Origin: Phytophthora colocasiae
Taxonomy: Eukaryota; Oomycota; Peronosporomycetes; Peronosporales; Peronosporaceae
NCBI GenBank assembly: GCA_018806915.1
Contig: JAGKQI010000050.1
Coordinates: 124,001 to 188,000, forward strand
Reading direction: 5' to 3'
DNA length: 64,000 nt
The position numbers and the translations under genes were made by a program. Below, piece after piece: positions 1-64,000 of this stretch (its first letter is position 1; every line of letters starts with the position of its first letter). Under the pieces are notes generated by a model. It was not told where the DNA came from, did not search any database, and worked only from the letters and a program-made list of their open reading frames with translations.

Positions 1-443
1 TCCATCACTTGGAATCGCAGCATCTTCCAGATACAAATCCAGGGAGGGAGTGTCCTTGCCAGTCACCAGCCAACGGATGCCTTCTGCTTACTGCTCTTGC
101 CCTTGATAGCTGGTAGTAGAGAACTGTATTATCTAGTTAAGACAGCACGCAAAACGCTTCCGGAAGCATATTTCACAAATTTACCTTGCAATAAAAGGTC
201 GTCAAGCCACTAAAATGTGCCCTGCCAGTTGCACTCCGCTCTAGTAAATCAACGCTTGGCGACCAATGGCGGCAAGGAAGACCTCCCGCCATGCTCATCA
301 CCGTTCCAGGGGAGAAATCCGCAAACGACACCTATTGGCTAAAACGACGTGAATATCACTTTAAAGACGAAAGGGCTTCTAACAAGGTTTTTCTCTGAGG
401 TTTTTCTTATCCCAGCTTTGCTGGGATAACGGTCGCCGGTGGG
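1..443. other. Flank beyond the pol end of element A; no gene recognised
   Basis: This lies beyond the stop codon of element A pol. In the related element C this position holds a spacer and the antisense ORF, but nothing here resembles either, so A was truncated or joined to foreign sequence at about 443. No ORF with recognisable content is present. A perfect 10-bp inverted repeat with a 3-nt loop lies at 407-429 (TTATCCCAGC / GCTGGGATAA). It is too isolated to assign a role. Confidence 0.5.
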
Positions 444-3400
444 TTAAACTCTGGGGTGATCGTCTCCAGCTTGCATTGCTTAGAAACGAGCTCGCGCTCG
501 TGCGCTCTGATTGAACTCATATAGCAAAGCGCCACAATTCAGCTTTGACAAAGGTAGCCACTCTGCCTCATCGTACCCCTTTCACTTGACCAGGTATTCG
601 CGAAGTCTCTTGGAGGTTCTGGTACGCTTACTCCACCGAGTGTCTAGTATCTTTTCCACTTCGTATTCATCATTCTCGGTGTCGGTCTCCCAACTGTCTT
701 CTGGTAACAGCGCTGCATCAAAGTCATCATCCTCATGGACCTCGAGTTCCACAGTCGGTCTTCTGGGAAACAAGGCTCTCGGTTTCAGGCGACTTATATG
801 AACCCAAGGGTTCACCCGATACCCGGTGTCCTCGACCTTCAGTTTCACACGAAAATCATCCAACATCTCTTCAATCAGGAAACGACCATGCCAAATGTGT
901 GCGAATTTTCGACTCAACCCCGTTTGTACCTTAGGGATGTATAGCCACACAGCATCACCGACGGCAAATCCGGACTTCAGACGTTCCGACAACTCCTTCC
1001 ACTTTCGGGTCTGTTCTTCGGAACGCTCCCGCTTGGCCTTCTTCTGATCTTCAGCACAGGCTTGAGCGTAGCTGTAATCTCGTTGCATCTTCCGACGCCA
1101 CTCATAAGCAGTGCGCTCTTGTACACCAGAAGGCTTTGGAACAAGCATCGCGGACACAGTCCCATGAGCATCCCATCCGTGCACCAGAAAGAAAGGTGTT
1201 TCCAGACGGGTCGCATCAAATGAGGTGTTCAATGCGAACATCAGGCGTTCGGCGTGATCGTCCCTATCAATCTGGTCAGCTTCGGCGATTTAGGCCTTGA
1301 TGGCGCGCACGACCGTCTGAACAGACCGTTCTTGTTGGCCGTTCGCCTGAGGACGGTACGCCAGAGTCGCTCGCTGTCTTCTTCTCAGCAGGTCCCGGAA
1401 ACACCTGAACACTTCACTCATGAAACGAGGGTCCTGATCGTGGCGTATCAGAGAACTAGCTCCGAAGTTCCGGAAGACAAGCTCCTCGTAGGCCTCAGCG
1501 ACATCTTGAGCCGTAGTGATACTCATAGGCTTGCACATCACATAGCCTGAGAACATGTCTTGGAACAACAACAGGAACGTGTTGCCTCTGGCGGACTTTG
1601 GCATGTGCGTCACGAAATCCATGGACACCACTTCAAAAGGTCGACTGGGCTCGATGTTGCCGAGCGACGGTCCAGGATTCGGGGGACGCCCCTTGCCGCC
1701 TGCACAGTCCATACACTCCTTGACGAACCTTTCCACATCAGCGTACATACCAATCCAGTAGAACTCGGAGCTCAGCTTCTCGAACGTACGTTTGATTCCC
1801 TGGTGAGCACCCTGGTAATCCCCATGAGCATAGTGCAGCATATCGGCATGCAAGTCTCTGGGAACCACAAGTCTGAGCTCATCAACCATGTCTCTCGGAC
1901 GTTCCCTGGTAGCACGGTTGAGGCGGTACAAAACGTCTCTGGAATCCAAGATGAAATCATCGGCAATCCTGGCAAGTTTCCTCGGGGTTGTGGTAGATCT
2001 CCCACGTCACCCTTAAGGAACTTGATGAGTTCTGCCAGATGAGCATCTTGACTCTGGTGAACTTTGATCCGCCGCCAGCGTTCTTCCTGAGACTCCAATG
2101 GGCCCATGGGCTCACGAGCCTCTACGTCCTCTGGTGGGTTTGCTTCTTCCTGATTGCGTGCACGAGTGATGGCAGCAAGCACCTTGGCAGCATGAGGCAG
2201 GGGTGCGGACTTTGGTCCCGGGTCACCCATCTCCGGTGTACAATCATGTTCACCAGAGGTGTGAACATCGTCCGGAGTTTCAGAAGTCATCACTTCGGGA
2301 GGCTTTATCAACTTCTCTGGGATCTTGGACACCAGTTTCAGATGAGTCAGTTCGTCAGGGACTGGAACTTGGTTTTCAGGGACTCGAACTCGGCTAACTT
2401 CCTCTGCAGGTTCGGCTGATTACAATTGATCAGACCTTGAGCTTGCTGGATAGCGATACGGGAGTCCCCGACAACCACCAAGTCTCGGATACCACGTTCC
2501 AAAGCTAACTTCAATCCATTGATCAGACCACAGTATTCTGAGTCATTCACAGTGACGTCTTTCAGAGCGAACCCTTGAGCTTCCAGGATATTCCACCCCG
2601 GGAGCTCCCAGAGCACACATCCGCAGCTTCCCAAGCGAGTGGACGTTTTGGCGTCACCATCAAAACTCAGAACACAACCTCGGTAATCAGCCTCTAGCAT
2701 CTCCACGCTAATGGGCGCTGGAGGTTTGACTCGCCCCTTGACGGGGAAGAGGTTTTCAGAGACCTCATCGAGGTGTTTACGGGGTGTGATGCCCGCTCCA
2801 AGAATAGCTGGGAGACCATCTTCATCTCGCTGGATCCTGCGAATCTCCAAGTTCCAATGTGACAACTTCAATCCCCACTTCACGTTCCGACCATCAGCCG
2901 AATTGGATGTCAGGAGCCACTTCAAAACCGAATGTCTGGTGTACACCGTGATCACGGGACTCGTGTTCACCAGAGCCCGAAAGTTCTCCAGAACCCTGAG
3001 GATTGCTATGACTTCTTTCTCTGCGATGTGATACCGGAGTTCTGCCTCATTCAGTACACGTCCAGTGAAGGTGTATCACTCCATCATACTCCTGTCCCAA
3101 GACGGCTGAAGCAGCCCATGGGTTCGCATGAGGTATAATAACGAAAGGTCTGGTGCGATCTGGGTGTCTGAGGAGCGGTGTCGAGACAATCTTGCGCTTC
3201 AGGATCTCAAAGGCTTCCTTCGCTCGAGCCAAATCTCGACCGGCGCGAATCTGTTCATCGGACAACTCGTAGAGCACAGCAGCGATCACCGGTAAGGCTT
3301 CAATAAACTTGTTGTAGTAATTCAGACTTCCCATGAAACTCTGTACTCCCTTGAGTGTCAACGGAAACGGCAATTCTTCCACTCCTTGACGATCTTCGGC

Positions 3401-5892
3401 GTGGCTCTCAGTCCTTTAGCACTGATCTCATGCGACAGATAAGGAATCGTCAGCTTCCCAAACCCGCTCTTGGGCAGGCTCACTGAAATATTCCAGTATC
3501 TGAGTCTGAAAAGCAAGGCGTTCAGGTCTTCACAAAGTTGATCCCAGGTGGGCGCCCCATGAGCAATGTCGTCAATGTAGGAACTTCGACCTAGTACCGG
3601 TCCCATGAAGGACGGGACAGAGATGTTCCTCTGAAAAACTGTCATTTGGTCAGTGAGCACCGGAAACTCTGGCAAGTGTTCATCAGAGTTCTGAAGTTGT
3701 TCACCAGACATCAGACCATGTTCGTCAGAGTTCTGGGGCTTAACGTCAGGAATTCCAACACATTGGGATCAACGTCGGCCTCTTCTTCAGGTGACAATCG
3801 CACGAACCCCCACAGGCAGTTATCCAGCATAGCCTGGTACACCAGAGGGGCGTTCTTCAGACCGAAGGGCATTCTTACCCACTGAAAGTGCCCAAATGGG
3901 CAAATGAACGTCGAGATCAGCCTTGCACGCTAGACTCATAAACCACAGTGCTGCCTCAAATCCAATCAACAGATCATCTATCAGGGGCAACGGATAACGC
4001 GACAGCTGGATAAAACCATTCACCACTCGATAATCAATGCACATGCGTATATCCACACCATTTTTCTTGAGAACAATCACTATGGGTGATGCCCAAGGCG
4101 AAGTCGAGTACTTGATGAGTCCGGTCTCCAGGAGCTTCTTCAGGAGTTCGTACACCTTGATCATCAGGTGGGGGGCAACGGACCTCGGACGTTGGGCAAC
4201 AGGTTTAGCGTCTCCCACGTCCAAGTCACAGACCACGCCCCTTGCCGGGGCAGGTGCGGCATTGCCGTCTCCCAGAAAGATTCTCCGATGATACTTCAAG
4301 ATATCCCTGAGTTTCTTCTCCATCTCCGGCGTCGTTTTCCCGGGTACTCTGACATCAGCCTTGTCGATGTCGCATTCAGGGGTCAAATCTTCCAATTCAG
4401 GTAGCATAACCAGCTGGTCACGTAATTGAGAGAGCAGCTCTGTTCCTTCCCGTATATAGATACCGGGTTCCAGATCCAGTTCTTCATTCGTGACTTGCAT
4501 GCACCGTTCGTACTCGGCTCGGAGCTTTTCCACAGGGGTGCCTGGCATACTCTGGATTGGGATGTCCCATGAACAGTCTGTCGGATCCTCATCTCCCATG
4601 AACAGTTCACCAGAAACACTCAGGGTGACTTCATCCTCGATAATGTCACCCGAAATTCCAGATGTGGTTCCAGAGTCTTTCGGAGTCGTTTTCTCTGACG
4701 ATAATTCCAGATCTCCGGTATCCACAGCGGTATCTCGGGTCTCCTCTTCTCCGGCACCCACCCAGTCATCTGTCTGCGTAGCCACATCCAAAGCGAAACG
4801 AACTCGTTTTGTTCGTGGGACCGAAGTAGGCCTCACAAACTGTACTCGAGCATTGTCCAGCCTTGGGCGCTGTAAGGCCTTAGTTGGCCACGGGTATACC
4901 GGGTGATCCACACACGGCGGTTGAGGTATCAAATTCTCCAAGTCAGCTTCGGCCTTCAGACGTCTCTTCGTTTCTGGTGACGGAGTGTTCTCCAGAATCA
5001 AAACTTCCCAGTCACGGTAGGCTGCAGAGCCTGGCCGTACGAAGCGACCACGTCGTGGGAAAATCCATACTCCACAATCCTTGCAACGTCAGAAAATTCA
5101 TTCACCCAAGTATTCTTGTCAGAGATGTTCACCACGCGCACCGCCACAGGCCATGGCCGGGCTGCATAAATCAATTGAGTCACCCAACGGTCTCCACGTC
5201 CCACCCACACGACTTCTCGTTGTGGGTTCGTCGGACCATAATCAATGCGAACAACAAATTCTTCACCAGGTCTCATAAGTACAGCTTCACTTGGTCTGAT
5301 GGACCTGTTCCTGCCGATATGATCACCAGGCTCCCAGCTGCACATCATCACCACGACTTCATCTGGCATAGATACCAGTCCCTCACGGACGCTGATCCTC
5401 AGACCAGCAGCGAACATGAATCCCATTCCCACTAGCACGTTTATACCTTCGCCGATATTCGCGACCCAGACATCAACAATGTAAACCACTCTCGGTCCGA
5501 GAGTCAGCTTGATCTCAGCACTGGCGCCAATGTACGTCGGAACTCCTCCCATCCCGGACACCCAAGTTTGTTTGTGTGACTTAAGCTTGAGCCCGAGCTT
5601 ACGCGCAAAGTCGTAACTCAGGATGTTGATAGTCGCACCGGGAGAATCTTGGTCCGATGATCATTGACAGCGCCATGCACCATAACCACATCACGCTTTG
5701 CAGGATCAGGGTAGTGATCCTGCCACCAGCCATAACATTCTCCGTCTTCAGGCGAAACTGGATTGTATCGTCCGGAGGCGGTTCATTGTCCTTCGGAAAG
5801 TCCGGTGAACAGTCTCTCGGAAGGTCCGATGAACTGTCTCTCAGACGCGGAATTTCAGAAGACATGGCTGATTCTTGAGCTAAAGCGGTCAT
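444..5892 (-). pseudogene. pol: Element A pol pseudogene (protease, RT, two RNase H regions, integrase, chromodomain)
   Basis: Reading from 5892 down: the retropepsin region has lost its catalytic DT in a 7-nt deletion near 5,640 (C has LLDTGAT, A has ILPGAT). RT lies at about 5,000-3,360 and keeps SSYIDDIAHG, but the stretch holding the first catalytic Asp is deleted near 3,930. RNase H follows at about 2,970-2,350, with all of LSFDGDAK, NDSEYC and VVGDSR in the added RNase H. Integrase lies at about 2,000-1,290, with D, D and E in SMDFVTHMP, RHDQDPRFM and NGQQERS. A chromodomain at about 680-500 has the Trp of its KWKGY motif changed to a TGA stop at 582-584. The frame breaks at least eight times. 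The ancestral stop is the TAA at 444-446. Confidence 0.88.
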
Positions 5893-5970
5893 GCAATGTT
5901 GATTTTTAGGTTGGGTCGTTTTCAGCTCCGGTCCTACGTACACTAGAACACAAAACTGGGGGTGTGCCTT

Positions 5971-6016
5971 GCCCGGCGCGTTTCGGATCCCCATCCGACG
6001 GGCTTGCTAGTTTAAC
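5971..6016 (-). promoter_or_regulatory. Element A gag-pol frameshift signal (decayed)
   Basis: The heptamer GTTAAAC (6010-6016) directly precedes the gag stop TAG (6007-6009). Six bases after it a nested hairpin starts: outer stem GCCCG/CGGGC (5999-6003 with 5971-5975) and inner stem TCGGAT/ATCCGA (5993-5998 with 5983-5988) with a GGGG loop. The same arrangement occurs in elements B and C. Downstream in A the pol frame has an extra indel, so the signal no longer leads cleanly into pol. Confidence 0.6.
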
Positions 6017-9000
6017 TGTTTCCCAGAGTCAGCCTCGTCACCCAGGAGTTTCTCCAGTAGGTGATCCGGCAGGTCCTTCAGTGTACCTTGACGGGCTAGT
6101 TTCTTGAGGGATTTCAGAGTCTTGATGTCTTCGCATGGTCTCCCAGAGTGCACCTTCCGCAAACCTCACACGGCGGTACTCGGCACATCCTGCTCGGGTG
6201 ACCTTTCTCCTGACACCGATCACAGATAATGTCTCTCCAGCAGCTCTCCTCCGAATGACCTGAGCGGCGACACTTCTCGCAGAACTTGTTCCAGTAGTCA
6301 GAATTATCACGTCGTGTCTGCTGTAAGTCTTGACCTGACGATCCTCGGGGAGACTGGGGCGGCGGTCGCCATCCCATGTTGTCCATGACCCGATAAACTT
6401 CGTTTGTCAGAGTCTGAGTCCAATCAGCCCTACCAGGCGCCTGAGAGGCAGCTTGTACACCAGACGAAGATTGTACACCAGACATCTCGCGATCGTGTTC
6501 TGACGACGAGGCTCTGGCATCCTTATCTTGAGTTCTGGTATCCGCATCGACATCGTCAAAGGCATCCTGGTCTGCTTCTCGGGCGACGTAAGTCTTCCCC
6601 ATACGCTTTGGCTTAAACTGTCCGCGTGGGAGATTGTCCGCTCGGAAGTCCCGATGTCTGGTGGTCGTAGTATCCTGATCAGCAGTTCGCCAGACATCTT
6701 CGTCCTGTTGCAGAGCATATTCCAAGTCCGAGATACTCCTGAACTTCCGGCCTTGCAACGCGATCTTCAGACGCTCGTCCTTCATCTTGGTGATGTACCT
6801 CAGAACGTGTTTCTCCAGGCGTCTGGAGGATTTTCTGAAGTCCACCTCAGCTTTTCCGGCGGCCGAGTTCAGGCGATAAAAGAAGTCCAACGGAGTCTCG
6901 GAACTCTTCATTTCCATCGTGAAATATCTCTCGGAGTATGATGACCGGGCCTTGCAATAGCGCCTGCGAAACTCCGATGACAATTCCTTCCAATCACGGG
7001 AAACGCTCTTCGGAAGCTGGTTGAACCAATCTCTGGCGGACACCGGGAGCTTCAGCTTGAGTTCCTGTATGCGGGTCTTGTTCGTCCACGCTCCCTGGGA
7101 TGCCATGTTCACGAAGCGTTCCCACCAATGAACACGTTCTCTCAATGTCGCTCGGGGATCAAATTCTCCGATGATACTTGAGTTTATAAAGGGCCTCATG
7201 GTCAGCAGGGTCGCTCCAGCTTGTCCCTGGGATGCAGAAGTCAGGTTGACCACCTCCGGAGGATCCAAGTCATCAGAAGACGAATCACTTGAGTCCGAGC
7301 TTGAGTCACTGGAGCTTCCACCAGGATCTGGGTCATTCCTGCGTCTTCCTGGCTTCCGAGGAGCGTCTCGACCATCTTCAGAGCGTCCATTCTCTGGGTT
7401 TCCGATGTCCATCGCGCCTGGGAGTCGCTGGGCGCCTTCCTTCGGTATTGACCTCGGTCAGGGGAGCCGCTTGATCCGTCTGGGTCGTCGTAGCGGCCGC
7501 GGTGGCCGCGCCATGCCTTCCAGCCTTCGCGCGCTTGGTGTCGGTCGATCTCCGTAGGGGAAGAGGCGTATGGAAGGCCTCCGTCTTTTTAATGGGTGTA
7601 ACCCTACCCCTACTGGCGACTCCTTCTGATCCCCTAACCCTAGGTGTGCAATCTCCCGTATCCCGACTGTTCACCAGAGGTCCGGTTGCCGGTTTAGGGT
7701 CATGTTCACCGGAGATCCGACTTGAAGTTGCTACTTCAGGGTGGGCGACCCCTTGAACTTGGGACAATGTTGCACGAAGGTTCCCCAATTTTGCGGCCTG
7801 GAAACGCTGCATGTTCTGGGAACTTTCCTGCTCCCTGTCGCCCTCCGACTCCACGTCATGCACCCGCTGTCGTAAGGTCTCCATTTGCAAAATCCAGTCA
7901 CGTTTCAGCTCGTCTGCCCAACGCGCACGTTCGGCTTCGGCCTCGGCTTCCCGTTGTTTCCAGCGATCTGCAAACTCGGTCTCCAGACGCTGTACGTCGG
8001 AAAACTGTTCACCAGAAACTTGTACGTCGGACATCTGTCTCTCAGACGATTTCGAATGATACTTGAGCTTAGACTCTGACGCTTGACTCCGACGTTCTTC
8101 CAAGTCATCCACGCGTCTCTGGCGCTTTCAGACTCAAGTAGTCGGTCGGTGAGGGTCTGGATCTGCTGGCGCGTATCAAGTTCCCGTTGTTCACGTCGAC
8201 GTTCACGCTCCATGGATTCCAGACGTTCTCTGGCCAGAAACTCCTTCTGCTCCTGTTCCATCCGACGCTGCCATTCCTGTTGCTGCCGCATAGCGTTCAA
8301 TTCGATCTGCGCTGGGCCTGATCTCTGGGAACTTCGTGTGTGGCTTGACGCAACGGAACTCAAGCGTCTGGAAGACATTTTCTGGCGAACTTCTCTCTTC
8401 AGACTCTGATGTCTGCTCTGGTGGCTTCTCCCACGACTCGAGACGGACGATGATGGAGCTTCTGGCGTCCGGTGAACAGAATCTTGCACAGAATCGCTGG
8501 TAGACAACTGTCTCTCGGACTTCACTTCTGGAAACTCCGGCTTCTCTTCCAACATCTCGAAGTCATCGGGCTCCGACTTCACCGGCATCAGTGTTCGTGT
8601 CACGTGGATTCCCATAGACTCTCCGGCGACCATTCCTCCGGCATCAGCACCTTGGGCAATCATAGCCAGACCTCCGACAGACAACGGCATATGTGCAGAT
8701 GCCCCGACTCATGGACATCAGCGACGAGTCTGTGGAACTTCCACGAGAGGTCTGGAGTCCCGACGAGTGGACATCAGACGTACGCGAGGTCCCAATAACA
8801 CTTGGCACAGGCGCATCAGTCGTCAGAGAGCTACCTCGATCTTCAGACATTGGCACGCCAGACTCCAAACGAGTGCTATCAGAGTGAATCTCGTATACCG
8901 GCAGCGAACTCAGCGATGGCGTCGACACTGCAGATGGTGTCGACGAGACTTGCGGGCGCGGCGGACCATGTTGCAGGCGCAGGCGGTTCTCCACTGCTGG

Positions 9001-10200
9001 ACCCGTCGGAACTATGGATGACTCTGAGTCCGGTCATCCGGAGTCTCATGATCAACTGTCGTCCATGTAGGTCAGCCTTCTCATCGCGTAATATACCATC
9101 AGCTTCGCCTTGACGTGCTTCGTTTCCTGCCTTTGCGTCTTCTGGGAGTCGATTAACTTGTGACCTGGCGGTCACAGTGGCCCACTCAACCAGTTCTTCA
9201 GCAAGTCGGCTCTGAAGCTCCGTCGCCACACTGCGCACTTGAGGTTCAAAGATAGCAGACGGTTGGGTCTGAGAACATCTCGGTAGCAAGTTCTGGAACG
9301 CAAATCCTGCTTCATACAGCATCTTCTGAGGACAGCGACGCATTCAGGTGCCGTCAGGGTATTCATCGAGATCTCGACATACGACAAGTCTTGGATTCAG
9401 CCAAAACTATGGCGCCTCAAGCAGAACTCCGATATCCACATGTCTTCTGGGAATACTGAAGAACACCGCCACTTGATGTGGTCGCCCGTCGCTGCCGCAG
9501 CCTTCTGAAAGACATTTGCGTCAGGCTTCGCTGTTCGCCAGGCGTATTCGACGTTCGGCGGAACAATTCTTCCAGCGTCCATGTCCCTCCAGCGGCGGAA
9601 CTCACGGCGTACGTACTTCAGAGCACGTTCTCCATCCAGCGAATCAGCCCTCCCAGACTCATCAGACGGTGTCTTCAGAGAATCTTCGGACTTCATCGGC
9701 ATGTCATCAGACATCGGAGTGTCTTCGGACCTTGGAGTCTTCGAGACACGTTCATCAATCAGTCCGGGTTCCATCTTTACTTCTCCCACGGACTTCCCAG
9801 AAGCCGTCGACTCAGAACACAAGTCAATGACCTCCGGGGACTCAACCACGTCGGCGCCTCCCTCAGACGCCTCATCACCACCCTCACGGGCAGTGGCCAC
9901 CTCGTCTCTAGAAGCTTCATCTTCGGACGGACCTTCCTCAGAACCTTGTTCGCCAGACACATCGGGTGTCTCTTGGGCTTCAGGCTCCTGGTCTTCGACC
10001 GCCGGTTCCGGGACGTTCACCTCCTCGACTGCTTCCTTTTCACGTGCACCCTTCATCCTCTCGCGTGCCGCCTTCTGAACAGCATCCAAGTCGGGTTGTT
10101 CGTCAGGCGGAAGACCTTGAAGACGCATCGACTGACGTGTCGCCACACTGTGACCACCGCGTCCCCGACGTCCTCCTCTTGTAGTTCCATGTGAAGTCAT
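6007..10200 (-). pseudogene. gag: Element A gag pseudogene
   Basis: The start is ATG at 10200 (MTSHGTTRGGRRGRG) and the stop is TAG at 6007-6009. Order: a basic RG-rich N-terminus, an acidic Ser/Glu region containing the SUMO-interaction-like core EVIDLCSES, a long coiled coil (about 8,330-7,780), a Gypsy capsid domain (about 7,200-6,650; WWERFVNMASQGAW and DWFNQLPKSVSRDW are clear), then CCHC zinc knuckles near 6,300-6,120. The reading frame shifts at least five times. Its layout matches element C gag, which is uninterrupted. Confidence 0.88.
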
Positions 10201-10272
10201 CTTGAATATAGACGCTTGACAGGAAACCCTCTTCTCAAACTCTCTTAGATCCGGTGATATCACGATACCAAG

Positions 10273-10290
10273 ATCCGGGCACGCGCACCA
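10273..10290 (-). other. Primer-binding site of element A
   Basis: The minus strand reads TGGTGCGCGTGCCCGGAT two bases inside the 5' LTR boundary. It is identical in B (17,693-17,710) and C (53,711-53,728). I do not assign the tRNA. Confidence 0.75.
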
Positions 10291-10292
10291 GT

Positions 10293-12102
10293 TGTCGCGA
10301 AGTCGGTACAACTTTTACCGCGGTGCAGGGGCGTACGGTGAACCTGGAAGTGCGACTACTGATGTAATACCAGAGTCGCACAGCAAGGTGGGCGTGTGTT
10401 ACCTTGTGCTGTCCTCGTAGGTTCGTTGTCTTGGTAATGAGACCCTCGCCGGGGTCGTGGGAGTGTTGGTGAGAGTGAGGGTTCCTTGCGTAGACCGTCG
10501 GATGTCCTTCTGGTCCCCACAGGAGCGCTTGAGAGTCGAACGTTTTCCGGTGAACACTTGTGTACACCAGAGATTTCTGAAGGCAAAAGAGAAATTAATA
10601 CAATGGGAAGTCCAGTAATTAGACTTCCAAGATAACCGCAATATAGAGTTCCGATATACAAATATGTAGCTGCTCTTATTCTTTCCTGGCCCTTGAGCAG
10701 TGGGCTAGTTCTCCAGGTCAACTAGGGAAATGTTCACCAGACACCTGGTCTGTCTGGTGTTCCCGTAACTTTCGCGCACCACCCTCTAATATATAGAGGG
10801 AAAATAAATCAATACACTATCAGTTATATAACAGTCTACCGAGCGTCTTGAGAGCGACTGTCTAGCTCCCAAAACCTGTCCAAACGTACAATATAAAATG
10901 GGCTACCGCTAGAGACAAGACAAACGACCCAACAAGTAAATGGAATAGGTGGGTCCTCTCAGGTCTCTACGTTACGCTGATCTCCACCTAACGGGGCTTG
11001 ATAGGTGAGAGATCACACGACTCAAAGCTTTGTCGTGGCCTTACACTTTCCAAAGAACCGAAGAATCGACCTTGGGGTTATAACGCAATTTGAACTCTGG
11101 TTATCTATCTCGTATCTCTCTGTCTTCTGTCTTCCATATTCTCATATACACTTGGTCTCAGTATAACTCAGGAATCTTCACTTGGGTTCACTATGGTAGT
11201 CGGTGAAGCGGATCTTGTTGAGTCGACACTTAATGATGTCATTACAGGGATGAGCAGGTTGCGTTTCACTTGATTGCGTGAGGTCGTGTTGGGTACACTT
11301 GGTTTCAGTATGGGGTGGACTTCAGAGTGTCAGAGTCTGGTATCCTGTTCATCAGGGTCTGGAATCATGTGCGTCGGAGACATGTTCATCGGAACCATGT
11401 ACTCCGGAATCATGTACATCAGAGTGGTAATACCAGAGTCGTGACACTTGGGTCTGATCATCGGAGTCTTGTACGGCGGAGTCTGTTCATCGGAAACTGG
11501 TGATGTCTGGAATATTGCTTGTATAAGCCGGGCACATGAGACTTGTTCACCAGAATCATGTTCGTCGGACTCATGTACGTCAGACTTCATGGTGTGATAT
11601 CAGAGTTTCCATGCGTGATATCAGAAATCCATGAGTGTTTTAGGGTGCAGAGCACGTATGCTAGAACGCACGAAGTCCAGTTGGGATATGCGCGGGGTGC
11701 GCTACGTCCGGTGCGCGATACTTGGTATCTTGTGGGTAAACTGTATTCCTTGAACCATCATCGTCACACAGGACGGCAACGGGATGAGAGATACGTTCTT
11801 CTGAGAGACTTTCTGCCAAACTTTAGGCACTCATCGTCGGGGAAAGTCCGGCGATCAGACTGAGTGTTGTTGTCTCTCGGAGTTTGTGCACTTTTCCGAT
11901 GAACACTTCTGATCTCTTGGGCCCCTTTGCAGTACAGGTGAAGGTTAATATATATAGCAGTTTTCTTCCACAGATCCATCATTGTCGCACGGGACATAAC
12001 CTCGTCCCACATCTCCCTTTCTCCCATAATCCAGTGTATATCCAATCACATCACAGCGTAACGTCCATATCCACTCGAAAAATCGTAATTAGCAACGTGT
12101 CA
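10293..12102 (-). repeat. 5' LTR of element A
   Basis: On the plus strand the LTR runs from TGTCGCGAAG to CAACGTGTCA (TG...CA ends). Its inner end abuts the primer-binding site and gag. It shares with the B and C LTRs the CCCTCTA...TAGAGGG palindrome, a TGGTGCGCG copy at 10,773-10,781 and an imperfect version of the GATCTCCACC hairpin, but elsewhere it is diverged. A 193-bp piece of the same LTR type recurs at 56,473-56,665. Confidence 0.85.
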
Positions 12103-13182
12103 CGTTCTGATGGACGTGATCTGCGCTAGTCTAAAGAGGTTTTTGATGCCTGATGGCTTTCCTTCTCTTGCTGTAGGTAACACGCAGAAAGTAAGAACAA
12201 ATACACTTTTGGTTTTACCCCACAACACACACTCGTGCCGTTCCTTACCTTTCCAGTGACAAGAAGAAGACTCACGGCCCAATGACGACGCTGAGGTTCC
12301 TGCACGACACAAGAGCGGCGGAGAACAGGACGACGCTAAAGAGCTGCTAAAAACTGGAAATCACTTGACCATTACGTACGAGGAATCCAAGCCCTCTAGC
12401 ACAGCCACGCGCGCGTGATGAGTCCTTATTCGTGACCATTTTGATTGACCCGAACTTATCGAAATGTTGCAGAAACGCTAGCCTTCCGGTTGATGTAGTA
12501 GTGTGGCATTTGCTTTGCTTTTGGTAAACGAAAGCTCTTCTCACTTCTCGATGCCAAGTTTCCGATAACCTCATAAAGTTCGAAGACATAGAAACACTGG
12601 CAATGCCGGCGGGAACGGTACCGTCAACGGACGCCTTGCCTATTCAAGAAGGAAACGTAAAAGTCCAAGAACTGGAGCACAAGGTCGTGCTTAAAAGCAC
12701 TCGAATGACTGGCGCGAAAACAACAGTCAATGCCAGACAGCATTCGGTAGCAGACTAATGGCGTTCAGGCGTGAGCAGTTTTTTAAGTAACGCGACGGAG
12801 AAATGTGGATGCAAAAACTCGCTGTGTACGCGTTGCGAGCTGCGTAGCCAGCCACTTTCATAACATAGGGACACCAGGTAGGGCATTCCTAGCGCTTATC
12901 GAGATAATTTGTGACTGACTTCTCAAATATTATTTTGAATCGCGCAGAGCATCCACCATGAATACCACAAAGCCTGCCTCCTACGACTCCCAACTAACTC
13001 CTTCAGAAGTTTTTACCGACAACTAGCAACCAAAGAGATATGTTAGCTGACCTGCTGGACGCCTCTCATCAGTAGTGGCCCACACTTTCTTCTTCTTCTG
13101 CAAGATTCGCATTCTGGTGATGCCGTTGCTTGGATCGCAGATCAAAGTAAGCGACATATTTAGGCTGTACCGCCAATTGACT
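12103..13182. other. Flank of element A; no gene recognised
   Basis: Low-complexity-free sequence with only short open frames. A minus-strand frame at 12,347-12,589 and another at 12,100-12,312 have no recognisable motif. No LTR ends, terminal inverted repeats or RNA gene are visible. Confidence 0.4.
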
Positions 13183-13921
13183 TAAGTGTTTCGACGTGTG
13201 TTGCATCACCCAGAGGCAGGAGGGATTAGATCTTCGACACGGGGGCCTTCATGTGGAGTACAAACAGGCGTTATTTTCTTCCCAAATCTTCGGCGGAATG
13301 ACTGGAATGTACTACTACAACCGACTCAAGCAGTACACGTAAGCTTCTCACGAGTGAACTCGGATGCCCTCCAATGCGCTTTCATGCTACATTATCCCAA
13401 TACCTATCACTCCGGAGATGTCTGGTTCTAGTGGTGCATGATGACCTATTACGATTGTTTTGGAGACCTTATTGTTGGGTCACGGCTAAATTTTCTTAAA
13501 ACACTAAACCCAACGATTCAGCAGTGCGTTCGAGAGTCGTGTGTAGCGATTGCATGCTGGAACACTGCTTCTTCTCGTGCTCAGAATTACAAGAAATGTG
13601 GCAGTCACTGTGGGTGCCATGGGTGCCATGGAGGAACATTTTCACTGTCGGCTTAGGTTGGCAATTACTACTTTTCCCGTAGTCACGAGATGTCAATACG
13701 GACTGGAAACACCACTACAAACTCCTGATGCTGTTGTGGAGAGTACACACAGCAATTGTTTTTCGGCGGCTACAAGATTCACTTCATGGATACGGAAACA
13801 GAAACATTGAGCACTCAAAGTGTGATAAATTCGTTTCATCGACACTACCAACGTATCTATCTATCTGCATTGCGAAGACCTGGATCTGGCGTTGCCGTGA
13901 TTTCAGTTCTTCAAGAAATGG
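13183..13921 (+). repeat. Interspersed repeat, probable 3' part of an L1-like LINE (copy 1)
   Basis: 13,183-13,310 matches 58,806-58,930, which follows LINE reverse-transcriptase remnants. 13,414-13,921 matches 36,143-36,590 in the same orientation at high identity with small indels. The frames are broken in all copies and the peptide is not one I recognise. LINE origin is inferred only from the neighbour at 58,335-58,800. Confidence 0.5.
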
Positions 13922-14640
13922 GTTTTGACCAATGTGGTGGAGCGGATCTGGCCAAAATCTGGTTGAGGCCGATCGCGATCGCCACTTGCGCCCAGACACC
14001 GACTAACGGAGGGGGTCCCCCGATGATCCGTGATCTTGCTGCGTGTAGTGTTCACCTTGTGTACCCGTCGGTAGGCGAGTTACGCTCTTCCAGGTGACTT
14101 CTGAAGATGTCTTGGGACGAGAAGAATGTCTTGGGTGACGCAGGGGTGATGAGATAGCGTGGGAATACTTCACTCTACCTCGGAGGGTTTGATCCGGGTC
14201 ACAGGCGAGTTCTCGAGCCTTGATCCGGTCGCCTGGTCTTCGATCCAGGTCTTCCAAAGGTCCAACGTTGGGGATCTGATCCCTTCCTTTACGATGCTTG
14301 CCGCTTCCTATAGCGGGTGTCTTGATGGGTTGAGAGTCGACGAGATCGTCAGGCCAAGCAGCCAATTCCTTCCAATCCGTAGTTCGCACGTAAAGGATAG
14401 ATCACTAGATAGGGTAAAACTGGCCAATGTATTATCCAGAATTAACCTCTATGCTAGATCTCTTCTCGTTACCTTCTTGATGCTGGTGGGCCAACGTAAT
14501 TCCCGGTTTCAGTCTTGAACGAAGGCACTTGTGAGGTCCAGAGCAAATTCGATTCTTCTTATGGTTATTCCTATGTCTACTAGTCCCATCCTCATCTGCT
14601 ATCCTACGATCACCTGACATCCGGCTACACAGCTGCTCAT
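13922..14640. other. Non-coding stretch before the GATC-dense tract
   Basis: Only short open frames occur on either strand (14,159-14,518 plus; 14,003-14,389 minus) and none has recognisable content. The sequence already contains several GATC tetramers and may belong to the same unidentified element as the tract and ORF that follow. Confidence 0.35.
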
Positions 14641-14880
14641 CCGATCTTCGATCTCGATCTCACCTAACCCTTGATCGCGATCTCGATCCACTGATCTCGA
14701 TCTACCGATATACCGATCTCGATCTGTCGATCTGTCGATCAACCGATCTATCGATCTACCATCTCGATAATCGATCTTGGTCAGCCATCATGAACAGTAG
14801 TCTTGAACAATGATCTTGATCGGCAATCTGGAACGATGATCTTGATCGGCAATCTTCTTACTTGATCTCGTATCCCCGTG
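14641..14880. repeat. GATC-dense low-complexity tract
   Basis: About 20 GATC tetramers occur in 240 bp, mostly as CGATCT or TGATCT units, against about one expected by chance. It ends with two 26-bp tandem copies at 14,805-14,830 and 14,831-14,856 that differ at two positions. The tract is not coding. Confidence 0.7.
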
Positions 14881-15451
14881 TTGTCGATATTCTAGATCGT
14901 GATCTCCTTGAACTCGAACGTCACTTCCCGTGCGACCGATGCCGCCGCCATTGTTCGGACTAGAAATCACCTCTTGGGATGACCTCTGCATGACTGCTTC
15001 CTTGGGTACTCTTCGAGTCTCCTCCGGCGTAACACGGTGTGTAGCGTCGCTGATCTTGTGCAATTCACCCTGATCGTTGGATATCGACCCCTTTCTGCGG
15101 CGGCATCTCGCGATCAGGTCGTCGTCGATTCACAGCAGATCGTGCCTGTCCTGATCTGCCGCTGCTTTGGTCTCCTTCTCCCCGGTGCTGAGCCGCTACG
15201 TGAGACTTTACGGCGGGGCTCTCTGATCGCTTAGTCTCACTCGACCAAGACGCCATCCATCATCCACTTGCGGAAAGATCAAGGCGATTAGCGATCCGGG
15301 TCCATTCGTCAGCCGTCATTCGCGCAATCTGGGGTCATCAACCGGTATCTTGCTACGCCAGAGGCCCCTGTCGCTTGATCCGACTCTCTCAGGGCCTGAC
15401 GTTGCCTTTTCTCGGATTTCTTATTCGCGCTTCACCACATCCGCCCCCAGC
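14881..15451. other. Possible leader of the downstream ORF; nothing definite
   Basis: No complete ORF. The frame used by the downstream coiled-coil ORF is open from at least about 15,275 but has no ATG before 15,452. GATC remains over-represented. This could be the untranslated leader of a retroelement gag, but no LTR boundary could be fixed. Confidence 0.3.
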
Positions 15452-16003
15452 ATGCAAGTTGGTCCGTCTCGGTCCACTTCAGGTCTCATTCTCCAATCTT
15501 CTGTCCAAGGCACAAGTTACCTCAACAGCACCTCGACCACCATCACCCGACTTTCACCGGCCTACATGAGTCAACAAGGAAGTTATCCGGGAAGCGATTA
15601 TCTGCCCACACCTCCCGATTCCCCAAGATCTTCTGACGGTCCGTCATCTCCCTACTCCGGTACCTCGCGGCGTCCATCCGGTCTGGCTCCGGATCACGCG
15701 CGCTCGCTCTCATCCGGTGAGGCTGGGCCGATGCCGGGCAGACCAGGGCGGGATCGCCTGGTGCGCGAACGCGATCAGCTAAGCCGCGAAGCCATGGAAC
15801 TTCGGGCGCATGTCGACGCCATGGAGCGGTTCCGGGCTGATCTCGCAGATGAGGCCTCCGATCTCGATGGATTGCGCTCGCAAGTTCACCAGCTCCGGTC
15901 GGAACGTGACGAGTTCGAGTGGCGTCTCGACTCCGCTCAGGCCGAGCTCGATCAAGTTACCGAGGATCGGGATCGCCTGACAGGTGAGGTAGAACAAGCC
16001 ACC
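15452..16003 (+). CDS. Truncated coiled-coil ORF, possibly the gag N-terminus of an unidentified element
   Basis: The N-terminal part is Ser/Pro-rich (SQQGSYPGSDYLPTPPDSPR). It is followed by a charged helix with heptad spacing (DRLVRERDQLSREAMELRA and onward) reaching the end. The frame is cut at 16,003 by the LTR of element B and does not continue beyond B at 27,552. The first in-frame ATG is at 15,452, but the frame is open upstream. A Ser/Pro-rich head plus coiled coil fits oomycete Gypsy gag proteins, but no capsid domain or zinc knuckle is left to prove it. Confidence 0.4.
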
Positions 16004-17690
16004 TGACATGATGTTATTTCCGATTATCGAGCGACAGGTGGATATTACGTTACGATGTGATTGATTATACTATGGGTTATAAGCGAAAGGGACTTAGGGC
16101 CGCGGCCGCACCCGTGCGACATCTGTGGAAGATTGTGGACAAACCTTCGCCTGACTGTAAAGGGGCCCAAAGGACCAGAAGTGTACTTTAGAGTGTTCAC
16201 AACTCTGAAGGTCAACTACACTCTGTCTGGTCACCGGACTTTCCCCGACGATGAGTGCCTAAGTTCTGGCGGAAAGTCTCTCAGAAGAACGTATCTCTGA
16301 GAGACCTCATCCCGTTACCGTCCAGCGCGACGATGGATGGTTCAAGGATTCACAACATATACCCGCAGAGACCAAGTATCGCGCGCCGGACGCCGCGCAC
16401 CCGCACAACCCTCAAGATCTTCCTGTACGTTGAAGCATTAGTGCTCCGTACTCTGGTTTCTTACTCAAAACTCTGGTATCTCTAACTCTGAGTGACTAAG
16501 ACTCTGAAAACCAAGTGATATCAGACTCTGAAAACCAGGATACCAGACTCTGAAACCACCGAAGATCCAAGACCATACTGAAACCAAGTGAACCCAAGTT
16601 CAAGTCACGCATTCAAGTGATTACTGACCTGCACATCCCCCCGTAAGGACGTCTCTACTTGTTATCCCATCGAGATCTGCTGCACAAATTGCATACTGAA
16701 GCCAAGTCAAGATACCTGATGCATACGAGAACCAAGTGTACCTGAGATTTGAAGACTGACTGCTCAAAGGACGCAAAAGACGACAAGAAGAAGAGAGTTA
16801 CCAGAGATATATGATAGTTATGAGGAAGATAAACGATAAACAGAGTTCAATTTGCTTGCTACTGCACAAGTCCGCTTGAGAGGTATCCAAGCCACTACGT
16901 CATTACGTGAGTCGTGTGATCTCCACCAAATTCAATCCCCTTAGGTGGAGATCAGGTAACGCAGAGACCTGAAAGGACCCGCCTATTCCATATCCTAGTT
17001 GGGTCGTTTGTTTTGTCTCTAGCGGTAGCCCATTTCATATTGATCGTTTGGACAGGCTCTGGAAACTAGACAGTCGTTTTCAGAGTGCAAGGTAGACTGT
17101 TATATATAGCCGATTGTATTGGTTTATATTTTTCCCTCTATACTAGAGGGTGGTGCGCGAACGTAAAGGGATACCAGACAGACCAGGTGTCTGGTAGCAA
17201 GTCCCTAGTTGACCTGGAGTGTTAGCCCACCGTTCAAGGGCCTAGAAAGAATAAGAACGGCTGTATATATTTGTATATTTTCGAACTCTGTGTATTGGTT
17301 GTTTATCTCAGAGAGTCAGGCATCTCGGTTCTGGATTTGTGATATTCAGGCACCGATTTCAGACTTTCTCCGGTATATTAACCTCTTTTCGACCGCCGAC
17401 TTCCTGGAAACCATCTTGGTTCCCAGAGATTCCGACTCCCGAACGCTCCTGGAAGCATTTCCTAAATACCGACTCCAGACTCCAAGGGAACCCCAACTTC
17501 TCTTCACACCACACTCTCAGACTCCGGCGAGGGTCATATTTCCGAAGGCAACAAACCCACGAGGATACCGCAAGGTACCACACGCCAACCTACCGTTGTA
17601 CGGCTCTGAAACCCCTTTCAGTAGTCGTATAACTAGGGTTCACTATACGCTCCCCTGCTCCGCGACCAAAGTTTCACCGACTTCGCGACA
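16004..17690 (+). repeat. 5' LTR of element B (1,687 bp)
   Basis: It runs from TGACATGATG to CTTCGCGACA. Internal landmarks: three GACTCTGAAA motifs within 16,499-16,560, an 11-bp hairpin at 16,917-16,954, a TATATATA run at 17,101-17,108, a CCCTCTA/TAGAGGG palindrome at 17,134-17,150 and a TGGTGCGCG at 17,151-17,159 that repeats the first nine bases of the PBS. Confidence 0.93.
16917..16954 (+). other. Conserved LTR hairpin
   Basis: A perfect 11-bp inverted repeat (TGATCTCCACC / GGTGGAGATCA) with a 16-nt loop. The same stem is at 26,779-26,816 (B 3' LTR), 39,347-39,384 and 54,468-54,505 (C LTRs), and in a bulged form in A near 10,980. The position lies inside the LTR. The function is unknown; a structured element in the LTR transcript is one possibility. 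Confidence 0.6.
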
Positions 17691-17692
17691 AC

Positions 17693-17710
17693 TGGTGCGC
17701 GTGCCCGGAT
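17693..17710 (+). other. Primer-binding site of element B
   Basis: TGGTGCGCGTGCCCGGAT, two bases after the 5' LTR, identical to A and C. This is the expected position for minus-strand primer annealing. Confidence 0.8.
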
Positions 17711-17783
17711 CTTTGGAATCGTGATATCACCGGATTTGAGAATACAAGAAGAGAAAGTTTCCTGTTAAGCGTCTATATTCAAG

Positions 17784-20700
17784 ATGGCTACACCAGGATC
17801 TACGAGAGGAGGACGCCGTGGTCGTGGTCAGAGTATTCCGACACGTCAATCTAAGCGTCTACAAGGTTTGTCGCCTGAGGAGCAACCAGACTTGGATGCT
17901 ATCCAGAAGGCGGCCCGCGAGAAGAGGAAAGCTGCGCGAGAGAAGAAGGCAGCTGAGAATGTGAGCGTCCCAGAACCGGCGGTCGAAGACCAGCCTGCTG
18001 AGGAACCCGAAGCTCAAGAGACACCTGCTGTCCCTGGTGAACAAGGTTCTGAAGGCTCGTCAGAAGTCGAAGCTTCTGGTGACGAGGCGACCACTGCCCG
18101 CGAGGGTGGTGATGAGGCGTCTGAGGGAGGCGCCGATATGGTTGAGTCCCCGGAAGTGATCGATCTGTGTTCAGATTCGGCAACTTCCGGCCAGTCCGTG
18201 GACGAAGTGAAACCAGAACCCGGACACTCTGAAGAACGTGTTCCACGGTCCCCGAAGTCTGAAGACGCACCAATGTCTGATGACATGGCGATCAAGTCTG
18301 AAGAGTCTCTGAAGACACCGTCTGATGAGTCTTGGAGGGCTGATTCGCTTGACGGGGAACGAGCTCTGAGGTATGTGCGTCGTGAGTTCCGCCGCTGGAG
18401 AGATATGGGTACAGGCAAAGTCGTCCCGCCAAGCATCGAATATTCGTGGCCGACGATGAAGCCTAATGCTGATGCTTTCCAGAAAGCTGCTGCAGCGACC
18501 GGCAACTACATCAAGTGGCGATGTTCGTCGGTCTTCCCTGAGGATATGTGGATCTCAGAGTTTCACGTGAGGCGTCACAGTTTTGGTAGAATCCAAGATC
18601 TTTCCTATGTCGAGATCATGATGAGCACGTTGACGGCACCAGAGTGTGTGGCTGTTCTCCAGACAATGTTGTATGAGGCAGGTTTTGAGTTCCAGAACCT
18701 CCTCCCGGCATGGTCTCAGACGCAGGCGTCAGCTGTCTTCGAGTCCCAAGTACGCAGTGTGGCGTCCGAACTTCAGAGTCGACTCGCTGTGGAATTGGTT
18801 GAGTGGGCCACAGTGACCGCCAGGTTACAAGTAAGTCGACTCCCAGAAGACATGAAACGAGAAGACACAACATCCAAGATGAAGCAGACCGTGTATTACC
18901 TGACAAGGACGCTGACCTACAAGGACGACGACTGATCATGCGACTCCGGGTGACCGGACTCCGAGTGACGCACAGTTCTGATGGTTCCAGCAGTGACGAG
19001 CCACCGCGGTCCAAGCGTTTACAGCAGAGACCACCGCGCCCACAACTCCCGTCGACGCCGTCAGCTTTTTCGACGCCATCGCTGTCTTCACTGCCGCAGT
19101 ATGAGAGTCGCTCTGATAACACGCGACCGGAATCTGAAAATCTGATGTCTGAGGACCAGAATACTTCTCAGACTCGGATGTCGGATGTGCCAATTCCCAG
19201 TGTCATTGGGTCCTCGGATGACCAGTCGTCGGGATTCCAGACTTCACGCGGAAGTTCTACGGACTCGTCCTTGATGTCCATGAGTCGAGGGGCAGCATCC
19301 CACATGCAGCTGTCCACAGGAAATCTGGTGTTAATCGCTCAAGGCGCTGATGTAGGAGGAACAGTCTCTGAAGGCATGGGGATCCAAGTGACGCGAACGC
19401 TGTTACCAGTGAAACCAGAGCTCGAAGATGTCGACATGCCGGAAGAGAGACCAGAGGTGCCGGGTGCGGAGTCTGGAAACCAGGTGTCTGTCGGAAGTTC
19501 TTCACGGGATTTCAAACAATTGTCTCCGGAGATTCCGCCTGTATCTGCCTCCACCCGAAGCGAAAGTCACCAGAGCCACCGCCAAAGTGTGAAGAGTGAA
19601 GACCTTCCGAGACCACCCTCCCGACGCTTGAGTTCCATTGCATCGAGTCGTACGAAGTCTGAAGCTCGAAGCTCTCAGAGATCAGGACCTGCCCAGATCG
19701 AGTTGAACATCATGAGGCAACAGCAGGAGTGGCAAAGCCGGATGGAGCAAGCGCAGATGGAGTTCTTGGCCCGAGAACGCTTGGAGACCATGGAACGCGA
19801 TCGTCGTCGAGAGCAACGTGACTTGGAGGCAAGGCGCGAAATTCAGACGCTCACTGAGCGCTTGTTGAAGTCAGAAAACGCGAGACTGGAAGCTGAGAGA
19901 CGCGCCGACGACGCTGAAGAACGCAGAAGTCTGGTATCTGAAAGCGAACTCAGAAATCGCAGCACGTCAGAGTTGGAAACTCTGAAATCGGAGATTTGGA
20001 ACTCTGAAAACCAACGTCTGAAATCAGAGTTTGCTGAACGCTGGCGACAGAGAGAGGCTGAGACTGAAGCCGAACGTGCGCGTGCGACTGACGAGATGAA
20101 ACGGGATTGGATTTCTCAAATGGAAGCCTTACAACAGCGAATGAAAGTCATGGAAGCCGAGCGCGACAGGGAGAAAGAAAATTCTCAGAACATGCAACAG
20201 TTCCAAGCCGGTCAGTTGAAAAACCTTCGGGCGACATTATCCCAAGTTCAAGAGGCGCGAAGGGTCGGTCACCCTGATTCAGCAACTGCAAACCAAGTGA
20301 TACATACCGGCAACCCTGAAGTTGCAACTATGTATCCAGTATCAGGGTCGGAAATCAGAAGTGACGCAAGTAGGGTTGGGGTTGAACCCATGTCGCATTC
20401 ACCGGTTCTCAAGACAGAATCCCGAGAGGTTGGGACCTTCCAGCAGGCCGCCCCTGCACGAAGCACGGGGACGAAGCGAGTGAAGGCCGAGAGGAATGGC
20501 GTCGCTACTAATGCTACGGCCACCCAGGTGACTCAAGTGACCCCGGTGACAGAGACCAAGGGTGACACCAGACGCGCGTCTACTCCAAGACGAGATCCGC
20601 CGCAGAAAACAGAAGCTAGACGGCCTAATGGAGATCGAAGAGCGTCTCGCAGAGAGAAGCGCCATGGTAGAGCGCCAGACTCTGGTGGAGACTCTGACGA

Positions 20701-22030
20701 TTCGAGTTCAGACTCTGCGAGCTCGTCATCAGAGAACTCGGAGCCAGGTGAAGTGGTGAATCTGACGGCAGCAACTCAAGCACAGGCCGGAACCACACTT
20801 CTAACACTAAGGCCGTTCATGAACTCTAACAACCTTGGAGAATTTGACCCCAGAGCTACGCTCAGGGAACGTGTCCATTGGTGGGAGCGGTTTACGAATA
20901 TGGCTTCTCAAGGAGGGTGGTCGACTAAGACGCGCATCCAGGAACTTAAGTTGAAGCTCCCTGTGTCTGCGCGAGACTGGTTTAACCAGCTTCTCAAAAG
21001 TGTGTCCCGTGACTGGAAAGAGATGTCTTCAGAGTTCAAGAAACGCTATTGCAAAGCTCGGTCATCGTATTCTGAGAGATACTTCACGATGGCTATGAAA
21101 GACTCTGAGACTCCGCTTGAATTTTTCTACCGACTTAATTCTGCCGCTGGGAAAGCTGACATCGATTTCAGAAAGTCGTCCAAGCGTCTTGAGAAACATG
21201 TACTGCGATTCATCACGAAGCTTAAGGATGCACGCCTGAAAACTTCGCTGCAAGGTCAGAGATTTCGACGGATTTCAGACTTGGAATATGCGTTGCAGCA
21301 AGATGAAGACGTGTGGCGAACTGGTGACCAAGAGATGACTCCTGCCAAGTCTCGAGATTTCCGGGCTGATAATATTCCGCGAGGTCAGTTCAAGCCCAAG
21401 CGTGTGCATCGGACTTATGTCGCAAGAGACGTGGATTCCGACGATTATGACTCTGAAAATTCTGAAAATCACAAGGAATCTCTGAAATCCAATCAGGATA
21501 CCAGAGATTAGACTGGTGAGTCCAGAACTCCAAGTGCGACTTCAGAGTCTACCCGTGATGAAAGTACTGTGCAAGCATCTTCGAGCAATTCAAAGGCTCC
21601 ACCAAGTGCAGACTGGACGCAGACTCTGACGAATGAGGTATATCGAGTGATGGATAACATGGGATGGCGTCCGCCGCCCCAGTCCCCGTCTGGATCGTCA
21701 GGTCAAGGATTCCACCAGAGGTGTCATGAGAATAGTGGCTATTGGAACAAGTTCTGTGAAAAATGTCAACGCTCAGGGCACTCAGAGGAAGATTGCTGGA
21801 GAGACGTCACGTGTGATCGCTGCCAGGAGAAGGGACACCCGAGCCGAATGTGTCGGATGCCGCCCTGTGAAGTATGTGGAAGAGTGCACCCTGGAAAACC
21901 CTGTGAAGACCTGAAAACTCTGGAAGCACTCAAGCAACTCGCTCGACAAGGCGCACTCAAGGACATGCCGAACCACCTACGGGAGAAACTTCTGGGTGAT
22001 GAGGCAGACTCTGGGAAGCCGTTTAACTAA
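17784..22030 (+). pseudogene. gag: Element B gag, one frameshift and one nonsense codon
   Basis: ATG at 17784 and TAA at 22028-22030 match the ends of C gag. A 1-nt loss near 18,870 moves the frame (17,784-18,935, then 18,803-21,511), and a CAG-to-TAG change at 21,509-21,511 separates the capsid domain from the zinc knuckles. Kept features: RG-rich N-terminus, EVIDLCSDS, long coiled coil (about 19,700-20,270), capsid (about 20,830-21,330) and CCHC knuckles (CEKCQRSGHSEEDC, CDRCQEKGHPSRMC). If B moved recently, Gag came from another copy. Confidence 0.92.
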
Positions 22031-22068
22031 AATGCCCGTCGGATCGGGATCCGAAACGCGCCGGGCAT
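22021..22068 (+). promoter_or_regulatory. Element B gag-pol junction hairpin with damaged slippery site
   Basis: Here the heptamer is GTTTAAC (22,021-22,027), where A and C have GTTAAAC. The TAA stop follows, then the hairpin: outer stem ATGCCCG/CGGGCAT (22,032-22,038 with 22,062-22,068) and inner stem TCGGATC/GATCCGA with a GG loop. The inner stem is one pair longer than in C. The damaged heptamer fits an element that no longer has pol to express. Confidence 0.6.
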
Positions 22069-22146
22069 GGCGTTACCCCAAAGTTGTGTGTTCTAGTGTG
22101 TGTAGGACCAGAGCTGAGAAAGACTCAAGATAACACTCAACAATGC

Positions 22147-22428
22147 ATGACTACTTTTGCCCAAGAATCAACCATGCCTTCTGGAAACTCAGGAAACAAG
22201 CTACCTGAGATCGCTGAAAACACCGACCCGACATCGGACGACACAGTGTCGTTCAGGTTGAAGGATGGCGAGTGTTATGGCTGGTGGGAGGATAACTATC
22301 CTGATCGTTCGAAGAGGGATGTGGTGATGGTGTATGGTGCTGTGAATGACCATCGGACCAAGATTCGCTTGGACACTGGTGCGACCATAAATATTCTGAG
22401 TTACGACTTGGATAGGAGACTACACTGA
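22147..22428 (+). pseudogene. pol: Element B pol remnant, protease N-terminus only
   Basis: Starts MTTFAQES like C pol and keeps the retropepsin motif LDTGATINIL. At about 22,409 the sequence jumps to the spacer that in C lies beyond the pol stop (about 43,750), and the frame ends after a few foreign codons. RT, RNase H, integrase and chromodomain are absent. Confidence 0.9.
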
Positions 22429-22515
22429 GGCCGGGGTTTACGTCACAAATGCAGACAACTATTTGGCTTCTCAAGCTGCAGCCTTCCTATGGGTACCGTG
22501 ATGGACATCTGAGCT

Positions 22516-25500
22516 TCAATAGCGACGGGAAATCGGGTTCTCAGAACGCTCCGTAGGTGTCAACAAGTCCTTCTTGACGTCGGCAGGAACGTACTGGAGC
22601 CACTCTTCGTCCACGTTCACCGTGGCCCATTGCATCCGAGCAGGCTCAACAGCATCCAAGTCGCCCAGTTGCGTCTCCAGACTCAGACACTTGGAACCAC
22701 CGAGCTCTGCGACTCTGGGATCTTGCCAGATCCAGGAACAGGACTTGTCAGGGACAACCCAGATGCCGGGCTCTGAGAGTATCGACTCTGGGAAATCCTT
22801 GTGCTTCAAGACCTTTCGGATGAGAGCATTGTGTTGACGGATCATAGCCCCTCGGCGCATGGCCCGGTACTTGTGAAGCTCCGCAGACTTGTCGTCAGCT
22901 TCGACGTCCATGGTCACCCAATGCGTTCGCTCCCAGAAGGCTTGAGCGTGCTTCTTCATGATGCGCACGATGTCCTCCACGTCAGCCAACACCATGGGTC
23001 CCAGTTCGTCCCGCTTGTGGAAATAGAACTCTGAGAATCGGTTGTCGAACATGACTTCCCAAGGGGCGCGCTTCTTGCGGATAACCGCACAGTACCGCTC
23101 AGAGTCCCAGCGCTTCTTGAGGGTGGCACATGAGTGTTTGTGCACCTCGTAGTCTGGGAAACCCAATGTCTGGCCAGTGGTGGTCCAGGTGGAGCTCATT
23201 CGCTGTACTCTGATGCCATAGTACAACCAGGAGGATGCCTCACAGTCTGGTGTTTCCACCACCTGGAGCTCCTTGACTGTTAGGGAATTATAGGGCTTGG
23301 ACACCAGACTCCGTGCCTTCCCTGAAGAACCCTTGGACTTCGATCCACTTCCACTGGTGGACTTCGGACGAGACTTGGGACTGGTGTGGGCTTTCACAGA
23401 CGCAAGGCTTCTCTTGGATTTCTTGGTGGGGATGATAGGCCCATCATCAGAGTCCGAGTCGTCGTCAGACTCCCGGGGACGCTTGGAACCAGGCCGCGGG
23501 TGGTCATCGGATCTCTTGTTCCCGGACTTCTCGCTCACAGATTTCTTGTTCCCAGATTTCTTTTCTTTAGACTTCTTGTCTCCAGGCTTGTCGCTCTCAG
23601 AATCGTTGTCGTCAGACGCACTGTCACCTGAGCTTTCGTCGTCATCTTCGTCTCCAGACTCGACCGCACCAGAATCCTTGTAATCAGGGTCATCTTTAGG
23701 ATTGTCGGCAGTGGACTCGACATCACTCTCCGGGTAATTAACGTGACCATCCAGATCACCCCAGGCTGCAGGCTCGGAACCAGCTGAGATGTGACGATCC
23801 ACCACCTCGTCGGCCATCTGGTAATATACTTCGGGGACGTACTTGGCCCAGGGAGTGGAATCCAGACGACGAGAAAATACCAGACTCACCAGCATCTGAA
23901 CGAGAATCGGACTGCTAAAGAGACTGTGAACTTCCTTGTCCGACGCTAACCACTCCATGGCCTTATCATATTTGATCCCAGACAGCGGAGGTCAGGACGG
24001 ACTTCTTTCCAGACTACGTCACCAGGGAGCCTTTTGTGCACTTCAGTCTTTGCCACCTTGGAACCTGCATTCGCCGAAAGCACCGAGTCTTCAACGGGCT
24101 TGTGTCCGGAAGGGCGACGCTGCAAATTCTTGAGGTCCCACTTGAACGGCCGCTTCGGAGATAATTTCAGAGTCTGGGGCTTCGGTGGGTATGACAGATA
24201 TCGTGGACTCTCGCTCTTGGACTCCGAGGCTTCAGCACTTGGACGGGTGAGATACAGAACTCTGGTGGCCTTCGAAGCCTTCTCGGCAGCCTGACGAGCT
24301 CGTTCTTCAGAAAGCCGTTTCTTGAAGTCAGGAACGGGCTTCTTCCGCGCGTCCAAGGCTGTCACACTGATGACAGTCGTCCAGTTATCAGGGACGATAG
24401 TGTCCTCTTGATACGACACCAGAAGGTCAAGAAGCCGATCCCAATTGCCACAGATTTCAGAGTTCTCTTGTAAGAACTCTGAGAATCCCCACGGATCTGT
24501 AGGCTTGATTTCAGGACGCGACTTCAGGATCGAGACCTGTGCTTGAAGATCAGCGACTTGGGACTTCAGAACTGCCTTGTCCGACTTCAGAGCTTCCACT
24601 TGGTCCTGGTAGTGAGCTTTGAGATCCTGAATCTCCGAAGTCATGCGTTCTTCTACCGCGCCGGCGTCTTGCTGGGCACACTTAAGCTCGTGTTTCCAGT
24701 ATTGACAGTGCAGTACCGACTCACGCTTGATTTCTTCGCATTCAGAGCGCGCTGCTGCAGCATCAATCAAGGCGACACCGTTCTGAGAACCAACGCGTTC
24801 CCGAAGGCGACGGTGAGCAGCAGTCATAAGCTTTAGGCATCCGGCCGTCCGAAAAACTTTCTCGGCAAGCCGAGTGGGGGAGACATGAGAAACCAGAGAC
24901 CCCAGTTCCCGGCGAACATCCACAGACGACGTCAAAGCATCCAGAGTACGCACGTCTGGAGTATGGGCGCACGGAGACACAACTTCGGCGGGGTCGAAGC
25001 TTGGAATCACTCGCTCCAGCTCCCGGAGGTCTTCATCAGTAAGTGCCTCGTAACCCACGAGTACCCAGGGGCCACCGTACGCATTCGCTATGTGGCGCCC
25101 TCTTCTGAAGTCTTCAGCTCGCGCGGGGGTACTCACCAGAAAAGCACGTCCCTCTGGCCTCACGCTGGGAGCGATATAGTTCTGGGGAACATCAGAGTCC
25201 CCCAACGCCGTGACTTGATCCCCTGTGGTTGTCACCAGACCCTGACGAAACAGCCGATCGACCCCTTCCGTAGACAAAAGCCGTGGGGCACCAAAGGCTC
25301 GCGGTCTGAAGACACCAGGAGTTCCCTCAGAGAATTCAGAGTGAGATTCCCCACGTGAAACCACTGGTGGCGAGAGATCACCAACACCGGCCGAGTTCAT
25401 GTCATCACCAGGGAGGTCCTCAGTCGGACCATCTACCTGTGAGTCGGTAGGTTGGGATGCATGGGCTGGGGCGCTAGGGCTGCCACCTGGCGATGTGGCC

Positions 25501-25811
25501 GAACCAACATTTCCACCCTGCGACATATTGGCAGTTGCCGAAGCAGGACAAGTGCCTGTGGCGTCGCCTGCCGCCCCATTCGGTGGGGCGTTTAAGCTCA
25601 GAGAAGCGTTCGTTTCCTCAGTCATGAGCGAAAGGACGGAGTTTTGAAAATGGTCGCCTGTTTGGCAAGTCAAATTCAAGTTTCTGAGTCTGAGAGAATC
25701 AGATTGTGCGACGGGACACCAGAGACTCTGAAAACCAGGTAACTGACAAAGAGTTGCAGCTACACTACGCTCTGAAAACCGTCTATCAGGATGTCCGATA
25801 GGCCTGGCCAT
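22516..25811 (-). pseudogene. Antisense ORF of element B (~1,100 aa), broken by a 10-nt deletion
   Basis: ATG at 25811, 56 bp inside the 3' LTR, running against gag. A 10-nt deletion near 23,980 shifts the frame (25,811-23,946, then 23,958-22,516). Predicted layout: Ser/Pro/Ala-rich N-terminus, coiled coil (about 24,720-24,510), acidic Ser/Asp/Glu/Lys block (about 23,700-23,430), basic KKSKRS stretch, and a C-terminal region rich in Trp/Tyr (WLYYGIRVQR, EFYFHKR, WIWQDPRVAEL). No known domain, signal peptide or membrane segment is visible. The closest relative is the ORF at 40,351-43,639. Function unknown. Confidence 0.8.
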
Positions 25812-25854
25812 GATACGCAGCTTGGAGAAAGTTCCGCACTGATGGATCGTGACC

Positions 25855-25866
25855 AGGAGGGGCGGT
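25855..25866 (+). other. Polypurine tract of element B
   Basis: AGGAGGGGCGGT directly abuts the TG of the 3' LTR, the normal site for plus-strand priming. The same tract, reversed, abuts the C 3' LTR at 40,296-40,307. Confidence 0.75.
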
Positions 25867-27551
25867 TGACATGATGTTATTTCCGATTTTCGAGCGACAG
25901 GTGGATATTACGTTACGATGTGATTGGTTATACTATGGGTTATAAGCGAAAGGGACTTAGGGCCGCGGCCGCACCCGTGCGACATCTGTGGAAGATTGTG
26001 GACAAACCTTCGCCTGACTGTAAAGGGGCCCAAAGGACCAGAAGTGTACTTTAGAGTGTTCACAACTCTGAAGGTCAACTACACTCTGTCTGGTCACCGG
26101 ACTTTCCCCGACGAGAGTGCCTAAGTTCTGGCGGAAAGTCTCTCAGAAGAACGTATCTCTGAGAGACCTCATCCCGTTACCGTCCAGCGCGACGATGGAT
26201 GGTTCAAGGATTCACAACATATACCCGCAGAGACCAAGTATCGCGCGCCGGACGCCGCGCACCCGCACAACCCTCAAGATCTTCCTGTACGTTGAAGCAT
26301 TAGTGCTCCGTACTCTGGTTTCTTACTCAAAACTCTGGTATCTCTAACTCTGAGTGACTAAGACTCTGAAAACCAAGTGATATCAGACTCTGAAAACCAG
26401 GATACCAGACTCTGAAACCACCGAAGATCCAAGACCATACTGAAACCAAGTGAACCCAAGTTCAAGTCACGCATTCAAGTGATTACTGACCTGCACATCC
26501 CCCCGTAAGGACGTCTCTACTTGTTATCCCATCGAGATCTGCTGCACAAATTGCATACTGAAGCCAAGTCAAGATACCTGATGCATACGAGAACCAAGTG
26601 TACCTGAGATTTGAAGACTGACTGCTCAAAGGACGCAAAAGACGACAAGAAGAAGAGAGTTACCAGAGATATATGATAGTTATGAGGAAGATAAACGATA
26701 AACAGAGTTCAATTTGCTTGCTACTGCACAAGTCCGCTTGAGAGGTATCCAAGCCACTACGTCATTACGTGAGTCGTGTGATCTCCACCAAATTCAATCC
26801 CCTTAGGTGGAGATCAGGTAACGCAGAGACCTGAAAGGACCCGCCTATTCCATATCCTAGTTGGGTCGTTTGTGTGTCTCTAGCGGTAGCCCATTTCATA
26901 TTGATCGTTTGGACAGGCTCTGGAAACTAGACAGTCGTTTTCAGAGTGCAAGGTAGACTGTTATATATAGCCGATTGTATTGGTTTATATTTTTCCCTCT
27001 ATACTAGAGGGTGGTGCGCGAACGTAAAGGGATACCAGACAGACCAGGTGTCTGGTAGCAAGTCCCTAGTTGACCTGGAGTGTTAGCCCACCGTTCAAGG
27101 GCCTAGAAAGAATAAGAACGGCTATATATATTTGTATATTTTCGAACTCTGTGTATTGGTTGTTTATCTCTGAAAGTCAGGTACCTCGGTTCTGGATTTG
27201 TGATATTCAGACACCGATTTCAAACTTTCTCTGGTATATTAACCTCTTTTCGACCGCCGACTTCCTGGAAACCATCTTGGTTCCCAGAGATTCCGACTCC
27301 CGAACGCTCCTGGAAGGATTTCCTGAATACCGACACCAGACTCCAAGGGAACCCCAACTTCTCCTCACACCACACTCTCTGACTCCGGCGAGGGTCATAT
27401 TTCCGAAGACAACGAACCCACGAGGATACCGCAAGGTACCACACGCCAACCTACCGTTGTACGGCTCTGAAAACCCCTTTTCAGTAGTCGTATAACTAGG
27501 GTTCACTATACGCCCCTGCTCCGCGACCAAAGTTTCACCGACTTCGCGACA
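25867..27551 (+). repeat. 3' LTR of element B (1,685 bp)
   Basis: TGACATGATG to CTTCGCGACA. It is nearly identical to the 5' LTR over the first ~1.3 kb. Over the last ~380 bp (27,170-27,551) it is closer to the C LTRs than to its own 5' LTR, for instance in the stretch reading TGAAAGTCAGGT. Confidence 0.93.
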
Positions 27552-27552
27552 T

Positions 27553-28140
27553 CTACCATTATCCATTGGAAGTACGCGATACGTGAATGATCTGGCGAAT
27601 ACAAAACGAAGAAACGCACGAGATGTTGATTCCACAATGACGCTGTCGATTGGATCTGCTAAGCAGTTGCCTATTAACCAAGTAGCCGTCGCTCCTCTCC
27701 AAACGCCTAGTATTCTGTCTGTAGGACCAAAATTACCGCTTGCAGATAATACTGAAATACGGGACGCTCAAGGTGCTCTGCAGTTGCTTTTCCACTCGGA
27801 ATACGTTGTAGTAGCTGAGTTTATCAAGTGTGCGATTCCCGTATTGTATGCTGTGTACCTTGGGTTGCTCTACCATCTCCCGACTGCAGCATATTACCTA
27901 CATGCACGATCATTAACCCCACAAAACTTCGTTAGGGCATAGGTTAACTTATTTCTCTATTCACTGGTGGAATTTGCCTCGTTCGGAGGTTTAGCAGTCA
28001 TGTTGAAGCGAAAATGTGGGTTTTCTCCGGTCTACTAGCTCGCATTTGTACTGGAGACGCAAGTGACGACAATTCAAGGCCATCTCTTCCTCTGGATATC
28101 TGTGATTTTGCAAATGACTCTAGTTCATAACGGTAATTTT
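27553..28140 (+). pseudogene. Membrane-protein pseudogene (oomycete repeated family)
   Basis: A single frame runs from the edge of element B to about 28,140 with only two stops (27,940-27,942 and 28,036-28,038). It starts mid-protein (LPLSIGSTRYVNDLANTK), so the N-terminus was lost when B arrived. Hydrophobic segments include EFIKCAIPVLYAVYLGLLY and LFLWISVILQMTLVH, typical of a multi-pass membrane protein. I believe I recognise this as a repeated Phytophthora family of unknown function, but that is from memory. Element D sits just beyond its 3' end. Confidence 0.55.
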
Positions 28141-28182
28141 AGTTGTTGCGATGTTTCTAATATTGATGAGAAGTCTGATACG

Positions 28183-29011
28183 AGTAATATACCTGGCTTG
28201 AAGACGGGTTTGCACCTGGGTTCTGACATCCCACAGCAGTCAACGAAGGAAAAAGATCCTAACGGAGACCTTGAAGTGGATCGCAGGAGCACCAATGAGA
28301 AGAACGCTCATGAAGATGTACGAGGACAGGCCCATGTTGAAGATGTGACTGACTGAGATGTCAGCCGAACGCAATGAAGTACCTGCTGGACGGAGTTCCG
28401 AAATTGCCGAGCAGGACACAGTTCCGAATCTGCCACGTAGGGCGCAGGTTTCGAGAGTGCTGAGTGAGACGCAGTTCCCGAACGGTTGAGTGAGAAGCAC
28501 GCCGAGAAGGGACAACGTTGAGACAACAACGATAAGAGATCCACAACAAACGACGAAAGCCAGCGAGGTAAGCTGAAGAGTGGAGACAACCACTGGTGAA
28601 TTCCTAGCAACCGCTGATAAACGACGAGGGGCAGCAAGAGCTGTTGAAGAGAGAAAGAGAGAGACGTGGAGACAACCACGAGCGGGGACCAGGGATCCAC
28701 ATCAAACGACGAGGCTTGGTTGCGAGAGCTATTGACAAGTGGAGGCAACCACAAGTGGTGTTGAAAGACCCGCTTATAAACGACGAAGTGGCAGCGAGAG
28801 CTGTTGAGGAACCGTATATTGATACATTAATATAAATAGGCACGTTCTTCGTTGACGAACGACGAACGAGCCGGCGCGGTGAACCGAGCCAGGAGACGAC
28901 CAGTGAACGTGAAAGTGTGTCCTTTGACACCCGATTCTTGGGAACACCACCCAGCGCAGCACACGAGCGACGACCCACTGACTGGCAGTGAAAGAGAATA
29001 AACCTGTTACA
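28183..29011 (+). repeat. 5' LTR of element D (829 bp)
   Basis: Runs from AGTAATATACC (first base mutated from T, as the copy at 59,925 shows TGTAATATACC) to CCTGTTACA, giving TGTAA...TTACA ends. It contains three degenerate copies of a 73-86 bp unit marked by GTGGAGACAACCAC (28,580, 28,666 and, as GTGGAGGCAACCAC, 28,739). The 675+154 bp split seen in the other copy falls at 28,857/28,858. Confidence 0.9.
28831..28838 (+). promoter_or_regulatory. Candidate TATA box of the D LTR
   Basis: TATAAATA, about 20 bp upstream of the point where the D 3' LTR is split. It probably marks the end of U3, so transcription would start near 28,860. The same box is at about 60,573 in the displaced LTR piece. 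Confidence 0.5.
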
Positions 29012-29029
29012 TGGTGGTCATACAGGGGC
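29012..29029 (+). other. Primer-binding site of element D
   Basis: TGGTGGTCATACAGGGGC directly follows the LTR end. The TGG start fits a tRNA 3' CCA. It is a different primer from that used by A, B and C. Confidence 0.65.
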
Positions 29030-29073
29030 TTTCACTTATAGTCTCACCACAGCAGAAACGCCTACATACGAAG

Positions 29074-31460
29074 ATGGCGAGCAGAACGAGAGAGACAGCG
29101 CGGAAACGTGTCACGAAGAAGAAAGCGACGAGGTCACAAAGCCCGAAGAGAGGACAGTCTCGACGTCGTGAGAAGACTGTTGATGAAAACGCCGCGGACG
29201 ACCGGCACCGTAGCGACGAATCGACGATCAGTCCCGAGGAATACGAAGACAAACGTGCCGTACCAACGGAGGTAGAAGAGGAATACGCAGTAAGAACGAG
29301 AAGCCAGGGGAGAAGCCGAACGTTTCTTGGCAACGGCTGCAGTCGCGGGAGAAGGACAAACAGCATTTCGAAGTGGACAACAACTCATAAGCGCTGTACT
29401 GGGAGAAATCCTGACGCCGACAGAAGACGAGCAGCCACGCGTGGTAGGACCGGATGCCGCCCCAGGTGCTGGACAACAAGAACCTTCTAACGATGTAGCC
29501 GTAGAACACGACGGCGATGAACCAGTATACGGAGATCTACCATACGCAGCCGAAGATGAATATGGTGAAGGTGCACCCGAACGACAACCAACGGGGTAGA
29601 GATCATGACGTCAGCACTCCAAGAGCTCCGTGAAGAGGTTCGACAACTACGGTTGAAACGTGGCGAACAAAGGCCCCGACGGGAACCTCAACGAGTTGCA
29701 CAAGATGCAGATCGAAACCAACGGGAGAGAAGACCCATTCGGCAGGACGTTAGACGAGATAACCATGAAGATGGCCAACCACCTGACCGACGTGGATCGC
29801 ACGAAAATAGGCGGCGAGGAGGATCCCAAGGTCGACGGTAGACGGCACCATGGCGACAAATGGAACGGCGACGGCGGGAACCACCTGGAAGTGAAGGCTC
29901 ACCGCCCTCCTCTAGCAGTGAAAGTAGCTCAGATGACCATGGAAGGCGTGACGCTGGACTACGACGAAGACAACGTAATAGCTCCGAAGACGAGTCTAGA
30001 AGCGAATCAGAAGAACATAAGCGGATCCGACGACACCGCGGGCAGCACGAGCACCGGGAACATCGAGGGAGACGACACCGGGACCGGCGCAGATCATCCC
30101 GACGAGAACGACGCCGAGATCGTCATGAAGCACGAGGACGACGGAGAGGTAACGTTAAAGATTTGGAACTGCCAACGTTCAACCCTACGACTGGAGCGAC
30201 AGTATCCACTTGGAGCGACCGCATCGATATGGCATTGCAGGGCGCTAAGTAATCAGGACGTGGCGAGTAGAGTGACCACGCGCTTTACTTCATCCTAGGA
30301 AACAACTCATGGGCGAAGCTGCCAGTTGGTGGGTTGACTTCAATCGCAGACTGACGGACAATCAACGCACATGGACCCACCTGAAACAAGCTCTGTTACG
30401 ACGGTATGGACCAAAAGAAGACATCTCACTAGCGGAATATCGAGTGAATACCAGGTCAAGAGGTGCAAAGGAGTCGCATGCAGATTACGCAGCAGCTCTA
30501 CGGAAAGCAGCAGGACGCAGTCGTGTTAGTGAGCGAGTGTTGATGGCACAATTCTACCGCGGCATGGACAAAACTACACGTCAGTTGGTGAAGCAGCAGG
30601 GACCGGAAAAAAATCTGGAAGACGCAGTAATAAAGGCGACAGAGATCGACGACCCCATGGAAAACCTTGCGGAACTAGCACCGGCTGGGCAAACTACCAC
30701 TTCGACGACGACCGAATCAGCTACGGACGGCCTCATGGTGAGATCAGTAACCTTACCAGGTGTGGGTAGTGTGTATGTCCCGGTATCTGGCGCGACAGAG
30801 GGAATCAAAAATTATGCAGCCGTGGGTCCAGATGGCCTCGTCCTCTACACGAATCCAAAGGGGGCGTGGAACATCATAACTGGGAAATACGAGTTACCCG
30901 CAGGACGAAAGTGGAATTCAAGATATTGGGCGGAGCCGACGACTCAAAAGCGGACGAAGGTGAAAAAGAAGGACAGCCGGCGCAAGGAACGAAGGCAACG
31001 AGAGCAACGAGAAGTTGACTCGTCGGATGATGACGAACGAAGCAAACAGTCTCGTAAAGCTAAGCAGCGGCGCACCACAGACACCAGTGAGGAGGAGTAC
31101 GAACCAAAGCCCCGAAAGCACACCAAACCCAAGCGAACAGTGAATTCCAGCGACGATGAGCGAGACGTGAAATCCCAGAAGAAGTTGAAAGCGGCGGTAC
31201 GGCAGGTACTTGCTGAAGAAGGTCAGAAGCAACAACTCTCGAGGAAGTCATCACCGAGCGGGACCAGCTGCCGTATCTGTGGGCAAAGTGGTCATCGGGC
31301 CGCGTATTGTACCAACGGACCGAAATGTTTTGCTTGTCACAAGCATGGGCACATGGCGCGGGACTGTACGGATACGGAAGCTAAAGCCAGAAATGACGAG
31401 TATATGGCTAAACGGAAGGAGAGGTTGAAGTCGGCAGAAAACGGGAACGGGACATTGTAG
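29074..31460 (+). pseudogene. gag: Element D gag pseudogene
   Basis: ATG at 29,074 (MASRTRETARKRVTKKK, very basic). The frame shifts near 29,310, 29,600 and 30,300, with an extra stop at 29,839-29,841. A long Arg/Glu/Ser-rich segment is followed by the capsid domain (about 30,180-30,650; GEAASWWVDFNRRL, LKQALLRRYG) and a Lys/Arg-rich linker. Two perfect CX2CX4HX4C knuckles follow, CRICGQSGHRAAYC and CFACHKHGHMARDC, near 31,265-31,370. The last 383 codons form one open frame. Confidence 0.85.
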
Positions 31461-33638
31461 GGGGAGTACGATGTCCGAGAAATGCTCGGGATCCCCGGCA
31501 ATTGGCAGGCGTGGGCAGGAAAACAGCAACCACGAGTACCATGAGCATACCGAGCACCGAGTCGGGTGTGGACGAGCGAACGAGGAATGATGAACAGAAT
31601 GAACAAAAGGCGAATAAAGAAACGGTGGCGGGCGATGATTTACCGGATGATCTGACAAAACGGAAGCGAGGGACACTGGTCAAGAGTGCCAGAACGGCGG
31701 CCGAGATGGTGACGAGCGAGATACTGAAGGACGCGACTGAAGAAGATGTTGAGCGGTCTGCTCGATATGTGTCGACAACACGTCCGACGATGATGGCCGT
31801 GCGGTACTTACGTGCTAACCGTGAGGACGAGGAACGCGAATGGTGCGTGATCGCAGCCAACACTGACGTTGATGAAGGAGTAACTGGAGGGGCGAGCACT
31901 TAATGAAAACTGGAGGGGGCGCCGTAGGATGCTCGGACGACGAAGCTACAAGTAAATCGAAGAACCAGCGAATAGGCGTTGATGCGGCGACGACCCCGGA
32001 CAGACGTGTGGCAATAGAAGCAGAAGAGTGGCAACCGAGCGGCAGTACTGTCGATCCGAATGAGCATACGAAGGATAACCAGTCGTTGACGAGTAGAAAT
32101 GCAAAGACTACGGAAGCCTCAATGGCAGATTCAGCATTGGAACCAGACCTTGCAAGTCTTCGGAAGACCCGAAAAACCGCCAGGAAGTTAGCTAAACGAC
32201 GGAAAGCAACAGCACGGTTGGCTAGGCGACGAAGTGGATCTGAAACCGAACGAGCAATAACGGCCGCAGAACGGAGTCGTGAAAGGCGTAAAGAAACGAA
32301 TACTGCTTGGGTGGCGTTGGAGCTGCGCAAGCAACAACGACAACTGGAAGGCGAGGTGACGGCGGGCAAAGCCTTGTGAGATGTGAATACTGCACGTGTT
32401 AGCCTGGTAAAACAACGGCGAGCAGCGCAGCCACCTACAAACCATGAGCGAGGAGATCAAGTTGAGTACATTGAGGCTGACGATGGAGTACCAACAGCGT
32501 TAATGAACGTGGACGGCAAAGTACGACAGGTGAAGTTAGATAGTGGGGCGCGATATACCGTGGCAGGTACCGACTGGATGCAGTATGGTGATAGAGTCGC
32601 TAATGAAGCTCCCGTAGATTACGTGGGGGGCATCAGTGGATTTCTGTTGGATGTGGTTGGTGTATGGAAATTTACCTTCAAAACGTGTTCGGGGGGAAGT
32701 TGACGGTCGAAGCGTGTATTGTTGCTGGCTGCGGGAACGAATTTCTATTGGGAGTAGATTTCATGCAAGCGCGAGGAGCGACCATGGACTTCCAGCGACA
32801 AGAAGTACGCTATGCCGAAGGAGAACGGATAGTAGTGATTCCGTTCCAGACTCACGACAGCGACGGAGTAGCAAGGATCGCAACTGTGCGAATGGTTAGC
32901 CGAACGGAGATCGCTGGGAATACGGTGACACCAGTGGAAGTTGCCGTCCCCGCCGCAAATGATGAACGGGGTGTTTTCCTACCAACCAGACACCTTGGAT
33001 CGGTGCTCTTGGCAGCGACAGTGACCACCGCAAGAAATGGAAGAGCGTGGATACCCGCTATCAACACAAATACGAAGTAAGCAAAGATTCCGAACAAGAA
33101 ACAGCTCGGCACGTGGATACCCGTTGATGATGACGTGAAAATCCTTACAATGAATGGACAGTTGGACACGGAGCGAGTAGAGCATTGGATAAGTGAACTT
33201 GGTGACTGCGAGACTCCATTGCCAAACGAGACTGAAGTGAACATTGGTACCGATGATCCGAAGTCGAGGGAGTTAGTGCTGAAATTGCTAAGGGTTTACC
33301 GATCATTGATGACGAATGCTAGTGAATGCCCACCTGCGACAACATTAGATGTCCAATATCACATTGATACGGGATCAGCTTCACCGATCATGCTCAAACG
33401 ACGACGCCAAGCACAAACGGATGACGGCATTATTGATGAGAAGTGGAAAAGATGCTGAAGGCTGGTGTGATTGAGGAACGTAATGGTGGATGGGGATTTC
33501 CTGTGGTCCTAGTGTGAAAGAAGGATGGGGAAGTACGCTTTTGTGTCGATTACAGAGCACTCAACAAGATCACTAAGAAGGATGTTTATCCTCTTCCACG
33601 AATTGACGAAACTTTGGAGGCATTGGGTGGCGCCTTAT
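31461..33638 (+). pseudogene. pol: Element D pol pseudogene, N-terminal part (protease and start of RT)
   Basis: The frame is broken several times. A charged spacer precedes the retropepsin motif [12 protein letters not shown] (about 32,536), whose second half (FLLGVDFMQARG) is in another frame from 32,664. RT starts near 33,440 (LKAGVIEERNGGWGFPVVLV, with a stop at the next codon, then [20 protein letters not shown]). It is cut at 33,638 after EALGGALL. The next codons of this RT are at 63,131-63,121 on the opposite strand. Confidence 0.85.
33634..33638 (+). repeat. Target-site duplication of element F, left copy
   Basis: CTTAT, immediately before the F LTR. The matching copy reads ATAAG on the plus strand at 63,132-63,136, that is, CTTAT on the minus strand, immediately beside the other F LTR. 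Confidence 0.85.
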
Positions 33639-34050
33639 TGCAGCGGGGCTGCGTAGGTGTGCACGGCACAGAGGAAGTTTGGTTGACTCGTAGAGTCCTG
33701 CTTGCAAGGCACTAGCCTTCGGTTCTATACAAGAACCACGTAGTCCACTAAATACGGGACTCTCACAATCAGTGTCCATATAGTAAAGGAACTAACACTA
33801 ATTATGTAAAATGCAAACTGATTTTTATTTATTTTATTGCCCTAATCCTGAATGTAACGGATTTAGTATCTAACATACTAAATCCTAATCAAATGCAATG
33901 TGTGGCTCTGAGCTAACAGCCAGCAACTGGCTGCATATGTGACGTGTGAGAAACACTATGTGTCGTACACGGATCTGTGACTTGTGACCTGGATGGTGTA
34001 TACCACACCTATTGTAGCCAAGGCGCGCAGCGCCGTGTAACCCCGTTACA
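33639..34050 (-). repeat. 3' LTR of element F (412 bp)
   Basis: On the minus strand it runs TGTAACGGGG to CCCCGCTGCA. It differs from the copy at 63,137-63,548 at two of 412 positions by my reading, so F is a recent insertion. The polypurine tract beside it identifies it as the 3' LTR. Confidence 0.92.
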
Positions 34051-34062
34051 CCCTCCCCCACC
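34051..34062 (-). other. Polypurine tract of element F
   Basis: The minus strand reads GGTGGGGGAGGG directly before the LTR TG. This shows that the sequence to the right is the 3' internal end of F. Confidence 0.75.
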
Positions 34063-34144
34063 AAAACGTGGATACGGAGTATCTACAACTGTAGACATAA
34101 CTGCCTTGTCAAGGCCTGTCACCGGCAACTTTCCGATAAAAGAA

Positions 34145-34862
34145 ATCTCTCAACGAGAGTGCGCGGGCGCGCTGGCTCAACGAGCACATTCTCCAATTCT
34201 CCCCAGCGAGCCAACCGCTCCTGAGGTGTCCCGTTACCAGGCGTCTACGCCTCAGCGCCTCAGCGCTTTCCGGTCTGAGCCCTCGGCTCCTCTCACGCTC
34301 TCCGTATCGGAGTATTTCGCGACGTCTCGCCTTCGCTACGGAGCGATGTTCAAGGCCAGCCCGACGTCAAGTGGTAGCGGTGGCTCACCCTTCGAGTACA
34401 CGACAGCGTCGCCGACGCGCGACCCACGTCGCTCTCCTACGTAGGAAGGCGAGGTCGAAGTGGACTACGAGGAGTCCGAACAGGGCGATGTCCATGCGTC
34501 TCCTGCTCCTGCGAGGCCTCGGACGACTCGATCTGAGCTGCGCTCTCCACGTGATCCGCGTCGGTACTCAATTCCTCGGCAGCTGCGGCAGCCCAATCCG
34601 TTCCCGGAGGGACCTTCGAGCCTCGTGCTGAACGCGTTGCGCAACGCACCACCACTTCCTGCTCGCGATGAGCCAGAGTCACTCAAGGGCGTCGAAGACG
34701 CGATCACCAACCCTCTGGATGAAGCACAGGAGGCTTCCATGAGCGGTGCTCCAGAGTCACGTCGACCGGTCCAACGGGACATCGTGGGGACTTCGTCGCA
34801 GCGCGACTACGGCTTCGAGCCTCGTGACCCTGCCGAGCAGGTGAAGCAGTTGATGGCGCAGC
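34145..34862 (+). pseudogene. Antisense ORF fragment in the 3' region of element F
   Basis: A plus-strand frame, antisense to F, open apart from one TAG at 34,442-34,444. Codon use is regular with G/C third positions, and the product is Pro/Ser/Arg-rich (RDPRRYSIPRQLRQPNPFPE, FEPRDPAEQVKQLMAQ). The first ATG in frame is at 34,346, but coding-like sequence starts earlier; the 5' limit given is approximate. It ends abruptly at 34,862, where D LTR sequence begins. No domain recognised. Minus-strand frames here look like shadows. Its position next to the 3' LTR copies the layout of B and C. Confidence 0.45.
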
Positions 34863-35016
34863 AACGACGAACGAGCTGGCGCGGTGAACCGAGCCAGGAG
34901 ACGACCAGTGAACGTGAAAGTGTGTCCTTTGACACCCGATCCTTGGGAACACCACCCAGCGCAGCACACGAGCGACGACCCATTGACTGGCAGTGAAAGA
35001 GAATAAACCTGTTACA
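34863..35016 (+). repeat. Element D 3' LTR, last 154 bp
   Basis: Matches 28,858-29,011 with few changes and ends in CCTGTTACA followed by the TACG duplication. The first 675 bp of this LTR are at 59,925-60,599, and the two pieces meet without gap or overlap. The cut lies about 20 bp beyond the TATAAATA, near the expected U3/R border. Confidence 0.85.
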
Positions 35017-35020
35017 TACG

Positions 35021-36142
35021 TTTTGCTTGTAGGCGTTGATTTGGAAGCTCCGTTTAAATAGGAAATTTACGAATGTATCGTCAGTGATAGCACCATGTCA
35101 AGTATGGTGGAGCTATGGTGGAGCTATGGTGTCACATCGATTTAAGGCCGCGAGTAAATGAAGAACAGAGCGAGTGGGGGATGCACCATTTAACAGTAGT
35201 CCCATATCGCCATTCTTTGGCGCCCTGTCACGATGTCTTCGGCTCTCTGCCAGATTGGTCAGCTGGTGGTATAACCCAACTATGTATCTCGCAAGCACTG
35301 GAGATTCCAACAATGGTTGTAGACACTAACGAAAAAATTCAATACCGCCCTCAAGCCCGGATTTACAAGGCATGATCGGAATATGTATGGCTGCGACGCT
35401 GTCTTCTTCCGGTTGTCCATGATGTGATGCTCCGAATGTTTTTTGGAGATCTCAAACTTGGCTCGCTGGTATAAAAAACTAAATTCTAAAAAGAATTTAA
35501 TCGCTGTTGTAATCTCCAGTGAGTGAAATTCAGTTGCTTGGTTACTTGTTTCCTGTCAAAGAGGGACAAGTTGGCGTAGACTACTGTAGCTTTTTGGATG
35601 ATTTCCGCAACTTAGCTTCGTTGGCAGTGAATGAACGCTAGAACTTTCAATATTTTTCCTCGGCGTTGAATACAATGCAGACTTGATTGCCAAATATTTA
35701 TTTGTTACGGCGAAATGGGAGAATGTGAATTTGGAGCTTTGGTGGTCGAAAGATTGTGTGCAAGGACCAGAAACGTCACCACACCATCACTTTCCTATTA
35801 CTTTATTTTAAAAGAATATGTGTAGCTACGCTCAATAATATATATTCCAGCTTCCTATCACGGGACTACCAGAAAAAAAATGATGGAATCACTTACTTCA
35901 CGATACCAAAGAGTATACCTACTAAATAGTCTGCTACACCTGGCGCAGTACTTCATGAAGTATTGCCTGGTAATGAGCGGTTCGAGTGTGCAACATTAGA
36001 GAAGTCAGTTTCTACGGCATCGAGAAACAATCTCAACCCGGAAATCGCTCCTGAAAACTAATCAGCCCGCGTGAAACGCGGCATTAGTATTAACTATGGC
36101 GGGATTGCGAGCACAATGCAATACATTTCTTCAGTGGATTAC
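35021..36142. other. Intergenic, AT-rich; no gene recognised
   Basis: The sequence after the D insertion. A short plus frame at 35,115-35,375 (ends EIPTMVVDTNEKIQYRP) may be a gene fragment but I do not recognise it. An 11-bp unit ATGGTGGAGCT is repeated in tandem near 35,104-35,125. The rest is AT-rich with no coding signal. Confidence 0.4.
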
Positions 36143-36590
36143 GGAGATGTCTGGTTCCAGAGGTGCACGACGATTGTTCTTTGGAGACCTTATTGTTGGG
36201 TCACGGCTATATTTCCTGAAAACACTAAACCCAACGATTCAGCAGTGCGTTCGGAGTCGTGTGTAGCGATTGCATGCTGGAACACTACTTCTTCTCGTGC
36301 TCAGAATTACAAGAAACTGTGGGTGCCATGGAGCAACATTTTCACTGTCGGCTTAGGTTGGCAAATACTACTTTTCCCGTAGTCACGAGATGTCAATACG
36401 GACTGGAAACACCACTACAAACTCCTGATGCTGTTGTGGAGCAATTGTTTTTCCTGCTACTTGGCGGCTACAAGATTCACTTCAAGGAGACGGAAACAGA
36501 AACATTGAGCACTCAAAGTGTGATAAATTCGTTTCATCTACACTACCAACTTATCTACGAGGAAATGATTTCAGCTCTTCAGGGAATGCA
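36143..36590 (+). repeat. Interspersed repeat, copy 2
   Basis: High identity to 13,414-13,921, same orientation, with differing small indels. One frame (36,259-36,618) is open for 119 codons, but the copy at 13.5 kb is broken differently. Possible LINE 3' end; not proven. Confidence 0.5.
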
Positions 36591-37025
36591 AACCAAGAAA
36601 CTTACCCGAACCAAGTGACCGAATATGGACTCCCCGGACGTAAATTAAGTTGCCGTAAGTAGATATTACATCACTAGCGAAACGAAATGTCCACTAAGTA
36701 GTTAACACACTGTCACCGAACGGTACTCTCCTCAAACGCGTTAAGAATGTCGTAAGATAAGACGTAGCAAGTCACTTGATATTTGTAAGTGACAAGAGGT
36801 AGACATGGGGTTAGGTGTATTAATTGTTAACAGGTTTTCAAAACAATGTCGTAAGAAATACGGCATTGTGCTGAAGCAATCACCACTCAATGTCGTAACA
36901 GACCCCACTTCCAGACAACATATGGCTAAGGAGGAGCGCTGTCCAGTAACTCATTTCAGAAAATACACGAAAGAAGGTACGTTGATCAACAAATTGTGCA
37001 TTCAACTCCACGAAAGCACCACTCA
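36591..37025. other. 3' flank of the piggyBac-like gene with repeated ATGTCGTAA motif
   Basis: No ORF of note. ATGTCGTAA occurs at 36,747, 36,846 and 36,890, and again (reverse strand) in the intron at 38,219-38,229 and 38,259-38,272 and in the hairpin at 58,995-59,040. These may be subterminal sites of the piggyBac-like element. A TTAA at about 36,645 could be its target site, but I could not pair it with another end. Confidence 0.4.
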
Positions 37026-38611
37026 TCAAATGAAACGCAGCTGCTCACTCACTACCGCTATCCTTGTCAGCGTCGCCACAATCGCGCTTCCTTCGTCGCG
37101 GCACAGTCCCCGTCGTGTCTTCTTACGCTTGCCTGCGTCCTGACCCGGCCGTCGTAGCACGATACGCTTCCCCAAGGGTGCTGGAATGTCCTGCCCAGCG
37201 TTGAAATCGTCGTGCCAGATGTCGTAACAGGTTTTGGCGACGCCCTTGTACTGGCGGCGGAACTTGTTACACAACCAGCACTTAGCGTCGTCGATAGAAC
37301 AGCGCTCGCAGTAGTATGTTGTCGCGAAAGACTTCTTCTTGTCTGTGCGCAAGACGGCACAGACCTTGCACGATCTTTGGCGGCGCTTTTGAACACCGCT
37401 AATGACGACCCAGTCGGCTTGCTGTAGTGCATGTGTGAGCCGCACGGGTGCCCGTCGACGCTTCTGACTAGACGGAGGTGGCGTCTCTTTAACACCGGCA
37501 AAATCCTCAGCCTTGAGTTGCAGTAGCTGATTTTGTAGCACTAAGAACCACTCGGATCGTCGCATGGCAGTTGTCCCCTTGATCTTGGCCCCTTCCTTGT
37601 GTGTAAGATACGCATTTACCAGCACCAGATCCAGGAAGCCTAAGAACAGGCCCTTGTAGTACTTAGAAAATCTTGTGGACATCGGCAGCGAATACGACTG
37701 AAGGCGGAGTTGATCATGGACATCAACTCCGCTCATCCAGTTCTGGTAGTTGTTCACGGCGGAAGGACACGGTACGCGAACGGAACCTCTCTTCTTCAGC
37801 TTCCTTTCGATCGATGACTCTGCCATAACGGCGCCAGTGCATAGGTAATAGACAGGTTTTCGATCCCACCAGACGTAAGCAATCATAGTCGGCACTGCAA
37901 TAGATCGCGAAAAGGAGAATGATCCATGGGGAATGAATGCTGGGCGTGTCTTGCTTCTAGACTGGAGCTTCTTGTTGTACCCGAGCCGGCTCGTCATGAT
38001 TGTACCGACAACGTAGACATTCATAGCAAGCAACTCCACAGCCAGAAGCACCGATGAGTAGTAATGGTCAATTACGACAGTGTGCCAGGCATGCCTAGCA
38101 CGAGCGAGTACGACCTTTAAATTCTGCAACACAGCCGCAGCGCCAGTCTTATAATCCACTGTGGCGTCAGCACCATCGATAGTGGCCCCCTTGACAACAT
38201 AGACTTCAAATCTAGATAGTTACGACATTCGATGTTGTCAGACACACTCAACACCGCCAGTTACGACATACAAATTATTTCCAAAAAATTACCTGTGGCA
38301 GTACGACGTCTTGGCGTCCCACAGCATAAATAGTTTTGAACCATACCGATGAGGCTTGTCGGACATGAACATACGGGTTGTGTTCCTCCTTGACGTAGCC
38401 GGCAACACACCCTCGTCGAACGAGAAGATGGCGGGGAGTGTCCATCCAGTCAGAAATCGCTCCTGGATCTTGTCGACGACGGGTCGAAGTTTCCACAGCT
38501 TGTCCTGCCCGTGATCGACTGTGTTATCGACGAAATGCAGGTCCCGCAAAATGTCATGACACCTGTCACGAGTCATAAATCTTCCGAACAGTCCTGCAGG
38601 CACGGCACCAT
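37026..38611 (-). pseudogene. piggyBac-like transposase, C-terminal part
   Basis: Two exons (38,611-38,293 and 38,211-37,026) joined in frame over an 81-bp intron. All three catalytic Asp are visible in the expected contexts: SFDEGVLPATSRR, VIDHYYSSVLLAVELL and GVDVHDQLRLQS. The C-terminus is a Cys-rich zinc-binding tail (CKVCAVL, YYCERC, CWLCNKF), usual for the family. The stop is at 37,026. The gene is interrupted at 38,611 by element C; codons continue in frame at 55,419-56,472. Without C the core would be intact. Confidence 0.88.
38212..38292 (-). other. Intron in the piggyBac-like gene
   Basis: Minus strand: GTAATTTTTT at the donor and CTATCTAG at the acceptor, 81 bp. Splicing joins ...SYCHR to FEVYVVKG without a frame change, while the unspliced reading hits stops. 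It contains two ATGTCGTAACT motifs. Inferred from sequence only. Confidence 0.65.
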
Positions 38612-40295
38612 TGTCGCGAAGTCGGTGAAACTTTGGTCGCGGAGCAGGGGGCGTATAGTGAACCCTAGTTATACGACTACTGAAAAGGGGTTTTCAGAGC
38701 CGTACAACGGTAGGTTGGCGTGTGGTACCTTGCGGTATCCTCGTGGGTTTGTTGTCTTCGGAAATATGACCCTCGCCGGAGTCTGAGAATGTGTTGTGAA
38801 GAGAAATTGGTGTTCCCTTGGAGTCTGGTGTCGGTATTCAGGAAATCCTTCCAGGAGCGTTCGGGAGTCGGAATCCCTGGGAACCAAGATGGTTTCCAGG
38901 AAGTCGGCGGTCGAAAAGAGGTTAATGTACCAGAGAAAGTCTGAAAATCGGTGTCTGAATATCACAAATCCAGAACCGAGATACCTGACTTTCAGAGATA
39001 AACAACCAATATACAGAGTTCGAAAATATACAAATATATACAGCCGTTCTTATTCTTTCTAGGTCCTTGAACGGTGGGCTAGCACTCCAGGTCAACTAGG
39101 GACTTGCTACCAGACACCTGGTCTGTCTGGTATCCCTCTACGTTCGCGCACCACCCTTATATAGAGGGAAAATATAAACCAATACAATCGGCTATATATA
39201 ACAGTCTACCTTGCACTCTGAAAACGACTGTCTAGTTTCCAGAGCCTGTCCAAACGATCAATATGAAATGGGCTACCGCTAGAGACAAAACAAACGACCC
39301 AACTAGGATATGGAATAGGCGGGTCCTTTCAGGTCTCTACGTTACCTGATCTCCACCTAAGGGGATTGAATTTGGTGGAGATCACACGACGTACGTGATG
39401 ACGTAGTGGCTTGAATACCTCTCAAGCGGACTTGTGCAGTAGCAAGCAAATTGAACTCTGTTTATCGTTTATCTTCCTCATAACTATCATATATCTCTGG
39501 TAACTCTCTTCTTCTTGTCGTCTTTTGCGTCCTTTATGCAGTCAGTCTTCATATCTCAGGTACTCTTGGTCTTTGTATACATCTGGTACTTTGACTTGGT
39601 CTCAGTATGCAGTCTGTGCAGCCGATCTCAATGGGTTGACAGGTAGAGACGTCATTACGGGGGATGTGCAGGTCAGTAATCACTTGAATGCGTGACTTGA
39701 ACTTGGGTTCACTTGGTTTCAGTATGGTCTTGAATCTTCGGTGGTTTCAGAGTCTGGTATCCTGGTTTTCAGATTCCGATATCACTTGGTTTTTCAGAGT
39801 CTTGGTCACTCAGAGTTAGAGATACCAGAGTCTTGAATACGAAACCAGAGTACGGAGCACTAATGCTTCAACGTACATGAAGATCTTGAGGGTTGCGCGG
39901 GTGCGCGGCGTCCGGCGCGCGATACTTGGTCTCTGCGGGTATATATTGTGAATCCTTGAACCATCCATCGTCGCGCTGGACGGTAACGGGATGAGGTCTC
40001 TCAGAGATACGTTCTTCTGAGAGACTTTCCGCCAGAACTTAGGCTCATCGTCGGGGAAAGTCCGGTGACCAGACAGAGTGTAGTTGACCTTCAGAGTTGT
40101 GCACACTCTGAAGTGCACTTCTGGTCCTTTGGGCCCCTTTACAGTCAGGCGAAGGTTTATCCACAATCTTCTACAGATGTCGCACGGGTGCGGCCGCGTC
40201 CCAAAGTCCCTTTCGCTTATAACCCATAGTATAACCAATCACATCGTAACGTAATATCCACCTGTCGCTCGAAAATCGGAATTAACATCATGTCA
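38612..40295 (-). repeat. 3' LTR of element C (1,684 bp)
   Basis: Plus strand TGTCGCGAAG to CATCATGTCA. It has the hairpin at 39,347-39,384 and the PBS-like CGCGCACCA (minus TGGTGCGCG) at 39,145-39,153. An antisense promoter in this LTR would be the natural driver of the ORF starting at 40,351; no such promoter has been shown. Confidence 0.95.
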
Positions 40296-40307
40296 ACCGC
40301 CCCTCCT
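40296..40307 (-). other. Polypurine tract of element C
   Basis: The minus strand reads AGGAGGGGCGGT against the TG of the 3' LTR, identical to that of B. Confidence 0.75.
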
Positions 40308-40350
40308 GGTCACGATCCATCAGTGCGGAACTTTCTCCAAGCTGTGTATC

Positions 40351-43300
40351 ATGGCCAGGCCTATCAAACATTCTGATAGACGGTTTTCAGAGCGTAGCGT
40401 AGCTGCAACTCTTTGTCAGTTACCTGGTTTTCAGAGTCTCTGGTGTCCCGTCGCACAATCTGATTCTCTCAGACTCAGAAACTTGAATTTGACTTGCCAA
40501 ACAGGCGATCATTTTCAAAACTCCGTCCTTTCGCTCATGACTGAGGAAACGAACGCTTCTCTGAGCTCAAACGCCCCACCGAATGGGGCGGCAGGCGACG
40601 CCACAGGCACTTGTCCTGCTTCGGCAACTGCCAATATGTCGCAGGGTGGAAATGTTGGTTCGGCCACATCGCCAGGTGGCAGCCCTAGCGCCCCAGCCCA
40701 TGCATCCCAACCTACCGACTCACAGGTAGATGGTCCGACTGAGGACCTCCCTGGTGATGACATGAACTCGGCCGGTGTTGGTGATCTCTCGCCACCAGTG
40801 GTTTCACGTGGGGAATCTCACTCTGAATTCTCTGAGGGAACTCCTGGTGTCTTCAGACCGCGAGCCTTTGGTGCCCCACGGCTTTTGTCTACGGAAGAGG
40901 TCGATCGGCTGTTTCGTCAGGGTCTGGTGACAACCACAGGGGATCAAGTGACGGCGTTGGGGGACTCTGATGTTCCCCAGAACTATATCGCTCCCAGCGT
41001 GAAGCCAGAGGACGTGCCTTTCTGGTGAGTACCCCGCGCGAGCTGAAGACTTCAGAAGAGGGCGCCACATAGCGAATGCGTACGGTGGCCCCTGTGTGCT
41101 CGTGGGTTACGAGGCACTTACTGATGAAGACCTCCGGGAGCTGGAGCGAGTGATTCCAAGCTTCGACCCCGCCGAAGTTGTGTCTCCGTGCGCCCAGACT
41201 CCAGACGTGCGTACTCTGGATGCTTTGACGTCGTCTGTGGATGTTCGCCGGGAACTGGGGTCTCTGGTTTCTCATGTCTCTCCCACTCGGCTTGCCGAGA
41301 AAGTTTTTCGGACGGCCGGATGCTTAAAGCTTATGACTGCTGCTCACCGTCGCCTTCGGGAACGCGTTGGTTCTCAGAGCGGTGTCGCCTTGATTGATGC
41401 TGCAGCAGCGCGCTCTGAATGCGAAGAAATCAAGCGTGAGTGGGTACTGCACTGTCAATACTGGAAACACGAGCTTAAGTGTGCCCAGCAAGACGCCGGT
41501 GCGGTAGAAGAACGCATGACTTCGGAGATTCAGGATCTCAAAGCTCACTACCAGGACCAAGTGGAAGCTCTGAAGTCGGACAAGGCAGTTCTGAAGTCCC
41601 AAGTCGCTGATCTTCAAGCACAGGTCTCGATTCTGAAGTCGCGTCCTGAGGTCAAGCCCACAGATCCGTGGGGGTTCTCAGAGTTCTTACAAGAGAATTC
41701 TGAAATCTCTGGTAATTGGGATCGGCTCCATGACCTTCTGGTGTCATACCAAGAGGACACTATCGTCCCTGATAACTGGACGACTATCATCAGCGTGACA
41801 GCCTTGGACGCGCGAAAGAAACCCGTTCCTGACTTCAAGAAACGGCTTTCTGAGGAACGAGCTCGTCAGGCAGCTGAGAAGACCGCGAGGACCTCCAGAG
41901 TTCTGGATCTTACCCGTCCAAGTACTGAAACCTCAGAGTCCAAGAGCGAAAGCCCACGGTACCTGTCATATCCGCCGAAGCCCCAGACTCTGAAATCACC
42001 TCCGAAGCGACCGCTCAAGTGGGACTCCAAGAATTTGCAGCGTCGCCCGTCCGGACACAAGCCCGTTGAAGAATCGGCGCTTCCGGCGAATGCAGATTCT
42101 AAGGTGGCAAAGTCTGAAGTCCACAAGAGACTCCCTGGTGACGTGGTCTGGAAGGAAGTTCGACCCGACCTCCGCCAAGCCCTGCTATCTGGGATCAAGT
42201 ATGATAAAGCCATGGAGTGGTTGGCATCGGATAAAGCGGCTCACAGTCTCTTCAGCAGTCCGGCTCTCATTCAGATGTTGGTGAGCCTGGTATTCTCTCG
42301 TCGCCTGGATGCTACTCTTTGGGCCAAGTACGTCCCTGAAGTGTATTACCAGATGGCCGACGAGGTGGTAGATCGTCACATCTCAGCTGGTACCGAGCCT
42401 GCAGCCTGGGGTGATCTGGATGGTCACGTAAATTATCCAGAAAGTGATGTCGAGTCCACCGCCGACAACCCCAAGGACGATCCGGATTACAAGGATTCTG
42501 GTGTGATCGAGTCTGAAGACGAAGACGACGACGAGAGCTCTGATGATGGTGCGTCTGACGACAGCGATTCCGAGAGCGACAAGTCTGAAGACAAGAAGTC
42601 TCAGGACAAGAGGTCCGGGAGCAAGAAGTCTGGAGACAAGAAGTCTGATGACCACCCGCGTCCTGGTTCCAAACGTCCCCGGGATTCTGATGATGACTCA
42701 GACTCTGATGATGGACCTATCATCCCCACCAAGAAATCCAAGAGGAGTATCGCATCCGTAAAGGCCCACACCAGTCCTAAGTCTCGCCCGAAGTCCACCA
42801 GTGGAAGTGGATCGAAGTCCAAAAGTTCTTCTGGGAAAGCGCGTAGTCTGGTGTCCAAGCCCTATAACTCCCTGACGGTCAAGGAGCTCCAGGTGGTGGA
42901 AACACCAGACTGTGAAGCATCCTCCTGGTTGTACTATGGTATCAGGGTACAACGAGTGAGCTCTACCAAGACCACCACTGGCCAGACATTGGGTTTTCCA
43001 GACTACGAGGTGCACAAGCACTCATGTGCCATCCTCAAGAAGCGCTGGGACTCTGAGCGGTACTGTGCAGTTCTCCGCAAGAAGCGCGCCCCTTGGAAAG
43101 TCATGTTCGACAACCGATTCTCAGAGTTTTACTTCCACAAGCGGGAAGAACTGGGGCCCATGGTGTTGGCTGACGTGGAAGACATCGTGCGCAGCATGAA
43201 GAAGCATGCTCAAGCCTTCTGGGAGCGTACGCATTGGGTGACCATGGATGTTGAGGCTGACGACAAGTCTGCAGAGCTTCACAAGTACCGGTCCATGCGT

Positions 43301-43639
43301 CGAGCCGCCATGATTCGTCAGCACAACGCCCTCATCCGAAAGGTCTTGGGGCACAAAGATTTCCCAGAGTCGCTGCTTTCAGAGCCTGGCATCTGGGTTG
43401 TTCCAGTCAAGTCCTGCCCTTGGATCTGGCAAGATCCCAGAGTCGCAGAGCTGGGGGGTCCCAAGTGTCTGAGTCTGGAGACGCAACTGGGTGACTTGGA
43501 CGCTATTGAGCCTGCTCGGATGCAATGGGCCACGGTGAATGCGGACGAAGAGTGGCTCCAGTATGTCCCTGCTGACATCAAGAAGGATCAATTGACACCT
43601 GCGGAGCGTTCCGAGAACCCGATCTCCCTTCACTACTGA
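40351..43639 (+). pseudogene. Antisense ORF of element C (~1,097 codons), two 1-nt losses
   Basis: ATG at 40,351, 55 bp from the LTR, stop at 43,637-43,639. Two single-base losses relative to B (one G near 41,011, one C near 41,035) put 41,012-41,035 out of frame, giving open frames 40,351-41,028 and 41,096-43,639. The 847-codon C-terminal frame is intact. Features: Ser/Pro/Ala-rich head, coiled coil (about 41,400-41,650, with EALKSDKAVLKSQVADLQAQ), acidic Ser/Asp-rich block (about 42,430-42,720), basic KKSKRS, then a compact Trp/Tyr-rich C-terminus. No membrane segment, so not an envelope gene. It converges tail to tail with pol. Function unknown. Confidence 0.82.
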
Positions 43640-44024
43640 AGCTCAGGTGTCCACCATGGTGCCCACGGGAAGGCTGCATCTTCGAGAAGCCAAATAGTTG
43701 TCTGCATTTGTGACGTAAATCCCCGGCCTCAGTGTAGCTCCCTAATCCCTTAATCTTTCAATATCACTCCACATAATCACACTCCTTCTCATCATCTCAT
43801 CATTCATAACTTCGTATCCTCCAGTATTTAATCCTCCACAAACTCACTTCCATATTCACATTCACACAGTCGTTTTATATAAGCAGCAACATGGTCGATC
43901 ACATATCCAAACGCATGAATTTCAGAAATAGGTCTCTGAAAACACGCACTCAGATTACCACACTCTAAAAGTCAATATCTGAAATCCTTCAGATATCCGA
44001 CTCTCAGATGTGTTTTCAGAGTTA
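43640..44024. other. Spacer between the convergent antisense ORF and pol of element C
   Basis: Non-coding and AT-rich in its right half (43,741-43,990), with many short A/T runs and TTATATAAG near 43,875. The left end (43,640-43,750) matches B at 22,410-22,515, where it is joined directly to the protease stub. Both pol and the antisense ORF end here, so it may hold the 3' ends of both transcripts. No clear terminator motif. Confidence 0.5.
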
Positions 44025-46238
44025 TTAGACTCTGGGATGATCGTCTCCGGCCTGCATCGCCTGAAAACGGGCTCGTGCTCGTGCACTCTGATTGAATTCG
44101 TAAAGTAATGCTCCACAGTTCAACTTCGATAACGGCAACCACTCAGTTTCATCGTAACCTTTCCACTTAATCAAATATTCGCGCAGGCGTCTGGACGTCC
44201 TGGTACGCTTGTTCCAACGGGTATCCAGAATCTTCTCCACTTCATACTCGCCGTTTTCAATATCAGGTTCCCAACTATCTTCTGGTAACAGGGCGGCGTC
44301 GAAATCATCATCTTCTGGAATCTGGAGTTCCACCGTGGGTCGTCTGGGGAACAGAGCCCTTGGCTTCAGACGGCTCACATGGACCCAGGGGTTCACGCGG
44401 TAGCCGGTATCTTCAACCTTGAGTCGTACTCTGAAATCGTCCAGCATCTCTTCGATCCTGAAGGGTCCGTGCCACATGTGTGCTAGTTTCCTGCTCAATC
44501 CCGTTTGTACCTTAGGGATGTAGAGCCATACAGCGTCGCCTATAGCGAAACCTGACTTCAGACGCTCTGACAACTCGTTCCATTTTCTGGTCTGTTCTTC
44601 AGACCGGTCACGCTTTGCCTTCTTCTGGAGATCTTCGGCACATGCCAGAGCATAGCTATAGTCTCGTTGCATCTTCCGTCTCCATTCGTACGCAGTTCGC
44701 TCCTGAGTCGTCGATGGCTTGGGTCCAAGCATAGCGGACACCGTCCCATGAGCATCCCAACCATGTACCAGGTAGAAAGGCGTCTCCAGACGGGTGGCAT
44801 CGAATGACGTGTTCAGGGCAAACATCAGACGTTCGGCATGATCATCCCAGTCACTTTGATCGGCTTCAGAGATATATGCCTTAATCGCGCGCACCACAGT
44901 CTGTGCTGATCTCTCCTGCTGGCCGTTGGCTTGAGGCCGGTATCCTAGAGTAGCGCGTTGTCTGCTACCCAAAAGTTCCCTGAAACACTTGAACACCTCA
45001 CTCATAAAACGAGGATCTTGATCATGACGAATCAGAGAGCTAGCACCAAAGTTTCTGAAAACGCGTTCCTCATAAGCCTCTGCTACATCCTGAGCAGTTG
45101 TGACACTCATTGGCTTGCACATTACGTATCCCGAAAACATATCCTGGAACAGCAAGAGAAATGTGTTTCCACGTGCGGATTTCGGCATGTGTGTCACAAA
45201 ATCCATAGACACCACTTCAAATGGCCGGCTGGGCTCAATATTTCCAGGGGACGGTCCAGATTTTGGGGGTCGCCCCTTGCCACTGGCACAGTCTACGCAT
45301 TCCTTCACAAATCTCTCCACATCGGCATACATACCCAACCAGTAAAATTCCGAACTCAACTTCTCAAAGGTTCTCCTGATTCCTTGATGTCCACCTTGGT
45401 AGTCTTCATGAGCATAGTGTAACAGGTCTGGATACAAGTCTCTGGGAACCACCAGTCTGAGTTCGTCAACATTGTCCCGGGGCCGCTCTCGAGTAGCGCG
45501 ACTCAGGCGATATAGTACATCTCTAGAATCCAGAACGAAGTCCTCAGCAACTCTGGCAAGCTTCCTGACTCGGGGTCGTGGTAAATCTCCCACGTCACCT
45601 TTCAGAAACTTCATGAGTTCAACCAAGTACGGGTCCTGGCTCTGATGCGCCTTGATCCGTCGCCAGCGTTCTGCCTGGAACTCCAAAGGCCCCAAAGGTT
45701 CTCGTTCGTCATCATCCTCAGGCAGATTAGCGTCAGGCGGAGCTTGGGCACGGGTTACAGCAATCAATACTCTCACCGATCGAGGCAGGGGTGCGGATTC
45801 CGGACCAGGAGCATCTCCAGACTCTGGAGACACATTATGATTTTCAGAGTCTGGTATCTTTGATTGGGCTTCCATGTTCGGGACGGGGCGAGGCTTCATC
45901 AGTCTCTCATGAACCTTGGATACCAGTCGCAGGTGCATAAGTTCATCCTCATCTTGTACTCGCCAGGCTTCCCCAAGGGTCAAAGTCTTCGAGGTCAGGT
46001 AATCTGCCGCTTGGTTGAACTCGCGCTTCACATGTACCAACTTCAGAGTCTGAAACTTGGTTTTCAGAGACTCAAATTCGGCTAACCTCCGTTGCAAGTT
46101 AGTCTGATTGCAGTTGATCAGTCCCTGAGCCTGTTGTATCGCGATGCGCGAATCTCCCACAACCACCAATTCCTGTATTCCGTGGTCGAGTGCCATCTTC
46201 AGACCGTAATTCAGGCCACAGTACTCTGAGTCGTTCAC
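44025..46238 (-). pseudogene. pol: Element C pol, C-terminal part (extra RNase H remnant, integrase, chromodomain)
   Basis: A 737-codon frame without its own proper start; it continues the polyprotein after an internal deletion. It begins inside the extra RNase H: NDSEYCG (Glu) and VVGDSRIAIQQ (Asp) remain, but the first Asp (LSFDGDAK in A) is lost. Integrase has H-H (HYAHEDYQGGHQG) and C-C (CVDCASGKG), then D, D, E in SMDFVTHMP, RHDQDPRFM and NGQQERSAQ. The C-terminus is a chromodomain (YEVEKILDTRW ... EYLIKWKGYDETEWLPLSKL), about 44,260-44,090, which may direct integration to marked chromatin. Confidence 0.9.
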
Positions 46239-46249
46239 CGTGACATCCG

Positions 46250-49200
46250 TCAGGGGTAACCCTCGGGCTTCCAGAACAGGACCGAGTATCTGGTGTAGAC
46301 TACAATTATTGGACTGGACTCCACCAGAGCTCTGAAATTCTCCAAGACTCTGAGGATCGCGATCACCTCCTTCTCAGCGATATGATACCTGAGTTCGGCA
46401 TCATTCAGGACACGACCCGTAAACCGGACCGGGTGTATTATTCCCTCATATTCTTGTCCCAAGACTGCTGAAGCAGCCCAAGGGTTTGCGTGCGGAATAA
46501 CAACAAACGGTCTGGTTCGGTCTGGATGTCTGAGTAGTGGAGTAGAGACTATCTTGCGTTTCAGAATCTCGAACGCCTCTTTCGCACGAGTCAGGTCTCG
46601 TCCAGCACAAATCTGCTCGTCCGTCAGCTCATAGAGGGTAGCAGCAATCACCGGTAAATCCTCAATAAACTTGTTGTAATAGTTGAGGCTTCCCATGAAA
46701 CTCTGAACTCCCTTCAACGTAGACGGAAATGGCAGTTCTTCAACTCCTTTGACAATCTTAGGTGTTGCCCTCAGACCCTCGGCACTGATTTCGTGGGATA
46801 GGTACGGTATCGACAACTTCCCGAACTCGCTCTTGGGCAAACTCACAGAAATGTTCCAATAGCGAAGCCTGAAAAGCAGGGCATTCAAATCGTCACATAA
46901 TTGGTCCCAAGTCGGTGCTCCATGTGCGATGTCGTCGATGTATGAACTCCTCCCCAGGACTGGGCCCATGCATGTGGGGACGGGAATATTCCTCTGAAAG
47001 ACGGTCATCTGACTTGTGAGGGTTGGTATCTCTGAAATCGGAGTATGGTTCTCAGAGTCTGAAAGATGCTTTTTAGAGTCCTGAGGCTGGAGTTGCAGAA
47101 ATTCCAGAACCTCCGCATCAACTTCAGCTTCTTCTTCTGGTGACAGTCTTACGAATCCCCACAGGCAATTGTCTAACATAGCCTGATACACAAGAGGGGC
47201 GTTCTTCAGACCAAACGGCATCCTTACCCACTGAAAATGTCCAAACGGGCAGATGAAAGCTGATATCAGTCGTGCGCGCTCCGTCATCCTGATCGCCCAG
47301 AAACCACTAGCCATATCCAGGCTCATGAACCACACGGCAGCCTCAAAACCAATTAAGAGATCGTCAATAAGAGGTAGAGGGTAACGCGACAGTTGAATGA
47401 AGCCATTCACGATGCGATAGTCGATGCACATCCGTATGTCAACACCATTCTTCTTGAGAACGATCACAATAGGAGATGCCCACGGGGAGCTGGAGTACTC
47501 GATCAAACCAGTTTCCAGGAGTCTCTTTAGAAGCTCGTATACCTTCAGCATGAGATGAGGAGCGACGGATCTCGGACGTTGAGCTACCGGTTTGGCATCT
47601 CCCACATCCAAATCACAGACCACGCCCCTTGCCGGTGCGGGTGCTGCATTGCCATCTCCCAGGAATATTTTCCTGTGGTACCTCAGAATATCACGCAGTT
47701 TCTTCTCCATTTCTGGGGTCGTCTTTCCTGGTTCTCCAACATCAGCGCTGTCGATATCACACTCTGGTGTCAACTCTTCCAGCTCAGGCAACATGACCAG
47801 TTGGTCACGTAATTGAGCGAGGAGTTCCGTGCCTTCTCGCATATACACTCCTGGCTCCAAGTCCAATTCTTCATTCGAAACCTTCATGCACCGCTCATAT
47901 TCCACTCGTAATTTTTCCACAGGCGTTCCAGGCATCCCCTGAATGGGAATATCCCAGGATTCATCCATTAGGTCGAAATCATCCGCGGGTAACTCAGGGG
48001 TCTGAGAGTCACCTAAGAGACACTCCGGCTTTGAGTTAAGGACGTCACCGGCAATAACAACAGACGAGTCACCAGGGTCTGTATGTGGAATACTTTCAGA
48101 GGATGTTTCCAAATCTCTGGTATCTGTACTGATGTCCGCACTTCCCGTTGACTCACCGGAGCGACCATCTTCCGTCTGGGTGAATGCATCCAGGGCGAAG
48201 CGTACTCGTTTCACGGTCGGTGGTGACTCTGGTTTCACGAACTGCACTCGAGCGTTGTCAAACCTTGGACGTTGCAGTATTTCAGTCGGCCACGGGTAGT
48301 CCGGGCGATCTACACACGGGGGCTGTGGCATCAAAGCCTCCAACTCCGCCTCTCTCTTCATACGTTTCTTAGTCTCTGGTGACGGGGTGCTTTCCAGGAT
48401 CAGAACCTCCCAATCACGATAGGCAGCGGAACCTGGACGCACGAAACGTCCATGCCTTGGGAAGAAACCATATTCCACGATCCTCGCGACATCAGAAAGT
48501 TCATTGACCCACGTGTTTTTATCAGAGATGTTTACCACGCGAACGGCCACGGGCCAAGATCGGGCCGCATAGATCAGCTGGGTAACCCAGCGGTCACCGC
48601 GTCCGGCCCACACGACTTCCCTTTGGGGGTTCGTTGGCCCATAGTCAATTCGGACAATGAACTCCTCGCCCGGACTCAGAAGGACAGCCTCGCTTGGTCT
48701 AACCGACCTGTTACGACCAATGTGATCACCAGGTTCCCAATTACACATCATCACCACTACCTCGTCTGGTAACGACACCAGACCTTCACGAGCACTAATT
48801 CTCACTCCAGCAGCAAACATAAAACCCATTCCCAGAAGCACGTCAATTCCTTCACCGATATTCGCGACCCAAACATCCACAATATATACCACTCTTGGCC
48901 CTAGCGTCAATTTGATCTCAGCGCTGGCACCAATATATGTTGGGACACCACCCATTCCTGACACCTTGGTCTGCTTGTGCGACTTAAGTCTGAGTCCGAG
49001 CTTACGCGCAAAGTCGTAACTCAGAATATTTATGGTCGCACCAGTATCCAAGAGAATCTTGGTCCGATGGTCATTCACAGCACCATACACCATCACCACA
49101 TCCCTCTTTGACCGATCAGGGTAGTTATCTTCCCACCAGCCATAACACTCGCCATCCTTCAACCTGAACGATACTGAGTCGTCTGGTGTCGGGTCGGCGT

Positions 49201-49336
49201 CGTCGGCGATCTCAGGTAGCTCGTTCCCTGAGTTTCCAGAAGGTATGGTCGATTCTTGGGCAAAAGTAGTCATGCATTGTTGAGTGTTATCGTGAATCTT
49301 TCTCAGCTCTGGCCCTACACACACTAGAACACACAA
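46250..49336 (-). CDS. pol: Element C pol, N-terminal part (protease, reverse transcriptase, degenerate RNase H)
   Basis: 1,028 codons. The frame is open from the gag slippery site at 49,393, so Pol is probably made by -1 frameshift; the first ATG (MTTFAQES) is near 49,274. Retropepsin LLDTGATINIL lies at about residue 95, and the RT domain at about residues 590-860 (SRYPLPLIDDLL, FMSLDMASGFW, MPFGLKNAPLVYQAML, SSYIDDIAHG). About 70 extra residues lie between the last two RT motifs. The RT-linked RNase H lacks two usual Asp: PHAN replaces TDAS and VYTRYS replaces a TDH motif. After YTRYSVL a ~340-nt deletion relative to A ends the frame. Confidence 0.9.
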   Translation of the reverse strand: MCVLVCVGPELRKIHDNTQQCMTTFAQESTIPSGNSGNELPEIADDADPTPDDSVSFRLKDGECYGWWEDNYPDRSKRDVVMVYGAVNDHRTKILLDTGATINILSYDFARKLGLRLKSHKQTKVSGMGGVPTYIGASAEIKLTLGPRVVYIVDVWVANIGEGIDVLLGMGFMFAAGVRISAREGLVSLPDEVVVMMCNWEPGDHIGRNRSVRPSEAVLLSPGEEFIVRIDYGPTNPQREVVWAGRGDRWVTQLIYAARSWPVAVRVVNISDKNTWVNELSDVARIVEYGFFPRHGRFVRPGSAAYRDWEVLILESTPSPETKKRMKREAELEALMPQPPCVDRPDYPWPTEILQRPRFDNARVQFVKPESPPTVKRVRFALDAFTQTEDGRSGESTGSADISTDTRDLETSSESIPHTDPGDSSVVIAGDVLNSKPECLLGDSQTPELPADDFDLMDESWDIPIQGMPGTPVEKLRVEYERCMKVSNEELDLEPGVYMREGTELLAQLRDQLVMLPELEELTPECDIDSADVGEPGKTTPEMEKKLRDILRYHRKIFLGDGNAAPAPARGVVCDLDVGDAKPVAQRPRSVAPHLMLKVYELLKRLLETGLIEYSSSPWASPIVIVLKKNGVDIRMCIDYRIVNGFIQLSRYPLPLIDDLLIGFEAAVWFMSLDMASGFWAIRMTERARLISAFICPFGHFQWVRMPFGLKNAPLVYQAMLDNCLWGFVRLSPEEEAEVDAEVLEFLQLQPQDSKKHLSDSENHTPISEIPTLTSQMTVFQRNIPVPTCMGPVLGRSSYIDDIAHGAPTWDQLCDDLNALLFRLRYWNISVSLPKSEFGKLSIPYLSHEISAEGLRATPKIVKGVEELPFPSTLKGVQSFMGSLNYYNKFIEDLPVIAATLYELTDEQICAGRDLTRAKEAFEILKRKIVSTPLLRHPDRTRPFVVIPHANPWAASAVLGQEYEGIIHPVRFTGRVLNDAELRYHIAEKEVIAILRVLENFRALVESSPIIVVYTRYSVLFWKPEGYP

Positions 49337-49351
49337 CTCTGGGGTAACGCC

Positions 49352-49399
49352 ATGCCCGGCGCGTTTCGGATCCCCATCCGACGGGCATATTAGTTTAAC
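49352..49399 (-). promoter_or_regulatory. Element C gag-pol -1 ribosomal frameshift signal
   Basis: Slippery heptamer GTTAAAC (49,393-49,399) read as G TTA AAC in gag, then TAA stop (49,390-49,392). One base later comes a hairpin: outer stem ATGCCCG/CGGGCAT (49,382-49,388 with 49,352-49,358) stacked on inner stem TCGGAT/ATCCGA (49,376-49,381 with 49,366-49,371), GGGG loop and a 7-nt bulge. The -1 frame from AAA CTA onward is open straight into pol, whereas the 0 frame stops about 20 codons after a readthrough. Confidence 0.7.
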
Positions 49400-52300
49400 G
49401 GCTTCCCAGAGTCTGCCTCACCACTCAGGAGTTTCTCCCGTAGGTGGTTCGGCATGTCCTTGAGTGCACCTTGTCGAGCGAGTTGCTTGAGTGCTTCCAG
49501 AGTTTTCAGATCTTCACAGGGTTTTCCAGGGTGTACTCTTCCACATACTTCACAGGGTGGCATCCGACACATTCGACTCGGGTGTCCTTTTTCCTGACAT
49601 CGGTCACACGTGACGTCTCTCCAGCAATCTTCTTCTGAATGTCCTGAGCGTTGACATTTTTCACAGAACTTGTTCCAGTAACCACCATTCTCATGACGCC
49701 TTTGATGGAACCCCTGACCTGACGATCCAGACGGGGACTGGGGCGGCGGACGCCATCCCATGTTATCCATCACTCGATATACCTCATTCGTCAGAGTCTG
49801 CGTCCAATCTGCACTTGGTGGAGCCTTCGAATTGTTCGAAGATGCCTGCGCAGTACTTTCATCGCGGGTAGACTCTGAAGTCGCACTTGGAGTTCTGGAA
49901 TCACCTGTCTGATCTCTGGTATCCTGATTGGCTTTCAGAGATTCCTTATGATTTTCTGAGTTTTCAGAGTCATAGTCTTCAGAATCCACATCTCTTGCGA
50001 CATAAGTCCGATGCACACGCTTGGGCTTGAACTGTCCTCGCGGAATATTGTCAGCCCGGAAGTCTCGAGACTTGGCAGGGGTCATTTCTTGGTCACCAGT
50101 TCGCCACACATCTTCATCTTGCTGCAACGCATATTCCAAGTCTGAAATTCGTCGAAATCTCTGACCTTGCAGCGACGTTTTCAGGCGTGCATCCTTAATC
50201 TTCGTGATGAATCGCAGTACATGCTTCTCAAGACGCTTGGACGACTTCCGGAAATCGATGTCAGCTTTTCCAGCGGCAGAATTAAGTCGGTAGAAAAATT
50301 CAAGCGGAGTCTCAGAGTCTTTCATAGCCATAGTGAAGTATCTCTCAGAATACGATGACCGAGCTTTGCAGTAACGTTTCTTGAACTCTGAAGACAGCTC
50401 TTTCCAGTCACGGGACACACTTTTGGGTAGCTGGTTAAACCAGTCTCGCGCAGACACAGGGAGCTTCAACTTAAGTTCCTGGATGCGCGTCTTAGTCGAC
50501 CACCCTCCTTGAGAAGCCATATTCGTAAACCGCTCCCACCAATGGACACGTTCCCTGAGAGTAGCTCTGGGGTCGAATTCTCCAAGGTTGTTCGAGTTCA
50601 TGAACGGCCTTAGCGTCAGAAGTGTGGTTCCGGCTTGTGCTTGAGTTGCTGCCGTCAGATTCACCACTTCACCTGGCTCTGAGTCCTCCGATGACGAGCT
50701 CGCAGAGTCTGAGCTTGAATTGTCAGAGTCTCCACCAGAGTCTGGTGCTCTATCATGACGCTTCGCTCTGCGAGACGCTCTTTGATCTCCATTAGGCCGT
50801 CTAGCTTCAGTTTTCCGCGGCGGATCTCGTCTCGGAGTAGGCGCACGTCTAGTATCGCCCTTGGTCTCTGTCACCGAGGTCGCTTGAATCACGTGGGTGG
50901 CCGTAGCAGCAGTAGCGCCGCCATTCCTCTCAGGCTTTACTCGCTTCGTCCCCGTGCTTCGTGCAGGGGTGCCTTGCTGGAAGGTTGCAACCTCTCGAGA
51001 TTCCGTCTTGAGAGCCGGTGAATGTGACATGGGTTCAACCCCAACCCTTCTTGCGTCACTTCTGATTTCTGACCCGGATACTGGATACATAGTTGCAACT
51101 TCAGGGTTGCCTGTATGTAACACTTGGTTCGAAGTTGCCGAATCAGGGTGACCGACCCTTCGCGCCTCTTGAACTTGGGATAATGTCGCCCGAAGGTTTT
51201 TCAACTGACCGGCTTGGAACTGTTGCATGTTCTGAGAATTTTCTTTCTCCCTGTCGCGCTCGGCTTCCATGACTTTCATTCGCTGTTGTAAGGCTTCCAT
51301 TTGAGAAATCCAATCCCGTTTCATCTCGTCAGTCGCACGCGCACGTTCGGCTTCAGTCTCAGCCTCTCTCTGTCGCCAGCGTTCAGCAAACACTGATTCC
51401 AGACGTTGGTTTTCAGAGTTCTGGAGCTCCGTTTTCAGAGTTTCCAACTCTGCCGCGCTGCGATTCCTGAGCTTGCTTTCAGATACCAGACTTCTGCGTT
51501 CTTCAGCATCGTCGGCGCGTCTCTCAGCCTCCAGCCTCGCGTTTTCTGACTTCAACAAGCGCTCGGTGAGCGTCTGAATTTCGCGTCTTGCCTCCAAGTC
51601 ACGTTGCTCTCGACGACGATCGCGTTCCATGGTCTCCAAGCGTTCTCGGGCCAAAAACTCCATCTGCGCTTGCTCCATCCGGCTTTGCCACTCCTGCTGT
51701 TGCCTCATGATGTTCAACTCGATCTGGGCAGGCCCTGATCTCTGAGAGCTTCGAGCTTCAGACTTCGTACGACTCGACGCGATGGAACTCAAGCGTCGGG
51801 ACGGTGGTCTCGGAAGGTCTTCACTCTTCACACTTTGGCGGTGGCTCTGGTGACTTTCGCTTTGGGTGGAGGCAGATACAGGCAGGATCTCCGGAGACAA
51901 TTGTTTGAAATCCCGTGAAGAACTTCCGACAGACACCTGGTTTCCAGACCCCGCACCCGGCACCTCTGGTCTCTCTTCCGGCATGTCGACATCCTCGGAC
52001 TCTGGTTTCACTGGTAACAGCGTTCGCGTCACTTGGATCCCCATGCCTTCAGAGACTGTTCCTCCTACATCAGCGCCTTGAGCGATTAACGCCAGACTTC
52101 CTGTGGGCGGCGGCATATGTGATGCCGCCCCTCGACTCATGGACATCAAGGACGAGTCCGTAGAGCTTCCTCGTGAAGTCTGGAATCCCGACGACTGGTC
52201 ATCCGAGGACCCAATGACACTGGGAATTGGCACATCCGACATCTGAGTCTGAGAGATGCTGTGATCTTCGGACATTGGATTTTCAGACCCTGGTCGCGTG

Positions 52301-53637
52301 TTATCAGAGCGGCTCTCGTACTGCGGCAGTGAAGATAGCGATGGCGTCGATAAAGCTGACGGTGTCGACGGGATTTGTGGGCGTGGCGGTCTCTGCTGTA
52401 AGCGCTTGGACTGCGGCGGCTCGTCACTGCTGGAACCATCAGAGCTGTGCGTCACTCGGAGTCCGGTTACCCGGAGTCGCATGATCAGTCGTTGTCCCTG
52501 TAGGTCAGCATCTTTTTCAGATAATACACTGTCTGCTTCGTTCTTGCCAGTTGTGTCTTCTTGCTTCATGCTGTCTGGGAGTCGGCAAACTTGTAACCTG
52601 GCGGTCACTGTGGCCCACTCAACCAATTCCACTGCGAGTCGACTCTGAAGTTCGGACGCCACACTGCGTACTTGAGACCCAACGACGGCTGACGCCTGCG
52701 TCTGGGGCCAGGTTGGGAGGAGGTTCTGGAATTCGAATCCTGCCTCGTACAACATTGTCTGAAGAACAGCCACACATTCCGGTGCTGTTAACGTGCTCAT
52801 CGGAATCTCAACATAAGATAGGTCTTGGATCCAACCAAAACCATGACGCCTCGCGTGAAACTCTGAGATCCACATATCCTCCGGGAAAACGGAGGAACAT
52901 CGCCATTTGATGTAGTCGCCGGTCGCTGCAGCAGCCTTCTGGAAAGCATCAGCACTAGGCTTCATCGTCGGCCACATATACTCGATGTTTGGCGGGACGA
53001 CCTTGCCTGTGTCCATATCTCTCCAACGGCGGAACTCACGACGCACATACCTCAGAGCTCGTTCCCCGTCAAGCGAATCAGCCCTCCAAGACTCATCAGA
53101 CGGTGTCTTCAGAGACTCTTCAGACTTGATCGCCATGTCATCAGACATTGGTGCGTCTTCAGACTTCGGGGACCGTGGAACACGTTCTTCAGAGTGTCCG
53201 GGTTCTGGTTTCACTTCGTCCACGGACTGGCCGGAAGTTGCCGAATCTGAACACAGATCGATCACTTCCGGGGACTCAACCATATCGGCGCCTCCCTCAG
53301 ACGCCTCATCACCACCCTCGCGGGCAGTGGTCGCCTCGTCACCAGAAGCTTCGACTTCTGACGAGCCTTCAGAACCTTGTTCACCAGGGACAGCAGGTGT
53401 CTCTTGAGCTTCGGGTTCCTCAGCAGGCTGGTCTTCGACCGCCGGTTCTGGGACGCTCACATTCTCAGCTGCCTTCTTCTCTCGCGCAGCTTTCCTCTTC
53501 TCGCGGGCCGCCTTCTGGATAGCATCCAAGTCTGGTTGCTCTTCAGGCGACAAACCTTGTAGACGCTTGGATTGACGTGTCGGAATACTCCGACCACGAC
53601 CACGGCGTCCTCCTCTCGTAGATCCTGGCGTAGCCAT
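49390..53637 (-). CDS. gag: Element C gag, intact, 1,415 aa
   Basis: ATG at 53,637 (MATPGSTRGGRRGRGRS); the frame extends upstream without another ATG. Residues 1-60 are basic with RG repeats. Residues 60-150 are acidic and contain VIDLCS (125-130), a textbook SUMO-interaction core, followed by VKPE (142-145), a SUMO-acceptor-like motif. A long coiled coil spans about residues 640-900. The Gypsy capsid domain is at about 1,010-1,180 (HWWERFTNMASQGGW). At the end are three Cys/His knuckles (CEKCQRSGHSEEDC, CDRCQEKGHPSRMC, CEVCGRVHPGKPC). It is several times longer than a usual Gypsy gag because of the N-terminal ~1,000 residues, which A and B share. Confidence 0.93.
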   Translation of the reverse strand: MATPGSTRGGRRGRGRSIPTRQSKRLQGLSPEEQPDLDAIQKAAREKRKAAREKKAAENVSVPEPAVEDQPAEEPEAQETPAVPGEQGSEGSSEVEASGDEATTAREGGDEASEGGADMVESPEVIDLCSDSATSGQSVDEVKPEPGHSEERVPRSPKSEDAPMSDDMAIKSEESLKTPSDESWRADSLDGERALRYVRREFRRWRDMDTGKVVPPNIEYMWPTMKPSADAFQKAAAATGDYIKWRCSSVFPEDMWISEFHARRHGFGWIQDLSYVEIPMSTLTAPECVAVLQTMLYEAGFEFQNLLPTWPQTQASAVVGSQVRSVASELQSRLAVELVEWATVTARLQVCRLPDSMKQEDTTGKNEADSVLSEKDADLQGQRLIMRLRVTGLRVTHSSDGSSSDEPPQSKRLQQRPPRPQIPSTPSALSTPSLSSLPQYESRSDNTRPGSENPMSEDHSISQTQMSDVPIPSVIGSSDDQSSGFQTSRGSSTDSSLMSMSRGAASHMPPPTGSLALIAQGADVGGTVSEGMGIQVTRTLLPVKPESEDVDMPEERPEVPGAGSGNQVSVGSSSRDFKQLSPEILPVSASTQSESHQSHRQSVKSEDLPRPPSRRLSSIASSRTKSEARSSQRSGPAQIELNIMRQQQEWQSRMEQAQMEFLARERLETMERDRRREQRDLEARREIQTLTERLLKSENARLEAERRADDAEERRSLVSESKLRNRSAAELETLKTELQNSENQRLESVFAERWRQREAETEAERARATDEMKRDWISQMEALQQRMKVMEAERDREKENSQNMQQFQAGQLKNLRATLSQVQEARRVGHPDSATSNQVLHTGNPEVATMYPVSGSEIRSDARRVGVEPMSHSPALKTESREVATFQQGTPARSTGTKRVKPERNGGATAATATHVIQATSVTETKGDTRRAPTPRRDPPRKTEARRPNGDQRASRRAKRHDRAPDSGGDSDNSSSDSASSSSEDSEPGEVVNLTAATQAQAGTTLLTLRPFMNSNNLGEFDPRATLRERVHWWERFTNMASQGGWSTKTRIQELKLKLPVSARDWFNQLPKSVSRDWKELSSEFKKRYCKARSSYSERYFTMAMKDSETPLEFFYRLNSAAGKADIDFRKSSKRLEKHVLRFITKIKDARLKTSLQGQRFRRISDLEYALQQDEDVWRTGDQEMTPAKSRDFRADNIPRGQFKPKRVHRTYVARDVDSEDYDSENSENHKESLKANQDTRDQTGDSRTPSATSESTRDESTAQASSNNSKAPPSADWTQTLTNEVYRVMDNMGWRPPPQSPSGSSGQGFHQRRHENGGYWNKFCEKCQRSGHSEEDCWRDVTCDRCQEKGHPSRMCRMPPCEVCGRVHPGKPCEDLKTLEALKQLARQGALKDMPNHLREKLLSGEADSGKPLN

Positions 53638-53710
53638 CTTGAATATAGACGCTTGACAGGAAACTTTCTCTTCTTGTACTCTCAAATCCGGTGATATCAC
53701 GATTCCAAAG

Positions 53711-53728
53711 ATCCGGGCACGCGCACCA
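53711..53728 (-). other. Primer-binding site of element C
   Basis: Minus strand TGGTGCGCGTGCCCGGAT, two bases from the 5' LTR. Its first nine bases recur within the LTR at 54,264-54,272. Confidence 0.8.
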
Positions 53729-53730
53729 GT

Positions 53731-55418
53731 TGTCGCGAAGTCGGTGAAACTTTGGTCGCGGAGCAGGGGGCGTATAGTGAACCCTAGTTATACGACTACT
53801 GAAAAGGGGTTTTCAGAGCCGTACAACGGTAGGTTGGCGTGTGGTACCTTGCGGTATCCTCGTGGGTTTGTTGTCTTCGGAAATATGACCCTCGCCGGAG
53901 TCTGAGAATGTGTTGTGAAGAGAAATTGGTGTTCCCTTGGAGTCTGGTGTCGGTATTCAGGAAATCCTTCCAGGAGCGTTCGGGAGTCGGAATCCCTGGG
54001 AACCAAGATGGTTTCCAGGAAGTCGGCGGTCGAAAAGAGGTTAATGTACCAGAGAAAGTCTGAAAATCGGTGTCTGAATATCACAAATCCAGAACCGAGA
54101 TGCCTGACTTTCAGAGATAAACAACCAATATACAGAGTTCGAAAATATACAAATATATACAGCCGTTCTTATTCTTTCTAGGCCCTTGAACGGTGGGCTA
54201 GCACTCCAGGTCAACTAGGGACTTGCTACCAGACACCTGGTCTGTCTGGTATCCCTCTACGTTCGCGCACCACCCTCTTATATAGAGGGAAAATATAAAC
54301 CAATACAATCGGCTATATATAACAGTCTACCTTGCACTCTGAAAACGACTGTCTAGTTTCCAGAGCCTGTCCAAACGATCAATATGAAATGGGCTACCGC
54401 TAGAGACAAAACAAACGACCCAACTAGGATATGGAATAGGCGGGTCTTTTCAGGTCTCTACGTTACCTGATCTCCACCTAAGGGGATTGAATTTGGTGGA
54501 GATCACACGACGTACGTGATGACGTAGTGGCTTGAATACCTCTCAAGCGGACTTGTGCAGTAGCAAGCAAATTGAACTCTGTTTATCGTTTATCTTCCTC
54601 ATAACTATCATATATCTCTGGTAACTCTCTTCTTCTTGTCGTCTTTTGCGTCCTTTATGCAGTCAGTCTTCATATCTCAGGTACTCTTGGTCTTTGTATA
54701 CATCTGGTACTTTGACTTGGTCTCAGTATGCAGTCTGTGCAGCCGATCTCAATGGGTTGACAGGTAGAGACGTCATTACGGGGGATGTGCAGGTCAGTAA
54801 TCACTTGAATGCGTGACTTGAACTTGGGTTCACTTGGTTTCAGTATGGTCTTAAATCTTCGGTGGTTTCAGAGTCTGGTATCCTGGTTTTCAGATTCCGA
54901 TATCACTTGGTTTTTCAGAGTCTTGGTCACTCAGAGTTAGAGATACCAGAGTCTTGAATACGAAACCAGAGTACGGAGCACTAATGCTTCAACGTACATG
55001 AAGATCTTGAGGGTTGCGCGGGTGCGCGGCGTCCGGCGCGCGATACTTGGTCTCTGCGGGTATATATTGTGAATCCTTGAACCATCCATCGTCGCGCTGG
55101 ACGGTAACGGGATGAGGTCTCTCAGAGATACGTTCTTCTGAGAGACTTTCCGCCAGAACTTAGGCACTCATCGTCGGGGAAAGTCCGGTGACCAGACAGA
55201 GTGTAGTTGACCTTCAGAGTTGTGCACACTCTGAAGTGCACTTCTGGTCCTTTGGGCCCCTTTACAGTCAGGCGAAGGTTTATCCACAATCTTCTACAGA
55301 TGTCGCACGGGTGCGGCCGCGTCCCAAAGTCCCTTTCGCTTATAACCCATAGTATAACCAATCACATCGTAACGTAATATCCACCTGTCGCTCGAAAATC
55401 GGAATTAACATCATGTCA
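53731..55418 (-). repeat. 5' LTR of element C (1,688 bp)
   Basis: Plus strand TGTCGCGAAG to CATCATGTCA, followed by the CCAT duplication. It has the hairpin at 54,468-54,505 and a CCCTCTT/TATAGAGGG palindrome near 54,272. Near identity with 38,612-40,295 indicates recent insertion. Confidence 0.95.
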
Positions 55419-56472
55419 CCATCTTCTACCAAACTCCAATGAGCAGCAAACTTTCTCTTTTGTGGACAGAGCATTCGTGCAACAAGAAGGCCAACGACAT
55501 GCAAGATTTCGTGGGTTGCGTAGGCCTGCTTTGCTTTCAACCGGAGTGCACTTTGCTTGACAGACTCACGGCGACCATCCTTCTGTCGTGCATGAATTGC
55601 TGCTGCGCGTTTATCCACTTGCTGGAGTCCGTACCGGTTGGTTTCAGCAGCGATATGCACCCACAAAGACTTGGGCAAAAAGTAGAAGACGGTCAGAAGA
55701 GGCGATCGCCAGACATCAAGCAGCTCGGCAACAGTACGTGCTTCCTCTGCCCCTAAACCAGGATACTCGGTAACATTAGACTCGTATTCGGTCGATGTAC
55801 CGGTCCATCGCATCTCACGTAGTGTTTTCTCTTGCTGTGATAGCGCAGCAGAGTCTAGAGCACCGCTACCAAGCTGCAGAGATGCAAGAAAAGCTTCATC
55901 CATATCCACTGCGTCACTGTTGGACAGCATATGGTCGTCTTCGTTCAGCTCATCACCGCCACACTCACTGTCTTCATCAAATACGCCATCTACTTCGCCA
56001 TCGCTCGAGCTGTAGATTTCGTAGTCGCTATCGGCTTCTCCATCTACCAAAACATTTACGACGGATGGCGCCGGCAACACTGCGCGCCTGCGTTGCCGCA
56101 GAGTCGGTGCAACAGGCTCTCCACGGTCTTCTTTACCTTCGCTCTCTAATCTGGAGGCTTCGGAAAGAAGATGTAAGCCAGCGGCAGCGCTTCGATGCTC
56201 ATCATTAACTTGAAGGTCACCAGGAGCGAGACCAAATGCGCTTGTGACAGCGGTCTGCGAGAGTTCGATGTCTTCATCGCTGGGTGGGCCAAACATGTGA
56301 TCGATCGTACGTTGAGAGAGCTGTACGCTCGTGTCGATCTGCGGAGCTCTTACGTCTACTTGGGAGCTGTCGAGCAGCCCATGAGCGTCTTCATCCGTGT
56401 CCCGCTCGAGCGGCTCATCATCAAGGTTGTCAGAGGCTTCGGGAGAGTCTTCGAGTAGTCCGGACTGAAATG
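55419..56472 (-). pseudogene. piggyBac-like transposase, N-terminal and middle part
   Basis: An open minus-strand frame that continues across element C into 38,611: the codons flanking C, with one CCAT removed, read VEDG-AVPAGLFG. The N-terminal ~200 residues are acidic and Ser-rich. The later part (AELLDVWRSPLLTVFYFLPK, LLVARMLCPQKRK) leads into the DDE domain. The frame runs on to the right to about 56,608, but that part is LTR sequence, so the piggyBac coding is judged to stop at 56,472. The matching N-terminus seems to be at 59,202-59,404 on the other strand. Confidence 0.75.
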
Positions 56473-56665
56473 TGATCTCTTGGGCCCCTTTGCAGTACAG
56501 GTGAAGGTTAATATATATAGCAGTTTTCTTCCACAGATCCATCATTGTCGCACGGGACATAACCTCGTCCCACATCTCCCTTTCTCCCACAATCCAGTAT
56601 ATGTCCAATCACATCACAGCGAAACGTCCATATCCACTCGAAAAATCGTAATTAGCAACGTGTCA
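56473..56665 (-). repeat. LTR fragment of the element A type (first 193 bp)
   Basis: Matches 11,910-12,102 almost base for base, ending in CAACGTGTCA at 56,665. In its own direction it is the first 193 bp of the LTR, beginning TGACACGTTGC. Its outer end sits inside a Copia gag zinc knuckle, so it records an insertion there. It is cut off at 56,473 where piggyBac sequence starts. Confidence 0.85.
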
Positions 56666-57324
56666 CCTTGCTTCTTGCAGTAGAAGCACTTGCCGTTGAA
56701 GCGACGCTTGCCCCCGAAGTCCTTCTTCTTCGTAGCGAAAGCCTTCTCTTGAGCCGATGACGATTCATCCGAAGCTTGAACACCAGAGAGAGCTTGAATC
56801 GCGTAGGCCAGCGACATGTTTGGCGTATTCTCGAGGACAGTACATATCATCTTGTACTCGTCCGTCAGACTGCCAAGGAGCAACACGAGCTGGCGAGTCT
56901 CATCCAGAGTCTCACCGATCGTCTCCATCTGGAGGACGATCTCCTTGAACTGATCGACGTGGGAAGCGAACTTGGTCCCGGGCTCCATCTTGAAGTTGTT
57001 CAACTTCTTGGTGACGAGAAGCCGGTTCTTGAGCGTCTTCTTGTTGAAGTGCTCCTCGAGCATCGTCCACGCCTCAGCGGCAGTCAGTGCTCCACGGACG
57101 TAGACTTGGTACGTGAGACTCACGTCTCCAGCGATAACACCAAGTGCCTTCAGATCGTTGGTTTTCCATTCCGCCGTGAAGCGATCACTCACTTGGTCGA
57201 ACTCGGGCTTGATGATCTGCGGTAGCAGTCCCTTCCGAGCGAGCTTCATCCGCATGTTGAACTCCCAGTGAAAGTAGTTGTCTTCCACGAGCTTGTCGAT
57301 GCTGTCGGCGTAGCTTGGGCTCAT
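56666..57324 (-). pseudogene. gag: Ty1/Copia gag, 3' truncated
   Basis: ATG at 57,324 (MSPSYADSIDKLVEDNYFHW). It shows the usual Copia Gag helical region (YFHWEFNMRMKLARKGLLPQ, AAEAWTMLEEHFNKKTLKNR, LETIGETLDE-type repeats) and a Lys-rich linker. It ends within the zinc knuckle after CFYCKKQG, where the LTR fragment begins. About 219 codons remain. No Copia protease, integrase or RT is present in the window. Confidence 0.85.
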
Positions 57325-57459
57325 AACCAATTGAGAGTATAGCGAATCGAGGCTTGATAGTGAAGTGAGTAGGAGGAAGTAAATCCAAAAGTGAGTTTAT
57401 TGAGTTAGCCCGCATTCACTAATCTACCGTTGCTCTCCTTGAGCTCCCCTTGTAGACCT

Positions 57460-57531
57460 TTGTGAAACGGGAACGCTTGATGTAACGGGAACGCCTTGTG
57501 AAACGGGAACGCTTGATGTAACGGGAACGAT
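57460..57531. repeat. Two 36-bp tandem repeats upstream of Copia gag
   Basis: 57,460-57,495 and 57,496-57,531 differ only in the last two bases. Each contains two AACGGGAACG units, so the unit occurs four times in 72 bp. The position upstream of gag suggests LTR or leader sequence of the Copia element; LTR ends could not be fixed. Confidence 0.6.
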
Positions 57532-58334
57532 TTGTGCACATCTTGAGATCAGCAAATTGAAGTTCTCGTCCAATCAGAATAGTGTATCCAAGGTAGACCG
57601 CCAATCGTATTGCAGCATCCACGCGTCTTCCACTGTTGTCCTCACTTGGCACGCGTTGTGCGCGTGAAAGCTGCGTGCTTCGAGGTAGGGACCCAGTATA
57701 GGAGACGGCGAAGTGCAATCTCAACATGCAGTACATTAAATGGACTGCAAAGTTTTAGCAATACCAGACTTTTATTGGCATATAAACGAAATGCTTGGTA
57801 TTCTATGGTAAACCTTGCAGTGATCTTCGTCGTACAAAGTAATACTTAATGTACAGTAAGCGTCCTGTGCAGTTAAGTTCGACACATCGTACCATCGATC
57901 GCCCATCCCACACGTATTCATTGAAGAAGAGCGACCAGATCCCAGTGAGCAAACGGGTTCGACGATTGCCAATTAGTACACGTCGCTGTCTATTTCGTTC
58001 GCTTGCGGAAAGAACAAGATGAGAAATCGTCATTGGCCAACGTCAGTGGTCTTTTTCACCATGGTTTGCTCTGAAGTACATCCAATTCTGGGTTCCAAAA
58101 TCAACCCACACGACATTTAGGACTTGCTGTACTCATATCAAATGAGAGGAGCGGAGAGTAGCTACCATGATTCATACCAGGATTCAACGAGTTGGCAGTC
58201 CCAACTCATTCCCTACTTCGGTTTTCTTTGCTTATGGAGCTAGCTTTAAAGTAACCAGCCTATGAATTATATCTGTTAGAATATATTTAGAGACTGCTTA
58301 AAGAAATTATCGCCCTACCTATTCAGATGCTGGT
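57532..58334. other. No gene recognised
   Basis: It probably contains the rest of the Copia LTR up to about 57,750, then unassigned sequence. Two overlapping minus frames (57,772-58,033) have a plausible protein look (DRWYDVSNLTAQDAYCTLSI) but I do not know the family and they carry frame breaks. The last part is AT-rich. Confidence 0.35.
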
Positions 58335-58935
58335 GTGATCTACCTAGATTGTTCTGGATCCGGTGCAATGTTAAATCCCGAGAAAAGTAGGATCATCAGC
58401 CTTAATAACCATCGAGCGGCTCCAATTGTTGATCCGATGCGATCTCTACAAATTGGAGATACTGTGAAGTACCTTGAGATTAATGTTGATACATCTACTA
58501 TGGTGGCAGAAACTCTGGATGAAAAATTGATAACTCGTCTTCGACTGTGAAAGGGAGAGCTCGAACTCTATTGGGGAGACGAATAATTGTACAGGCGATG
58601 ATTCTATCTCTGTTGTTCCGGGTGGAGGGCTACAATGCTTCCCCTGTAGTGGAGACAGATAATGTGGACATGGAACAGGACCGAGTGGCCAGAGGAAGTC
58701 TCACAGTAGCGCAACAGAATTAAGACTTTGCAATGGGCAACGTCATACCCAATTTGGTGGAGCAAACTGAAGGATTTCCAGGTGCGAGAACCAACGTTGA
58801 AGCCAATTGACTCAAATGTTTCGACGGGTGTAAGATCTTCGATACGGGGGCCTTTCCCTCCTTCATTAGGAGTACAAACAGTCAAAGGTGTTATTTTCAT
58901 CCCAAATCTTCGGCGGAATGACTGGAATGTTACAC
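58335..58935 (+). pseudogene. L1-like LINE reverse transcriptase remnant
   Basis: 58,335-58,550 reads like the thumb side of a non-LTR RT (SGAMLNPEKSRIISLNNHRA, then VKYLEINVDTSTMVAETLD). The following bases, in shifting frames, resemble the next conserved block (GRARTLLGRRIIVQAMILSL). Around 58,740-58,930 are WWSKLKDFQVREP and FIPNLRRNDWNV; this last part is repeated at 13,183-13,310. No catalytic FADD box and no endonuclease domain remain. Confidence 0.55.
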
Positions 58936-59201
58936 CGTCCGTAGTAAATCCACAGAAGAGAAAGAAGAAGTTGATTGACACCTTGGTTCCGAACGTCGTA
59001 ACTGACGACATATATTTTTCTTTATGTCGTCAGTTACGACATTGGCCAAAGAATAATAGCAAATGGCATTCTTCAATACTTTAATCAAGTCATTTCACAG
59101 CACCTAGCTCGTATAAGCTGCGAGAGGTTTTTTTGAGACATTTCAAAATCGGGCCAGGGGCAGGGGTTCAATCTGGTCTGGACGCGTCGACAATTAGCGG
59201 G
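58936..59201. other. Presumed 5' flank of the piggyBac-like fragment, with an 18-bp perfect hairpin
   Basis: Non-coding. It contains a perfect inverted repeat: GTCGTAACTGACGACATA at 58,995-59,012 pairs with 59,023-59,040 across a 10-nt T-rich loop. GTCGTAAC is the motif seen in the 3' flank and intron of the piggyBac-like gene, so this may be a transposon end structure. Confidence 0.5.
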
Positions 59202-59404
59202 ATGGCGCGCATCCGGAAGACTCGGCGGGAGAAATCTGCCGCCCAAGCTCCCCTGAACAGGACATCGACTTTGGACACTTGTGGCGGCAACTTCGAGCGG
59301 CAGGCTGGACGTCCAAGCGCCCAACAGGACTGCAAACGGAGTGGAGCTACGCCAGCCCTGGGCGTAGCAGCGTTTTTGTAGGAGAGAATGCGGTCGTGGA
59401 CCAT
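59202..59404 (+). pseudogene. N-terminal fragment of a piggyBac-like transposase gene, plus strand
   Basis: ATG at 59,202 (MARIRKTRREKSAA), a frameshift near 59,246, then DIDFGHLWRQLRAAGWTSK and YASPGRSSVFVGENAVV. I recall similar Trp/Gly N-termini in oomycete piggyBac-like proteins. At 59,404 it passes into Gypsy sequence. Reading on from here into 56,472 of the minus strand keeps the frame, giving AVVDH followed by TFQSGLLED, so the two are probably parts of one gene now in opposite orientation. Confidence 0.5.
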
Positions 59405-59929
59405 GAGAATTTCCTGGTCGAGCGAGAAGATGATGGACCAGAAAACGAGCAATTTATAGCTCACGTTTTATTCCTGGTGACTTATCGGCGACCAACAATA
59501 CTTCTAGAGGCCATAGCTCAAGATCTGGTGGAGCAGCCGGGGTATGAAGACGGACAATCACGGAAGAAAGATGACAAGGCGACAGAGTCGACTACTCGAG
59601 CAGCGGCGGCACCTGTTAACACAGCCATTCCGAGACAGGGTCAGAAGCGAAACGCAGCGACAGTGGCAAACGAGAACACGGCCCACACCAACGACGAGCT
59701 ATTGGTGGAGGTTCGTCGACGACGAAGGAGAAATCGCGCTGGACAATACGTGTTGAAGTACCAGTTGCGACCAGTCGATCAATGTACGCAGCAACGAGGG
59801 ACTGAATCAGGCGACGACTGCCACGAGTCAAGCGACAACGAAGGACGATGGTATTCTGTCATCGAATACGACGAGCTGTTCAACCGCGGCAAGGTCGTGG
59901 AAGACCTTGGAGTGGATGGAGGCGTGTAA
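59405..59929 (+). pseudogene. pol: Element D pol, C-terminal end
   Basis: Begins ENFLVEREDDGPENEQFIAH, the part that follows the integrase core in Gypsy polyproteins, then a linker and a chromodomain-like tail (RRRRRNRAGQYVLKYQLRPV). The stop TAA at 59,927-59,929 overlaps the LTR start. A purine-rich stretch (GGAGTGGATGGAGGCG) precedes the LTR as polypurine tract. The upstream neighbour it should follow is the integrase ending SAGY at 60,601, on the other strand. Confidence 0.7.
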
Positions 59930-60599
59930 TATACCTGGCTTGAAGACGGGTTTGCACCTGGGTTCTGACATCCCACAGCAGCCAACGAAGGAAAAAGATC
60001 CTAACGGAGACCTTGAAGTGGATCGCAGGAGCACCAATGAGAAGAACGCTCATGAAGATGTACGAGGACAGGCCCATGTTGAAGATGTGACTGACTGAGA
60101 TGTCAGCCGAACGCAATGAAGTACCTGCTGGACGGAGTTCCGAAATTGCCGAGCAGGACACAGTTCCGAATCTGCCACGTAGGGCGCAGGTTTCGAGAGT
60201 GCTGAGTGAGACGCAGTTCCCGAACGGTTGAGTGAGAAGCACGCCGAGAAGGGACAACGTTGAGACAACAACGATGTAAGAGATCCACAACAAACGACGA
60301 AAGCCAGCGAGGTAAGCTGAAGAGTGGAGACAACCACTGGTGAATTCCTAGCAACCGCTGATAAACGACGAGGGGCAGCAAGAGCTGTTGAAGAGAGAGA
60401 GAGAGACGTGGAGACAACCACGAGCGGGGACCAGGGATCCACATCAAACGACGAGGGTTGGTAGCGAGAGCTATTGACAAGTGGAGGCAACCACAAGTGG
60501 TGTTGAAAGGCCCGCTTATAAACGACGAAGTGGCAGCGAGAGCTGTTGAGGAACCGTATATTGATACATTAATATAAATAGGCACGTTCTTCGTTGACG
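59925..60599 (+). repeat. Element D 3' LTR, first 675 bp
   Basis: TGTAATATACC at the start; matches 28,183-28,857 at about 98-99%, with the same length because two 2-nt indels cancel. It stops at CGTTGACG, exactly where the piece at 34,863 begins. It carries the TATAAATA near 60,573. Confidence 0.88.
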
Positions 60600-60918
60600 A
60601 TATCCTGCCGACTCCACTACTCTCAAGCGTCCTATCCATTGGTGTACAAACTTGGAAGTTTTAGGCCCTCTTGGAGGTCGAAACATCCACACTCGGTCTC
60701 CGGGTTCAAATTCTCGTTTCTTGCGCACATTTCTATCGTAGTAACGAACTTGTCGTCGTTGTTCTCGCGTCCTCGCTCGTTCTGCACATTCATGAGCATC
60801 TTTCAAGGTCTCCAAGAGCTTCTGATGGTGTTTAACAAGATCACCCGCTTCAGTAACTCGTGTAGCACGTAGACGTTCATTGGTAGCTCGAAGACGTCGC
60901 CCCATCATCAGTTCATTC

Positions 60919-61140
60919 GGTTGAGAGATTTCGTAGAACGTGGAAGGACTGTGTTGCTACTTACATGAGCGATGAACGACAACGAGATTGGGACACTTCG
61001 GCGAAAGTAACACGGTGGAGTGGCGTCCGGAGTTGTACGCGTACACTGCGTAGTCCACCCACGTGTCCCAATCTCGTTGTCGTTCATCGCTCATGTAAGT
61101 AGCAACACAGTCCTTCCACGTTCTATGAAATCTCTCAACC
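60919..61140. repeat. 78-bp inverted duplication inside the D integrase
   Basis: Arms 60,919-60,996 and 61,063-61,140 pair at 77 of 78 positions across a 66-bp spacer. The right arm is the true integrase sequence (LVERFHRTWK region). The left arm is an inverted extra copy placed before the integrase C-terminus. Confidence 0.85.
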
Positions 61141-63131
61141 AGTCCGATCATCTGTGGTCTATAGGGAACAGGATTATTCCGTTGTGCCTGCAACAGTATC
61201 ACCAATTCTTCGATCACTTTTCCAACGAGCTCTGGTGCACCGTCCGTCAGAATCTCTCGAAATGGTCCGAACCGAAGTACTACCTGCTTCATCAGAAAAT
61301 CAGCGATATTATCCGCTGCATGGTCCTTCACTGCAATCGCCACTGCGTAACGCGTCACATATTCTACTGCTGCGATCACATATCGTGCTCCTCCGTCAGT
61401 TGCTGGTAGTGGACCTGCTACATCAAGCGCCCATCTGTCACCGACATCGCCTCCTCGAATACTTCGTAATGACGGCACTACTTCACGTGGTCGGGCTTTT
61501 CGGCTCCCGCATTCCGGACATCCAAGTACCCATCGTCGCACTTCATCCCTCAGTTTTGGCCACCAATACCGCTGCGCAATTCTCGCATACGTGTGAGCTG
61601 CACGGAGATGTCCCGACCACACACTGTCATGACATTCCTTGAATACTGTTGCCCATAGTGCCGGTGGTAGTACGATCCTTCATTGGTTAGGCGCCTCTAC
61701 TACAACCAGGCCAAACACCGTGCTGATAGCTCGTCCGTGATGAGTCCCAACTCGTAGCATTTGCTGTATCATCTTACTCTTCGACTGTTCTTCTATGATC
61801 TCGGCGTCGGTTAACTGAAGCGTGGGTTCTTTTCATCGTTGACGTCGTACTGCTTCTACGGCACCCGTTCGTCGTAAAGCTTCGTCCGTGGGTCTCGTTC
61901 CTGATTGTGAGGCTTCACTCGGTTTGACCTTCCTGGTTTCCCGTCGGTTAACACTGAGATCTTGGTCTTTTATATCGCCATTCGTAGTTAGACGTGATAA
62001 CTCGCTCACACACTCCCCGTATTCGCTGGACATCATTCTGTTATTCCCGGTAGTCTCAGAACGCGTTACCCCCGTTCGTCTTCCCAGTTATTCGTTATTG
62101 TGGATAACCGAGCCGTCCGCCTATGTCACCGTCTTTCGTCGCTTCGTTTTCCCATTGGGGCGATCACCCGTCGTTGCTGTTATTGCCGTTCTCGTCGTTA
62201 AACCCGTAGTTAACGTGATTCCTGTTGTTGCAGTTGGTAGTTCCGCAGTCCTCTGGGTTATTGTCGGCCTTGGTGTCGCCGTCGCTAACGTTTCTTCGTT
62301 GTTCTGCATTACAATCTCGCCATCGATTTGCCTCCTCGCGTGGTCTGCTTCTTCACTCGTCACCGCTGATCCTTTGGTCGTCGCCGTTCTCTCCGGCGTT
62401 TTTCAGCTCTTGTCATAGGACGCTCAACGTCGTGCATTCCATGTTTCGTAGATTGCGTTCCCTTGGGTCGTTCTGCTCGACGCTTTCTCTCGTTCCCACG
62501 CATTGATCCCGTTAAAGCCGAAGGCGTCATGGCTCCATCCACGATCGTGTTGATCAAACGTCGCCTATAGCGCCGACCTCTTCGTCAGGCGTACCCGTTC
62601 CCGCGTCTTGGTCGTTTAGTACTGGCCTTGGAGTACCCGCGGTTCGCTCATTGTGTGTTTCAATCTCCTGTCGTGTGTCCTCCGGCACGTCTACAGTGGC
62701 CCTATGAGTCGTTCGTGGTGGTTTCCCTCGTCGTGCTCGTCGTCGCCGCTCTATCGCTGCTCTTACCGTAGCTGCTACTGGTGCCCTCGATAATGCATCA
62801 GCGACAACATTTGTTGCACCCGGTCGATAGTGCACTTCAAAATCGAATTCCTGCAAGGTAAGGGCCCATCGATGCAGTTTTCCCGTCAAGTTTGTACGTG
62901 ATGATCTCAAACTTACGCCCATATAGGTAGGGTCGAAAGAGTTTAATAGCCCACACTACCGAAAAGCATTCCAACTTCGTAATTCCATACTTTCCCTCCG
63001 TTTCACTGTTCACTTTACTCGCGACTGGTTGCCAACCTTCACCTCGGTCCTGCATCAAGCATGCACCCAATCCGACTTTACTCGCGTCCTAATCTGCCAG
63101 TACCCTTCTCGAAGATCTAACGTCGTGAACA

Positions 63132-63136
63132 ATAAG
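63132..63136 (+). repeat. Target-site duplication of element F, right copy
   Basis: ATAAG on the plus strand, CTTAT on the strand that encodes D pol here. It pairs with 33,634-33,638. Confidence 0.85.
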
Positions 63137-63548
63137 TGTAACGGGGTTACACGGCGCTGCGCGCCTTGGCTACAATAGGTGTGGTATACACCATCCAGGT
63201 CACAAGTCACAGATCCGTGTACGACACATAGTGTTTCTCACACGTCACATATGTAGCCAGTTGCTGGCTGTTAGCTCAGAGCCACACATTGCATTTGATT
63301 AGGATTTAGTATGTTAGATACTAAATCCGTTACATTCAGGATTAGGGCAATAAAATAAATAAAAATCAGTTTGCATTTTACATAATTAGTGTTAGTTCCT
63401 TTACTATAGGGACACTGATTGTGAGAGTCCCGTATTTAGTGGACTACGTGGTTCTTGTATAGAACCGAAGGCTAGTGCCTTGCAAGCAGGACTCTACGAG
63501 TCAACCAAACTTCCTCTGTGCCGTGCACACCTACGCAGCCCCGCTGCA
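63137..63548 (+). repeat. 5' LTR of element F (412 bp)
   Basis: TGTAACGGGG to CCCCGCTGCA, same length as 33,639-34,050 and two mismatches from it. Internal AT-rich region with an ACTAAATCC-type palindrome near 63,305-63,330. It is followed by the F leader and gag, so this is the 5' LTR. Confidence 0.92.
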
Positions 63549-63605
63549 TCTGGTAGCACTAGTAGTCAATCCAACTCCTGAGTTGAAGACTGTTTCTCTG
63601 TGAGA
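63549..63605 (+). other. Leader and probable primer-binding region of element F
   Basis: TCTGGTAGCACTAGTAGTC follows the LTR directly; TGGTAGCACTAGTAGTC is in the primer-binding position. The tRNA is not assigned. The leader is short (57 bp) before the gag ATG. Confidence 0.45.
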
Positions 63606-64000
63606 ATGGAGCCAGAAGCATACACTCACTTGACTCCGAGTCAGCGGGACACGCTTAACAAGCTTACGTCCTTGCTGGGCCCTGAAGGTATGGCGCACCT
63701 TGCGTCTCAAGGGCCGGAGGCCGTCAACGCGCGCCTCGAGGCATTTGCCTCATACGAAAACGCTCTCGTCGAGCACATTCAGCGGAATGTAAAGGAGTTA
63801 ATCCCGCTCCGAGAGCTAAGCCCGTCACGCTCAGCGTGAAGACCTTTCACGGGCACGAAGGAGAGAACCTCCTATTGTGGACCCGAGAGGTCGAAATGGC
63901 CATGGGGGCCGCTATGCTCCAGTTGGAAGGCCAACGCGTGGCGTTCGCCATCTCTAAGCTCGAAGGTCGAGCACGAGATTGGGCCTTGACGTCTGGGACG
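63606..64000 (+). pseudogene. gag: Element F gag, 5' part, with one frameshift, running off the window
   Basis: ATG at 63,606 (MEPEAYTHLTPSQRDTLNKL). The frame is open to 63,839, but the capsid domain ([20 protein letters not shown], ending RARDWALT) is in another frame from about 63,815, so a base was lost near there. The domain is the standard Gypsy capsid. The rest lies beyond the window. Confidence 0.8.

What the first reader, a model, noticed from the sequence alone, without database searches (positions are those of the whole stretch)
40351..43639. A ~1,100 aa antisense ORF sits between pol and the 3' LTR in two copies of a giant oomycete Gypsy family and looks selected
Seen: C (40,351-43,639, plus strand in a minus-strand element) and B (25,811-22,516) carry the same ORF, starting ~55 bp inside the 3' LTR and converging on pol. 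B lost ~5.3 kb of pol but kept it. Comparing C 42,935-43,294 with B 22,861-23,220 codon by codon I count 17 synonymous and 8 amino-acid-changing codons, far from the roughly 3:1 nonsynonymous excess expected without selection. No sense-strand ORF covers the region. Known: extra antisense ORFs are described in some plant Tat-lineage Gypsy elements; I know of no oomycete report. Inference: a protein expressed from an antisense LTR promoter, possibly for element control or packaging.
Basis: partly seen in the sequence, partly recalled or inferred. Interest (0 to 1): 0.88.

Follow-up and report, generated by a model that had tools for sequence, protein, structure and literature searches.

The report
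Antisense gene in oomycete retrotransposons
A family of mobile DNA elements in a Phytophthora-like water mould carries an extra protein gene written backwards near its end, and the way copies differ shows that evolution has kept that protein working, although what it does is not yet known.

Summary
The ORF is real, repeated and selected, but interrupted in both window copies (C: two 1-bp deletions; B: a 10-bp deletion). In the window's 92.5-Mb genome, 15 of 95 listed matches cover the whole query without stops in open frames of 1,128-1,140 codons. Over 22 copies, variants shared between copies have N/S 0.21 of neutral and 1 stop against 15.6 expected; integrase gives 0.15, LTR 1.26 and spacer 0.85. 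A sister family carries a 53%-identical ORF in the same place. Relatives occur in five named Phytophthora species and one unnamed JGI record. Pol (native RNase H, additional RNase H, integrase, chromodomain) matches the published oomycete group Chronos; my searches found no antisense gene reported for it. Plant elements with such antisense genes are known, and plant Tat elements also have an additional RNase H, so this may be a further convergence. The protein fits no Pfam or PDB family; it has a coiled coil, basic clusters and a conserved VLDLT motif resembling a SUMO-interacting motif. I read it as a nuclear accessory or regulatory protein. Coding status is close to proven, function is inferred, transcription untested.

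The parts
40351..41028 (+). Element C: antisense ORF, first piece (225 codons) from the outer ATG, 56 bp internal to the 3' LTR edge; inner Met used by annotated relatives at 40,539
41096..43639 (+). Element C: antisense ORF, second piece (847 codons as listed from a GTG; the frame is shifted after two 1-bp deletions near 41,010 and 41,032)
41900..41914 (+). Element C: VLDLT motif (resembles a SUMO-interacting motif; that reading is recalled)
43640..44024 (.). Element C: 385-bp spacer between the ends of the convergent antisense ORF and pol; behaves as neutral
44025..46238 (-). Element C: pol, second piece: part of the additional RNase H, integrase, chromodomain
46250..49336 (-). Element C: pol, first piece: protease, reverse transcriptase, native RNase H
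49390..53700 (-). Element C: large gag-like ORF (1,436 codons) with Cys/His knuckles at its end
   Evidence: no Pfam match; gag by position and knuckles read by eye
38599..40295 (-). Element C: 3' LTR
   Evidence: 99.4% to the 5' LTR
53716..55418 (-). Element C: 5' LTR
23946..25811 (-). Element B: antisense ORF, first piece (621 codons)
22516..23958 (-). Element B: antisense ORF, second piece (480 codons), after a 10-bp deletion
16004..17690 (+). Element B: 5' LTR
   Evidence: 98.6% to its 3' LTR
25867..27551 (+). Element B: 3' LTR
444..12103 (-). Copy A of a sister family, truncated exactly at the end of pol; lacks the antisense ORF region

Best explanation
This is a third, antisense, protein-coding gene of Chronos-type Ty3/Gypsy elements in a Phytophthora or close relative, kept by purifying selection in the copies that transpose. 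Shown: a conserved ~1,000-1,100-aa protein is encoded between pol and the 3' LTR, convergent with pol, in two diverged families of this genome; related proteins occur in five named Phytophthora species; nearly all frame-breaking lesions are private to single copies, so the source elements had it intact. Inferred: it is made from an antisense transcript that starts in or beside the 3' LTR. The protein (fast-changing N-terminus, coiled coil, conserved core, linker with basic clusters, Trp-rich C-terminal part, VLDLT motif) acts in the nucleus as a self-associating, possibly SUMO-binding accessory or regulatory factor of the element, working in the way proposed for plant Retand/Grande antisense proteins and known for HTLV HBZ. 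Split odds: selected coding gene 0.97; Chronos element 0.9; nuclear accessory or regulatory role 0.5; SUMO binding 0.35. The single figure below is for the gene together with a nuclear accessory or regulatory role.
For: Copies: 15 of 95 listed matches whole and stop-free in frames of 1,128-1,140 codons; 6 of 22 examined copies in one frame. Selection: shared variants N/S 0.21 of neutral (bootstrap 0.16-0.26), 1 stop against 15.6 expected; controls integrase 0.15, RT 0.08, LTR 1.26, spacer 0.85; dN/dS 0.09-0.18 in 15 of 15 pairs of uninterrupted copies. Lesions from the inner Met on: 17 private frame-changing indels and 7 private stops, 1 frame-changing indel shared by two copies in a C5 run. 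Sister family: same place, 53% identity, dN/dS 0.18 with dS near saturation; 8 of the 40 listed sister pol ends have an ORF match 389-394 bp away in the same order. Relatives in other species. Basic KRPR-type clusters, coiled-coil stretch and VLDLT in 22 of 23 relatives.
Against: No RNA or protein evidence of expression. No match in Pfam or the PDB beyond weak coiled-coil or acidic-stretch hits, so nuclear and regulatory roles rest on short motifs and analogy. The frame is broken in both window copies and in 16 of the 22 examined copies. The genomic place of the relatives in other species could not be seen. The initiator-like stretch before the inner Met is not conserved in the sister family. 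The N-terminal 100 codons are only weakly constrained (ratio 0.66).
Confidence: 0.55

Rival explanations
1. The protein is a particle or reverse-transcription cofactor (for example a Gag partner) that happens to be encoded antisense, not a nuclear regulator.
For: It is constrained nearly as much as integrase (0.21 against 0.15), lesions are private to copies as for a protein used in each cycle, and it has a coiled coil.
Against: Basic clusters and a SUMO-like motif point to the nucleus; antisense expression would uncouple its dose from Gag; no similarity to this gag.
Confidence: 0.25
2. The antisense transcript itself is the functional product (double-stranded RNA, self-limitation), and the ORF is secondary.
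For: Sense and antisense small RNAs along Gypsy elements are on record in P. infestans (PMC3522703, passages); the review PMC7264820 raises this for plants (passages).
Against: Selection acts on amino acids and against stops in one frame; RNA function alone would not do that. It can coexist with the protein.
Confidence: 0.05
3. The ORF is a chance open frame, or a shadow of constraint on the other strand.
For: Only the interruption of the frame in both window copies and in 16 of 22 copies; the opposite-strand frame whose third positions coincide also shows N/S 0.24, as expected from geometry.
Against: 884 variable sites, 518 synonymous where 31.6% are expected (binomial P about 3e-61, treating sites as independent). 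The coinciding opposite frame shows 10 shared stop variants against 14.9 expected, the ORF 1 against 15.6, and that opposite frame holds 31-36 stops in 6 uninterrupted copies. Conservation across families and species.
Confidence: 0.01
4. A recently captured host gene carried as a passenger.
For: No relative in Pfam or the PDB, so an unknown cellular origin cannot be excluded.
Against: Present at the same place in two diverged families and selected in transposing copies; no clearly cellular relative among the hits of three protein searches, each limited to 8,000 scored candidates.
Confidence: 0.06

Closest known systems
Chronos Ty3/Gypsy elements of oomycetes (Ustyantsev et al. 2017, PMC5348765; abstract, sections 5 and 9 and passages read)
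   Same: Pol order native RNase H, additional RNase H, integrase, chromodomain; Peronosporales host.
   Different: In the parts read, that paper describes ORF1 and ORF2; the word antisense does not occur in its main text. Figures and supplements not seen.
[quoted passage not shown] PMC7264820, passages)
   Same: Same place and orientation; large protein of unknown function; nuclear location reported for Grande; coiled-coil or chromosome-type domains in some. Plant Tat elements also have an additional RNase H (PMC5348765, PMC10508981); that Retand and Grande belong to Tat is recalled.
   Different: Transposase_28 (PF04195) is typical of Retand and not found here; host is an oomycete; pol carries a chromodomain, Retand is called non-chromovirus.
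Boty/BcGypsy1 brtn antisense gene of Botrytis cinerea (cited in PMC7264820 and PMC8365987, passages; Zhao et al. 2011 itself not seen)
   Same: Extra antisense gene in a microbial Gypsy element.
   Different: Sequence not compared; fungus; its size and selection were not seen.
HBZ of HTLV-1 (from PMC11963269 section 3 and recall)
   Same: Nuclear regulatory protein from an antisense gene beside the 3' LTR: the working analogy.
   Different: Animal retrovirus, much smaller protein (recalled); no sequence relation tested.

Membership tests
Chronos Ty3/Gypsy | Dual RNase H in pol (native followed by additional) | tested here: met
   Pfam RT_RNaseH_2/RT_RNaseH then RVT_3 before integrase; order seen in one continuous pol frame
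Chronos Ty3/Gypsy | Native RNase H degraded, additional RNase H with full D-E-D-R-D set | tested here: inconclusive
   Read by eye: no Asp at the usual first place of the native domain; SFDGA, SEY, GDS, REFN and ADY in the additional domain; no residue-level profile alignment was made
Chronos Ty3/Gypsy | Chromodomain after integrase | tested here: met
   PF00385, 32.8 bits over cut-off 25.1, residues 665-717 of the second pol piece
Chronos Ty3/Gypsy | RT falls in the Chronos clade | not tested
   No reference RT sequences on hand
Plant Retand antisense (TRP28) genes | Antisense ORF between pol and 3' LTR | tested here: met
Plant Retand antisense (TRP28) genes | Transposase_28 domain (PF04195) | tested here: not met
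   Not among families matched by the 7 members of A3 at E up to 1 (top 25 listed); the genome-wide search is uninformative, its control rang nowhere
HBZ-like antisense regulators (works like, not member) | Antisense transcript starting in the 3' LTR | not testable with these tools
   No RNA data on hand
HBZ-like antisense regulators (works like, not member) | Nuclear location | not testable with these tools
   Only basic clusters such as KRPR seen

The most novel reading that the evidence does not exclude
Oomycete Chronos elements and plant Tat-type elements have independently assembled the same unusual combination: an additional RNase H in pol plus a large antisense nuclear gene between pol and the 3' LTR. 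If the two traits are functionally linked, this is a repeated evolutionary solution, and in Chronos it may run through the host SUMO system, with a SUMO-motif antisense protein facing a Gag rich in SUMO-acceptor-like sites.
Probability: 0.3. Interest if true: 0.8.

Novelty: new variant of a known kind. Interest (0 to 1): 0.62.

Why it matters
Antisense accessory genes of LTR elements are known in plants and in one fungus, but what they do is unsettled. A strongly selected antisense protein without known relatives in an oomycete element shows that the trait is wider than these groups. It would add a further shared trait to the published convergence of oomycete and plant elements (additional RNase H), and makes the role of such genes testable where many young copies exist. 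Practically, such ORFs stand in Phytophthora gene sets as hypothetical proteins and should be treated as transposon genes.

Tried and rejected
Chance ORF and sense-strand constraint: rejected by frame, stop and third-position tests. B's deletion as evidence of selection: rejected. Window copy A as a test of the sister family: uninformative, since it is truncated at the end of pol and no repeat of its LTR was found in the adjoining 6 kb; two other sister copies were fetched. Descent from gag: no similarity. Viral contigs: 44 pattern matches, no relative. PF04195 in the whole genome: uninformative, control rang nowhere. PDB and Pfam: weak coiled-coil or acidic-stretch matches only. An initiator-like TCATTTTCA stretch before the inner Met (consensus recalled) is absent in the sister family, so no promoter is claimed. 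The RT row was out of phase and is replaced; one B/C fragment was out of frame and is replaced.

Start codon unresolved. Annotated relatives start at an inner Met (C 40,539). The 62 codons from the outer ATG (40,351) also look coding: 23 of 45 variable sites synonymous where 29.8% are expected, P 0.002, and differences between the two families fall 18/15/32 by codon position, of 59 codons.

Full report
What is in the window. The window is contig C72, bases 124,001-188,000, of a 92.5-Mb genome in 105 contigs. The antisense protein's nearest database relatives are Phytophthora proteins (84% identity to one of P. citrophthora), so the host is a Phytophthora or close relative (inference; the species was not determined). 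Element C (minus strand) spans 38,599-55,418 with LTRs 99.4% identical; element B (plus strand) spans 16,004-27,551 with LTRs 98.6% identical. In both, the antisense ORF starts 56 bp internal to the 3' LTR edge. In C it ends 385 bp before the end of pol and converges on it.

The frame is broken in both window copies. C has two single-base deletions near 41,010 and 41,032; B has a 10-bp deletion. B against C from the inner Met, 974 codons, gives dN/dS 0.13.

Copies. A search of the same genome listed 95 matches (89 of 745 candidates scored); 15 of the 95 cover the whole 480-aa query without stops in open frames of 1,128-1,140 codons. Six of the 22 carry the ORF in one frame; 16 do not. From the inner Met on, 17 frame-changing indels and 7 in-frame stops are each private to one copy; one frame-changing indel is shared by two copies and lies in a run of five C; a trio of small indels shared by two copies adds up to no shift, and a 5+10-bp pair in one copy stays in frame. 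Larger gaps between aligned blocks were not counted. Single-base deletions concentrate in short homopolymers (42 of 65 in runs of three or more, where 14.5% of bases lie), so some may be assembly errors rather than mutations.

Selection. Variants were split into those seen in one copy and those shared. For the ORF from the inner Met, shared variants are 153 non-synonymous, 366 synonymous and 1 stop, against 337, 167 and 15.6 expected if the same base changes were placed at random: ratio 0.21 (bootstrap 0.16-0.26). Private variants give 0.63. The integrase part gives 0.15 shared and 0.48 private, the RT part 0.08 and 0.43, the LTR 1.26 and 1.12, the spacer 0.85 and 0.98. The antisense gene is thus constrained nearly as much as the integrase part, and the non-coding controls are not. 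The constraint is weakest over the first 100 codons (0.66). The signal is frame- and strand-specific: the two shifted plus frames give 2.7 and 3.3 for shared variants. The one opposite-strand frame whose third positions coincide gives 0.24 by geometry, but shows 10 shared stop variants against 14.9 expected and holds 31-36 stops in 6 uninterrupted copies. The 15 pairs of the 6 uninterrupted copies give dN/dS 0.09-0.18.

A second family. Window copy A, about 77% identical to C over its pol end, stops where pol ends and lacks the ORF. Two other copies of that family, L030 and L031, carry a homologous ORF between pol and an LTR; L030 has one stop, L031 is more broken. L030 against a C-type copy: 53% identity over 1,065 codons, dN 0.42, dS 2.4 (near saturation), dN/dS 0.18; two pol fragments compared between A and C are 89-90% identical in protein, so the antisense protein changes several times faster than pol. 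Setting the sister pol ends (40 of 366 candidates scored) beside ORF matches (47 of 1,049 candidates scored), 8 of the 40 pol ends have an ORF match 389-394 bp away in the same convergent order. In one search, 8 loci have open frames of 1,118 codons without stops in both matched parts; 4 of these 8 lie beside a listed sister pol end, the other 4 are called sister-type from frame length and match pattern.

Other species. Three searches of the protein collection (each scored only 8,000 candidates) gave relatives in P. citrophthora, P. palmivora (two lineages), P. capsici, P. ramorum and P. sojae, and one JGI record without organism name at 31%. None was listed from P. infestans, although PMC5348765 counts 1,555 Chronos sequences there; whether that is annotation practice or absence is open. 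The genomic surroundings of these relatives could not be inspected.

What the protein looks like. From the alignments: a fast-changing N-terminus; a coiled-coil stretch; a conserved WGFxEFLQ...GNWxRLH segment; a linker with VLDLT; a conserved core (VVWKEVRPDLRQ...LVxMLVS...YVPEVYYxMAD); an acidic and basic low-complexity stretch with KRPR; and a Trp-rich C-terminal part (HAQAFWERTHW, WIWQDP, EPARxQW). Pfam and PDB searches gave only weak matches to coiled-coil or acidic stretches and scattered others. A [VILN][VIL]DLT motif is present in 22 of 23 relatives (rows not independent; missing in P0004), VLDLT in 18 of the 20 C-family copies that cover the place, and in both sister copies. That it resembles a SUMO-interacting motif is recalled knowledge. 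This element's gag has 8 [VIL]KxE sites where shuffles give 0.82. Of ten control patterns none had a comparable excess (the reversed pattern had 3 against 0.85). The same motif occurs 1-3 times in two antisense and two pol proteins, with a mild excess in one (P0009, 3 against 0.53). Gag also has an EVIDLC motif, kept in the sister gag. A SUMO link is a concrete but untested idea.

What the element is. Pol carries native RNase H, additional RNase H, integrase and chromodomain in the order published for Chronos (PMC5348765: abstract, sections 5 and 9 and passages). RT phylogeny was not run. The word antisense is absent from the main text of that paper and of PMC10508981 (passages seen). The listings showed no oomycete antisense gene of this kind; they cover open-licence papers, are capped, and were judged from titles and abstract starts. 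[quoted passage not shown] PMC7264820: passages) and in Botrytis (cited there and in PMC8365987: passages). Plant Tat elements also carry an additional RNase H (PMC5348765, PMC10508981); that the plant elements with antisense genes belong to Tat is recalled. The same pair of traits in two distant groups is the most interesting aspect.

Mechanism. Shown: a selected antisense coding gene. Inferred: transcription from in or near the 3' LTR, nuclear action, self-association through the coiled coil, possible SUMO binding. An RNA-only role is excluded as the sole explanation, but silencing through overlapping transcripts may coexist; small RNAs of both strands along P. infestans Gypsy elements are on record (PMC3522703, passages).

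Verdict. Real, repeated and selected, and not found described in oomycetes by the searches named: a new variant of a known kind. Its function is inferred only.

Noticed in passing
window 49,390-53,700 (-): The gag-like ORF has 8 [VIL]KxE sites (SUMO-acceptor-like; recalled consensus) against 0.82 in shuffles, and an EVIDLC motif kept in the sister family's gag.
   Followed up: partly
window 40,539-43,636 against 22,519-25,623: Synonymous divergence between B and C rises along the ORF: dS 0.02, 0.17 and 0.46 in three successive pieces. This suggests mosaic descent by recombination or template switching.
   Followed up: no
L009-L028 and window C: Single-base deletions between copies concentrate in homopolymers: slippage or assembly error.
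   Followed up: partly
window 28,181-28,858 with 59,923-60,600; 33,639-34,051 with 63,136-63,548: Two further repeat pairs, 98.7% (direct) and 99.5% (inverted) identical, outside the three elements; not identified.
   Followed up: no
window 1-443 and L029: Beside truncated copy A, the adjoining 6 kb holds ORFs of 310 and 499 codons and no repeat of the element's LTR; not identified.
   Followed up: no
P0001-P0025: Phytophthora gene sets list this protein as hypothetical proteins, so it may inflate gene counts.
   Followed up: no
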